The notes under the pieces: generated by a model
Databases searched by the model: none
What the model saw: only the letters and a program-made list of their open reading frames with translations
Told to the model about the DNA's origin: nothing
Part shown: positions 1-46,429 of the stretch, one piece after another
Numbering within the stretch: position 1 is the stretch's first letter
Layout of the letters: every line of letters begins with the position of its first letter
Assembly (NCBI RefSeq): GCF_000377985.1
Contig: NZ_KB899057.1
Span: 1 to 46,429 of the forward strand
From: Sporolactobacillus vineae DSM 21990 = SL153
GTDB lineage: Bacteria; Bacillota; Bacilli; Bacillales; Sporolactobacillaceae
Direction: 5' to 3'
Length of the DNA stretch: 46,429 nt
Made by a program: the position numbers and the translations under genes

Positions 1-1
1 G

Positions 2-151
2 CCTGTTATGGACAATGTTCTGATCAAGCCCGCCGCACTCATCGTGGTCGGCTGGCTGTTCGTTTTCGTCCTGATTCACAGCGGGCTGCGACAAATCATG
101 GCGATCCAGAGCAGTCCCCACCAAGGTGATTCGTCAAAAGCGGCCATGTGA
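2..151 (+). CDS. C-terminal end of an unidentified membrane protein (partial)
   Basis: The window opens inside a reading frame that stays open from base 2 to a TGA at 149-151 and encodes the last 49 residues of a protein. It holds one clear hydrophobic helix (ALIVVGWLFVFVLIHSGL), a basic stretch (LRQI) and a short polar tail ending KAAM. This is a typical membrane protein C-terminus with the tail probably in the cytoplasm. Too little is present to name a family. It lies about 180 bp upstream of a nucleoside-binding lipoprotein gene on the same strand, but the gap contains an inverted repeat, so co-transcription is unclear. Confidence 0.5.
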   Translation, partial: PVMDNVLIKPAALIVVGWLFVFVLIHSGLRQIMAIQSSPHQGDSSKAAM

Positions 152-201
152 GCGATAACTTTTTTTCGATTTGGAATAAAAAAGCATGCTGTTTCGAGTG
201 A

Positions 202-252
202 GCAAAAAAGGCGAACACTAGCGATTCATATAATCTAATTGTTCGCTTTTTT
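202..252 (+). promoter_or_regulatory. PurBox-like inverted repeat upstream of nucleoside salvage genes
   Basis: GCGAACA at 211-217 is mirrored by TGTTCGC at 240-246, each arm flanked outward by an A- or T-run (AAAAAAG and CTTTTTT). The spacing between the CGAA and TTCG cores is 26 nt. Gram-positive PurR binds two inverted PurBoxes (AWWWCCGAACWWT) separated by about 16-17 nt; the right arm read backwards (AAAAGCGAACAATT) differs at only one conserved base. The next genes (nucleoside-binding lipoprotein, nucleoside hydrolase, phosphoribosyltransferase) are purine related, which supports this. A weak terminator for the upstream gene is the alternative reading. Confidence 0.5.
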
Positions 253-334
253 GGTAAAGTGCTCTATCTTTTTCCTCAATAATAGGATATAGTATCCCTA
301 TAAATGAATGTTACAACTGACAAGGGGTTGATTC

Positions 335-1417
335 GTGTTGAGGAAATTGACCGTCCTGATCACGTTTGTAGTGATCATGGCAGCAATTCTTTCTGGCTGT
401 GGAAACAGTGCAAGTTCATCTGGAAGTTCGAAGGAAAAACTCTTCAAGGTCGCTATGGTTACCGGAATTGGCGGCGTTGATGACAAATCATTTAATCAGT
501 CTTCCTGGGAAGGGCTGGAACGCTTCGCCAAAGATAACCATCTCAAGACCGGTTCTGACGTAAAATACCTCGAATCCACACAGCCGAGTGATTTTGCACC
601 AAACCTAAATCAGCTGGTCGTACAAAAATATAACCTGATTGTGGCGATTGGTTTCCAGATGCAACTGGATCTTCAGAAGATTGCCCAGCAGCATCCGTAC
701 CAGAACTTCGCTCTGATTGACAGTGTCGCAGTAGACAAGAACAATAAGCCGCTAATAAATGTAGCCAGTCTGACTTTTAAAGAACAGCAGGGGTCTTTCC
801 TTGTTGGTGTTGTCGCCGGACTGACAACCAGGACCAATAAGGTCGGTTTTATCGGCGGTGTTAATTCAGCACTGATCAAGAAGTTTGAAAGCGGGTTTAA
901 GGCCGGGGTCAAGACCGTCAATCCTAAAGCTCAAATCTACACACAATATGCCGGCAGCTTTGTTTCGCCGGATAAGGGACGCAACATTGCCGCAACCTTA
1001 TACAGCAAAGGCGCCGACATCATTTATGCCTCTGCCGGAGATACGGGAAACGGCGTTTTCACCGAAGCTAAATCCCGGGCCAAGAGCGGCAAGAAGGTAT
1101 GGGTCATCGGCGTCGACAGAGATCAATATGATCAGGGACTGCCGCAGAACGTCACCCTAACTTCGATGGTGAAACGTGTCGATCAGGCAATTGATGACGC
1201 TTCAACCAAAGCTAAGTCAGGCAAATTCCCCGGTGGTAAAGTTCTCGAGTACGGCCTTGCCGAAAAAGGCGTCGGTATCGCTCCGACAACTAAGAATGTT
1301 AAGCCGTCCGTGCTTGCTAAAGTGAAGCAGTATCAAAAGAAGATCATTGACGGAAGCATCGTCGTTCCGACCACGGATAAAGAATATCAGACTTATGCCG
1401 CTTCTCTAACCAAATAA
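335..1417 (+). CDS. BMP-family nucleoside-binding lipoprotein (ABC transporter substrate-binding protein)
   Basis: This 360-residue protein starts with GTG, 7 nt after an AAGGGG ribosome site (322-327). It has a lipoprotein signal peptide with lipobox LSGC, so Cys22 would be lipidated and the protein anchored outside the membrane. The mature part begins with a serine-rich linker, then the BMP/PnrA/TmpC fold signatures (AMVTGIGGVDDKSFNQSSWEG near residues 40-58; the IGGVNS region near 170; FTEAKSRAK and WVIGVDRDQY near 245-265). Family members bind purine nucleosides for an ABC importer (NupNOPQ in Bacillus). No ATPase or permease follows, so the partner genes must lie elsewhere. The gene is monocistronic or ends at the strong hairpin at 1441. 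Ligand not provable from sequence. Confidence 0.9.
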   Translation: MLRKLTVLITFVVIMAAILSGCGNSASSSGSSKEKLFKVAMVTGIGGVDDKSFNQSSWEGLERFAKDNHLKTGSDVKYLESTQPSDFAPNLNQLVVQKYNLIVAIGFQMQLDLQKIAQQHPYQNFALIDSVAVDKNNKPLINVASLTFKEQQGSFLVGVVAGLTTRTNKVGFIGGVNSALIKKFESGFKAGVKTVNPKAQIYTQYAGSFVSPDKGRNIAATLYSKGADIIYASAGDTGNGVFTEAKSRAKSGKKVWVIGVDRDQYDQGLPQNVTLTSMVKRVDQAIDDASTKAKSGKFPGGKVLEYGLAEKGVGIAPTTKNVKPSVLAKVKQYQKKIIDGSIVVPTTDKEYQTYAASLTK

Positions 1418-1440
1418 ATCAGCTACCTAAATACTATGAA

Positions 1441-1486
1441 AAGGCGATGGAAATGAAGAGAGCGGTCTTCATCCATCGTCTTTTTG
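1441..1486 (+). terminator. Rho-independent terminator after the BMP lipoprotein gene
   Basis: AAGGCGATGGAAATGAAGA (1441-1459) pairs with TCTTCATCCATCGTCTTT (1467-1484) across a short loop, and a T-run follows. The right place and shape for a terminator. Confidence 0.8.
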
Positions 1487-1531
1487 TTAAAGCATTACCA
1501 TAACAGTCATTAAAACAGGAGCGTGCTTGCC

Positions 1532-2470
1532 ATGAACAAGAAATCCATATATTTTCTACATGATGCCGATGTTGACGACCTGGTATCACTGTTTCTGCTG
1601 ACGCAAATGGAACACGTCACGCTGAGCGGTGTTTCCGTCATCCCGGCCGACGGCTATCTGACACCCGGAACCGAAGCCAGCCGTAAAATCATCGACCGAT
1701 TTAGCCGGCAACAAATTGAGGTTGCCCGTTCCAGTTCACGTGGAATGAATCCCTTTCCCAGGGAATGGCGGATGCGCTCTTTCTATATCAACGCCCTCCC
1801 CATTCTGAATGAATCCGGGAAGATGGATACACCTGTGAGTCCGTTGCCCGCACACAAACACCTGATTCAGGCAGTACATCATGCCGATCAGCCCATAACA
1901 TTACTTTGCACAGGTCCGCTCTCAGATATTGCCCGTGCCCTGGATGAGGCTCCGGACATTGAAGAAAAGATTGAACAATTAATCTGGATGGGTGGCACTT
2001 TAAATCCGGTCGGCAATGTCCTTGAACCTGAACACGACGGTTCTGCCGAATGGAACGCATTCTGGGACCCTGAAGCCGTCGCCCGTGTCTGGCAGAGCCG
2101 TCTGAATATAAAGATGGTGGCACTTGAAAGCACCAATCAGGTTCCGCTGACCATCCCGATCCGCAATCAATGGGCCAGGCTGCGCGAATACATCGGTCTT
2201 GACTTTATCGGGCAGTGCTATGCCTCCGTCCCGCCGCTGGTCCATTTTGAAACGAACGCGACTTATTATCTCTGGGATGTGCTCACCACGATAGTAGCCG
2301 GCTTCCCGGATCTCGTTCAGACGAAACAAGTTCGGACCAAGGTTCATGTAGAAAAACCCAGTCAGGGAAAAATAGAAACCGCAGAGGATGGCCGCCCGGT
2401 CGAGATTGTTTACGACGTGGACCGGGATGCCTTCTTTTCATCGATCATCGATCTGGCCGAAAGGGCTTAA
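1532..2470 (+). CDS. Nucleoside hydrolase (IunH/URH family)
   Basis: A 312-residue protein of the inosine-uridine nucleoside N-ribohydrolase family, which splits nucleosides into base and ribose. The N-terminal calcium/ribose-binding aspartates are present as HDADVDDLVSL (Asp11, Asp13, Asp15, Asp16; the family consensus is DTDxGxDD, so the third position is relaxed). LLCTGPLSDIA (~130) and IWMGGTLNPVGN (~155) are further family blocks, and ALESTNQVPL (~207) and FETNATYYLWD (~250) line the active site. I chose the ATG at 1532 because AGGAG (1517-1521) is 10 nt upstream; an in-frame GTG at 1523 is less well placed. It follows the nucleoside-binding lipoprotein and converges with a purine-type phosphoribosyltransferase, so the three make a coherent salvage set. 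Its stop overlaps the stop of the converging gene. Confidence 0.88.
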   Translation: MNKKSIYFLHDADVDDLVSLFLLTQMEHVTLSGVSVIPADGYLTPGTEASRKIIDRFSRQQIEVARSSSRGMNPFPREWRMRSFYINALPILNESGKMDTPVSPLPAHKHLIQAVHHADQPITLLCTGPLSDIARALDEAPDIEEKIEQLIWMGGTLNPVGNVLEPEHDGSAEWNAFWDPEAVARVWQSRLNIKMVALESTNQVPLTIPIRNQWARLREYIGLDFIGQCYASVPPLVHFETNATYYLWDVLTTIVAGFPDLVQTKQVRTKVHVEKPSQGKIETAEDGRPVEIVYDVDRDAFFSSIIDLAERA

Positions 2471-3015
2471 TCTCCGTTCACTGGAAAGACCGGTAGTTTT
2501 TCAAGATAAATAATGTCCTGGCGATCGGCGGCCTTGCCTTCCGCCAATAGTGCAGCCTTGCCTGCGATGATCCCGCCGGCTTGCTTCACAAGCTTTTCCA
2601 TCGCCTGAAGCGATTCGCCGGTACTGATCACATCGTCAACAATGAGAATACGCTTTCCCTTAATCTGTTCACTTTCTGATTTGTCCAGGCACAAAATTTG
2701 TTTCTTTTGCGTCGTAATTGAGTGAACTTCAGTAACAAAAGGCTCGGCCATATATGGTTTGATGCTTTTTCTGGCAACGAAATAACGACGCTTACCAAGT
2801 ACTCGTGACAGTTCCTGAACAAGAGGAATCCCCTTAGCTTCCGCTGTAAGCAGATAATCTGCCTCCGGAAGCTTTTTCTTTAATTCCTGAGCGGCATGAA
2901 CCACCAGTTCTGCATCTCCAAGAATCACAAAACTGGCAATTTCGATCGAATCGGAAATCCGGATCAACGGCAGCTTCCGTTCCAAATCAGCCACTTTCAA
3001 TGGATAAAAACGCAT
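2467..3015 (-). CDS. Purine-type phosphoribosyltransferase (PRPP-binding, COG0503-like)
   Basis: A 182-residue type I phosphoribosyltransferase. The PRPP-binding loop ILIVDDVISTGES is at residues 123-135, preceded by TAEAKGIPL (~58-65) and the substrate-side segment YFVARKSIKPYM. Members join adenine, xanthine or another purine to PRPP to give the nucleotide; the exact base cannot be read from the sequence. The reading frame is open further upstream, but ATG at 3015 fits the family N-terminus and leaves 31 bp after the upstream permease gene, with GAGG slightly far (11 nt). It probably forms a two-gene unit with that permease. Convergent with the nucleoside hydrolase: the two stop codons overlap (2467-2470). 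Confidence 0.8.
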   Translation of the reverse strand: MRFYPLKVADLERKLPLIRISDSIEIASFVILGDAELVVHAAQELKKKLPEADYLLTAEAKGIPLVQELSRVLGKRRYFVARKSIKPYMAEPFVTEVHSITTQKKQILCLDKSESEQIKGKRILIVDDVISTGESLQAMEKLVKQAGGIIAGKAALLAEGKAADRQDIIYLEKLPVFPVNGD

Positions 3016-3046
3016 GGGGCATCCAACCTCTTCTATGTGAATTTTA

Positions 3047-4630
3047 TTAACCCGGACTTTTTTCTGTTTCTTCCGATGCTTTGTCGAGCACGGCTTTCGG
3101 CAGGCAGGAAAAGAGTGCCCAGTAATAAGCAATCAGGGAAACAATAACGATGGCCAGCACATCCCATGGCTGAGTGAGCAGATGGTTCCCGCCAAATGTA
3201 CCGAAGAAAGAAACGACCATCAAACCGATGTAATAAAAGATCAGCCAGAGCGAAGATTTAATCTGCTGCCGGAATCCGACCTGATCCTTCGGGACAATTT
3301 TCCGGCAAAGCAAGTAGACCAGATACATCAGAATCTGCGATCCGAGCAGCCAGGAAATCGTCGTCCAGCCCGTCCAATAGGCGACAAGCGAAGCGATGAT
3401 AAACGATATCGGCCCGATGACCGGCATCCCTCTGAGGTAGAATGGCCGTTCCAGCCCGACAGCGTTCCGTCTCAGTGCCGCCGCGGAAATCGGCGCGATG
3501 GCGTAGCTCAGGATCAGTGCCGCCGAAACGACATTGACCATCACCTGCCAGGACGGGAAAGGCAGTGTCCAAAAAACACAGAAAGCGAAAGAGAGCCAAA
3601 GCGCCGGCCGCGGAACACCCGACTTTTTATCGATCCGCGTAAATAGCCTGAACAATGTCCCGCTCTTTGCCCAGGCGTAAACCACCCGCGGAGAAGAGGA
3701 CATGAAAATGTTTCCTGCTCCGGCCGGTGAAATAATGGCATCCATCACAATGATCACCGCAAACCATCCGAATCCGAGCATCAATGCAATGTCTCTGAAT
3801 GGAAGACGGAACTGATCCGAGATGCCGCCCCACCCCGATGTCAGTGTACGGGTGGGAACAGAACCAACGAAGGCCGACTGCAGGAGAATATAGATGATTG
3901 TCGACAGAACGGCCGACAAAATCAGAGCGAGCGGAATCGTCCTTTTGGGATTTCTCGTCTCGCTGGCAACAGACAGAATCGGCGTCAGGCCCAGATAGGC
4001 AAACATGACCCCGCCGGTCGATATCGCCTTCTGAACGCCTGAAAAACCGAATGGCGCAAATCCATCAACTGTGAAATTGCCCGGTTTGATCTGCGAGAAA
4101 AGAATGAGAATCGTCAGTGTCGGGACAATCCATTTAAAAAGCGTGATCACCGTATTAGACTTGGCAAAAATCCGGACACTCCAGTAATTTAAAGAAAAGA
4201 AAATGACCAGAAGCAGAAGCTGGAACAGCCAGCCGGATACCGTCGGAAGCGTCGAATTTTTCTGCGTGAATCCGGGGATCCACGCAGCCAGATACTGCCG
4301 CGCCGCTTCAACCTCAATCGACGAAAGACTGGTGAAGGCAACAAGATTCATAAACCCCATCAGATAGCCGATGATTGGTCCGTGCGAATAGACCGGAAAA
4401 CGGACGATCGCGCCGGCTCGCGGCAGCGCCGCACCCAGTTCGGCGAACACCAGCCCAAGCAGAAGGATGGCGATGCCCCCGATCACCCACGACAGAATAC
4501 CTGCCGGCCCGGCAATCGTTGCGACCTGGCTCGATGCAAACAGCCATCCGGAACCAAACATCGATCCCAGACCGATAAAGGTCAGATCAGATAGCGAGAT
4601 TTCTTGCTTGAATTTTCCTTGCTTTGACAT
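3047..4630 (-). CDS. yveA: APC-family amino acid:proton symporter, YveA-like (aspartate/glutamate)
   Basis: A 527-residue polytopic protein with about 12 hydrophobic segments. The first, DLTFIGLGSMFGSGWLF (~14-30), is the conserved TM1 of the APC superfamily with the substrate-contacting glycines, and FAELGAALPRAGAIVRFPVY (~62-81) is the diagnostic TM2-TM3 loop. Length and sequence along its whole run recall B. subtilis YveA, reported as an aspartate(glutamate)-proton symporter; that resemblance is from memory. A promoter can be drawn upstream (TTGTTC 4679-4674, TATTAT 4655-4650, 18-nt spacer) and an AAAGG site precedes the ATG. The phosphoribosyltransferase gene lies 31 bp downstream. Aspartate uptake could support purine synthesis, but this link is inference. 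Confidence 0.75.
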   Translation of the reverse strand: MSKQGKFKQEISLSDLTFIGLGSMFGSGWLFASSQVATIAGPAGILSWVIGGIAILLLGLVFAELGAALPRAGAIVRFPVYSHGPIIGYLMGFMNLVAFTSLSSIEVEAARQYLAAWIPGFTQKNSTLPTVSGWLFQLLLLVIFFSLNYWSVRIFAKSNTVITLFKWIVPTLTILILFSQIKPGNFTVDGFAPFGFSGVQKAISTGGVMFAYLGLTPILSVASETRNPKRTIPLALILSAVLSTIIYILLQSAFVGSVPTRTLTSGWGGISDQFRLPFRDIALMLGFGWFAVIIVMDAIISPAGAGNIFMSSSPRVVYAWAKSGTLFRLFTRIDKKSGVPRPALWLSFAFCVFWTLPFPSWQVMVNVVSAALILSYAIAPISAAALRRNAVGLERPFYLRGMPVIGPISFIIASLVAYWTGWTTISWLLGSQILMYLVYLLCRKIVPKDQVGFRQQIKSSLWLIFYYIGLMVVSFFGTFGGNHLLTQPWDVLAIVIVSLIAYYWALFSCLPKAVLDKASEETEKSPG

Positions 4631-4784
4631 GAAGCGTCGCCTTTCTCTTATAATATCGATTTTTAATGATTAAGAACAATTTACCAAAAAAAGCGGCTGA
4701 TTGGCAAATCGATTGGGTGTTCTGAAGGATTGTCTCGCTTGCCTGTTGCCTCAAACCATCCTATCATTTTAACCAGAGGAGAAA

Positions 4785-4798
4785 TGTAACCGTTTTAA
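4785..4798 (+). promoter_or_regulatory. cre-like box before the acyl-CoA synthetase
   Basis: TGTAACCGTTTTAA matches 12 of 14 positions of the CcpA cre consensus and lies just upstream of the ribosome binding site (AGGAGGGG, 4799-4806). A site there would block transcription or translation initiation in glucose. It also resembles the LacI-type operators near 30.7 and 33.6 kb, so the maltose regulator is an alternative binder. Confidence 0.35.
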
Positions 4799-4815
4799 GA
4801 GGAGGGGCTGGCAAA

Positions 4816-6384
4816 ATGACTGAGGATACGATGACACTAAGCGCGCTGCTTCATCACCAGGCTGATGTTTTCTCTGAAAAGACGCTGTTCTACTACCAGA
4901 ACAGATCTTTTTCCTATGGCCAGGTGGATGAGCAGGCATCCCATGTTGCCGCGGCATTAAAACGTCTTGGCGTGAAAAAAAGCGACCGGATCCTTGTCGG
5001 ACTGGATAATACGCCAGAGGAACTGGTCGCCTTTGCAGCGGTTGCCCGACTCGGCGCCTTATATATTCCTGTGTATACCGCTTTTCAGGTGCCGGAAATT
5101 GCCTACTTCTTGCATGATTCTCAGGCCGTGGCAGTGATCGGATCTCCTGATTGGATCGAAAAAGTCAAAAAGTGCGATACGGCAAACAGGCTGAAATGGG
5201 TGATTCAGATGGGCGGTACGGTGGATACATCCGTAATTGCCTGGAACGAATTGATCCAGGAGCCTGATCGCTGGTCGGAAACGGTAGCCGGAGACGATCC
5301 ACTCGCCATTTACTATACTTCCGGAACGACCGGTCATCCTAAAGGCGCTGTACTGCTGAATCAGCGTTTTCTCCATAATGCGTTTCGACTTAAGGATCAG
5401 TGGCATTATACTCACGATGATGTGTCCGTCAACACGCTGTCCTACACACATATTTTCGCGCCGATATGCGAGTGGTTTCCATTAATGGCCTGTGGGGGCC
5501 GTTTTGTGCTTCGCAACCGCTTCAGCCCTCGCGGTGTCCTTGACGATATCCGCAACTATCAGGCAACATTTCTCTGCGGTGTCCCGTCGATGTATCGATT
5601 AATATTGGACGAGCTGATGCGGAAACGGACCGAGCAATCTTTTGCATCGATGCGCTTCGCGCTGGTCGGCGGTGCCCCGATGCCGGTTCCGCTGCAGCAG
5701 GAGATAGAAACGATCATGGGCATCCCTTTTGTCCAGGGCTATGGCCAGACCGAAAGCGGGCCGGTCGTGTCGATCGAACTGCTTGACCGCCCGGACGGAA
5801 AACATCCCGGGACATGCGGGACGAACAAAATGTTTGAGGATGTGCAGCTCCGGGTCATCGATCAGCGGGGAAAAAATGTGCCTCCCGGTGAAGTCGGCGA
5901 ATTGCTCGTTCACAGTCCGGACATCATGGCCGGCTACTGGAACCGCCCGGAAATAACAAAGAAAACCATCCGTGACGGTTGGCTGCATACCGGCGATCTC
6001 GCCCGTACAGACAGCGACGGCTATTATTATCTTGTTGATCGAAAAAAAGATCTAATCATCACCGGCGGCCAGAATGTCTACCCGGCAGAAGTCGAAAAAG
6101 TGCTCGATCACCTGTCCGCAATCAAAGACGCGGCAGTGATCGGTCTGCCGGACCCGGTTCGCGGCGAATCCGTCGCAGCCTATATCTCTTTGAAAGAAGA
6201 CGCGATACTGACCGAGCAGCAAGTGAAAAATTACTGCAAAAATAATCTGGCTGAGTTCAAACGGCCGCGGCAGATTCATTTTATCAAAAGTTTGCCGAAA
6301 ACCGTATCCGGCAAGATTCGAAAAGGCCTGCTTAAAGCTCAGATACTGGACAGCCCGCCCGGTATCATCCGGAAATCTGAGTAA
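4816..6384 (+). CDS. AMP-forming acyl-CoA synthetase (ANL superfamily)
   Basis: A 522-residue adenylate-forming ligase that activates a carboxylic acid with ATP and loads it on CoA. All core motifs are present: the phosphate loop YYTSGTTGHPKGAVL (~170-184), YGQTESGP (~308-315), the hinge and ATP-ribose aspartate in WLHTGDLARTDSDGYYYLVDR (~388-408), the KKDLIITGGQNVYPAEVE block, and the catalytic lysine in KTVSGKIRKG near residue 500. Length and motif spacing fit medium/long-chain acyl-CoA synthetases (FadD-like); a specific acid cannot be named. The ATG at 4816 follows a strong AGGAGGGG. It stands alone: no beta-oxidation genes are next to it and the tandem repeat region starts 10 bp after its stop. 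Confidence 0.85.
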   Translation: MTEDTMTLSALLHHQADVFSEKTLFYYQNRSFSYGQVDEQASHVAAALKRLGVKKSDRILVGLDNTPEELVAFAAVARLGALYIPVYTAFQVPEIAYFLHDSQAVAVIGSPDWIEKVKKCDTANRLKWVIQMGGTVDTSVIAWNELIQEPDRWSETVAGDDPLAIYYTSGTTGHPKGAVLLNQRFLHNAFRLKDQWHYTHDDVSVNTLSYTHIFAPICEWFPLMACGGRFVLRNRFSPRGVLDDIRNYQATFLCGVPSMYRLILDELMRKRTEQSFASMRFALVGGAPMPVPLQQEIETIMGIPFVQGYGQTESGPVVSIELLDRPDGKHPGTCGTNKMFEDVQLRVIDQRGKNVPPGEVGELLVHSPDIMAGYWNRPEITKKTIRDGWLHTGDLARTDSDGYYYLVDRKKDLIITGGQNVYPAEVEKVLDHLSAIKDAAVIGLPDPVRGESVAAYISLKEDAILTEQQVKNYCKNNLAEFKRPRQIHFIKSLPKTVSGKIRKGLLKAQILDSPPGIIRKSE

Positions 6385-6393
6385 TTTGGAAAG

Positions 6394-6540
6394 TTCGGAG
6401 CGAGTTCAGTGCAATTCGGTGCGAGTTTCCGTGGTTTCGGTGCGACTTGGGAACGATTAGGTGCAACCTTCCGTGATTTCGGAGCGTCTTGGGCCTGTTT
6501 CGGAGCGTCTTGGGCCTGTTTCGGAGCGTCTTCATCTTTC
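6394..6540 (+). repeat. Seven-copy 21-nt tandem repeat
   Basis: Seven consecutive 21-nt units begin at 6394, 6415, 6436, 6457, 6478, 6499 and 6520. Each starts TTCGG(A/T)GCG or a close variant (one is TTAGGTGCA); units five and six are identical. Because 21 is a multiple of three, the plus frame reads as a heptad peptide (FGASWAC-like) and is open from a GTG at 6409 to 6624. No good ribosome site or codon-like drift supports translation, so I treat it as a DNA or RNA element. It starts immediately after the acyl-CoA synthetase stop. Confidence 0.85.
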
Positions 6541-6561
6541 CTGCTCCCCAGACAAAAAGTA

Positions 6562-6626
6562 ATCCCCGCCTGTCCTAGCGCGGGGAAAGAGTGGGGGGAT
6601 TGTCAGAGTCATGAGTACCTCTGACA
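6562..6626. other. Nested hairpins downstream of the 21-nt repeat
   Basis: CCCCGC (6564-6569) pairs with GCGGGG (6580-6585); ATCCCC (6562-6567) can instead pair with GGGGAT (6595-6600), so the two stems are mutually exclusive. A separate stem TGTCAGAG (6601-6608)/CTCTGACA (6619-6626) with a 10-nt loop follows directly. None has a clear T-run, so they are not ordinary terminators for the gene upstream. Confidence 0.55.
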
Positions 6627-6697
6627 GGAGATTTGTCGTATCATGACTTAAATACCCGAATTTTATCTTTCGAAACATAATTAAACCGCCAAACTGT

Positions 6698-7054
6698 TTA
6701 CTTCTTCATTCTGGTAAAAACAAGGCCGAAATGATAGGGCGGCAGGGCCACTTTTTTTTAGGAGAAGAAGTCCGGACTGTGCCATTGAAATATCCCCGCA
6801 CAGAAGATCAATATTCTTCAGGTGCTGCGTCTGGATTTTTTTCTCGCAGGCGTCAATCATTTTCGGATCAATATCAATACCAGCAGCCCTCCCGCCGGAA
6901 TAAGAAACGTGCCGTAACCGCAGCCGATGTCTACCAGTGTGCGTACTTTTTGATCAACACCGAGCTGCTGTAGAATTTTTACTGGTCTGAAAAAGGTATC
7001 CCATAACGCTTCATCCGGCATTCCGGATTCCCTGTACTTCAACTTCCAGGTCAC
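6698..7054 (-). pseudogene. SAM-dependent methyltransferase remnant (frameshifted, internally shortened)
   Basis: Three pieces of one class I methyltransferase lie in three reading frames. The N-terminal piece (from a GTG at 7054) contains the SAM-binding motif TLVDIGCGYGTFLIPA, then runs out of frame in a G-rich stretch near 6888. A second frame continues with GRAAGIDIDPKMIDACEKKI and NIDLLCGDISM, the expected next motifs. A third frame ends with ALPPYHFGLVFTRMKK before TAA at 6698, which looks like the family's C-terminus. About 60-80 residues normally between CGDIS and the C-terminus are missing. So at least two frame changes and a deletion; the gene is dead. The frame is open back to 7081, directly behind the stop of the upstream gene, so it was probably co-transcribed. 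Confidence 0.75.
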
Positions 7055-7081
7055 TTCTTTACCAGCATTTTGATTCCCGGT

Positions 7082-8164
7082 TCACAGAACATATTTAAGT
7101 TGATTGTTCACCATTTGCAGATTAAAATTCGCGGATAAATTGTTACCACTCCACTCGGCCATTGTCTGATATTCCGGGTGATGAGGATACGCCATGACTT
7201 CAAGATAATATTCATAACCGGGTTCACCGCCGACATCTTCCGGCGGCGTGGTACCTTCCCCGGCGAGACATTCCGGATCAATTTTCGGATAATCTTTATC
7301 TATAGATTCAACCATTATTTCATGCTCCCAGTTGTCGCCAAAATCATAGATATAAGTGATTCGTGTGCCGGGAGAAACATATTCTGACAAAAGGTGATCT
7401 GTTTCCATAGACATCGGCACATTTCCCGGGAAATCAAAGGATTCATCATCACAGACCAGATTGACGATGGCTCGGTTTCCTTTATAAACAGTAAAATCGT
7501 GCAAATGACTGTCTGTCCAGCCAAACACCGTCTGTAATAGTTCATGAAACTGTTCAAAATTAATATCCACCGGAATAACAAGCCGTCGCCAGATTTTATG
7601 GTTTCTAAGCTTGAGCGTCACTTTCATCGTTGCCGCCGAACATCGGAAAATCGGCGATCCAGCCAAGCCTTCAAGTTGTTCATACAGTTTTTTTGAAGGA
7701 TAATAATAATCACCTTTCCCATCGCCGACAAACTCTTTAGCGGCCTTCCGGCTGACAAGGCTCTGGATCATTTGTTCAGGATCCATTTTGTTCATAAAAA
7801 TCGAGGCATTTACGCAAATTTGAGTGAGCTGCGCGACCCTTTTTCGATTCTTTGTTTTCGTAAAAATACAATGCGGTGAGCTGCCGAGGTACTGCTGGAT
7901 CACCTCTGGTTTCATTCGTGCATCAGACCAGACCTGACGAATTGCTTCAATAATATGAGTTTCCAGATGACTGAAATCTCCAGCTTTTAACCCATAAAGA
8001 ATGATGGGATAACGACTTGCATCATTCATCAGAACAACTGTTTTTCGCCGGTTGATCGTCAACAGATTGGCGTGCCAGGAAAACAGCGGCTGTTCCTCAC
8101 CCGCGATCGGCTCCGGTTGCCGTTTCATCTGATCCAGTAATTTTTTCGTGCATTGAATGAACAT
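7082..8164 (-). CDS. DUF6933 + plasmid pRiA4b ORF-3 domain protein
   Basis: A 360-residue protein with two recognisable parts. Residues ~1-155 (MFIQCTKKLLDQM, SWHANLLTINRRKTVVLMND) resemble the DUF6933 domain. Residues ~170-350 (MKVTLKLRNHKIWRRLVIPVD, FHELLQTVFGWTDSHLHDF, TYIYDFGDNWEHEI, GEGTTPPEDVGGEPGYE) are a pRiA4b ORF-3 domain, named after a plasmid gene. Neither domain has an assigned activity that I know. The ATG at 8164 follows AAAGGG; an upstream in-frame ATG at 8188 adds eight residues without a site. The methyltransferase remnant is directly downstream on the same strand. Such proteins are common accessory genes in Bacilli, often next to insertions or decayed genes, as here. Confidence 0.75.
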   Translation of the reverse strand: MFIQCTKKLLDQMKRQPEPIAGEEQPLFSWHANLLTINRRKTVVLMNDASRYPIILYGLKAGDFSHLETHIIEAIRQVWSDARMKPEVIQQYLGSSPHCIFTKTKNRKRVAQLTQICVNASIFMNKMDPEQMIQSLVSRKAAKEFVGDGKGDYYYPSKKLYEQLEGLAGSPIFRCSAATMKVTLKLRNHKIWRRLVIPVDINFEQFHELLQTVFGWTDSHLHDFTVYKGNRAIVNLVCDDESFDFPGNVPMSMETDHLLSEYVSPGTRITYIYDFGDNWEHEIMVESIDKDYPKIDPECLAGEGTTPPEDVGGEPGYEYYLEVMAYPHHPEYQTMAEWSGNNLSANFNLQMVNNQLKYVL

Positions 8165-8340
8165 AAGCGTAACCCTTTCGTGTCGCACAAGTGAATTCAG
8201 TATACGGCCTGTCCCAAGTTTACATGAAAATAGGGGTGAACTACAATAAAGAGCAGCCGGATGGCCCGCACTTGAGACATGTGCTGACGTTCTGGCTGCT
8301 TCTGGATCTGGCAGCGCTTACTATTAACCTGGAATTAAAT

Positions 8341-9039
8341 TCAGACCGGGATGTCCTGCTTCAGTGTATAGATTTTTTCTCCCGCGCCATATACGGATTC
8401 CCAGTCTGAGGTGAAATCATCAACTGCTTTCTTGATTGCCGGCATACCCAGGGCATTGGCAAGAATGTCTGCGCTCATTGTTGCTGCCTGGGATCCGGCT
8501 TCAAAAGCACTGTTTACCTGGCCCACATTTTTGAAACTTGCCGCAAGAATCTTTGTGTGGCTGTGCTGACGCTCAATGGCTCTGGCAAATTCCGAAATGA
8601 CTGCTCTGGCATCGATATTCATATTTTCCATCCGGTTAAAATAGGGCGCAATATAGTCGGCGCCGGCTTCAATCGCCAGATAGCCCTGGAATTTTGTATA
8701 AATTGCCGTGGCCGTGACATGGACCTGCTCACGTTTCAGCTGCTTTATCGCTGCCAGGCCGGCTTCCGTAACCGGAACTTTGATGAACACATTTCGGTCA
8801 ATATGGTCCAGAATGGCATGTGCATCTTTAAGGATGCCTTCTGTATCGCCAGCAACGACCTGAACATGGAGAGAAGCTTCCGGCCCGATTAATGAACGAA
8901 CGGCATTCAAATGTTGAAAAAGGTCGACTTTCCCTTCCTTTTTAATAATTGATGGATTCGAGGTCACGCCTGCCAGCGGAATGATATCCACATACTTTTT
9001 GATTGACGCCAGATGAACCGTATCCAAAAGAAATTCCAT
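8341..9039 (-). CDS. fsa: Fructose-6-phosphate aldolase / transaldolase-like (FSA, TalC family)
   Basis: A 232-residue small class I aldolase of the FsaA/FsaB/TalC type, about 10 residues longer than the E. coli enzymes. The Schiff-base lysine is Lys87 in [12 protein letters not shown]; the N-terminal [19 protein letters not shown] (24-31), [21 protein letters not shown] and ILAASFKN blocks are all present. FSA enzymes cleave fructose-6-phosphate or, more relevantly, 1-deoxyfructose-6-phosphate to glyceraldehyde-3-phosphate plus hydroxyacetone. It is transcribed on minus, 197 bp from the SorC-type regulator stop, with its own upstream region carrying operator-like boxes. With the PTS, glycyl radical enzyme and activase next door it fits the final step of an anhydrohexitol pathway. 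An AAGGGGTG site precedes the ATG. Transaldolase function is less likely for this short form. Confidence 0.88.
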
Positions 9040-9064
9040 GACTTACACCCCTTTTTTAAGTCCA

Positions 9065-9121
9065 TGCACATATGTGATTTTTCTTAATCTCCTTTGCTAA
9101 CAAGTAAATGATAGCACATAT
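9065..9121 (-). promoter_or_regulatory. Operator-like boxes upstream of the aldolase gene
   Basis: Two boxes lie 26-82 bp upstream of the ATG. GCACATATGTGA (9066-9077) holds the 10-bp palindrome CACATATGTG. GATAGCACATAT (9110-9121) matches 10 of 12 bases of an arm of the perfect palindrome before the glycyl radical enzyme gene (TATAGCACATAA, 13325-13336). In the aldolase gene's own direction it reads ATATGTGCTATC, the same orientation as the copy before the PTS genes. Either the DeoR or the SorC regulator of the locus could bind. Confidence 0.5.
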
Positions 9122-9236
9122 CTGTCTGAATCAAGGTTGCCGTCTTCTTCCTTTATGGTCTCCGGTTCTAAGAAGCGTTGATAGAGCGGCATTTATGAAT
9201 ATAAAAGCGGATACAAATTGCACATTAGTGCAGCTC

Positions 9237-10184
9237 CTATTCAAGTATCTTCCGAGCTGTTTCATCATCTGTGATCAGTGTGTTCATCATGCCCGTTTTC
9301 ATAAAAGCACGAATGGACGGTGCTTTCGCCGCTGAACGCGCGACACCAATTGAGTGCGGTACGTTTTTCAACAGCTCCGGATCGATGCCGATGGTCCGGT
9401 TATACAAGCCTTCCTTGATCAGGCGCCCGTCTGAATCAAAGAAGCGGCAGCAGCAGTCGCCGATCGCATGATGATGGCTCAGGCTGTGCTGATCTGCTTG
9501 GGTCAGAAAATCACGCCAGATGCTGGTGTGACTTTCAATGCCCAGCGGTCCGCCGATGCCGAACACGGCGATATCCAGGTGATTCCACAGCTCATAGAAT
9601 TTCTGAAAACCCTGAGATTTCGTGATACCGTCACGTAATAATTTCGAATCCTGAATGGCTCCGGCATTAATGAAGATGCATTCGCCGCCAAAATACTTGG
9701 ACAGGTCATAAATAATCGCATTCACATGAAAGCGTGCGTTGACGTGGCTCGGCCCGCCGACCAGCGGAACAAAGGTCGCACCTGTCTGCTTATTCCCTTT
9801 AAGCTTACCGATCAGACCGGCCAGCGTCTCCCCCCAGCTGAACCCCACAGTTTGTTGCCCGTTGATTAAATGCTTCAGATAATAAGCTGCTTCCTCTGCC
9901 AGTTTGTCTGCTTTTTCCGTTTCTGTGTCTTCGGAACGCGTCGGTACCACAACGACATCACGCATTTTGAAACGTTTCTGCAATCGGCTTTCCAATTCAA
10001 AAATATCCGGATTAAAATCGTGAATCTGAATATCGACAATGCCTTCGGAACGTGCCTTCTTCAACATTCTGCTGATGGTCGTCCGGTAGATGTTCAGTTC
10101 ATTGGAAATTTCAGTCTGGGTCGCCCCTTTGATGTAATAGAGATAAGCGACCTTAGTCAGAAGCTTCTTCTTATCTTCCTCCAT
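9237..10184 (-). CDS. SorC-family (DeoR-like effector domain) sugar-phosphate-responsive regulator
   Basis: A 315-residue transcription factor: an N-terminal helix-turn-helix (AYLYYIKGATQTEISNELNIYRTTISRMLKKARSEGIV, ~10-47, in two motif halves) followed by the SorC/CggR sugar-phosphate sensing domain (VGFSWGETLAGLI ~110, FVPLVGGP ~133, AVFGIGGP ~205, TIGIDPELLKNVPHSIGVARSAAKAPSIRA near the end). ATG at 10184 follows GGAGGG; the frame is open seven codons further up without a site. It sits between the aldolase gene (same strand, downstream) and the divergent PTS operon, so it most likely controls one or both in response to a phosphorylated sugar. A 9-bp inverted repeat in the PTS promoter (10277-10311) is its best candidate operator. 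A second SorC protein at 39.0 kb is clearly related. Confidence 0.88.
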   Translation of the reverse strand: MEEDKKKLLTKVAYLYYIKGATQTEISNELNIYRTTISRMLKKARSEGIVDIQIHDFNPDIFELESRLQKRFKMRDVVVVPTRSEDTETEKADKLAEEAAYYLKHLINGQQTVGFSWGETLAGLIGKLKGNKQTGATFVPLVGGPSHVNARFHVNAIIYDLSKYFGGECIFINAGAIQDSKLLRDGITKSQGFQKFYELWNHLDIAVFGIGGPLGIESHTSIWRDFLTQADQHSLSHHHAIGDCCCRFFDSDGRLIKEGLYNRTIGIDPELLKNVPHSIGVARSAAKAPSIRAFMKTGMMNTLITDDETARKILE

Positions 10185-10276
10185 AATTTTCCCTCCGAGT
10201 TGCACGATTGTGTCATATATAATCTGCTTATGTTCATTAAAACGCCTTTGTTAAGCCATTTTTGATGAATTAGCTT

Positions 10277-10326
10277 GTTTAAATGTGCTACAAATGTCTT
10301 TCCATTTAAACATAAGCCTTTATACT
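10277..10326 (+). promoter_or_regulatory. PTS operon promoter with inverted repeat and shared ATGTGCTA box
   Basis: GTTTAAATG (10277-10285) and CATTTAAAC (10303-10311) form a perfect 9-bp inverted repeat with a 17-nt spacer; the right arm overlaps a weak -35 (TTTCCA, 10299-10304) placed 16 nt before a good -10 (TATACT, 10321-10326). Between the arms, ATGTGCTA (10283-10290) repeats the 8-bp core found before the aldolase and glycyl radical enzyme genes. The layout suggests two regulators (SorC and DeoR) acting at this promoter. Confidence 0.55.
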
Positions 10327-10363
10327 GAAGATGTCGAGAAGAAAGAATCATGGTGAAATTAAC

Positions 10364-10377
10364 TGTAAACGTTTTCA
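10364..10377 (+). promoter_or_regulatory. cre site (CcpA) upstream of the PTS operon
   Basis: TGTAAACGTTTTCA matches the cre consensus TGWAARCGYTWNCW at every position. It lies about 40 bp downstream of the predicted start of transcription and 43 bp before the IIA start codon, the place for roadblock-type catabolite repression. So the operon should be shut off by glucose. Confidence 0.75.
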
Positions 10378-10419
10378 TTTTAACCACTTTCATTAATTTA
10401 AAAATAGGGAGGTTCTCCA

Positions 10420-10890
10420 ATGAACGTCATTAGCGAAAAGTTAATTAACCTGGATATTGTTGCCCACTCGAAACAGGAAGCTGTTAATAAGCTTGGCAGT
10501 CTGCTGAGAGATAGTGGAAGATTAAATGATTTTGACGCTTACATTAACAATGTCATAGAACGGGAGAAACTGGCAACAACGGGTATCGGCTTTGGCATCG
10601 CTATTCCCCATGGAAAAACAGATGCCGTCAATGTAGTATCTGTTGCAATTGGCAGATTAGTTGAACCTCTTGAATGGAACTCGTTGGATGGAGAAAAAGT
10701 TCAAATGATCTTTCTTCTCGCTGTTCCTGAAAAGAGTAAAGGCGATGAGCACTTGCGCATTCTTTCCGAGCTCTCGCGAAAATTGATTCATAAAGATTTT
10801 CGTGAACGGCTTTTCCAGGCTGAAAACAGTTCTGAGGTAATCAGCCTTATTGGTGAAACTCTTAACAAAACTTTGGAGGCGGTAATATGA
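10420..10890 (+). CDS. PTS fructose/mannitol-class enzyme IIA
   Basis: A 156-residue soluble phosphotransfer protein. The phospho-accepting histidine is His64 in GIGFGIAIPHGKTDAV, the signature of the PTS_EIIA_2 (fructose/mannitol) domain; FLLAVPEKSKGDEHLRILSEL follows near residue 105. It takes phosphate from HPr and passes it to IIB. Start ATG 10420 follows AGGGAGG. It is first in a tight IIA-IIB-IIC operon: its TGA overlaps the IIB ATG (ATGA, 10887-10890). No HPr or enzyme I domain is fused, unlike E. coli PtsA of the equivalent locus. Confidence 0.92.
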   Translation: MNVISEKLINLDIVAHSKQEAVNKLGSLLRDSGRLNDFDAYINNVIEREKLATTGIGFGIAIPHGKTDAVNVVSVAIGRLVEPLEWNSLDGEKVQMIFLLAVPEKSKGDEHLRILSELSRKLIHKDFRERLFQAENSSEVISLIGETLNKTLEAVI

Positions 10891-11210
10891 AAGTCATCGG
10901 CGTTACAGCTTGCCCATCCGGGGTAGCACACACTTATATGGCAGCTGAAAGTCTTCAGGAAGCATGTAAGGAAAACGGCGTATCAGTGCATATCGAAACC
11001 CAAGGATCAATTGGCATCGAAAATGAGTTAAAACCAATTGAAATTAGAGAAGCAGATGTAGTGATCCTGACAAACGACATTGGTATAAAAAATGAAAACC
11101 GTTTCAAAGGAAAACCAGTTCTTCGAATCAGTACCAGCGAGTGTATCCAAAAAGGTTCAATCATAATCAAAAAGTTAGCAGCTAAGTTTTCAACAATAAA
11201 TGCGAATTGA
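10887..11210 (+). CDS. PTS fructose-class enzyme IIB
   Basis: A 107-residue protein with the fructose-class IIB signature VTACPSGVAHTYMAAESL, in which Cys9 is the phosphorylation site. It transfers phosphate from IIA to the sugar bound by IIC. GGAGGCGG lies just upstream inside the IIA gene and the start overlaps the IIA stop by 4 nt, implying translational coupling. Its length equals one free-standing IIB domain, as in FrwB/FrwD-type systems rather than the fused FruA. Confidence 0.92.
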   Translation: MKVIGVTACPSGVAHTYMAAESLQEACKENGVSVHIETQGSIGIENELKPIEIREADVVILTNDIGIKNENRFKGKPVLRISTSECIQKGSIIIKKLAAKFSTINAN

Positions 11211-11221
11211 GGCGATAATCG

Positions 11222-12328
11222 ATGAACGACTTTAAAAAATTAATGGCCGGAATGCGAAAGCATTTGATGACAGGTGTTTCGTATATGATCCCATTCGTTG
11301 TTGCAGGAGGCGTCTTGCTTGCTCTAAGTGTTCTTCTTTCCGGCAAGTCGGCTGTTCCTTCTGCTGGTTCTCTCGGACAGCTCGCACTCATTGGCAAAGC
11401 AGGCCTTTCATTGATGGTTCCTATTCTCTCGGGATACATTGCATTTTCAATGGCTGATCGTCCAGGTATTGCTCCGGGTGTGATCGGTGGACTACTGGCA
11501 AGTCAAATAGGAGCAGGCTTCATAGGCGGACTGATTTCCGGTATTCTTTCAGGAATTGTCGTCTTTTATCTGAAAAAGATTCGTGTCCCGTCCGCATTAA
11601 AGTCGATCATGCCGATCTTGATTATCCCGTTATTTGGTACATTTATCATCGGCAGTATCATGGTTTATGTGATCGGCAGTCCAATATCTTCAGTAATGGC
11701 AGCAATGACACACTGGCTTCAGGGGCTGGGAACGGGCAATCTCGCCATCCTTGGTATTATCTTAGGTGCTATGATAGCTTTTGACATGGGTGGCCCGGTT
11801 AATAAGGTGGCATTCAGCTTCGGAGCCGCACTGGTTGGAACCATTAATCCAGCGACTGGACTTCCTAGTGCCACAGCGATGTCAATCATGGCCGGAATTG
11901 GTGTAGCAATCTGCATCCCTCCACTGGCAATGGGTACCGCGACACTGATTTCAAGGAATAAATTTACCGTAGAAGAACGTGAAGCAGGAAAACCGGCTCT
12001 CGTGATGGGACTTGTCGGGATTACAGAAGGAGCGATACCGTTTGCTGCTTCCGATCCATTGAGAGTGATTCCAAGCAATATGATTGGTTCTGCAATCGGA
12101 GCCAGTCTGGCCATGGTCTTTGGTGCTGGAAATCCTGCACCTTGGGGCGGTTGGATCGTTACCCTTGTCTCAAGCCATCCATTTTTCTACATCCTTGCTT
12201 CTTTAATTGGTGTTGCAGTAACCACAACAATGATTCTTTTACTGAAAAAAAAGGTCGTTAGTCGAACGGAAAAGTCAGAAATTAATCATGACGATGAGGA
12301 TTTTGATCTTGATCTGAAAATTATGTAA
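11222..12328 (+). CDS. PTS fructose-class enzyme IIC (permease)
   Basis: A 368-residue membrane protein with eight to ten hydrophobic segments, beginning with HLMTGVSYMIPFVVAGGVL, the conserved IIC opening. The family signature GITEGAIPFAASDPLRVIP (~258-276) and AFDMGGPVNKVAF (~180) are present. It imports and, with IIB, phosphorylates the substrate. The C-terminus is acidic (HDDEDFDLDLK). GAGGCGATA precedes the ATG, 11 nt after the IIB stop. The closest known context is the FrwC permease in E. coli, encoded beside pflD-pflC and fsaB, so a 1,5-anhydrohexitol is a likelier substrate than fructose. No fructose-1-phosphate kinase gene is nearby, which argues against a fructose system. Confidence 0.9.
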   Translation: MNDFKKLMAGMRKHLMTGVSYMIPFVVAGGVLLALSVLLSGKSAVPSAGSLGQLALIGKAGLSLMVPILSGYIAFSMADRPGIAPGVIGGLLASQIGAGFIGGLISGILSGIVVFYLKKIRVPSALKSIMPILIIPLFGTFIIGSIMVYVIGSPISSVMAAMTHWLQGLGTGNLAILGIILGAMIAFDMGGPVNKVAFSFGAALVGTINPATGLPSATAMSIMAGIGVAICIPPLAMGTATLISRNKFTVEEREAGKPALVMGLVGITEGAIPFAASDPLRVIPSNMIGSAIGASLAMVFGAGNPAPWGGWIVTLVSSHPFFYILASLIGVAVTTTMILLLKKKVVSRTEKSEINHDDEDFDLDLKIM

Positions 12329-12387
12329 TCCATGTAACCATATTAGAAACATCAGGAACTGACACCGCGGGATCTTCCTGAAAGCTG

Positions 12388-12438
12388 AAAAAGAGAGTGC
12401 TTCAAAGCCAAAAATGAAGCTTGAAGCAGTCTCTTTTT
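12388..12438. terminator. Bidirectional terminator between IIC and DeoR genes
   Basis: AAAAAGAGAGTGCTTCAA (12388-12405) pairs with TTGAAGCAGTCTCTTTTT (12421-12438), a long stem with A- and T-runs at the ends, between two convergent genes. Confidence 0.85.
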
Positions 12439-12463
12439 ATCGTTCATCAACAGGCAGTATGTT

Positions 12464-13249
12464 TTATTCTGCTATGATGACTTGTGTCATACTCCTGAGT
12501 TCGCGGAGTGCATCCTCAGGAGCTTCTCTATCCGTGATCACATAGTCGATGGCCTCCCAGTCAGCCACTTTAACAAATGAGCTCCGGGAAAATTTTGAGT
12601 GATCAATCAGAACCACTTTCAGCCGGCATTGATCGAGCATCGTCCGCTTCATTTCCGCATCCGCAAGACTTGAGGAGCACATCCCGTTACGGTCCAGGAT
12701 CCCGCTTGACCCGAAAAAGCCGATATCCAGCTGTATATTGTGCATCAGCCCTCCTGCCGCTTCCCCCTGGAACGACATATCGGCCGGCTGATATTTGCCG
12801 CCGATACAGTAGAATTCGTTCGTCCCATGGATCAATTCAAGGATGGATGTTAATGAACGGGTTATCACAACTTTGTTTCGATACTGATTCAGTTCATGCG
12901 CCAGCAATGCGACAGTGCTGCCCTGATCGAGTCCGATGATGCAGCGGTCTTCAGGAATGAAAGCAAGCGCCCGCTTGACAATTTTCTGCTTGTCTTTGAG
13001 AAAAGTCGTGGTCCGCTGCATGACCGGTTCGATAAAATCAGACCGGTCGCTTACCGCACCGCCATAGACCGTGCGCAAGATGCCCTGCCCTTCAAGGTAC
13101 TTTAAGTCCTTGCGTATCGTTTCATCTGAAACATGAAAGAGATCCGTCAGCCGATTCACTTTGACTTTACTTTGTTCCGCAAGCATGCGGGCAATCTGAT
13201 CGCGCCGCTGCTGGATTTCTGCTGCTTTCACTGTCTGCCGATACTCCAT
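12464..13249 (-). CDS. DeoR-family transcriptional repressor
   Basis: A 261-residue regulator. The N-terminal DeoR helix-turn-helix (RRDQIARMLAEQSKVKVNRL, VSDETIRKDLKYLEGQGI, TVYGGAV; ~14-67) is complete. The C-terminal sugar-phosphate sensor has CIIGLDQGSTVALLAHEL (~103-120), VVITRSLTSI, YCIGGKY, DIGFFGSSGILDRNGMCSSS and VVLIDHSKFSRSS (~218-230). It is divergent from the glycyl radical enzyme gene, and a perfect palindrome between them overlaps that gene's promoter, so repression of the GRE-activase operon is the simple prediction; release would come from a phosphorylated intermediate. The ATG at 13249 has no strong ribosome site, so the start is less certain. Convergent with the PTS operon across a shared terminator. 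Confidence 0.9.
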   Translation of the reverse strand: MEYRQTVKAAEIQQRRDQIARMLAEQSKVKVNRLTDLFHVSDETIRKDLKYLEGQGILRTVYGGAVSDRSDFIEPVMQRTTTFLKDKQKIVKRALAFIPEDRCIIGLDQGSTVALLAHELNQYRNKVVITRSLTSILELIHGTNEFYCIGGKYQPADMSFQGEAAGGLMHNIQLDIGFFGSSGILDRNGMCSSSLADAEMKRTMLDQCRLKVVLIDHSKFSRSSFVKVADWEAIDYVITDREAPEDALRELRSMTQVIIAE

Positions 13250-13299
13250 TCTGATTCATGTTCTGATCCAGGTAAAATCAACGAAATCAATGAAATAGT

Positions 13300-13336
13300 T
13301 TGCACTTATGTGCTATATCGTTATTATAGCACATAA
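13300..13336 (+). promoter_or_regulatory. GRE operon promoter covered by a perfect 12-bp palindromic operator
   Basis: TTATGTGCTATA (13306-13317) is mirrored exactly by TATAGCACATAA (13325-13336) across a 7-nt spacer. A promoter can be drawn through it: -35 TTGCAC (13300-13305), 16-nt spacer, -10 TATTAT (13322-13327). A second possible promoter (TTGATT 13352-13357, TATACT 13374-13379, 16-nt spacer) lies just downstream. The operator sits between the DeoR gene and the GRE gene and is the natural DeoR binding site. Confidence 0.75.
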
Positions 13337-13411
13337 ATTCCAAGTTTTTCATTGATTGTTCCCGGCAAACCCTTATACTTAGGATAGAAACAGTAAAGGA
13401 GTGTTTCACTA

Positions 13412-15763
13412 ATGGTAGGAATGAAAACGATTACAGAACATAAGCCGTCCTTTTTGACCGTACGAAAAACCAGCCGGATTGATGAAATGAAAGCCAATCT
13501 GTTTAAGCAAAAGCGACGTATTTCTCTGGAACGTGCCCTACTGTTCACAGCCAGCGACAAAGAAACGGAAGGCCAGCCGCAGATCATTCGCCGGGCGAAA
13601 GCAACCGCATATATTCTTGACCATGTTGCGATCAGTATCCGCCCAGGTGAATTGCTCGCAGGAAACAGGACGATCGCGCCGAGAAGCGGCATCCTGTCTC
13701 CGGAAATGGATCCTTACTGGATTATGGAGGAAATCGACACCATCCACAATCGCCCACAGGATGCTTTTGAATTCACTGAAGAAGATAAGAAGATTTACCG
13801 CGATCAGCTGCTCCCCTATTGGTCCGGACGTTCGATGAAAGATTTTATCAATGGAAAAATCACTTCCGATGCCAAAAAAGCCGTAGACGACCGGGTGATC
13901 AAACTCAATCAGACCGACAAGGGGCAGGGCCATATTATCATGGACTTCGCATCAATTCTGAACCATGGGATTAGCTTCTATCAAAAGCAGCTAGAGGCTA
14001 AACGGCAGCAATATCCGGACAATCTTTTTTACCAGGCCGGACAGCTGATCTACGCCGCTATGTCCCGCCATTTTCTCCGTTACGCTGAAAAGGCACATGA
14101 CCTGGCGCTGCAGCCGGGTGTGACCGAGTCCAGAAAAATCGAATTGAACGAGATGGCGGCGATGTGCCGGCGGCTCAGCACCCAGGCACCGCAAACCTTT
14201 TATGAAGCGCTGCAGCTTCTGTGGATGACCAGCATTGTCGGGCAGTATGAATCCAATGCTTCCTCGCTCTCACTGGGACGCATGGATCAATATCTGTACC
14301 CATTTTATGACGCATCCGTTCAAGCAGGCGTTCCCTCATCTTTTCTGCGGGAAGTGCTCGGCGATTTCTACATCAAGACCAATGATGTCGTGCTCTTGCG
14401 CAGCCGTGAAAGTGCCAAATGTTTCGCTGGATTCCCGACCGGCTATACGGTTGCCTTGGGCGGTCTGGACAAATACGGGCAGCCGTCTGTCAACGAGTTG
14501 TCCTATGAGATGCTGGACCTTTACCAGCAGATCCGGCTGCCGCAGCCCAATCTGTCTGTACGCATCAACGAACTGATCCCGAGAAGCTTTCTCGTCAAAA
14601 CCTGCGAGACAATCCGGCTCGGCACCGGCATTCCGCAGATTTTCAATGATGAAGTCATCATCCCCGGTTTCCTGAGCAAGGGCGTTTCCCTGGATGATGC
14701 ACGCGACTATGCAGTGGTCGGCTGCGTGGAAACAACCATTCCCGGCCGGACATACGGCCTTCACGACATTGCCCTGTTCAACTTGCTTCGCGTCATGGAG
14801 ATCTGCTTGTATGAACTGCGCGACCGCAAGCACCTGACCTATGGCCAGCTGACGCACTATCTGTTTGGCCGAATTGATGATTATGTTAAGGCGGTCACGG
14901 CGGGTTCCGACATCGTCGACCTCGCCCACAAGGAATTTGCTCCGATCCCGTTCCTGTCCACCTTGATTCAAGATTGCATTGAAAACGGTCAGGACGTCAC
15001 ATCCGGAGGAGCCCGTTACAACTTTTCAGGAGTACAGGGTATCGGTGAAGCGAACTTAAGCGATTCACTCTATGTGATTAAAAAAATTGTTTTTGAAAAT
15101 CACGAAATGACACTCGGTGAACTTGTAGATGCACTGGAAGCCGATTTTGAAGGCAAGTATGCGCCTCTGCGTGCGCATTTCATTTCTGATTTTGGTAAAT
15201 ACGGCAACGACAATCCGGAAATTGATCAGATCGCCGCGAAAATTTTCCGGCATTTCGCCTGCGAACTGGATAAATACCGGAATATCCGCGGCGGCGTCTT
15301 CAACGCCGGGGCCTATACCGTTTCCGCCCATATTCCGCTTGGTGAAGATGTCGGTGCCACCCCGGACGGCCGAAAAGCACAGGAACAGCTTGCCGACGGC
15401 GGACTGTCGCCAATGGTCGGCCGCGATAAGCTCGGCCCGACCGCCGTTCTGAAATCCGTCAGCAAAATCGACAACATGCTCGCCGTCAACGGCAGTCTGC
15501 TCAACCTCAAGTTTCAGCCGTCCGCTTTGAACGGAACAGCCGGCATCAATAAGTTTGCCGATTTCCTGATGGCATTCACAAAGCTGAAAATCCGTCATGT
15601 CCAGTTCAACGTGCAGTCGCGTGAAACGCTCCTTGACGCGCAGAAGCATCCGGAAAAATATACCGGATTAATTGTCCGTGTCGCTGGCTACTCCGCGTTT
15701 TTCATCGATCTGAATAAGAAGATACAGGACGATATCATTGCCCGCTGCGAACATGTTCTGTAA
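13412..15763 (+). CDS. pflD: Glycyl radical enzyme, PflD/YbiW type (predicted 1,5-anhydrohexitol-6-phosphate lyase)
   Basis: A 783-residue glycyl radical enzyme. The radical-bearing glycine is Gly759 in VRVAGYSAFF near the C-terminus and the catalytic thiol is Cys438 in AVVGCVETTIPG, with Glu440 two residues later. GQGH (171-174), YESNASSLSLGRMDQY (~279-294) and the YNFSGVQGIGEANLSDSL block are typical of the dehydratase/C-O lyase side of the family, not of pyruvate formate-lyase, which has adjacent cysteines. Along its length it recalls E. coli PflD (from memory). PflD and YbiW are reported to open the ring of 1,5-anhydromannitol- and 1,5-anhydroglucitol-6-phosphate to 1-deoxyfructose-6-phosphate. 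An AAAGGAG site precedes ATG 13412; the activase follows 14 bp later. Oxygen-sensitive cytoplasmic enzyme. Alternatives: another diol or glycerol dehydratase-like activity. Confidence 0.85.
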   Translation: MVGMKTITEHKPSFLTVRKTSRIDEMKANLFKQKRRISLERALLFTASDKETEGQPQIIRRAKATAYILDHVAISIRPGELLAGNRTIAPRSGILSPEMDPYWIMEEIDTIHNRPQDAFEFTEEDKKIYRDQLLPYWSGRSMKDFINGKITSDAKKAVDDRVIKLNQTDKGQGHIIMDFASILNHGISFYQKQLEAKRQQYPDNLFYQAGQLIYAAMSRHFLRYAEKAHDLALQPGVTESRKIELNEMAAMCRRLSTQAPQTFYEALQLLWMTSIVGQYESNASSLSLGRMDQYLYPFYDASVQAGVPSSFLREVLGDFYIKTNDVVLLRSRESAKCFAGFPTGYTVALGGLDKYGQPSVNELSYEMLDLYQQIRLPQPNLSVRINELIPRSFLVKTCETIRLGTGIPQIFNDEVIIPGFLSKGVSLDDARDYAVVGCVETTIPGRTYGLHDIALFNLLRVMEICLYELRDRKHLTYGQLTHYLFGRIDDYVKAVTAGSDIVDLAHKEFAPIPFLSTLIQDCIENGQDVTSGGARYNFSGVQGIGEANLSDSLYVIKKIVFENHEMTLGELVDALEADFEGKYAPLRAHFISDFGKYGNDNPEIDQIAAKIFRHFACELDKYRNIRGGVFNAGAYTVSAHIPLGEDVGATPDGRKAQEQLADGGLSPMVGRDKLGPTAVLKSVSKIDNMLAVNGSLLNLKFQPSALNGTAGINKFADFLMAFTKLKIRHVQFNVQSRETLLDAQKHPEKYTGLIVRVAGYSAFFIDLNKKIQDDIIARCEHVL

Positions 15764-15777
15764 AGAAGGTCTGCTTT

Positions 15778-16560
15778 ATGACAAAAGGTCTGGTTTTCAC
15801 TATCCAGCGCTACTCCATTCACGATGGAACCGGCATCCGTACGATGGTCTTTCTCATGGGCTGCCCGCTTCACTGTCCGTGGTGTTCCAACCCAGAATCT
15901 CAGGGGACGGTCCAGCCGAAAGTATGGATGAAAAATAAGAAACCGGAGACCCTCGGCCGCTGGATGTCGGTCGAAGAAGTCATCCGCGAAGTGGAGAAAG
16001 ATGAAATTTTTTACCGTACATCCGGCGGCGGTCTGACGCTGTCCGGCGGCGAAGTGCTGATGCAGGCCGATTTCGCTTCCGAACTGCTCCGGGCTGCTAA
16101 AGAACTGGGGATCAGTACGGCCATCGAAACAGCCGGATCACTGCCCCTGCATCAGTTTGAAAAAGTGCTTCCGTATGCTGACCAAATCCTGTTCGATCTG
16201 AAGATTATGGATTCTGCACGTGCATTAGCGATTATCGGCGACAAAATGTCCCTGATCAAAACGAATTTTGAAGCCGCATTGCGCACGAAAACCGTGCAAC
16301 TCATTCCAAGAGTCCCGCTGATTCCCGGATACACAGTCCGGCAGGAAAATCTGGAACAGATCCGCGATTATCTGAAGGAACAGGGGATTCATGAACTTCA
16401 TATTTTGCCCTTCCATCAGTTCGGCAGCCAGAAATACGAGGATCTGGATCAGGCGTATGCGCTCAAGAATACACCGTTACTGAAAAAAGAGGACGTGGAA
16501 CAGATCAGGGAATTTTTTGAACACAGTGCGCTGAACGTCGTCGTCAGCGGTCTCGCCTGA
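15778..16560 (+). CDS. pflC: Glycyl radical enzyme activating enzyme (radical SAM), without auxiliary cluster
   Basis: A 260-residue radical SAM protein that generates the glycyl radical on the enzyme encoded 14 bp upstream. FTIQRYSIHDGTGIRTMVF (8-26) and the CX3CX2C cluster motif GCPLHCPWCSNPE (Cys29, Cys33, Cys36) are at the N-terminus, then SGGGLTLSGGEVLMQ (~82-96), IETAG, LFDLKIMD and LLPFHQ-like LPFHQFGSQKY near the C-terminus. Those three cysteines are the only ones in the protein. Most activases of this branch, E. coli PflC included as I recall, have an extra cysteine-rich insert right after CxNPE; here a short basic linker replaces it, so only one [4Fe-4S] cluster is possible, as in PflA. 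GAAGG precedes the ATG. Confidence 0.92.
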   Translation: MTKGLVFTIQRYSIHDGTGIRTMVFLMGCPLHCPWCSNPESQGTVQPKVWMKNKKPETLGRWMSVEEVIREVEKDEIFYRTSGGGLTLSGGEVLMQADFASELLRAAKELGISTAIETAGSLPLHQFEKVLPYADQILFDLKIMDSARALAIIGDKMSLIKTNFEAALRTKTVQLIPRVPLIPGYTVRQENLEQIRDYLKEQGIHELHILPFHQFGSQKYEDLDQAYALKNTPLLKKEDVEQIREFFEHSALNVVVSGLA

Positions 16561-16576
16561 GGAGATTCAATACACG

Positions 16577-16625
16577 AAAAAAGGAGCCTGGAATGCGCTG
16601 GGTCGGCACATTTCAGGCTCCTTTT
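16577..16625. terminator. Bidirectional terminator between activase and RpiR genes
   Basis: AAAAAAGGAGCCTG (16577-16590) pairs with CAGGCTCCTTTT (16614-16625) around a loop that itself holds AATG/CATT complementarity. Located between convergent genes. Confidence 0.85.
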
Positions 16626-16636
16626 ATTCCTTCTGT

Positions 16637-17482
16637 TCAGATCTTGTTCGATGCGATCAGCAATTCATGCTTCTGAATGTGCTTCTTCAGCTGCGGATCG
16701 TCCGCAATCAGCAGCATGAACAGCGCTTCAACAGCGGTCACCGCAGACACGCGGGAAAAGAAGTATTCCGACATAAAAATGGTGCCGCGGCTCGCCGTCA
16801 CGATGTTATAATCCGCCAGTGCAGCCATTGGCGAATGGTCACTGTTCGTCAGCGTAATGACGGTCGCCTGATTTTTCCTGGCTGTATTGATCAGCTGGAT
16901 CAGCCGGCGGGATTCACCGGAGTTGGAAATGACCATGACCACGTCGGAATCCGTCAGATTCAGCGTCTGTCCCATCGCTACTTCCCAGGAAGAAGCCGTA
17001 AAGGCCAGCCGTCCGATCTGGTTGAACTTAAAGCAGGCATCAAGCGCCACCGGGAACGTATTGCCCTCCGCCATCACCTGAATCAACCGGGACCCTTTTA
17101 TAACACGAATGATCTGTTTCGTAGTCTCCGGGTCAAACCCCTCCAGCGTCGCCTCGATCTCATCCTTTTTATCGCCCATCAGTTTCTCCAGGGTTTTATC
17201 TTCGCTGTGCAGAGATTGATTATTCTGAGTCTCGTCATTGACGACCGAAACCTGGGCCAGCATGACTTTTAAATGATGAAACCCGTTCAGGCCGATCCGT
17301 TTACAGAAACGGGACACCGACGCCTCACTGATTTTGGCCCGCCCGGCAAGCTGTGAAATCGTCGCATTGATCACAAACTGCGGATCGTTGATGACCAGAT
17401 CGACGATGCTCTTTTCCGATTTGGAAAACTTGCCCAGGTGTGAATAGATACGATTGACAAATGCCTTATAATTTGACTCCAT
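16637..17482 (-). CDS. RpiR/MurR-family transcriptional regulator with SIS domain
   Basis: A 281-residue regulator: RpiR-type helix-turn-helix (FSKSEKSIVDLVINDP, ISQLAGRAKISEASVSRFCKR, ~18-65) followed by a SIS phosphosugar-binding domain (VMVISNSGESRRLIQLINTARKN and ATVITLTNS, ~180-215). ATG at 17482 follows AGGAAG, and its first 17 bp overlap the end of the oxidoreductase gene, so the two are translationally coupled and the regulator is the second gene. Two TGAA(A)CTAATTT(T/C)AAT boxes at the operon promoter (18592-18637) are likely its operators, giving autoregulation. The effector should be a phosphosugar related to the oxidoreductase pathway. Confidence 0.88.
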   Translation of the reverse strand: MESNYKAFVNRIYSHLGKFSKSEKSIVDLVINDPQFVINATISQLAGRAKISEASVSRFCKRIGLNGFHHLKVMLAQVSVVNDETQNNQSLHSEDKTLEKLMGDKKDEIEATLEGFDPETTKQIIRVIKGSRLIQVMAEGNTFPVALDACFKFNQIGRLAFTASSWEVAMGQTLNLTDSDVVMVISNSGESRRLIQLINTARKNQATVITLTNSDHSPMAALADYNIVTASRGTIFMSEYFFSRVSAVTAVEALFMLLIADDPQLKKHIQKHELLIASNKI

Positions 17483-18488
17483 ATTTTTCTTCCTGTTCAC
17501 TCTTTATCTGATCAAAGGGATACTTCATGCCCCATTGATTCCGTACATTGGTCAGGATATTCATCACGTCGAACGACAGAGCAAATTCGCCGTCGTCATG
17601 GCCCTGCTCGATATAGCGCTGCATATCCCTGACTTCATACTGCAGGGCAAGCGATTCATCACCGGCAGTGATCACATCATGGGTTTCCGTGTGCGCATCT
17701 TCGGTGTAAGTAATCGACGCCCTGGTTGCCCGCGGATAATTGCTGATTTCAATATATCCTCCGGTTCCGGAAATCACACCGCGTTTCGGCTGTTTTGCCC
17801 GCATTGACAGCGCCATCACCGCCAGCTGATCATCGAGATTTTTCAGAATGATCCCCGACTGTTCATCCACGCCGGTTTCAAAATAGTCGACCGTCGTCAG
17901 TACGCTGACCGGCTGCGACTTTAAGAAGGAACGGGCAAAAGCAGTGGCATAACCGCCGATGTCCAGCAGCGCGCCGCCGGCCAGATCCTTATTGAAGAAA
18001 CGGTTCCGGACGTCGTAATCTTTCAGGCTGCCGAAGTTCACCTGAACCAGTTTGATCTGGCCAAGTTTTCCAGACTGGATCAGCCCTTTGATCTTTTTGT
18101 ACAGCGGCATGTGCAGCAGTGTCAGGCCCTCAGTGACAATCAGCCCTTTTTCTTCCGCCAGTTTCCGGACATTGTTCAGCTGCTGCGCATTCACCGTGAT
18201 CGCTTTTTCGGCGAACACGTGCTTGCCCGCCTCCAATGCCTTCATAATATAACCATAGTGGAAATTGTGCGGCGTGGCAATATAAATCACGTCAACATTC
18301 GGATCGTTGATCATTTCATCCGGATTCAGATATGAATGCTGAATGTGCTTTTCGCTGCTGAATGTGCGCAGCGCCTTTTCATTCACATCCGCCACCGCAT
18401 AAATTTCTCCGTTAACACTGTTCAATGCATCTGCCATTTCATGTGCGATCCATCCAGTACCAATCATACCCCAGTTATACTTTGTCAT
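17466..18488 (-). CDS. Gfo/Idh/MocA-family NAD(P)-dependent oxidoreductase
   Basis: A 340-residue dehydrogenase with an N-terminal Rossmann fold (WGMIGTGWIAHEMADAL, 6-22), the family dipeptide EK in GKHVFAEKAITVN (~89-101), and a C-terminal GFO/IDH domain (GGALLDIGGYATAFARSFL, ~173-191). Substrates in the family are sugars, inositols, anhydrofructose and dihydrodiols. I chose ATG 18488 since AGGAGG lies 9 nt upstream; the first ATG (18497) abuts the Shine-Dalgarno. It heads a two-gene operon with an RpiR regulator. One family member, 1,5-anhydrofructose reductase, makes 1,5-anhydromannitol, the proposed substrate of the glycyl radical locus next door; that link is speculative, as the operon has its own regulator. 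Confidence 0.85.
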   Translation of the reverse strand: MTKYNWGMIGTGWIAHEMADALNSVNGEIYAVADVNEKALRTFSSEKHIQHSYLNPDEMINDPNVDVIYIATPHNFHYGYIMKALEAGKHVFAEKAITVNAQQLNNVRKLAEEKGLIVTEGLTLLHMPLYKKIKGLIQSGKLGQIKLVQVNFGSLKDYDVRNRFFNKDLAGGALLDIGGYATAFARSFLKSQPVSVLTTVDYFETGVDEQSGIILKNLDDQLAVMALSMRAKQPKRGVISGTGGYIEISNYPRATRASITYTEDAHTETHDVITAGDESLALQYEVRDMQRYIEQGHDDGEFALSFDVMNILTNVRNQWGMKYPFDQIKSEQEEKYGVKL

Positions 18489-18591
18489 CTTATTCATCCT
18501 CCTGATGTTTGATTTTTTACTCACCGGCAAAAAGGTTTGCGATGCAGAATCCATAAGAAGTGCTTCCATCCCCCTTTTTCCCTTTTAAAAA

Positions 18592-18695
18592 TTGAACTAA
18601 TTTCAATTAATTATTTATCTCTGAAACTAATTTTAATATATACACTCAGAGCCATTTTGTCAACGAAAAACAGTTGGTAAATGAAAACGGTTTTA
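18592..18695 (-). promoter_or_regulatory. Promoter, paired operators and cre-like box of the oxidoreductase-RpiR operon
   Basis: On the minus strand a perfect -35 TTGACA (18663-18658) is followed after 17 nt by TATATT (18640-18635). Two similar imperfect palindromes, TGAAACTAATTTTAAT (18622-18637) and TGAACTAATTTCAAT (18593-18607), overlap and follow the -10; they are 29 bp apart, close to three helical turns, and suit a RpiR-type repressor. TGAAAACGGTTTTA (18682-18695), 12 of 14 to the cre consensus, lies upstream of the -35. I see nothing convincing in the remaining gap up to the next gene at 18923 apart from a ribosome binding site. Confidence 0.7.
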
Positions 18696-18922
18696 CCGGC
18701 TTCACAAAATTGCCACAGGTATGAAATCCAGTCAAAAAGAACACGTTGATCATGTGCTGCCCTTCGGCCTATACGAGAAGACATCCTTTGGAAACAGCAC
18801 TGTTCCGGATCCAAACGGATCACAACCTGTAGTGCATGCGATCAAAAAAAATATATACGAGCCCGGCATTTCCAGATATAATATTTGTGTCAGGACAAAT
18901 CCACGTAAGGAGGTGTGAAACG

Positions 18923-19330
18923 ATGAATGACGAAGTGAAGCTAATCCTCACAGAAATGCAGCACGGGTTCGATAAAGTCAATCAGAGACTTGATAAGTTC
19001 GAAGTGAAATTCGAAGAAATCGACCGGAAGTTCGAAGCTATTGATCAGCGGTTTGGTGCAATTGAACGACGGCTCGACGCGATGGATCAGAAGTTCGAAG
19101 CCATTGATCAGCGGTTCGGTACGATGGATCAGAAGTTCAACGGTATTTATGAGCGACTGGATCGGCTTGAAAGTAAAGTTGACGCAATCCAGGATCAAGT
19201 TGTAAAAAAATCAGAAGCCATTACCGAACTGAACACAAAATTTGAACAGCATTCAAAGGTACTGACCACTCTTTCATTACGGTCAATTGTCCATGAAGGT
19301 GAAATCAGAAACCTGAAGCAAGCGCAATAA
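18923..19330 (+). CDS. Small heptad-repeat coiled-coil protein, function unknown
   Basis: A 135-residue, highly charged protein that is almost wholly a predicted coiled coil. From residue ~12 to 95 hydrophobic positions recur every 3-4 residues with units such as KFEAIDQRFGAI, RRLDAMDQKF, KFEAIDQRFGTM and YERLDRLESKVDAI; the last 40 residues keep the pattern more loosely. The DNA repeats too: TTCGAAGC(T/C)ATTGATCAGCG recurs 63 bp apart (19031 and 19094), so the array grew by duplication of heptad multiples. A strong AAGGAGGTG lies 7 nt before the ATG, so it is expressed. No signal peptide or membrane segment. No family function is known to me; a structural or scaffolding role is only a guess. 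Stands alone on its strand. Confidence 0.75.
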   Translation: MNDEVKLILTEMQHGFDKVNQRLDKFEVKFEEIDRKFEAIDQRFGAIERRLDAMDQKFEAIDQRFGTMDQKFNGIYERLDRLESKVDAIQDQVVKKSEAITELNTKFEQHSKVLTTLSLRSIVHEGEIRNLKQAQ

Positions 19331-19449
19331 TCAACATCCTCTTGTGTTTCCGAAGCAAGTATGCCCCCGAACACATCTTTAATGATTTTCCCAGATCGCA
19401 TTGGACGAACATTACCCGGTATATTTAATAATTTGAGCGTTTACATGTA

Positions 19450-19495
19450 TGCCCTGTCGATTCAGAGTCTGAATGCGGCAGGGCACATTTTATTT
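19450..19495 (+). terminator. Hairpin terminator downstream of the coiled-coil gene
   Basis: TGCCCTG (19450-19456) pairs with CAGGGCA (19479-19485), with an inner palindrome ATTCAGAGTCTGAAT in the loop, then a T-rich stretch. It lies 120 bp after the coiled-coil stop. In the rest of the 19331-19739 gap I see no gene or other clear signal. Confidence 0.65.
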
Positions 19496-19739
19496 TCATC
19501 GTGAATGACCGAGTTTTGGTCCAAATCAGATAAAAAATTCTGCTGTTCAGGCACTTTTTCAGGAAAAATGAGCCGTTCATAAGTAAACCTGGCAAATCAG
19601 GGTTACAAAAACGATACTTTTTTGAATAGCAGCAACACATAGATCAGCCGAAATAGTGAATTTTCAACATGGGCATGCTGATTCTGCTGAGCTTCAGCCT
19701 AAATTTTTCCGCGAACCGTGTATCCACGGCCTCCAGTAC

Positions 19740-22448
19740 CTATCGCATATCAATAATCAACCGATAGCCGGTCAGCTGTTCGATGGTATCGCAAATCTGC
19801 TGCAGTTCTGCTGCGGGTGGCTGTTCTGGAAGCCGGACGGAGAGTTCGGCCTGAGCGGTATGCAGCGATGGGTTTTTCGTCATGCCCCAGGATGCCGGGA
19901 TTTTCTCCGAAGCGATCCGAATGATTTCGTTCTGCTTCGGATTCCGGGCATAAGTGACCGGACGGCCGATCCGGTAGGACAGCTCTTCCAGATCCGATTC
20001 GTGACGCCGGGCGACTTCAGGCGTAATGAAGTGGACCTCCATATAAGTCTTTCCACCCGTCTGCTTCAGGCTCGCTTTGTAGAGCGTGATTCCGCGGTCT
20101 TTGGCCCAGCGGCCGGTCTCGCGGATCGCTTCATTATTTTCCATAACCGGTGACGGCGTTTTCGCCTGATAAAAGGGATCCTGGCCAGCCGATGGTGCTG
20201 CCGCTTCGCTGTCACTTTTGAAGACGACGGTAAATCCGGTTTCTTTGCGGATTCGCTCGATCTTGTCCGCCGCATGCTCCGGGCGGGCGATCGGGAGACC
20301 AGCCGTCCGCGATTCCAGATAAATCGACGGCGAGCCGCTCGTACCGAACTGTTCATTAATCAAAGCCTGAAGCAGATCAATGCGAACGGATTCAGAAATA
20401 ACCGCAGTCCATCCGGTTTCCGACAGGATACGCTCCCTTAATCGTTTCCGTTCATCTGAACCGATAACGGCGGGAAAATCAAAGTAAAGCGTGATCTGTT
20501 CACGCCCGTCCGACGAATCAACGCCGCAGCGCAGAAAATGCCTGTTGGCCGCGAACAGTGTACGGACCTGATCCATCGCCAGCGCTTTATTCATCTTCAT
20601 CCCCTGGATCGGCAGCGCCAGCTGCGACAGCTTTGTTAAATTTTCATGGTTGAGCCGATAACGAACGCATGATCCATCTCGCTCGATGGATGCAGCAGAT
20701 AAACTCTGAAGAGCCAAAGCCAGGGTAATCCGCAGTTTCAGATCATCCTCCGGCAGGCAGAGACCGGCGATCTTCTCAAAAGTGTACGTCCCCTCCGCCA
20801 CATCGTCCCAGCGGATTTTTTCCAGAAAAGGACGCGAAAAACGAAGCACTTTATCAGCTGATTCTTTCAGCTCATCGAATGATCGGTTCCAGCCGCCAAG
20901 CGTTTCGGTGACCTGTTCGGCAACGAGGCGGATCATCTTCCCTTTCGGTGTCCGGCAGACAAACGACCGGGTCTTTCGGTGCAGACCGACACACAGCGCT
21001 ATTTTCAGCTCATCCTGAACGTCTTCACGGTAAAGAAGAACCTTGCCGACCCTGTCATCCGCGCCATGCGGCTGCTCCATCTGTACTCCGGCCGGCCTTC
21101 CCGGCTCCCTTTCAAACGTATACGTCTCCATATTTTCCGACAGCATCGGCCGGTTGCGGCGGTCAATCCGCTCCTGAAGTGCCACGCGGGCATCATCGTC
21201 ACCATGGACGATTAGTGTTCGGGACGGCCGGACCATCGCGACAAACCGGGTCAGCTCGCCGGCATCGGCGTGCGCGGACAGACCGTATTTACCGACACGG
21301 CAGCGGACGGGGTGCAGCGTACCATTGAGCTCAAGCTCCCTGCTCTGACCTTCCGCGAGACTGAGCAGTTTGCGCCCTGGACTCTCTTCATCCTGATAAC
21401 CGGTAATGAAAATAGCGTTCTTATCTCCGGAAACCAGCCGTTCGGCATACCAGACGCTGGCGCCGCCGATCAGCATACCGGAAGAAGCAACGATGCAAGC
21501 GGGTTTCCCCCTTAGAACGTTTTCCCGGTCTTTCGGTTCAACAGCTGTGCATCTGCCTTCAGTCAGAAAAACGTCACCGTGCATCCGGATCCTCCGGGCA
21601 ACCGGACCCTTGAGATACTGTGGATAACGGCGATAAATTTTACAGATTGGCGTCACGAGTCCGTCCACGTAAATCGGAAATTCGGGAATCAGCCCGCGGT
21701 CCATATAGTCCTGGAGGATCAGCAACACTTCCTGAGCCCGTCCGAGGGCGAACGCCGGAATCAGTGCAAAACCGCCTCCGGCAATCACTTCGGCCACGTT
21801 GTCCGCCAGCCGCTTTTCCTCCGTATTCCGGTCCGAGTGTTCCCGGTTGCCGTATGTCGATTCAATCAGCATCGCATCCGGCCGTTCACCGGACGGCACT
21901 TCCGCCCCGGGAATCGTCCGCCCGGCATTAAAGCTTAGATCACCGCTGACGAGCAACTTTTCCCCGCCGCCTTCGAGAACAAACATCACTGCTCCGAGAA
22001 TGTGGCCGGCACGGTGCAGCCTCACCGACAAGTCCCCAAACCGAATCGATCCGCTTGCAGGAAACAGGCGGACAGCGCGCAACGTTTCCTCCATTTGTTC
22101 CTTCGTATAGGGAATCAGCGTCCGCGTATCCTGGCAGCGCTGTTTCATAATCTTAAAAGAGTCGTGCATCATGATCTGCATCAGATCAGCAGTCGGCGGT
22201 GTGGCGAAAATCGGCACGTCCGGATAAATCCGGTGAATCACCGGCAATGCGCCGATATGATCGGCATGAGCATGGGTCACGAGAATGGCGGCCGGCTTGT
22301 CCAGCTGATCCAGCATTCCCGTCGCCGGCATGACATCATCCCCATGCACACGCATTCCGGCATCAACGATCAGGCTTGTCCCGCCGATCTGAATATAAGT
22401 GCAGGAAGCACCTATTTCATTGCCCCCGCCTAAAATAGTCACTTTCAT
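19740..22448 (-). CDS. MBL-fold beta-CASP ribonuclease-like protein with a long unknown C-terminal half
   Basis: A 902-residue protein. Residues 1-445 are a metallo-beta-lactamase/beta-CASP nuclease core: metal ligands His59, His61, Asp63, His64 (THAHADHIG), His149 (AGHILGA), Asp170 (VSGDLSF) and the late histidines His393 (GLSAHAD) and His415 (LIVHGDD). ESTYGNREH (196-204), IPAFALGRAQE (230-240) and GYQDEESPGRKL (350-361) are the beta-CASP signatures, closest in style to CPSF-73/YsiH-type RNA-processing enzymes. Residues ~450-902 match no family I recognise. The segment near 670-780 (KIERIRKETGFTVVFKSD) and the end (GRPVTYARNPKQNEIIRIA) look like small alpha/beta RNA-binding folds, possibly KH-like, but this is a guess. 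AAGGA precedes the ATG. Monocistronic; likely RNA processing or decay in the cytoplasm. Confidence 0.85.
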   Translation of the reverse strand: MKVTILGGGNEIGASCTYIQIGGTSLIVDAGMRVHGDDVMPATGMLDQLDKPAAILVTHAHADHIGALPVIHRIYPDVPIFATPPTADLMQIMMHDSFKIMKQRCQDTRTLIPYTKEQMEETLRAVRLFPASGSIRFGDLSVRLHRAGHILGAVMFVLEGGGEKLLVSGDLSFNAGRTIPGAEVPSGERPDAMLIESTYGNREHSDRNTEEKRLADNVAEVIAGGGFALIPAFALGRAQEVLLILQDYMDRGLIPEFPIYVDGLVTPICKIYRRYPQYLKGPVARRIRMHGDVFLTEGRCTAVEPKDRENVLRGKPACIVASSGMLIGGASVWYAERLVSGDKNAIFITGYQDEESPGRKLLSLAEGQSRELELNGTLHPVRCRVGKYGLSAHADAGELTRFVAMVRPSRTLIVHGDDDARVALQERIDRRNRPMLSENMETYTFEREPGRPAGVQMEQPHGADDRVGKVLLYREDVQDELKIALCVGLHRKTRSFVCRTPKGKMIRLVAEQVTETLGGWNRSFDELKESADKVLRFSRPFLEKIRWDDVAEGTYTFEKIAGLCLPEDDLKLRITLALALQSLSAASIERDGSCVRYRLNHENLTKLSQLALPIQGMKMNKALAMDQVRTLFAANRHFLRCGVDSSDGREQITLYFDFPAVIGSDERKRLRERILSETGWTAVISESVRIDLLQALINEQFGTSGSPSIYLESRTAGLPIARPEHAADKIERIRKETGFTVVFKSDSEAAAPSAGQDPFYQAKTPSPVMENNEAIRETGRWAKDRGITLYKASLKQTGGKTYMEVHFITPEVARRHESDLEELSYRIGRPVTYARNPKQNEIIRIASEKIPASWGMTKNPSLHTAQAELSVRLPEQPPAAELQQICDTIEQLTGYRLIIDMR

Positions 22449-22650
22449 TGATTCAATCCTTCCCCTTATCCTGGATCAGAATCCTTCACGTATTAAAATG
22501 ATCCATTCTGCTATTTTTAATTGTACTACAAAATTAATAAACTCCTGTATGACGCAGCCGGGCAGGCAGGATTTCTCGCAGTAAACATCAAAGTATGTAT
22601 ATATGAAATCAGCAATGACACTTAACAACTGATCAGAAAGGGCGTGCGGG

Positions 22651-23718
22651 ATGAAGAATCTAAAAGTCGCTGTGATCCCCGGGGACGGGATTGGAAAAGA
22701 AGTGGTTCCTGCTGCGATTCATGTACTCGATACGTTATGCCGCGTTCGCGGTGGGCTTAAATTTCAGTGGACCTGGCTTCCCTGGAGCTGCGACTATTAT
22801 CTGGAGCATGGAGAAATGATGCCGGATGACGGGCTGGCATTTTTGAAAAAATTCGATGCCGTCTTCTTAGGTTCCGTCGGCGATCCGGCAAAAGTTCCGG
22901 ATCACTTATCGCTTTGGGGGCTTCTGATCAACATCCGCCGCGGATTCGAACAAACCTTGAATATCCGGCCGGCAAAATATCTCGACGGCATTGCATCGCC
23001 GCTCGCTCATCCTGACAACTTTGATATTCTGTTCGTCAGGGAAAACAGTGAGGGTGAATACAGCGAAATCGGCGGCCGGATCTTTCGCGGAGACAATGAA
23101 ATCGCCATTCAGAATGCCGTTTTTTCCCGAAGAGCGATAAAAAGAGCGATGCGCTACGCCTTCAAAGCGGCGGAATCGCGGAAAGGGCATGTCACTTCAG
23201 CAACGAAATCGAACGGCATCACGTACACCATGCCCTTCTGGGACGAAGTCTTTCATGAAGTCGCCGCAGAATTCCCCGATGTCCGGGCCGACCAGTTTCA
23301 TATCGATGCCCTTTCCGCGAAACTTGTGATGCACCCTGAATTTTTCGATGTCATTGTCGCAAGCAACTTATTTGGGGACATTCTTACAGATCTGGGCGCC
23401 GCATTAATGGGAAGCATTGGTATCGCCCCTTCGGCAAACATCAACATGGCCGGCGAATTCCCATCGATGTTCGAACCCGTCCATGGCTCGGCACCGGATA
23501 TCGCCGGAAAAAATCTGGCGAACCCGATCGGTCAGATATGGACTGCCAAAATGATGCTGGACCATTTCGGCGCGTTCGAGATGGGGAAGCTGCTGCTTGA
23601 TGCGGTGCAGCATACCCTTGAGAAGGGTATAAAAACACCGGATATCGGCGGAAGAAATACTACGGACGAAGTAGCCAAAGCAATCCAGGACGAATTAAGC
23701 GGTCAGCATGAACTTTAA
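22651..23718 (+). CDS. Tartrate/D-malate dehydrogenase-type enzyme (isocitrate/isopropylmalate dehydrogenase family)
   Basis: A 355-residue NAD-dependent beta-decarboxylating dehydrogenase. VAVIPGDGIGKEVVPAA opens the protein; NIRRGFEQTLNIRPAKYLDG (~90-109) gives the substrate arginines; VRENSEGEYSEIGGRI (~130-145) is the tartrate/D-malate subtype version of the phosphorylation-loop region; the metal aspartates are in FDVIVASNLFGDILTDLGAAL (~232-252) and EPVHGSAPDIAGK (~273-285) binds NAD. Length and pattern match YcsA/TtuC/DmlA-type tartrate dehydrogenase/decarboxylase and D-malic enzyme. These act on tartrate, D-malate or meso-tartrate and cannot be told apart here. AAAGGGCGTG precedes the ATG. 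It stands alone with no transporter or regulator next to it. Confidence 0.85.
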   Translation: MKNLKVAVIPGDGIGKEVVPAAIHVLDTLCRVRGGLKFQWTWLPWSCDYYLEHGEMMPDDGLAFLKKFDAVFLGSVGDPAKVPDHLSLWGLLINIRRGFEQTLNIRPAKYLDGIASPLAHPDNFDILFVRENSEGEYSEIGGRIFRGDNEIAIQNAVFSRRAIKRAMRYAFKAAESRKGHVTSATKSNGITYTMPFWDEVFHEVAAEFPDVRADQFHIDALSAKLVMHPEFFDVIVASNLFGDILTDLGAALMGSIGIAPSANINMAGEFPSMFEPVHGSAPDIAGKNLANPIGQIWTAKMMLDHFGAFEMGKLLLDAVQHTLEKGIKTPDIGGRNTTDEVAKAIQDELSGQHEL

Positions 23719-23792
23719 AGCTGCCATGGATCCGTGACCACCTCACCCCGGAAGGTCAACTTTGAGAACAAGCCGTCACTTTACAGGTCATT

Positions 23793-23826
23793 GAAAAAGT
23801 CTGGCTTCCCGATTAAGGAAGTCAGA
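23793..23826 (-). terminator. Terminator at the end of the maltodextrin operon
   Basis: On the minus strand TCTGACTTCC (23826-23817) pairs with GGAAGCCAGA (23809-23800), one mismatch, followed by CTTTTTC. It lies 67 bp beyond the maltose phosphorylase stop. Confidence 0.75.
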
Positions 23827-23892
23827 CGCTCCCATACCTGAAAAAATTTTGCCGTATCTGTACGCGTACCAGCAGGCTCAAAATAGCGTTCT

Positions 23893-26196
23893 TCATGAAT
23901 CGTTCATCCCGTGCGACGCATTCGTTTTCACGGAATGCCGGCGCTCCAGCAGGACAGCCTTACCTAACACCTGAAGATGAATCGGCACTCCAGACAGCAG
24001 GAGCAGTTCAACCCGTTCCTGATTCACGGAAACCTGAATCCGCCGCCCGCGATAATTGACCTTGAACGTATAGGATGACCAGCCGTCGGGAAGATATGGG
24101 GCAAAGGCCAGTGTCTCATGAAACGTTCGCATCCCGCCGAATCCCTGGACGATCGCCAGCCAGCTTCCGGTCATCGACGTAATGTGGAGACCGTCGGACG
24201 TATCCTGATTATAATTATCCAGATCAAGCCGTGCCGTCCGTTTGTAAAGCTCGAGCGCTTTTGTTTTCTTTCCCAGTTCAGAAGCCAGGATCGAATGAAC
24301 GCAGGGCGAGAGACTCGACTCATGCACCGTCATCGGCTCATAGAACGCAAAGTTCCGCTTTTTTTCTTCCATTGTAAACTGATCGCCGAAAAAATAAATG
24401 CCTTGAAGAACGTCGGCCTGTTTGATAAAACAGGAACGCAGGATCCGGTCCCACGACCAGTGCTGATTCAGCGGCCGTTCCTCCTCAGGAATGTCATCAG
24501 CCGGTTTTAATTCTTTGTCCAGAAACGTATCATGCTGAACAAAGATTTTAAGTGTGTCGTCATACGGCTCATACATATTGCCGGCGATCTCCCGCCAGTG
24601 ATCCAGCTCCCCTTGCGTGAGACCGAGCGCCGCATATTTTTCTTCACTGACCAGGGGCATCACGCTGAGGGTATAGTTCAGTGTCCACGCGGCGATCCGG
24701 TTGGTATACCAGTTATTGTTCACATTATTTTCGTATTCGTTCGGACCGGTAACCCCGTGTATCATATACTGCTGTTTTCTTTCCGAGAAATGCACGCGGT
24801 CGGCCCAGAAGCGGCAGATACCGGTCAGGACATCGATGCCGTACTGATTAATATACGATTTGTCACCGGTATAATTCACATAGTTATAGATGGCATAGGC
24901 GATCGCGCCATTGCGATGGATCTCTTCAAAGGTGATTTCCCACTCATTATGGCATTCCACTCCGTTGAAGGTCACCATCGGATAGAGGGCCCCCTTAAGG
25001 CCCTGCATCCGGGCGTTATGACAGGCTTCCGGCAACTGATGATAGCGGTAGAGCAGCAGCTGGCGGGTCACGTTCGGATCGGCGACACCCAGATAAAATG
25101 GAACCGCATAAGCTTCTGTATCCCAGTAGGTCGCACCGCCATATTTCTCGCCCGTAAACCCTTTGGGACCGATGTTCAGCCTTGCGTCTTCCCCATAATA
25201 AGTGGAGAACAGCTGAAACAGATTGAAGCGGATCCCCTGCTGCGCCTCATCATCGCCTGTAATTGTTATATCCGCCTTTGCCCAGCGTCTTTTCCAGGCT
25301 GCACGGTGCTCATTTTTCAATTCATCATAACCACTGGCAATGGCCTGCCCGAGTAATTCCTTCGATTTTCCGGCAAGCTGCGCTGCCTCATAATCCCTGC
25401 TTGTGGTTAATGCAACGAATTTATCCACGGATACTGTCTTACCGGGTTCAATGCGGGATTCGAGAACTTTGGCCACATACAGCTTACTGTCTTCGGCTGA
25501 AACGGAAACGGCTCCATCCGTCTGCAGTCCCATCGCGGCGGTTGCATCGAAGACCGGCGTGCCAAAAGAGTTGTCGATCGTCCGGACAGCCAGCCCGGAT
25601 TCCTGATTTTCAGAATAACGTCCGGTTTCCAGCCAGAACATCTCGTCATAATTTGCATCTTCATTATGCACGGAACCGTTCAGATAGGGCACCAGCCGGA
25701 CAGACGCCACACCCGACTGTCCGGTGACCCGGAAACGGACGGCACAGATTTCCCGGTTAACGATACTCAGAAACCGTTCCGCCTCAACGCGGACCGTCAC
25801 GCCTCGCTTTGTCACATCATAGGAATGGCGCAGCACCCCCTCCTTCATGTTCAGTTCAAGTTCATAATTTTCTAACGTATCCTGATACAAATCGACCTCT
25901 TCACCCTGAAGAAACAATTTGACGCCAATAATATTCATCGCATTGATGACTTTGCCAAAATAGTCCGGATAACCGTTTTTCCACCAGCCGACCCTTGTCT
26001 TATCCGGAAACCAGACACCAGCCAGATACGTTCCCTGATGATGATCCCCGGAATACGTTTCTTCAAAATTGCCGCGCATCCCCATGTATCCATTTCCAAG
26101 AGAAGTCAGACTTTCCTGAAGGCGCATCTGATCCCGATGCAATTGATTGGTCCGCAGCACCCAGGGATCGACCGCAAACAAACGGGTATGTGACAT
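23893..26196 (-). CDS. malP: Maltose phosphorylase (glycoside hydrolase family 65)
   Basis: A 767-residue GH65 phosphorylase. The general acid is Glu487 in [12 protein letters not shown], the same number that I recall for the Lactobacillus brevis maltose phosphorylase. [17 protein letters not shown] (353-369) and [25 protein letters not shown] in two blocks (408-432) are the barrel motifs with the phosphate and sugar contacts. It splits maltose with phosphate to beta-glucose-1-phosphate and glucose in the cytoplasm. Position at the end of an mdx-order operon (B. subtilis yvdK/mdxK place) supports maltose over trehalose or kojibiose. GGGAGATGAG precedes the ATG and overlaps the upstream DUF1189 stop. 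The beta-phosphoglucomutase and malL genes that follow in B. subtilis are absent here. Confidence 0.92.
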
Positions 26197-26202
26197 TTCA
26201 TC

Positions 26203-27114
26203 TCATCTCCCACTGCCGACAATAAACAGTTTTTTTTCATGTAATTTTCGGGTGTCCTGAAAATGCGTTTGCCGGAAGACAAAGGCAATCATCAGCACAA
26301 CCCCGGAAGATTGAACCATCGTCAGCGTTCCGATATCGAAGTGGACCAGACCAAGCATCATCGCAGCTATTGATGGCACACCGGCCGATATCAGCACGAC
26401 CGCCGCCGCCTCTCGAAGCGAGTGAATGTCTGAGATTCGCGTGCGTTTTGTCAGCCAAAGAAAGACCGCAGCTGCACCCAGCATCAGAAGATTAAAAATC
26501 ATCACACCCATAAATCCGAGAAAGGAAACAACACCCAGAAAATCGCTTTTGTACTGACTGACCCACAATTGCGACATTTCTTTTAACAGATTCTCTTTTG
26601 ATCCATCAAATGTGATCTGCCCGTTTCCGGGATACATGATCTGAAAGCCAAATCCATTTTGATCACTGAGCATCAGACGATCCTTCTGAAAAATCAATGC
26701 GTTCTGATAACCCCTCACAAACTGGTGATATTTATTCCCCTCTATATGCCATTTGCCATTCAGATCAATCGCTGCAATATTTCTTGCTGACAGCCGTTCA
26801 TAGGGTGGCGCAGCCAGACGCCCATTGACAATCGAGTAACCGGCGATTTGATTCAGGAAATTCTGATCCGCCACCTGACTCACATGCGGGGCCACGAGAG
26901 ATATCGGCACACGCTTTACTTTGACCAGTTGAAGCGAAACAGGAATCATCAGACAGCCGGAGAGAAACACAAAGAGAAAAAGGATCTGCCACCACTTAAA
27001 AACGTTTCTTTTCTCAAAAATCTTCTTCGGACGCCACATGTAAATGAAATAATTTAATGGAAATCGATCTCCTGCTGAATGCACAAGCCTCACATCCTGT
27101 CTTCGGTTACCCAT
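26203..27114 (-). CDS. DUF1189 membrane protein of the maltodextrin operon (YvdJ-like)
   Basis: About 280-303 residues. One N-terminal transmembrane helix (WWQILFLFVFLSGCLMIPVSL) is followed by a ~130-residue extracytoplasmic domain (VSQVADQNFLNQIAGYSI, IDLNGKWHIEGN) and a group of three to four C-terminal helices (VVSFLGFMGVMIFNLLMLG, VVLISAGVPSIAAMML). This is the DUF1189 architecture, and B. subtilis has such a gene, yvdJ, at the same place between the MalG permease and the phosphorylase. Function unknown; a role in maltodextrin uptake or permease maintenance is inferred from conserved synteny. The start is uncertain: ATG 27114 lacks a clear ribosome site; ATG 27039 (MWRPKKIF) gives a more usual N-terminus. 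Confidence 0.75.
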   Translation of the reverse strand: MGNRRQDVRLVHSAGDRFPLNYFIYMWRPKKIFEKRNVFKWWQILFLFVFLSGCLMIPVSLQLVKVKRVPISLVAPHVSQVADQNFLNQIAGYSIVNGRLAAPPYERLSARNIAAIDLNGKWHIEGNKYHQFVRGYQNALIFQKDRLMLSDQNGFGFQIMYPGNGQITFDGSKENLLKEMSQLWVSQYKSDFLGVVSFLGFMGVMIFNLLMLGAAAVFLWLTKRTRISDIHSLREAAAVVLISAGVPSIAAMMLGLVHFDIGTLTMVQSSGVVLMIAFVFRQTHFQDTRKLHEKKLFIVGSGR

Positions 27115-27150
27115 GCTGATTCAGTTGAGAAAAGCGGATTCATCTTTTCA

Positions 27151-28002
27151 TTAGCCTTTTGTTCCCCCGGCGGTCAGTCCGCTCTGGAAAAAGCGCTGCA
27201 GGAAGAAGAATAAAATGACAATCGGCACGGACACAAGAAACGACCCGGCAGCAAACAGCGACACATTCTGGCTCGTCGGATTCGAAATAAATTGTTGCAG
27301 GCCCACCGCAACGGTCAGATGTTCCGGTGTACGCATTAAGAACGCTGCCATGAGGAAATCCCCGAAAGGGCCCATGAAAGCCCACAAGGCCTGAACCGCG
27401 ATCATTGGCATGGCAAGAGGCAAGTTAATCTGGCAAAGAATACGCAGATGCCCTGCACCATCAATTCTTGCCGATTCGTCCAGGTCACGTGGAATCGTAT
27501 CAAAGTAACCTTTCATCAGCCACGTATTCATCGGAATGCCGCCACCGACATAGACCATGACCAGATACCAGTACTGATCAAGTCCGTTGATTAACAGTCC
27601 GAGAACGAAGAATGCGATCAGTGCAGCCATCGTCGGTACCATTTGAATAATCAGGAAGAAAACCAGGCCGTACTTTCGTCCTCTAAACCGATAGCGACTG
27701 TATGTGTACCCCGCCAGCGTAACGATCACCACCTGGATGATCATCGTCCAGACGGCAATCGTCATCGTGTTTTTAAACCAGGTCAGATACAGCGTCTCTG
27801 AGAACAACTGTTTAAAATTATCCAGCGTCCACTGAATCTGCGGATCGAGAGTGAATGCAGCGAGACTTGATGCGTTAAACGCGGACTCCGCAGTGATCAG
27901 TAAGGGATAAATAATCAGGATACTTAGAATAATCAGGAACAAGTAAGTGAAAAAACGGCTGAAGAATTTACCTGACCGGCGACTTCTGTAACGTCTCTTC
28001 AT
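27151..28002 (-). CDS. mdxG: Maltodextrin ABC transporter permease, MalG type
   Basis: A 283-residue permease with six hydrophobic segments. The EAA loop that docks the ATPase is present as [18 protein letters not shown] followed by NLPLAMPM (~178-205). A basic N-terminus ([12 protein letters not shown]) precedes helix one. It forms the channel with the MalF-type partner encoded 1 bp upstream. No ATPase gene is in the operon; Bacillus uses the shared MsmX ATPase, so the same is likely here. Confidence 0.92.
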
Positions 28003-28003
28003 C

Positions 28004-29308
28004 TCACATCATCTCCTCATTGCTAAATGAGTGCGTCTTTTTGAAGGCAATAAGGGAAGCACCGATCACAATGATTGAGATGACCATCGTTACAGCTGAA
28101 GCCAGTGCATACTGCGGCGATGTTCCGGTCGTCAGTTTGTAAATCCAGGAGATCAGGATATCGGTTGACCCGGCACCTCCGCCGATGTCGCCTGGTCCTC
28201 CTGAATTAAACAAATAGATAATGGAAAAGTTGTTGAAATTAAACGTGTACTGGGTGATGAAAACAGGTGCCGTCGCGAACATAATCATCGGCAACGTGAT
28301 TTGATTAAACTTCTGTATAAAATTAGCGCCGTCGATTTCCGCTGCTTCATAAAGGTCGTCAGGTATCGACTGCAAGACGCCTGTAACCATCACAAAAATA
28401 TAGGGGAATCCGAGCCAGGTCTGAATCATGATTAATGCCGTTTTCGTCCAGAAAGGATCGGTTTTCCACGGTATGCCCTGAAAGTGAAGATAGGGAATAT
28501 AGTTGATCAATCCCAGAACCTGCTGGTTTATGGCACCAATACTGTCATTAAAGATATTGGAGAAGCTCATGATTGTGACAAATGCCGGTACCGCCCATGG
28601 GAGAAGAAAGATCGTTCTGAAAATGCGCCTGCCGACGATGAACTTCTGATTGGCCACAACGGCCGTAATGATGCCCAGAGCAATCTGGCACGTTGTCGCA
28701 AGGATCGTCCAGATAATTGTCCAGCCCAATACAGAGAAAAAGGTAGCCCGATACGAGCTGAGAAAAATCATGTTAAAGAAATTCTGAAATCCGACCCAGT
28801 CAATCAATTTTACCGGAGGAATGTGGTAAAAATCATAGTTGGTAAAGGCCATGAACAAGGTGACAAGTACAGGAAAGACAATAACGAAAATCATAAAAGT
28901 ATAAGCCGGAATGGTTAATAAATAGGGAAAGCCCTTCTCCCAGGCATTTCGCAGCATTGAAACCGGGCTTAAATTCACTGATTTTCCTGTATTCCAGAGT
29001 CCGGCAACCCTTCTGGCATCACTGACGCTGAATAGCAGAATCACAAGAAAGATGAATGTAATAATGATCTGCAGTGTTCCCTGAACCATTAAGAAAAGGG
29101 AATGGTCCCGGATCGGAACCGTTCCCAATGTGACAAAGCCCAGAAAAGCAGGTAACCCGATGGTCACAAACTCGGCAACAAAAGCAACGGTGACGAGGAG
29201 AAACAGAATACCCTTGATCATCTGGCCATTATAAATCTGTCCCAGTCCGGGTATGATGGACAACAAACCCGCTTTTCGCACGCTTTTCCTGTTTTTTTGA
29301 TTTTTCAT
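28004..29308 (-). CDS. mdxF: Maltodextrin ABC transporter permease, MalF type
   Basis: A 434-residue permease with about eight hydrophobic segments. The first ([16 protein letters not shown], with its amphipathic start) is the extra N-terminal pair typical of Gram-positive MalF proteins. The EAA loop reads [18 protein letters not shown] followed by ITLPMIM (~322-347). Longer than MalG, as expected. Its stop is adjacent to the mdxG start, consistent with one polycistronic message from mdxE onward. Confidence 0.92.
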
Positions 29309-29343
29309 CGTGCTTCCCTCGTTTCAAACAACGACGTTCGTCA

Positions 29344-30612
29344 TTATTGTCCGTTATACTTTTGGGCAATTGTCTTATGCAGTGATGAAACCGCATCGTC
29401 AAGTGTTTGTTTCGGCGTCTTCTTCCCGGAGGCTGCATTAAACATAGCCGGTTCCATTGTCGTCCAGACTTCAGCCATCTGCGGGATCGACGGCATCGGG
29501 ATTGATGCCGCATACTGTTTAATGACTGATTTTGCAAGCTGATCATTGGACTTCAGAACTTTGGCCTGAGCCTGCGGATTGATCGGTATTTCTTTAGTAT
29601 CCTGATAGAATTTATATGCGTTCACCTGATCCGTTGCATAGCTCAGCCATTTTTTGGCCAGTTCCGGTTGCTTTGTATAAGCGGAAGCGACCCACGCCTT
29701 ACCGCCTGCGAATGGCGCATAGTCTTTCCCGTTCGGGAGGGTTGGAATTTTCGCCACACCATAATTAATCTTGGCCTTTTGATAGACAGCTGCCTGCCAG
29801 GGCCCGTCAATCACTGCGCCTGCCTTGCCCTGGACAAACTCATTCGTCACAAAATTTCCGGATGCTTTGACATCCTGCATGCCTTTTGGCCAGACATTCT
29901 GAAACCAGTTTGTTGCATAAGTAACGGCTTTAACCGAACCGGCATTGTTCAGACCAATGTCTTTAGCATCCGTATTGTTCTTCCCAAAGACATATCCGCC
30001 GTAACCTTGATACAGGCCGGCTGCAAAATAGAAGTCGGTCCATTTAGCCAGGAAGCCGGTATTTTTGCCTGGCTCTGATTTAAAGGCAAAACGTTTGTCT
30101 TTCGCCAGTGCTTCAAGATCTTTAAATGTTTCAGGTGCTTTCTTAATCAGATTTTTATTGTAGAACAGGACAAGTGCTTCAACGGTCAAGGGAATACCAA
30201 AATATCTTTTCCCGACAGTTACCTGATGCTGACCCTTCTGATCAAGAAAGCTGACCATACTTTTGTCAACCGGAAGCAGCTGTCCCTGTTCCCCCAGCGC
30301 ACCGACACGATCATATGGGGCAAGCATAACATCGGGACCTTTTCCTGCCGGACCGTCCAGTGAGAGTGCGGTCAACTGATCAAACATCGGTTTTTTCACG
30401 ACTTTTACGGTGACATTATTCGCTTTTTCAAATTTCCCTTTGATACGATTAATGTATGTTGCGTAGGTGGCGACTGATGGATCAACAGAAACAGTCAGGA
30501 CTTTCTTTGTCCCTGAACTTGCCCCGGAACTCGTGCCAGAACCACAAGCAGCAAGCGTCATGATGAGACCAAAAATAAGAAACACAGAGATCAGTTTCTT
30601 CATTCGTTTCAT
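29344..30612 (-). CDS. mdxE: Maltodextrin-binding lipoprotein, MalE type
   Basis: A 422-residue extracellular solute-binding protein. The signal peptide ends in lipobox LAAC (Cys23), so it is a membrane-anchored lipoprotein. Mature features of family 1 binding proteins include FDQLTALSLDGPAGKGPDVML (~82-102, written here as the conserved block), YFGIPLTVEALVLFYNKNL (~152-170) and AGAVIDGPWQAAVY (~263-276). It captures maltodextrins for the MdxFG permease. The ATG at 30612 follows AAGGGGG. The gene has its own promoter with operators in the gap after the amylase gene, so it can be made in excess of the amylase. Confidence 0.92.
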   Translation of the reverse strand: MKRMKKLISVFLIFGLIMTLAACGSGTSSGASSGTKKVLTVSVDPSVATYATYINRIKGKFEKANNVTVKVVKKPMFDQLTALSLDGPAGKGPDVMLAPYDRVGALGEQGQLLPVDKSMVSFLDQKGQHQVTVGKRYFGIPLTVEALVLFYNKNLIKKAPETFKDLEALAKDKRFAFKSEPGKNTGFLAKWTDFYFAAGLYQGYGGYVFGKNNTDAKDIGLNNAGSVKAVTYATNWFQNVWPKGMQDVKASGNFVTNEFVQGKAGAVIDGPWQAAVYQKAKINYGVAKIPTLPNGKDYAPFAGGKAWVASAYTKQPELAKKWLSYATDQVNAYKFYQDTKEIPINPQAQAKVLKSNDQLAKSVIKQYAASIPMPSIPQMAEVWTTMEPAMFNAASGKKTPKQTLDDAVSSLHKTIAQKYNGQ

Positions 30613-30643
30613 TTTCTTGCCCCCTTTTTATCCTTACACGTGC

Positions 30644-30715
30644 ATTATAATGTATGAATGTAACCGTTTACAATTAACTTCATAATGTTACCGGTAACAG
30701 ATTTAAACGGTTATA
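30644..30715 (-). promoter_or_regulatory. mdxE promoter with LacI-type operators
   Basis: On minus, -35 TTGTAA (30673-30668), 18-nt spacer and -10 TATAAT (30649-30644). The -35 lies inside TGTAACCGTTTACA (30659-30672); a perfect palindrome TGTTACCGGTAACA (30686-30699) and a degenerate TTAAACGGTTATA (30703-30715) lie upstream, the last one running into the amylase stop. The first box is identical to the one before the LacI gene, so the mdx regulator should bind here. They also fit the cre consensus, so CcpA could share them. Confidence 0.75.
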
Positions 30716-32507
30716 GATCCGTTCCGAGCACAGCAAATTGTCCGCCTGCAACGGTTAAGCTCCCAGAGACAACGATCCTGTGATTCCAGATATCTGTGAC
30801 TTTTCCACTAACCCCGTTCAGACGAATCGCCCGATCGTTTTTTCCATGATTGAAGATAAAAATGAGTGTCTGTCCTTTAAATGATTTTCTGAATACCAGC
30901 AGACGCTTCTCATCATCTGCTGTCAGCCATTCCAGTCTGCCGTAACTGATCAGCGGCTGATACGCTTTCCTCAGCCGAATCAGCTGCTTCGTAAAGTCCA
31001 GCATCTCCTGATCCTGCTTTTCTTTATCCCAGATCATGCATTTGCGGCACAGCGGATCATTGCCGCCATCCAGACCGATTTCCGTCCCGTAATAGAGGCA
31101 CGGTGAACCTGTCTGGGCAAACAGAAAGGCAAGGGCCTGTTTGACTTTCTGTTTGTCTCCGCCGGCCTTTGTTAATATACGGGCCGTATCATGACTGTCG
31201 AGCAAATTGAACGCAACTTCATTAACAGGCTGCATGTACTTCTGAAAATGTTCATTAATCGTACTGACGGTATCGGTCGCCGTTGTCTTATCTTCCAGAA
31301 AGAAGTTAATAATCGATTCCGTGAGCGGATAGTTCATCACGCTGTGAAACTCGTCGCCCTGAAGCCAGTTCCTGGCACTGTGCCAGATTTCCCCGACGAT
31401 ATACACATCTTTTTTTACCGAGGTGACCGTCTGATAAAACTTCTTCCAGAAGGCGTGATCGACTTCATTAGCCACATCAAGCCGCCAGCCGTCAATATCA
31501 AATGCTTTGATCCAATAGACAGCAATATCGAGGAGATATTTCTGAACCTCCGGATTCGCTGTATTCAGTTTCGGCATGGAAAGCGTGAAGCCAAAAGTAT
31601 CAAACGACAGCGTCGTCCGGCCCTCAATATTCCCATTTTCTCCGGTTCTGACTGGAAACGAATGAATATGGAACCAGTCCTTATAAGGCGACTGATCTTC
31701 ATTCCTGACAACATCCTGCCATTGCTTTGACGCGCTCCCGATATGGTTGAATACGGCATCAAGCATGATCCGGATTCCGCGGCGATGGGCTTCATCAACC
31801 AGTTTCCGGAACGTCTCTTTATCTCCAAAATGAGGGTCCACTGACATGTAGTCCAGCGTGTCATATTTATGGTTGCTCGGTGACGTAAAAATCGGATTCA
31901 GATAGATCCCATTGATGCCAAGCTGCTGAAGATCATCAAGATGGTCGATAATGCCCTGAAGATCCCCGCCAAAGAAATCTGAAACGCCCGGATCCTTACT
32001 TCCCCAGGGCAGCGCATGATCGGGTGAAAGCGACGGATCGCCATTGGCAAATCGTTCCGGAAAGATTTGATACCAGATCGTCTTCTTGACCCATTCGGGC
32101 GCTTTAAACCGATCGATTTCGTGCATGTAGGGGAATTTGAAGTAATTTTCGGGAACTGAGAGCGTCTGTTCATTAATAGTCAGGAATCCGCGGTCACCAT
32201 AGAAAGCATTCCGCCCCTCCTGATCGGTGAGGGCAAAACCATACTGGGCCCGATGAAAGGGCGGTTTGATTGCTGCGAACCAATAATCATGAAGTTCCGT
32301 CTGTGCCACCATTTTCATCGGAATTTTCGTACTTTGCCAATGAAAATGATCAAGATGATCTTTCACGAACGCATATGGATCGCCAAAGATCAGGGAGATG
32401 GCCCGGATATCATTCTTCTTTGTTCTGATCTTCAAATGAAGCGTATCCCGGTCATAACAATAGGCATACTCGCTGCCCGGCAAGTGCAAAACTGCTGCTT
32501 TTTCCAT
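30711..32507 (-). CDS. mdxD: Maltogenic amylase / neopullulanase / cyclomaltodextrinase (GH13)
   Basis: A 598-residue GH13 enzyme. An N-terminal CBM34-like beta domain (~1-125) is followed by the catalytic barrel: WYQIFPERF (145-153), DAVFNH (250-255), the nucleophile Asp344 in DGWRLDVANE, the acid/base Glu373 in VGEIW and Asp440 in DSHD. The CBM34 domain and the MPKLN segment mark the cytoplasmic cyclomaltodextrinase/neopullulanase/maltogenic amylase group, and there is no signal peptide. It shortens imported maltodextrins for maltose phosphorylase. ATG 32507 follows AAAGGGG at 10 nt; an earlier in-frame ATG at 32555 is not preceded by one. Same position as mdxD in B. subtilis. Confidence 0.9.
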   Translation of the reverse strand: MEKAAVLHLPGSEYAYCYDRDTLHLKIRTKKNDIRAISLIFGDPYAFVKDHLDHFHWQSTKIPMKMVAQTELHDYWFAAIKPPFHRAQYGFALTDQEGRNAFYGDRGFLTINEQTLSVPENYFKFPYMHEIDRFKAPEWVKKTIWYQIFPERFANGDPSLSPDHALPWGSKDPGVSDFFGGDLQGIIDHLDDLQQLGINGIYLNPIFTSPSNHKYDTLDYMSVDPHFGDKETFRKLVDEAHRRGIRIMLDAVFNHIGSASKQWQDVVRNEDQSPYKDWFHIHSFPVRTGENGNIEGRTTLSFDTFGFTLSMPKLNTANPEVQKYLLDIAVYWIKAFDIDGWRLDVANEVDHAFWKKFYQTVTSVKKDVYIVGEIWHSARNWLQGDEFHSVMNYPLTESIINFFLEDKTTATDTVSTINEHFQKYMQPVNEVAFNLLDSHDTARILTKAGGDKQKVKQALAFLFAQTGSPCLYYGTEIGLDGGNDPLCRKCMIWDKEKQDQEMLDFTKQLIRLRKAYQPLISYGRLEWLTADDEKRLLVFRKSFKGQTLIFIFNHGKNDRAIRLNGVSGKVTDIWNHRIVVSGSLTVAGGQFAVLGTDL

Positions 32508-32605
32508 GGATTGGATACCCCTTTCAAAGTGATGCCGCCATGAGGGCATCTTCAACGCTTAACCCCCACCAGTAATTATAAGGGAGAAACAATTACAAGC
32601 GCAGA

Positions 32606-32619
32606 TGTTAGCGGTAACA
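32606..32619 (-). promoter_or_regulatory. LacI-type operator upstream of the amylase gene
   Basis: TGTTAGCGGTAACA, one base from the perfect palindrome before mdxE. A TATAAT (-10 on minus) lies between it and the amylase start. This gap of about 130 bp separates the regulator from the amylase. Confidence 0.65.
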
Positions 32620-32638
32620 GATTACACGGGGTACGTTG

Positions 32639-33598
32639 TTAAGGACGCCAGGTTGATTCACGAACGATTAATACGGGCTGAAAGATACGGCTTCCTATAC
32701 GGGCACCATCCAGATCGATTTTGTTTAAAAGCATCTTTGCGCATTCCTGACCCATTTCAATGACCGGCTGACGGACTGTGGTCAGTTTCGGATAGGAAAC
32801 TCTGTCCAGAAAAACACCGTCAAAACCGGTTACAGCAACATCCCTGGGAATAGCCAATCCCATTTCCAGAACGGCACGGACAACTCCGATTGCCAGTCGG
32901 TCTGATGCGCAGACAATAGCCGTTGCTGCACCCTGCAGCATGGCCAATTGTTTTGTTGCTTCGATCTGTGCCGCACGTGAACTATTCTTCATACAGATCA
33001 CCTTCCCATACAGCCCATGATGCAGAACAGTTTCCGTAAAGCCTCTGATTCTGGCCATCATAAAAGGCTCATCCAGAGAAATGCCGAAAAACAGGATATT
33101 GGTAAAGTGCAGCGAAATGACATGTTCCGTCGCCATCCGAATTCCCCGTTCATTGTCGACATCCACAAAATCGTAAGCCCGGTCTGTCTGTCCGAACAAA
33201 ACAATCGGCCGGTCCATCGGATCAATGATCTGACGATAATCATCAGCACGCATGCCTGTTATGATTAGGCCATCGCAATCCCCGATACTGTGGGAATTCC
33301 TGGTGACAAGCTGCAGCGCATAGTGATGTTTATCAAGCTCCATAGCGATGCCGTTAAGAAGGTTCATATAATAGGGTTCAGTTGTGTCCATCTCTTCAAG
33401 AATGAGTAATTTAATCACTTGCGTCCGATTATGTACCAGCGCTCTGGCCGCAAAGTTTGGAACATACTTTAATTCCTTCATTGCCGCATAGACCAATTCC
33501 CTTAATTCTGATGAAACCTGATCAGGATGATTAATGACACGCGAAACCGTCATTTTTGAGACAGCTGCTTTCTTTGCAACATCGGACAACGTCGCCAT
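32639..33598 (-). CDS. mdxR: LacI-family regulator of the maltodextrin cluster (MdxR/MalR type)
   Basis: A 319-residue LacI-family repressor. The helix-turn-helix and hinge are intact (MATLSDVAKKAAVSKMTVSR, VINHPDQVS, YVPNFAARALV; 1-57), and the periplasmic-binding-like sugar domain follows (GLIITGM, VDVDNERGIRMATEHVI, AIVCASDRLAIGVV, VAVTGFDG). ATG 33598 follows GAAGAAGGTG; the open frame extends 114 codons further but without family-like sequence. It is the first gene of the cluster and its own promoter has the same operator as mdxE, so autoregulation is expected. Maltose or a maltodextrin is the likely inducer. Position equals that of yvdE in B. subtilis. Confidence 0.9.
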   Translation of the reverse strand: MATLSDVAKKAAVSKMTVSRVINHPDQVSSELRELVYAAMKELKYVPNFAARALVHNRTQVIKLLILEEMDTTEPYYMNLLNGIAMELDKHHYALQLVTRNSHSIGDCDGLIITGMRADDYRQIIDPMDRPIVLFGQTDRAYDFVDVDNERGIRMATEHVISLHFTNILFFGISLDEPFMMARIRGFTETVLHHGLYGKVICMKNSSRAAQIEATKQLAMLQGAATAIVCASDRLAIGVVRAVLEMGLAIPRDVAVTGFDGVFLDRVSYPKLTTVRQPVIEMGQECAKMLLNKIDLDGARIGSRIFQPVLIVRESTWRP

Positions 33599-33629
33599 CG
33601 TAACACCTTCTTCTCTGACTTCCCACCTG

Positions 33630-33659
33630 ATTATAGCACGGCTTTTGTAACCGTTTACA
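33630..33659 (-). promoter_or_regulatory. Operator and -10 of the LacI regulator gene
   Basis: TGTAACCGTTTACA (33646-33659), identical to the box at 30659-30672, lies 10 bp upstream of a TATAAT -10 (33635-33630). In the rest of the 33660-33889 gap I see no gene or signal. Confidence 0.7.
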
Positions 33660-33889
33660 TCGTTTCTCCCTTCACCTACCAGGTAATAAAGTGTATTCAT
33701 TGCGTCTTTGAACATTGCTCTGAATGTCTCACTTCCTGATCCATTTGATTCTCTGTCAGTCTTTTCTTGTACAGGAGTATCCTCCTTAATCGGCGCAGTA
33801 AAAAGGATAACTTTGCGGCAACTGGTACCAACTGTCTGGGATACTTGTATGTGACATGTATTGCTGTGGATTACATCTGAAACAGAACC

Positions 33890-33937
33890 AAAAAGCCACT
33901 TCCCGTGCCGCTTCGTTGACACAGGAAATGGCTTTTT
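33890..33937. terminator. Terminator between the sorbose operon and the LacI gene
   Basis: AAAAAGCCACTTCC (33890-33903) pairs with GGAAATGGCTTTTT (33924-33937), one mismatch. On minus it ends in GGCTTTTT 26 bp after the sorE stop, so it terminates the sor operon; it also works in the other sense. Confidence 0.85.
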
Positions 33938-33962
33938 CAATTCCTACCTATTTTAATGCCTC

Positions 33963-35231
33963 TCAGATATCTTCTCCATTTTCCAGAACATACTGTTCAG
34001 CTTCTTTGGACCACAGTCCCTTATTGCTGAGCAGAATGTCTTTAAGTCCTTGATAGAACGGATCCTGAGTTTCTCCGGAAGCGATTTCTTCCAGGGACTT
34101 GCGCGGCAGCCGTTTCTGCACATAGATGAGTTTCTTGCCACTAGGTAAAAGGCCCGGAAGATTCAGCGTTGTGTCGGCGACAGCGTTCAGCCCGAGAATA
34201 TGGGACACAACCTTTTCGACCCTAACCTTTCTGTCTTCAACCAGTTTGATCGCTGCACGCATATCATCAGTGTTGCCGCCTGATGTGCCAACATAATGGG
34301 TAAAATTGTAGTGCACATCATACATGTTGATTTCTGCCTGAAAGTGCTTGTCACGCGGACCGGCGAAGAAGTTCAGGCAGCCGTCCTTGGCGAGTAAATT
34401 CGATGCCTGGGTGACCAGCGGCTTGGCCGGAACAAGAACCATAATATCGTCGTAGGATTCGTTATTTACAAGCGACTGCAGATAAGCTTCCTGATCTTCA
34501 ACTTTGCCGACATTGACATAATGAATCTCGACACCTGCCTCTTCTGCATCTTCTTTGCTGTACAGGCGTTCGGCATTTTGCAGCTTCTCATCGGTAAGAT
34601 CCGTGATAACCAGTCTCATCGGCTGAATCGGTCCGTGCAGCGCATAATCAATCTGAAGCAGACCCATCGGACCGGTACCGCCCATGATCAGGAGATTGCC
34701 GCCTTCTTTAATCCCCATCTTGTGGTTATAGGTGCCTTCAATTAAATGATAGTTTGCATTAAATCCGCCGATGACGCAGGAAAGTGGTTCAAGCAGTGAA
34801 CCTTCGAAAAAGCTGTCACCATTATATTCAAGCAGGCAATTCTGTTCCATGACTTCCCTTGGGATCACAACGTACGTCGCATCTCCGCCAATAAACTGGA
34901 AGGAATAGCCCGGGCAGTCCGGACGATCCGGCAGCTGCAAATTCGGCTGAATCGCGTATTTATTACCGGCATGGAATTTATCTTTCCACTTGTCTCCAAC
35001 CTTAACAATCTGTCCGCAGAATTCATGACCGACAATAATTGGATGCTGAGCAACATCATTCGGTACTTTCTTATGATCAGGTCCAATTTTTGCTTCCTTC
35101 CAGGAAGACATGCAGATGCTGTCCGTGACCACTGTCGCCAGAATTTCATCATCTTTAATTTCCGGAAGATCAAATTTTTCCAAACGGAGATCTTCTTTGC
35201 CATAGAGTCTGAGTGCTGTCGTTTCCATCAT
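33963..35231 (-). CDS. sorE: L-sorbose-1-phosphate reductase (zinc-type dehydrogenase family)
   Basis: A 422-residue medium-chain dehydrogenase. The catalytic region has DSICMSSWKEAKIGPDH (~37-53) and GHEFCGQIVKVGD (~69-81); the nucleotide-binding region is GNLLIMGGTGPMGLLQIDYAL (~178-197, conserved block). Its long C-terminus matches SorE. It reduces sorbose-1-phosphate to sorbitol-6-phosphate (glucitol-6-phosphate), which SorD then oxidises to fructose-6-phosphate. AAGGAG precedes the ATG. It is the last gene of the sor operon, 51 bp after sorM, before a strong terminator. Confidence 0.88.
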   Translation of the reverse strand: MMETTALRLYGKEDLRLEKFDLPEIKDDEILATVVTDSICMSSWKEAKIGPDHKKVPNDVAQHPIIVGHEFCGQIVKVGDKWKDKFHAGNKYAIQPNLQLPDRPDCPGYSFQFIGGDATYVVIPREVMEQNCLLEYNGDSFFEGSLLEPLSCVIGGFNANYHLIEGTYNHKMGIKEGGNLLIMGGTGPMGLLQIDYALHGPIQPMRLVITDLTDEKLQNAERLYSKEDAEEAGVEIHYVNVGKVEDQEAYLQSLVNNESYDDIMVLVPAKPLVTQASNLLAKDGCLNFFAGPRDKHFQAEINMYDVHYNFTHYVGTSGGNTDDMRAAIKLVEDRKVRVEKVVSHILGLNAVADTTLNLPGLLPSGKKLIYVQKRLPRKSLEEIASGETQDPFYQGLKDILLSNKGLWSKEAEQYVLENGEDI

Positions 35232-35290
35232 TTCATTCTCCTTTTGAAAATATTTTTTGTGTATTATTTATCTGGCTTTTGTTCAGCCAT

Positions 35291-36127
35291 TTATTTTAAT
35301 ATCCCGAGCCAGTAGCCCAGAATACCCACACCAAACAGGGCGAAGATCAACACAATCGGACTGACTTTCTTTTTCAGCAGATACATCATCAGCAGTGTTA
35401 AACCGAGCGCGAGCAGTCCCGGGCACAACTGGTCGAGAATGCCCTGAACGGTCATCGTGGTCTTCTGGCCAACCTGGTTGGTCGTTTGAGAGATCACGAT
35501 CGGCACATTGATCTTTGTCCACTTCGTTACCAGCACACCCATAATGAACAGTCCAAGTATACTGGCGCCTTCAGTCAGCTTTTTCAACTTATTCGATGCC
35601 ATGTCTTTGACCACATCCATGCCGGCGACATAGCCATACTTTAAGCCGTACCACTTCAGGGCCAGCCGGACTAAATTGAAGCTGAAGAAGAACAGTAGCG
35701 GGCCAAGCAGATTACCGTTCAGTGCCAGTGTGGCACCTAGTGCTGCAGTGATCGGTCGCAGCGTGCCCCAGATCAGCGGATCGCCAACACCGGCCAGAGG
35801 GCCCATTAGGCCGACTTTTAAACTGTTAATGGCTCCGTCATCGATCGCTTCGCCGTCCGACCTTGCTTCTTCCATCGCTGCAGTCACGCCAACTACCGGA
35901 CCGACAACTGCCGGGGTTGTGTTGAAGAATACAAGATGTCTCTCCAGAGCGGCGACGCGTTCTTCCTTTGTTTTATAGAGTCGTTTGATTGCCGGAATCA
36001 TATCGAAACAGAACCCAAGTGCATGGATACGTTCATAATTAAAGGATGCCTGCTGAAAATTGGTCCTGACGAACATGTTAAACAGGTCGCCGCGGGTCAG
36101 CTTTTTCGTTTGATCAGCCAATTTCAT
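35291..36127 (-). CDS. sorM: Sorbose-specific PTS enzyme IID (mannose class)
   Basis: A 278-residue mannose-class IID protein. Family blocks present: FNYERIHALGFCFDMIPAIKRLY (~28-50, conserved block), FFNTTPAVVGPVVGV (~67-81), GLMGPLAGVGDPLIWGT (~109-125) and the C-terminal membrane part EGASILGLFIMGVLVTKW and GILGYWLGILK. With IIC it forms the membrane channel. 7 bp gap from the IIC gene. Its C-terminal half matches the truncated stub at 45852-46142, which helps identify that fragment. Confidence 0.92.
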   Translation of the reverse strand: MKLADQTKKLTRGDLFNMFVRTNFQQASFNYERIHALGFCFDMIPAIKRLYKTKEERVAALERHLVFFNTTPAVVGPVVGVTAAMEEARSDGEAIDDGAINSLKVGLMGPLAGVGDPLIWGTLRPITAALGATLALNGNLLGPLLFFFSFNLVRLALKWYGLKYGYVAGMDVVKDMASNKLKKLTEGASILGLFIMGVLVTKWTKINVPIVISQTTNQVGQKTTMTVQGILDQLCPGLLALGLTLLMMYLLKKKVSPIVLIFALFGVGILGYWLGILK

Positions 36128-36134
36128 TCACCTC

Positions 36135-36953
36135 TCAGTCTTCCAGCATGTCATCAGCAAGCGGTGCCGATGCATCCGGTTTGTTTTTGTCTGAATGATT
36201 GGAATCGGAATCATGATAATTCGGATTCAGCTGAATATAGACGATCGCAACGATTAATCCGATGGCGCCGAAAGCAACCAGACTGAAATTCAGATAAGAA
36301 GCCAGAAGAAAACCCAGGAAGAAGAACGGCATCAGATACTTGGTGCCCATCATATTAAGAACCATTGCATAGCCGACAGTGACAATGAACCCGCCGGCCA
36401 CATTCAGTCCACCTGTAACGACAGGAGGGATTGAATGCAGCATTGTCTGAACGCTGCCGGCACTCATGAAAATGGCAACCAGCAAGGCAGGGATGGAGAC
36501 ACGCAAAGCTTGAACCAGCAAAGCCGACAAGTGCAGAACATCGAGAAGATGGAAGTTGCACCGCTTGGCGGCACGATCAGCTGCGTGCTGAAAGAATACG
36601 GTAATTGTCCGTGCGAATACAGTCAGCACCTGACCGGCAGCGGCCACCGGAAGCGCAATGGCAATGCCGGCTTGAATGTCCTGCTTGCCAACAATAACCA
36701 GAATCGCCGAGATAATGCTCGCCAGTGCTGAGTCAGGAGACTGCGCCGCACCAATGTTCATCCAGCCTAACGCGATCAGCTCCAGCGTTCCGCCGAGAAT
36801 AATTCCGGTCTGCATATCCCCTAGAATCAGACCAATCACGGTACACGCGATCAGCGGCCGATGCGTCTGAAATTCATCCAGGACACTGCCCATACCGGCA
36901 ATGCAGGAGAAGATAAAGATCAGTACAATCTGGTAACCTTGAATATCCATCAC
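36135..36953 (-). CDS. sorA: Sorbose-specific PTS enzyme IIC (mannose class)
   Basis: A 272-residue mannose-class IIC membrane protein with multiple hydrophobic segments. ALGWMNIGAAQSPDSALASIISAILVI in two parts (~61-87) is the conserved region and GMGSVLDEFQTHRPLIA (~20-36) the first loop. The C-terminus is hydrophilic and acidic. Sits between IIB and IID genes with short gaps. Confidence 0.92.
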   Translation of the reverse strand: MMDIQGYQIVLIFIFSCIAGMGSVLDEFQTHRPLIACTVIGLILGDMQTGIILGGTLELIALGWMNIGAAQSPDSALASIISAILVIVGKQDIQAGIAIALPVAAAGQVLTVFARTITVFFQHAADRAAKRCNFHLLDVLHLSALLVQALRVSIPALLVAIFMSAGSVQTMLHSIPPVVTGGLNVAGGFIVTVGYAMVLNMMGTKYLMPFFFLGFLLASYLNFSLVAFGAIGLIVAIVYIQLNPNYHDSDSNHSDKNKPDASAPLADDMLED

Positions 36954-36967
36954 GATTCACCTGCTTT

Positions 36968-37474
36968 TCACGATTTATTAGTCTCGTTGAAGCTGACATC
37001 TTTCAACTTCCTCATCAAATCAACCGGGCTATCACTGTCGAGTACCCGAAGGTCAAGATGGACACCAAACTGATTTAATTCTGTAAAAGCGGTTACATCT
37101 TCCGGCCCGACAGATACGGCCTTCGTAATCTGCTTTCTGCCTTCTCTGAAGGCCATGCCGCCGATATTGATCGAATGAATCGGGACATCCTGTCTGACCA
37201 TTCTCAGAACATCTGCGGGATTCGTGAACAAGAAGAACACTGTTTCATTCTGATAATAAGGATTCTTATAAACCTTTACGGCTTTATCCACTTCACAAAT
37301 ATTGACCTTCATACCCGGCGGCGCCGCCTGCTTCAGCAGCATCTTCCGTACATTATCCGCAGCTACTTCATCGCTGCAGATGATAATCCGATGAGCGTTC
37401 GCTTTTTTCGCCCAGACTGTAGCAACCTGTCCGTGAATCAGCCGGTCATCAATTCTTGCAAACTTGATAATCAT
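36968..37474 (-). CDS. sorB: Sorbose-specific PTS enzyme IIB (mannose class)
   Basis: A 168-residue IIB protein. The phosphorylated histidine is His14 in FARIDDRLIHGQVATVW. INIGGMAFREGRKQITKAV (~121-139) is a further family block. It takes phosphate from IIA and gives it to the sugar. Its start overlaps the IIA stop region (37471-37474), giving translational coupling. Confidence 0.92.
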   Translation of the reverse strand: MIIKFARIDDRLIHGQVATVWAKKANAHRIIICSDEVAADNVRKMLLKQAAPPGMKVNICEVDKAVKVYKNPYYQNETVFFLFTNPADVLRMVRQDVPIHSINIGGMAFREGRKQITKAVSVGPEDVTAFTELNQFGVHLDLRVLDSDSPVDLMRKLKDVSFNETNKS

Positions 37475-37890
37475 AATGATTCCTCGCTTTCCTGTGCAGC
37501 CAGAACATCTCTGAACGATTTAACTGTATCGGGAGCAATCTTCTTGATATGCGCCACGATCTCAGCAAGTGTGCTTGTGTTCTGTCCTGAAACCGCCTCC
37601 AAAATGATCGAAAGATTAACACCACTGACCACTTCAACCGATTGGCGATCAAAAGCAATTGCGGCGGCGGCATTATAGGGACTGCCGCAGAACAGATCAG
37701 CCAGAATCAGCACATCAGTCAAGTTATTTTGCGAAATCACAGCACTGATCTTTTTCTTGATATCTTCAAGATTCTCCCCGGGAACAAAACGTACAGGGTA
37801 AAATTTGTCCGTCTTCCCGAAAATCATTTCCGCGGACCGCTTAAACGATTCTGCCAGATCACCGTGTGCACAAACAATGATTGAATACAT
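37471..37890 (-). CDS. sorF: Sorbose-specific PTS enzyme IIA (mannose class)
   Basis: A 139-residue IIA protein with the phospho-histidine His9 in SIIVCAHGDLAESF and ILADLFCGSPYNAAAA (~62-77), the mannose-class second motif. It is a stand-alone IIA as in Klebsiella SorF. First PTS gene after sorD with 70 bp between. Confidence 0.92.
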   Translation of the reverse strand: MYSIIVCAHGDLAESFKRSAEMIFGKTDKFYPVRFVPGENLEDIKKKISAVISQNNLTDVLILADLFCGSPYNAAAAIAFDRQSVEVVSGVNLSIILEAVSGQNTSTLAEIVAHIKKIAPDTVKSFRDVLAAQESEESL

Positions 37891-37960
37891 GAGTCAGCCC
37901 TTCTTTCTATCCAGTAAACGGTGGATCATTGCGTCTGATAACTGATGAACTACTGAATAA

Positions 37961-38776
37961 TTAACCTCTGGACTTGCCGCCGGCGATGTTGTAGGTCGTG
38001 CCGGTAATGTAACTTGCCCGATCCGAACTTAGATAGGCAACCAAATCGGCGACTTCCTTTAATTTTCCGTCTCTTCGCAGCGGAATCGATTTATTCGTGT
38101 ATCCCTTGCGGAGCTGTTCAACAGTAATGCCTCTCGTATAGGCCAGCGCTTCCTCATAGGCTGGTGTCCGTAATCCCGTTTTCTCGAGAATACCCGGAGC
38201 AACGCCAACCACGCGAATATTAAACTTGCCGAGTTCCTTGGCCCATGACCGCGTAAAGCTGTATAATGCTGCTTTCGTTGCCGCATAACCGCTCTGCCCT
38301 TCTGATCCTTCCAGACCGCTCTCTGAAACCATGTTGACAATGACCCCTTTCTGGGCCTTGACCATCTCTCTGCCGGCAATCTGTGAGCAAAGAAAAACGC
38401 CTTTCTGGTTAATGCTGATCATTTTGTCCAGCACATCGTCACTCAGTTCAAAATGTCCGCCTGGCTCTTTTGCATCGACGAGCAGACGTGGAAGATTGAT
38501 GCCCGCATTATTGACAAGTACATTAACTTTACCGAAATTTTTCACTGCCTGGCCAACCAGATTCTCAACGCTCTCTCGGGAAGCAACATTGGTCTTCACG
38601 AACAACAGTTGTCCTTCGCTCCCTTTCTCATACGTCTCATGATCCGGTTCCTGAAGATCTGCGACCACAACATTCGCCTGATTCTCCAGTAATGTCTGCA
38701 CAACTGCGCGCCCAATGCCTGAAGAACCGCCTGTAACGATAACTGTCTGATGATCAAGTCCAAGCCAATTGCTCAT
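37961..38776 (-). CDS. sorD: Sorbitol-6-phosphate 2-dehydrogenase (short-chain dehydrogenase)
   Basis: A 271-residue SDR. The NAD motif TVIVTGGSSGIGRAVV is at ~11-26, NNAGIN follows (~88), and the catalytic Ser and Tyr-x-x-x-Lys are in MVSESGLEGSEGQSGYAATKAAL (~148-170, conserved block). GGKSRG ends the protein. SorD oxidises sorbitol-6-phosphate to fructose-6-phosphate. ATG 38776 follows GGGAGGG; the frame is open 11 codons further without a site. It is the first gene of the sorbose operon, directly behind the operators and divergent from sorC. Confidence 0.85.
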   Translation of the reverse strand: MSNWLGLDHQTVIVTGGSSGIGRAVVQTLLENQANVVVADLQEPDHETYEKGSEGQLLFVKTNVASRESVENLVGQAVKNFGKVNVLVNNAGINLPRLLVDAKEPGGHFELSDDVLDKMISINQKGVFLCSQIAGREMVKAQKGVIVNMVSESGLEGSEGQSGYAATKAALYSFTRSWAKELGKFNIRVVGVAPGILEKTGLRTPAYEEALAYTRGITVEQLRKGYTNKSIPLRRDGKLKEVADLVAYLSSDRASYITGTTYNIAGGKSRG

Positions 38777-38803
38777 ATTCTTATCCCTCCCTGGAATAAT
38801 CAA

Positions 38804-38916
38804 AATCACATTTGTGATTATTTATCACATATTTTCTTTTACATTTACAGTATAAAGCGTTTTCACATGAAGTCAATCGCCAAATAGTTGAGAATATGTG
38901 AACCTTATGCAATAAT
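38804..38916. promoter_or_regulatory. Divergent sorD/sorC promoters with palindromic operators and cre box
   Basis: On minus: -35 TTGACT (38876-38871), 16-nt spacer, -10 TATACT (38854-38849), with a cre box between (TGAAAACGCTTTAT, 38865-38852, 13 of 14). Downstream lie AATCACA-TT-TGTGATT (38804-38819), a palindrome, and TATCACATA (38823-38831), both likely SorC sites. On plus: -35 TTGAGA (38888-38893), 17-nt spacer, AATAAT (38911-38916) for sorC, with ATATGTGAA in the spacer as another half-site. Confidence 0.7.
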
Positions 38917-39009
38917 GTGCATAAAGAACACATCAATCATTGAAATAATCCCGGCAACTCATATAATGAATGAAGAATCTCAGCTCGCCTTTAAGAATGA
39001 GAGGTATCG

Positions 39010-39966
39010 ATGAAAATGATTGATCTGGAGACAAAGAAGCAATATATACAAATCGCGCAGATGTACTATGAACAGAACATGACTCAATCGGAGATCGCTG
39101 CTGCTGTCGGTATCAATCGGACGTCGATCAGCCGCATCCTTAAGAAATTACGGGAAGAAGGCATTGTGAAGATCATCATTAATTACGCGGTGAACGATAT
39201 TTCGCTTGCGCAGCGCCTGAAAGACCGGTTTCATTTGAAAGAAGCAATTGTTGTGCCTGTCCAACAGGATGATAAGCAAATGAAACTCACGGCGATTGGC
39301 CAGGCTTGTGCCAAATATCTGGATCACATTACACAAGACAACGATGTGATCGGCTTCTCCTGGGGCAGCACCCTGGCAGAAGTCGTCGATGCCTTAGATA
39401 TTAGCTCACCGAAGCATCACGTATTCTGCATTCCGCTCATTGGCGGTCCGTCCGGCAAACTGGCCAGCCGTTATCACGTCAACACAATCTGTTACGCAGC
39501 CGCTCAGAAATTTAATGGCCACTCCTTGATGATTGATGTGCCGGCAATCGTGGAAACTTCATCTTTGAAAAAGGAATTTCTGGAAACAAAGTATTTCGGG
39601 GAGATCAATCATATGTGGGATCAAGTCAACATCGCTGTGTTTGGTATCGGCTCACTGCAAATTGCGAAGAGCTCCATCTGGTTCGAATTCTACGGAAATG
39701 ATTCGGTGGCAAAATTTAGTGATGAGAATGTGGCTGGGGACGTCTGCTCGCATTTTTATGATCTCAACGGCGATGAAATCCGTACGCATATTACGGACCG
39801 GACCATCTCCATACCACTGGATAAATTAAAACGAGCAGAATATTCAATCGGTGTTGCCGAATCGAGGGAAAAGGTTCCGGGCATTATCGGCGCACTTAAT
39901 GGACACTATGTTAATGTACTGATTACAACGAAGGAAACGGCAGAGATGGTTCTGGATAATGCCTAA
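39010..39966 (+). CDS. sorC: SorC-family regulator of the L-sorbose operon
   Basis: A 318-residue SorC-family regulator: helix-turn-helix (AQMYYEQNMTQSEIAAAVGI followed by NRTSISRILKKLREEGIVKI, ~14-53) and the sugar-phosphate sensing domain (VIGFSWGSTLAEVVDAL ~115, CIPLIGGPSGKL ~140, AVFGIGSL ~210, AEYSIGVAESREKVPGI near the end). SorC proteins respond to sorbose-1-phosphate or sorbose and act as repressor-activators. AGAGG precedes ATG 39010. Divergent from sorDFBAME, the classic arrangement. It is a clear relative of the regulator at 9.2-10.2 kb. Confidence 0.9.
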   Translation: MKMIDLETKKQYIQIAQMYYEQNMTQSEIAAAVGINRTSISRILKKLREEGIVKIIINYAVNDISLAQRLKDRFHLKEAIVVPVQQDDKQMKLTAIGQACAKYLDHITQDNDVIGFSWGSTLAEVVDALDISSPKHHVFCIPLIGGPSGKLASRYHVNTICYAAAQKFNGHSLMIDVPAIVETSSLKKEFLETKYFGEINHMWDQVNIAVFGIGSLQIAKSSIWFEFYGNDSVAKFSDENVAGDVCSHFYDLNGDEIRTHITDRTISIPLDKLKRAEYSIGVAESREKVPGIIGALNGHYVNVLITTKETAEMVLDNA

Positions 39967-40129
39967 GGATCCGGGAAATAATTCCATGCTGCAATGCAGA
40001 TCTTGAACGGAACAATCGTCAGTCTTTTAGTACTGGACTGCGCCATGATTTCCATCCAATAGAGAACTGCTTAATCCGAAATAAATCGACACTGAGAAGC
40101 CGAAAATGTTGAAATAATCGAACAATTGT

Positions 40130-40135
40130 TATAAA
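40130..40135 (+). promoter_or_regulatory. Possible promoter of the SAM-riboswitch leader
   Basis: TTGAAA (40109-40114) followed by TATAAA (40130-40135, 15-nt spacer) or TAAACT (40132-40137, 17 nt) would start a transcript just before the riboswitch. The preceding stretch 39967-40108 shows only a small CAGTC/GACTG hairpin and no gene. Confidence 0.4.
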
Positions 40136-40168
40136 CTAAGAATCAATTTCTAATATGCATTGCGTTTT

Positions 40169-40282
40169 CTTATCTAGAGAAGCCGAGGGACTGGCCCGAT
40201 GACACTTCAGCAACCGCCGTAATTAGGGCAAGGTGCTAACCCCTGCAGACAGTCAGTAAATTGTCTGATGGATAAGGAGAGG
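40169..40282 (+). ncRNA. SAM-I riboswitch (S-box)
   Basis: The leader has the S-box core: GAGGGACTGGCCCGATGA (P2 with kink-turn), CAGCAACC, AAGGTGCTAA and CCCTGCAGA, closed by P1 CTTATC (40169-40174)/GATAAG (40271-40276). The 3' strand of P1 runs into AAGGAGAGG (40274-40282), which can instead pair with CCTCTTCTT (40297-40305) in the terminator's 5' arm. So with SAM bound, P1 forms and the terminator is free; without SAM the antiterminator forms and the downstream sulfur genes are read. A textbook transcriptional OFF switch. Confidence 0.93.
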
Positions 40283-40294
40283 TTTGAAGATTCC

Positions 40295-40327
40295 GCCCTC
40301 TTCTTTATGAAAAGGGCTTTTCGTTTT
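40295..40327 (+). terminator. SAM-dependent terminator of the riboswitch
   Basis: GCCCT (40295-40299) pairs with AGGGC (40313-40317), extended by TTC/GAA, then TTTTCGTTTTT. Its 5' arm overlaps the antiterminator strand. Confidence 0.88.
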
Positions 40328-40402
40328 TGATTTTATTCATACTGTTTTGCCCTACTTAGTTGGCTATATTCATTCTTATATAATTTTTTTTGAGGTGATC
40401 GT

Positions 40403-41482
40403 ATGCTTTTCATGGTTATTTCTGGCCTTGCTACGGGGACTGCTTTTGGTTTTGTATGTCAGCGCGGAAGATTTTGTGTCACCAGTGCTTTCCGCGACCT
40501 TTATTTAGCAAAAGACAGCAAAATGTTTATCGCTTTTTTGATCGCGATTACTGTACAGAGTATCGGATTATTCACACTGTCTGCACTGAATGTGGCAAAA
40601 ATCCCAACCGAACCCTTCCCATGGCTTGGCGTCATTACCGGAGGCTTTATCTTCGGACTCGGCATGGTCTATTCCGGAGGCTGTGCCGCCGGAACTTATT
40701 ATCGGGCTGCGGAGGGATTGATTGGAAGTATTACCGCACTGATCACCTTTATGATTTCAGCAGCCGTTATGAAGTTTGGTCTCCTGTCACAATTCACAGG
40801 TGAAGTTCTTTCGGTCGGATATGCAAAGACAACCATATATCAGACTTTCAGCCTTTCTCCATGGATTCTTGTCAGTATTCTTATACTGGTCACGGGCTAT
40901 CTGGTCTGGAACTATCGTAAAAAAGAAAAGAAGTTATACATACCAGAGATGGTACCCCAGCGTAAGGGCCTTAATCACTTATTGTTTGAAAAAAGATGGC
41001 ATCCGTTTATTACCGGTATTCTGATCGGCGTCATCGCACTCGCTGCCTGGCCGCTAAGCCTGGTTACCGGAAGAGTAGGCGGTCTCGGCATCACGACGCC
41101 AAGCGCAAACTTAGTTGTCTTCCTTGTCTCCGGAAATTACAGTGTCCTGAATTGGCCTGTCTTTCTCGTTCTTGGTATCCTCGTTGGTGCTTTTGCTGCG
41201 GCAAAACTGAGCGGAGAATTCAAATTCCGTACTCCGGATACAAAGACGATGGTGCATAGTCTTGAGGGTGGTGTGCTAATGGGCGTCGGTGCCAGTCTTG
41301 CCGGCGGTTGCTCCATTGGAAACGGCCTTGTTGCCTCCGCCTATCTGTCCTGGCAAGGATGGATTGCGATTCCATCGATGATCCTGGGAACCTGGGCCGC
41401 GTCCTATCTGATCATCATTCGTCCAATGAGACATCCGCAAATTACAACGCCACATCAGACTCAGACTTCAGCATCGAATTAA
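40403..41482 (+). CDS. tsuA: YeeE/YedE-family sulfur (thiosulfate) transporter, TsuA-like
   Basis: A 359-residue polytopic membrane protein of the YeeE/YedE family with about nine hydrophobic segments. The signature cysteines are present in GFVCQRGRFCVTSAFRDLYL (~17-36), YSGGCAAGTYYRAAEG (~91-106) and SLAGGCSIGNGLV (~300-312). In TsuA these line the thiosulfate path. The TusA-like gene 28 bp downstream is the usual partner (TsuB), and the SAM riboswitch upstream confirms a role in sulfur supply for cysteine/methionine synthesis. The ATG follows TGAGGTGA. Confidence 0.88.
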   Translation: MLFMVISGLATGTAFGFVCQRGRFCVTSAFRDLYLAKDSKMFIAFLIAITVQSIGLFTLSALNVAKIPTEPFPWLGVITGGFIFGLGMVYSGGCAAGTYYRAAEGLIGSITALITFMISAAVMKFGLLSQFTGEVLSVGYAKTTIYQTFSLSPWILVSILILVTGYLVWNYRKKEKKLYIPEMVPQRKGLNHLLFEKRWHPFITGILIGVIALAAWPLSLVTGRVGGLGITTPSANLVVFLVSGNYSVLNWPVFLVLGILVGAFAAAKLSGEFKFRTPDTKTMVHSLEGGVLMGVGASLAGGCSIGNGLVASAYLSWQGWIAIPSMILGTWAASYLIIIRPMRHPQITTPHQTQTSASN

Positions 41483-41510
41483 ACTAATTTTTATTAAGGA
41501 GGAATTGAGC

Positions 41511-41735
41511 ATGATTAAAAAATTGGAAGTATTAGGATTAGTTTGTCCCTTCCCTCTTGTCAAAGCAAAGCAGGAAATCTCTCAGTTAAACAGTGGGGAC
41601 GAATTGGTCATTGATTTTGACTGTACCCAAGCTACCGAAACAATTCCCCGATGGGCAGCAGAAGCTGGTCATCATATTACTCACTTTGAGAAAACAGGAC
41701 CGGCTCAGTGGTCAATTACGCTGAAGAAAAAGTAA
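41511..41735 (+). CDS. tsuB: TusA/YeeD-family sulfur carrier, TsuB-like
   Basis: A 74-residue protein with the TusA motif LGLVCPFPLVKAK; Cys12 is the sulfur-carrying residue of the CPxP motif. TusA proteins accept sulfane sulfur as a persulfide and relay it. I chose ATG 41511 because AAGGAGG (41496-41502) is 8 nt upstream; TTG 41505 is too close. Co-transcribed with the transporter, so under the same SAM control. Confidence 0.9.
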   Translation: MIKKLEVLGLVCPFPLVKAKQEISQLNSGDELVIDFDCTQATETIPRWAAEAGHHITHFEKTGPAQWSITLKKK

Positions 41736-41780
41736 ATTATCCTTTATAAAAGCAAGTGCTGATTGAGTGACAGTCTTGAT

Positions 41781-41815
41781 TCCTCTCGATCTTAAAATAG
41801 CGAGAGGATTTTTTT
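41781..41815 (+). terminator. Rho-independent terminator after the sulfur-uptake genes
   Basis: TCCTCTCG (41781-41788) pairs perfectly with CGAGAGGA (41801-41808), then seven Ts. Confidence 0.9.
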
Positions 41816-42104
41816 ATGAATGATTTAGAAGAAAGGGCAAAGCTTCCACTATTTGGCTATTTACTGTTCTTTTGATCTAATAACGATTATTAATACACTG
41901 ATGGCCTTGATCATTGTCGTTCAGTTTATGGATCAGATTATTGTGTCTTTTATCTGGTCAGCAATCAGTCTGGCTGTGATCTGAACATTAATCAGCATTA
42001 GCATATTTCTTATCTGGGCACATCTCATCACGCCTGAACTGGCTCGTTCTTATTTTCAACAGGAGGCCAGTCTGTACGGCGCTATTGAATTAGCATTGTC
42101 TTAA
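41816..42104 (+). pseudogene. Degraded small membrane protein gene
   Basis: An ATG at 41816 opens a frame (MNDLEERAKLPLFGYLLFF) that stops at 41873. Just after, another frame carries a hydrophobic continuation (INTLMALIIVVQFMDQIIVS, then FIWSAISLAVI), stops at TGA 41982, and continues in the same frame with TLISISIFLIWAHLITPELA and ARSYFQQEASLYGAIELALS to TAA 42102. Read through, it is an ~95-residue protein with two transmembrane segments. One frameshift and one stop make it non-functional unless these are sequencing errors. No family recognised. Confidence 0.55.
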
Positions 42105-42170
42105 TAGATATGCAAAGCTTATCCAAGCACGCATCATGGAATGGATTATTTTATAATCGCTTGATCATAT

Positions 42171-42194
42171 GAGGTCCGCATTTTTGCGGACCTC
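42171..42194. terminator. Strong hairpin between the membrane pseudogene and the LevR-type gene
   Basis: GAGGTCCGCA (42171-42180) pairs perfectly with TGCGGACCTC (42185-42194) around a TTTT loop. It is at the 3' end of the converging levR-type gene but lacks a clean T-run on either strand, so terminator function is probable, not certain. Confidence 0.6.
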
Positions 42195-42201
42195 ATTCTC
42201 T

Positions 42202-44841
42202 TCATGGATTCCCCTTACCGAAATTCATTTTTATAATTTCAAAAATCATTAATTTTTCCGAGACAGGAATAACGATATGATATTTCTTTGTTACTTTTTT
42301 AAAGACCTCATCTGAAAGATCGCAGAACTCACTTTGCTGTCTGGAAACATTCTCCTGAACGTGGCCATTTACTTTCTCACCTATGATTAACCTTTCAATC
42401 ATGGATGAAATGTGGAGGAAAAGATTCATCTTAACATAACTTTGAAAGTGCATATCATAAAATGCTTCAAATTGATGAATGATGTCTTCAATTTCATTAA
42501 CAACTAAAACAGGATTCAGAAACTTTAGCCTGGATGCTGCTCCTTTTACCGTAAACAGCTTCACAATGTCATCAATCATATGATAAAAGTTGTTCTCATT
42601 CATCAATCCTGAAAAATAGTGTTTTAATATATCATGAAAATCGTCCCTTATAAGTTGATGGACCGTCAGAAATGGAACATCACCGGTGTCAAGAGGCGTT
42701 GTAGAAATAATAAATCTTGTCTTGCGAAACATTGAATATTTGTGTTCAGCAAACATTTTTTTCAATTTTAAATAGCCAATGGTCACGACATCGACGTCAT
42801 CAGCCTGCAGGTATGATTTTATTATGTGACTTATTTTTTTCGCGATGCCAATGCCTGAAATACATGAGACGATAATATTATCGTTCATCGAAAGGCCTTC
42901 ATAGTATCTAATCTTTGTCGTATACGCAGAATCCGCTTCATGGATAATGGTTTTCATGGGAACTTGATTTTTGATTTTCATGCCGACGTCAATTGCCATT
43001 GACGTAGTGATATTATTAATGATTAACAGGTCCCCCTGCAAGTGAGCTTTAATGGGTTCATAGAGATCGGTCAACGAGCCCATATCAACGAGTACGATCA
43101 CGCCCAGTTTCGTCTCAACGTGAGTCAGAAAATGGTTAACCTTATTAATGACCGTTTTGGTGTCTGACTCTAGGGGCATATCAAATGATTCAAAGAGATA
43201 TCCACCACATAAACGATTAGCTACACTGGCGATACTTGAGGCAGTACTTTCACCGTGGGCAACGACAATTCCTTGAATATCGTTGTCAGAGAAATAATTG
43301 GATTGGTGAAAGAGCAAACTCAGATAATGTGTCAACAACTCACCTGTATTCTGGTTAAACGTGATATTAAATTGGATTTCCAGATTTTTAATGATCTTTT
43401 TGGCTAATAAATCCGCTTTAGAAAGTTGATTTGCATGAGCCATATGGTTTTTCGAAAATAGTTTTTCCGTTTCATAATTAAGAAAATAATTGACAAGCAG
43501 GAACACCGCTTGCTTGATTTTTTCATCGAATTTCAAGCCCGTTTGTGTGCCAATTCGGATGAGACTTTCGTGTACGCAGTCTCTTAAATAGATAAAATAG
43601 TAGCCACAGGAATAGTTCTCACCATACTTTTTGATAAAAAAGGAATTCAACGATTTATTCAGAAGGTTTACATTCATATCTTTATTAAAAGACTCCATCA
43701 GATCTTTACTATTTGCTAAAGCTTCATGATGATCATAAGAGCCGTCATGCTCATGAATACTTGGATCAATTTTAACTAATTTTTCAGGCGTTACACTCTT
43801 TGTACCGGTGATAACACGTGTCAGGCGTTCATTTTCATTCATCAACATTAAGTCTGAATGTCCGGATTGGTTTGAATAAGCCTCTGCACAGAGTACCTTA
43901 ACCTCACTCTTAACACTGCCAATATTACCTTTGCCATTAAAGAACAGCAGAGATTTATACAATTCCTGCGTCACCCATAAAACTCGATGAAGTCTGACTG
44001 CCTCGTCATAAAAAAATCGATGAACAATGTTGTCCCTTTCCATGAGGGGCCTTGAAAGAAAACTCGGTAAAGTTACTTTCAATGGAATTCTTCTGCGAAA
44101 GGTCTCCAAAAATGTATCTTCAATATTTTCTGTCGTTGCAAAAATAAAGCGAACATCGGAAGAATGTAATAGCTTATTTTCCCCTAATCTTCTAAACTTG
44201 CCCTGATCTAAAAACAGAAATAATTTCTCCTGATTTGCCAGTGATAATCGATGGACTTCATCGAGGAACAAGAAACCCCCGTTCGCCTGGTCTAATAAAC
44301 CTGTCGATTCATCAATTGCTCCCGTAAATGCACCTTTTTTATGTCCAAACAACATATCTGACATTAATTCCGGATTATTTGCATAATCGGCACAATTCAG
44401 CGTGATAAAAGGGCTATCTGGGGCAACCGTCCGCTCATCACAGGCAAATTGATAAATAAGTTTTGCCAGAAAACTTTTTCCGGTACCGCTGGAACCGCTA
44501 AGAATAATGGGTAATCCGTTCGTCGGATAATCTACAGCTGCCTGACATATGCCGATCTGTTTTCGTAAGGAACCGGAAGCTCCGATGAATTCAGAAAAAG
44601 CACCGCTATTTTTTACTTTTCTTGCATTTTTGATGATCGAATCTGAGAGCGAATAACAGACAGGCCGTGAATCTTTCTTATTCAATTTCTTTTCCTCAAC
44701 CAACCTATTCAAATAATGACTGACCAGGTTTCTCTTTTGTCCCGTCAGTTTCTGAATGGATGCCGTAGTAAACTGACGCTCTATAAGCCCATTGCTGTAT
44801 CCGCTTACAATTCTATCCAACATAGAGTCCTTAGATGTCAT
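42202..44841 (-). CDS. levR: LevR-type sigma-54-dependent PTS activator (AAA+, PRD, EIIA-Man domains)
   Basis: About 879 residues. An N-terminal helix-turn-helix is followed by a sigma-54 AAA+ domain: Walker A GSSGTGKS (~116-123), the sigma-54 contact loop GAFTGA (~170-175) and Walker B GGFLFLDE (~188-195). Then a PRD (RDCVHESLIRIG), an EIIA-mannose-like domain (GIVVAHGESTASSIA), a further EIIB-like part and a C-terminal PRD (MNLFLHISSMIERL). HPr and EII phosphorylation of these histidines tunes activity. Such proteins activate -12/-24 promoters of mannose-class PTS operons. Start uncertain: ATG 44841 has GGAAG at 8 nt; 44844 and 44886 are alternatives. Target is unclear: next to it are only an esterase and a truncated IID. 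Confidence 0.88.
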   Translation of the reverse strand: MTSKDSMLDRIVSGYSNGLIERQFTTASIQKLTGQKRNLVSHYLNRLVEEKKLNKKDSRPVCYSLSDSIIKNARKVKNSGAFSEFIGASGSLRKQIGICQAAVDYPTNGLPIILSGSSGTGKSFLAKLIYQFACDERTVAPDSPFITLNCADYANNPELMSDMLFGHKKGAFTGAIDESTGLLDQANGGFLFLDEVHRLSLANQEKLFLFLDQGKFRRLGENKLLHSSDVRFIFATTENIEDTFLETFRRRIPLKVTLPSFLSRPLMERDNIVHRFFYDEAVRLHRVLWVTQELYKSLLFFNGKGNIGSVKSEVKVLCAEAYSNQSGHSDLMLMNENERLTRVITGTKSVTPEKLVKIDPSIHEHDGSYDHHEALANSKDLMESFNKDMNVNLLNKSLNSFFIKKYGENYSCGYYFIYLRDCVHESLIRIGTQTGLKFDEKIKQAVFLLVNYFLNYETEKLFSKNHMAHANQLSKADLLAKKIIKNLEIQFNITFNQNTGELLTHYLSLLFHQSNYFSDNDIQGIVVAHGESTASSIASVANRLCGGYLFESFDMPLESDTKTVINKVNHFLTHVETKLGVIVLVDMGSLTDLYEPIKAHLQGDLLIINNITTSMAIDVGMKIKNQVPMKTIIHEADSAYTTKIRYYEGLSMNDNIIVSCISGIGIAKKISHIIKSYLQADDVDVVTIGYLKLKKMFAEHKYSMFRKTRFIISTTPLDTGDVPFLTVHQLIRDDFHDILKHYFSGLMNENNFYHMIDDIVKLFTVKGAASRLKFLNPVLVVNEIEDIIHQFEAFYDMHFQSYVKMNLFLHISSMIERLIIGEKVNGHVQENVSRQQSEFCDLSDEVFKKVTKKYHIVIPVSEKLMIFEIIKMNFGKGNP

Positions 44842-44960
44842 CATATTCACTTCCATACTTTTCTTGTCGAATAAGAACCCTGTCATCTATTATTTTATCA
44901 GTATAACTCCAGATGATCAGTCACGTCATTCGCTGGTTTTTCCAATTCATCAATAGTGTT

Positions 44961-45003
44961 AAAAAAAGCCGAGTGGAAAGCCAGTCAACTTTCTGCTCGA
45001 CTA
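44961..45003 (-). terminator. Terminator after the esterase gene
   Basis: On minus, GTCGAGCAGAAAG pairs with CTTTCCACTCGGC (one small internal mismatch), followed by seven Ts at 44967-44961. Confidence 0.8.
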
Positions 45004-45044
45004 AAATTAAAATGAAGTTATTGCAGAGACTTCTTAATCTGTTT

Positions 45045-45827
45045 TTATTGGACCTTTCTTAATGGAAACCACTCAAGAGCTCTCTGAATACTCTGATCCC
45101 AAAATATCCAATCGTGTCCGCCGCTCCATTCCTCGTACGTTAGGTTGATGCCTTCATTTTCAGCGAAGCGGTGAAAAGTTTCATTATATTTATAAATCGG
45201 ATCCTCAGTACCGCAGCTTTGATAAAGCATTGGTATTCTTTTTCCCGACTCTTTAAGCTGTTTAGCCAAATAGAATAGATCATTCTTCGTACCGCTGATC
45301 TTATCCACTCCCCCGAAAATAGCATCGGCAAGTTTAGAAAATTCATCTTTATTGCCTTCATTTTCCGGCAGAAACAGGTTAGCGATATCTAAAGCACCTG
45401 AAAAACTGGCAACGGCAGCAAAACAATCGGGCTTATTCAAAGCAAGTTTAAAGCTGCCGTATCCGCCCATTGATAATCCAGCGGCAAAATGATCTTCCAT
45501 TTTTTCAGACAATGGGAAAAATGAACGTACAATGGATGGCAGCTCCTCACTGACAAAAGTCCAATATCTATTTCCATAACACATATCTGTGTAGAAACTT
45601 CTTCCTACCTGAGGCATGACAATCGCCAGATCATATTGCTTGGCATATCTCTCCAGCGGCGTCCGTCTGATCCATTTTGAATGATCATCACCCAGGCCGT
45701 GCAGCAAATATAGAGTCTGTAATTTACCTGTACCCGAATGAATGGCATCAGATTCAGGTAAAATGACATAGAACGAAGTTGACGTCTTCAAAACTTTAGA
45801 ATTCACATTGCAATGAATTAATGCCAT
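45045..45827 (-). CDS. estA: Esterase of the EstA/tributyrin esterase (esterase D) family
   Basis: A 260-residue alpha/beta hydrolase. The nucleophile is the serine of AAGLSMGGYGSFKLAL (~118-133); LYLLHGLGDDHSKWIRRT (~39-56) is the oxyanion region; the acid lies in SCGTEDPIYKYN and the histidine in EWSGGHDWIFWDQ near the C-terminus. Lactic acid bacteria EstA proteins of this kind hydrolyse short-chain esters such as tributyrin; esterase D/S-formylglutathione hydrolase is the related family. No signal peptide, so intracellular. ATG 45827 follows AGAGG; an upstream ATG at 45848 is less likely. It is directly downstream of the PTS IID stub. Confidence 0.85.
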   Translation of the reverse strand: MALIHCNVNSKVLKTSTSFYVILPESDAIHSGTGKLQTLYLLHGLGDDHSKWIRRTPLERYAKQYDLAIVMPQVGRSFYTDMCYGNRYWTFVSEELPSIVRSFFPLSEKMEDHFAAGLSMGGYGSFKLALNKPDCFAAVASFSGALDIANLFLPENEGNKDEFSKLADAIFGGVDKISGTKNDLFYLAKQLKESGKRIPMLYQSCGTEDPIYKYNETFHRFAENEGINLTYEEWSGGHDWIFWDQSIQRALEWFPLRKVQ

Positions 45828-45851
45828 ACGTATTCGACCTCTGCCCATAGG

Positions 45852-46142
45852 TTATTTCAGAATACCGAGTGAACCTAAGACTAATCCTACAACAAGAATG
45901 ATCAGCATGGCTACCGTATAATTTCTTTTAACTTTTTCAAGATAAAGGTATACTCCTGTAACTGTCAAAAGAGGCAGCAAACCTTTAAGAATTTTGTCCA
46001 GAATGTCTGTCTGAACAGCAATTTTCGTTGTTGCCGTATGGATGACCAACGGCGTAGTCACATTGACATAACTTGCTGCCAGTCCGCCCATCATGATTAA
46101 ACCAAGGATACTTGCGCCAATAATTAATCCTGAATTATTCAT
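45852..46142 (-). pseudogene. C-terminal stub of a mannose-class PTS IID
   Basis: About 96 residues starting at ATG 46142 (or 46163) correspond to only the last third of IID: LIIGASILGLIMMGGLAASY, DILDKILKGLLPLLTVTGVYLYL and LVVGLVLGSLGILK line up with EGASILGLFIMG, GILDQLCPGLLALGL and GVGILGYWLGILK of the complete sorM in this window. The first ~180 residues, with the cytoplasmic part and FNTTP motif, are absent. AGGGAA lies 10 nt before ATG 46142, so it might be made. I see no N-terminal IID coding sequence or other gene in the remaining 46164-46429. Confidence 0.75.
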
Positions 46143-46429
46143 AGAGCACTGTTTCCCTGTCATTTAGGCGGTAAAGCATAATAAAACAAGTGCATTTTTG
46201 TCCAAAACGGATCTGATGATCACCTGTTCTGTTTTTAAACGGGTTCCTCATTCCTTTTATACGATAAGGTCACTTTCCAGACGCCATTTGGGCAGACGGG
46301 TCCCGTGTTCTCCGAGAATGCATTAAATTTGATCCAATTTCTACCTGGATGACATTACTCTGGTTCCGGTAATCGATGGATCTGCAGCAGCGTCTGCCAA
46401 AACACTTTCTGGTAGAGGCAATGACTGCA

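Follow-up and report, generated by a model that had tools for sequence, protein, structure and literature searches.

The stretch of Sporolactobacillus vineae DNA analysed here (46,429 nucleotides; hereafter the window) makes up contig C16 in a genome of 2.86 Mb, and between positions 8341 and 16560 it carries a sugar PTS, a glycyl radical enzyme (GRE) with its activase, an FSA-type aldolase and two regulators. The question raised by this locus is which compound its products would handle, and by what route. We consider it very likely that the locus ferments 1,5-anhydromannitol anaerobically via the PTS, PflD, FSA and GldA, with the substrate, the reactions and the regulation deduced from sequence. 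Direct observation covers which genes are present and their orthology, the residues of the active site, GldA and EI in the genome, the match to cre and a motif common to related loci.

Gene content of the locus

Using a list of open reading frames and profile searches, we identified eight genes as open frames within 8341-16560, with family matches far above chance:

8341..9039, minus strand: FSA/TalC-type aldolase (NF009299, 366.7 bits, cut-off 214)
9237..10205, minus strand: SorC-family regulator, divergent to the PTS genes (Pfam Sugar-bind, E 1.3e-65)
10420..10890, plus strand: PTS EIIA, fructose class (TIGR00848, 131.6 bits, cut-off 103.5)
10887..11210, plus strand: PTS EIIB, Frw type (NF007783, 144.6 bits, cut-off 135; 54% identity to E. 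coli FrwB)
11222..12328, plus strand: PTS EIIC, Frw type (NF007787, 432.3 bits, cut-off 426; 53% identity to E. coli FrwC)
12464..13249, minus strand: DeoR-family regulator, divergent to the GRE gene (Pfam DeoRC, 1.4e-39; HTH_DeoR, 2e-17)
13412..15763, plus strand: PflD-type GRE (Pfam PFL-like, E 8.4e-184; Gly_radical, 4.8e-31)
15778..16560, plus strand: GRE activase (radical SAM) without a ferredoxin-like insert (TIGR02494, 259.7 bits, cut-off 174.35)

The original prediction had named this same set (FSA aldolase, SorC regulator, three-gene PTS, DeoR regulator, GRE and activase), and each gene was found where it had been placed, now with the backing of a profile. As the SorC and PTS genes are divergent, and the DeoR and GRE genes likewise, the locus must comprise at least four transcription units; the EIIC and DeoR genes are convergent. 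By gene set, the co-location of the PTS, GRE, activase and FSA aldolase places the locus in the anhydrohexitol PTS-GRE-FSA pathway. That E. coli has the same set, as the prediction had also held, is borne out by the K-12 cluster of gldA, fsaB, ptsA, frwC, frwB, pflD, pflC and frwD. The likeness between this cluster and the window covers PflD (58% identity), FrwB (54%), FrwC (53%) and PflC (43%), together with FSA and GldA. The K-12 cluster differs in having PtsA where the window has a lone EIIA, gldA inside the cluster, a single regulator, YijO, where the window has SorC and DeoR, and a four-cysteine insert in its activase.

The aldolase is 37.6% identical to E. coli FsaA and 36.7% identical to FsaB, and the stretch AASFK and one further stretch align with both proteins; it scored under the cut-offs of two other profiles, TIGR00875 (163.6 vs 245.95) and NF009296 (199.2 vs 306). 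In the pathway FSA would split 1-deoxyfructose-6-phosphate and a GldA step would follow; both are supported here by gene neighbourhood. A GldA-like hydroxyacetone reductase had been listed as the missing step of the pathway. It is indeed absent from the locus but not from the genome, as the proposed search for gldA recovered a GldA-subfamily dehydrogenase on contig C6, unlinked to the locus (NF006941, 525.5 bits vs a cut-off of 336). This enzyme is 50% identical to E. coli GldA over residues 4-362 of 367 (360 of 367 in a second comparison) and missed the cut-off of NF047954, the stricter equivalog of the E. coli type (447.9 vs 700). The general PTS component EI is also encoded in the genome (TIGR01417, 787.1 bits vs 341.7).

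Identity and probable substrate of the glycyl radical enzyme

A profile search placed the GRE above the cut-off of NCBIfam NF007437 (PRK09983), the equivalog of E. coli PflD (1171.7 bits vs 1109), and its identity is 58% to E. coli K-12 PflD and 36% to YbiW. Its active-site residues are Cys438 and Glu440 in GCVE and Gly759 in RVAGYSAFF, all invariant across 21 aligned PflD sequences; the original prediction had already located Cys438 and Gly759 correctly. To separate PflD from YbiW we used 38 diagnostic positions, derived from 79 PflD rows (the window's included) and 15 YbiW rows, which serve as clade markers and not as proven contacts. The GRE agrees with PflD at 37 of these and with YbiW at none; the remaining one, K507, matches neither. 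This comparison left out L055, in which the gene lies in two frames, and rows with a stop or of fewer than 650 aa; L060 was left out of the alignments for a stop inside the matched stretch.

In a 75-row tree (built quickly under LG+G4 and without bootstrap; the program flagged long branches among rows outside the PflD clade), the GRE fell inside a 40-row PflD clade with SH-aLRT 100, separate from the YbiW clade. Its sister is the enzyme of STSJ-5 (99), followed by seven Lactobacillaceae rows (100). The phylogeny against other characterised branches that the prediction had called for thus grouped the GRE with PflD and apart from YbiW, in a tree with enteric PflD thinned to 10 of 49 rows and with named CutC and glycerol dehydratase rows absent. 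From the equivalog score, the clade and the diagnostic positions, all of them sequence measures, we conclude that the GRE is PflD.

The sequence search of the PDB ranked the solved relatives as 8id0 (1244.8 bits), E. coli PflD 8yjo (1013.8), glycerol dehydratase 1r8w (600.9), 9rco (550.8) and 5i2a (525). The closest, 8id0, is 69% identical in a Foldseek match and is, by its PDB title, Streptococcus dysgalactiae PflD with bound 1,5-anhydromannitol-6-phosphate. As the predicted structure of the GRE is mediocre (mean pLDDT 66.7, low near Cys438 and Gly759), this match contributes PDB titles more than structural proof.

These scores bear on two other identities for the GRE: a dehydratase of glycerol or 1,2-propanediol, or the pyruvate formate-lyase (PFL) of its database name, NF007437 still being called formate C-acetyltransferase in NCBIfam. 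The B12-independent glycerol dehydratase 1r8w shares a superfamily with the GRE, and its Cys-X-Glu motif aligns with that of the GRE; its bit score is about half that of the PflD match, and its gene has different neighbours. The GRE scored far below the PFL equivalog (TIGR01255, 142.6 bits vs 994.2), and a true PFL is encoded elsewhere in the genome, on contig C4 (1145.5 bits against the same cut-off). With a PTS and an FSA aldolase as the neighbours of the GRE, we regard both identities as extremely improbable. Scores also fell below the cut-offs for CutC (TIGR04394, 487.6 vs 1050) and HypD (481.9 vs 1100), as well as for both sulfopropanediol dehydratases, indoleacetate decarboxylase and hydroxyphenylacetate decarboxylase.

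Given that the enzyme is PflD, the substrate is most likely 1,5-anhydromannitol-6-phosphate, and the sugar taken up 1,5-anhydromannitol. We narrowed the substrate to this compound because the best match, 8id0, holds this ligand and because we found no YbiW in the genome when it was searched with the PFL-like family. The other matches of that family were the true PFL on C4 and, on C7, a 127-aa frame matching a short part of the domain. The original prediction, which had proposed PTS uptake and anaerobic fermentation of a 1,5-anhydrohexitol and had left the substrate open, is therefore supported and narrowed to 1,5-anhydromannitol by the PflD clade, 8id0 and the lack of YbiW. We think it very unlikely that the GRE instead carries out chiefly the reaction of YbiW, on 1,5-anhydroglucitol-6-phosphate, or accepts both anhydrohexitol phosphates. 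The E. coli YbiW/YbiY/FsaA system, whose YbiW was solved with 1,5-anhydroglucitol-6-phosphate (8id7, by its PDB title; 33% identity to the GRE), has the same type of reaction and an identical product, as described in a review (PMC12441222). Five of the 27 Gram-positive loci have a YbiW homologue next to PflD, and for hosts of this kind either substrate can therefore be of use. Against this, YbiW belongs to a separate clade whose diagnostic states the GRE lacks, and the fact that some genomes keep both PflD and YbiW suggests that neither replaces the other.

Activases with and without a ferredoxin-like insert

The interval from CX3CX2C to GGE measures 53 aa in the window activase and contains no cysteine; in E. 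coli PflC it measures 70 aa, with four cysteines, and in YbiY 98 aa, with six. The window activase thus has no Cys-rich insert of the PflC type. Its score against NF007483, the equivalog for E. coli PflC, is likewise under the cut-off (277.4 vs 326). This feature is common to all 27 of the PflD activases of the Lactobacillales/Sporolactobacillus loci compared here (L031-L057), in which the interval measures 52-53 aa with 0-1 Cys. Six further activases in these loci (54 aa, 0-1 Cys), five of them in loci with a ybiW homologue, are of the same kind. In the other loci (L058-L110 and L116), every one of the 53 scorable activase rows has 70-74 aa and 4-6 Cys, three activase pieces (L067, L098 and L105) being unscorable.

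In a 70-row activase tree built with the insert excluded, the insert-free rows fell into two groups, and forcing them into one was rejected (p-AU 0.00037); the first activase tree likewise required two changes. Both trees had thinned enteric activases, and E. coli YbiY formed a long branch. The label noFd was set after the first tree, and L189 (no insert, 2 Cys, partial) lies outside it, so that its loss is not counted. We lean slightly towards the view that, in Lactobacillales and Sporolactobacillus, YbiW-type and PflD activases lost the insert separately, with loss of the auxiliary [4Fe-4S] cluster and use of a single, SAM-binding cluster. A single loss followed by a later regain may instead have produced the two groups.

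We also considered whether loss of the ferredoxin-type activase is a trait of the whole cell, which proved unsupported for Enterococcus and Streptococcus, where other activases keep the insert. The survey took in 25 genomes (that of the window, plus the genomes behind 24 of the 27 loci), and its counts are of the matches listed and not genome-wide. Among the 30 activase loci in those matches, an insert (95-112 aa, 5-10 Cys) is present in 10, which come from 9 genomes, and absent from 20 (50-55 aa, 0-1 Cys), the latter including the window's own and activases of both pathways. With inserts in other activases of at least 9 of the 25 genomes, the loss is not a whole-cell trait there.

There is precedent in print for GRE activases without an insert, in GRM5 (PMC6325248), and a 2024 paper describes the auxiliary clusters of GRE activases as "of unknown function" (PMC11528403). 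One cited title speaks against dispensability: according to it, hydroxyphenylacetate decarboxylase needs the domain if its radical is to last. If separate loss is true, the PflD and YbiW pathways would be a natural pair of experiments on the purpose of the auxiliary clusters in GRE activases.

Relatives, candidate regulatory DNA and the proposed pathway

A scan with PflD returned 444 encoding stretches, and we kept the best 80 of the 444 loci; among these, the named organisms with the most similar PflD are two Sporolactobacillus (80% and 79%). For the 27 loci from Lactobacillales and Sporolactobacillus, counted as lower bounds since some contigs end early, we found the activase in 27, DeoR upstream of pflD in 23, a PTS in 19, FSA in 18, SorC in 16 and GldA in 2. 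SorC and DeoR occur together in 13 of the 27, so the original view that two dedicated regulators are unusual does not hold, the combination being common. Like the window, three loci of other Streptococcus species, a genus whose S. dysgalactiae PflD was compared above, hold SorC, PTS IIA-IIB-IIC, pflD, an insert-free activase and FSA together; unlike them, the window has genes in both directions and DeoR beside pflD.

Within the genus, pflD was present in 3 of the 15 Sporolactobacillus genomes examined: the window's, G011 and G005, the last with the gene in two frames. In G011 and G005 the PTS does not adjoin pflD; the best EIIC match is 50% identical in G011, in a 665-aa frame, and 54% in G005, on another contig. 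As pflD is patchy in the genus and the window's GRE is placed next to Lactobacillaceae, the sequence data suit horizontal spread of the pflD locus. In a literature search that did not cover the 2024 source paper, the sole co-mention of Sporolactobacillus and "pfld" among the matches listed means Plasmodium lactate dehydrogenase.

Downstream of the activase lie an RpiR gene (16637-17500) and a Gfo/Idh/MocA oxidoreductase gene (17466-18569), which could form a larger unit by making 1,5-anhydromannitol from 1,5-anhydrofructose. The 1,5-anhydrofructose reductases belong to the same superfamily (4koa, 70.2 bits; 2glx, 64.6 bits), and Lactobacillus ultunensis has a 74% homologue and an RpiR gene between its PflD and YbiW systems. 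The top solved relative of the oxidoreductase is another protein (3evn, 98.5 bits), and no homologue was found in the available DNA of the other 26 Gram-positive loci. Homologues of 81-86% identity occur in 8 of 14 other genomes of the genus, six of them without PflD and two with PflD on another contig; the neighbours vary in the genus, except for the RpiR gene, adjacent in 8 of 9 loci read. As the oxidoreductase gene is not beside pflD elsewhere in the genus, we did not retain the pair (16637-18569) as pathway members and regard the larger unit as very unlikely.

We identified the following candidate regulatory features in the gaps between the genes:

10276..10312, no strand: perfect inverted repeat of 10 nt, TGTTTAAATG / CATTTAAACA, in the SorC-EIIA gap; possible SorC operator (weak)
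10364..10377, plus strand: perfect cre match, 42 nt upstream of the EIIA start; the site reads on both strands
12388..12438, no strand: 18-nt inverted repeat with flanking A/T runs, 94% complementary, between EIIC and DeoR; possible two-way terminator
13306..13336, no strand: between DeoR and the GRE, a perfect palindrome (arms of 12 nt) that forms the core of a 33-nt, 85% inverted repeat at 13285-13357
13340..13347, plus strand: CCAAGTTT motif, beside the promoter-like site; candidate DeoR operator common to several genera
13352..13379, plus strand: sigma-A-like GRE promoter, TTGATT-16-TATACT, consensus match 9/12 (weak)

The match to the CcpA cre consensus is unique in the window, where shuffles expect a mean of 0.03. 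Of the 27 other Gram-positive loci, L032 has an exact cre immediately upstream of EIIC and L031 has one upstream of its YbiW-type activase; the remaining 25 have none when exact matches are counted. We therefore set aside cre as a conserved feature of such loci and propose CcpA control for the window alone. The repeat at 12388-12438 is absent from the list of the terminator scan, and sigma-A-like sites in the region number 24, against a mean of 14.2 in shuffles. The palindrome in the DeoR-GRE gap was rejected as a conserved operator, as 23 other DeoR-GRE gaps contained no similar perfect inverted repeat (arms of at least 8). The CCAAGTTT motif occurs as 20 copies in 16 of 24 such gaps (the window and 23 loci) and is lacking in 8, a density of 4.33 per kb in gaps vs 0.086 per kb across whole loci, uncorrected for kinship of the loci.

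The pathway is in print from Ma et al. 2024, as described in a review (PMC12441222). In the window, the Frw-like PTS would work with the genome's general EI to import and phosphorylate the sugar to 1,5-anhydromannitol-6-phosphate. The activase, with its SAM-bound [4Fe-4S] cluster, would generate the radical on Gly759 of PflD, from which it would pass to Cys438, and a dehydratase-like opening of the C1-O bond would yield 1-deoxyfructose-6-phosphate. The FSA aldolase is predicted to cleave this product to hydroxyacetone and glyceraldehyde-3-phosphate, the second of which would enter glycolysis; the GldA-like dehydrogenase from contig C6 may then reduce the hydroxyacetone to 1,2-propanediol as an electron sink. 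CcpA would repress the PTS via the cre site, and DeoR and SorC would sense pathway phosphates. As a Gram-positive PflD with this ligand has already been solved, the locus is a new example of a known pathway and not a new kind of system.

The analysis assigns a complete route for 1,5-anhydromannitol to a spore former that produces lactic acid, and the comparison of loci separates its fixed parts from its variable ones. Vague database names (formate C-acetyltransferase, fructose PTS) become a testable pathway, for whose regulation the CCAAGTTT motif and the cre site provide direct predictions. The insert-free activases offer a way to study, by comparison, what auxiliary Fe-S clusters do when a glycyl radical is generated.

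Neighbours of the PflD locus and a possible GRE remnant

Three further gene groups were read in the window:

16637-18569, minus strand: RpiR-family regulator and Gfo/Idh/MocA oxidoreductase
23893-33940: apparent maltodextrin cluster, with a GH65-type phosphorylase, an ABC sugar transporter, a GH13-type hydrolase and a LacI-type regulator (ORF reading alone)
33963-39966: apparent L-sorbose-type utilisation cluster, with a mannose-class PTS, two dehydrogenases and a SorC-type regulator (ORF reading alone)

The window oxidoreductase has homologues at 81-86% in 8 of the 14 other genomes of the genus, and the RpiR gene adjoins the oxidoreductase gene in 8 of 9 loci read. Elsewhere in the window's own genome, on contig C7, a lone 127-aa frame (5183-5566 of locus L118) aligns with the PFL-like domain at domain positions 105-193 and shares 33% identity with YbiW over 89 aa; it resembles the remnant of another GRE.

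The activase insert in other loci

We compared the ferredoxin-like insert of activases between the CX3CX2C motif and GGE. The YbiW-adjacent activases of two genomes of one genus were unlike in this region, with about 54 aa and 2 Cys in the partial sequence from L189 and 102 aa and 10 Cys in L191. Several activase matches, among the matches listed, were found outside the pflD contig of the Enterococcus genome of L041, on contigs C1, C2 and C19. These matches start at profile position 95 at the least, like insert-free activases, and one activase read among them (L246) has 54 aa and 0 Cys.

PflD and YbiW-type systems in one island

We observed a second GRE system, of the YbiW type, near the PflD system in five loci, each with its own DeoR-type regulator and an insert-free activase:

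L031, 13235-17526: YbiW-type GRE system
L032, 2788-7083: YbiW-type GRE system
L046, 13661-17964: YbiW-type GRE system
L055 (Sporolactobacillus shoreicorticis), 13249-17540: YbiW-type GRE system
L056 (Lactobacillus ultunensis), 15282-19724: YbiW-type GRE system

The L. ultunensis locus also carries a 74% homologue of the window Gfo/Idh/MocA oxidoreductase, placed between the PflD and YbiW systems. The S. shoreicorticis pflD (L055 10001-12312; also in L115) is split over two frames, 10001-12067 and 12061-12312, and is therefore either a broken gene or a misassembly. In each of these five loci, a single island is predicted to hold both anhydrohexitol routes.
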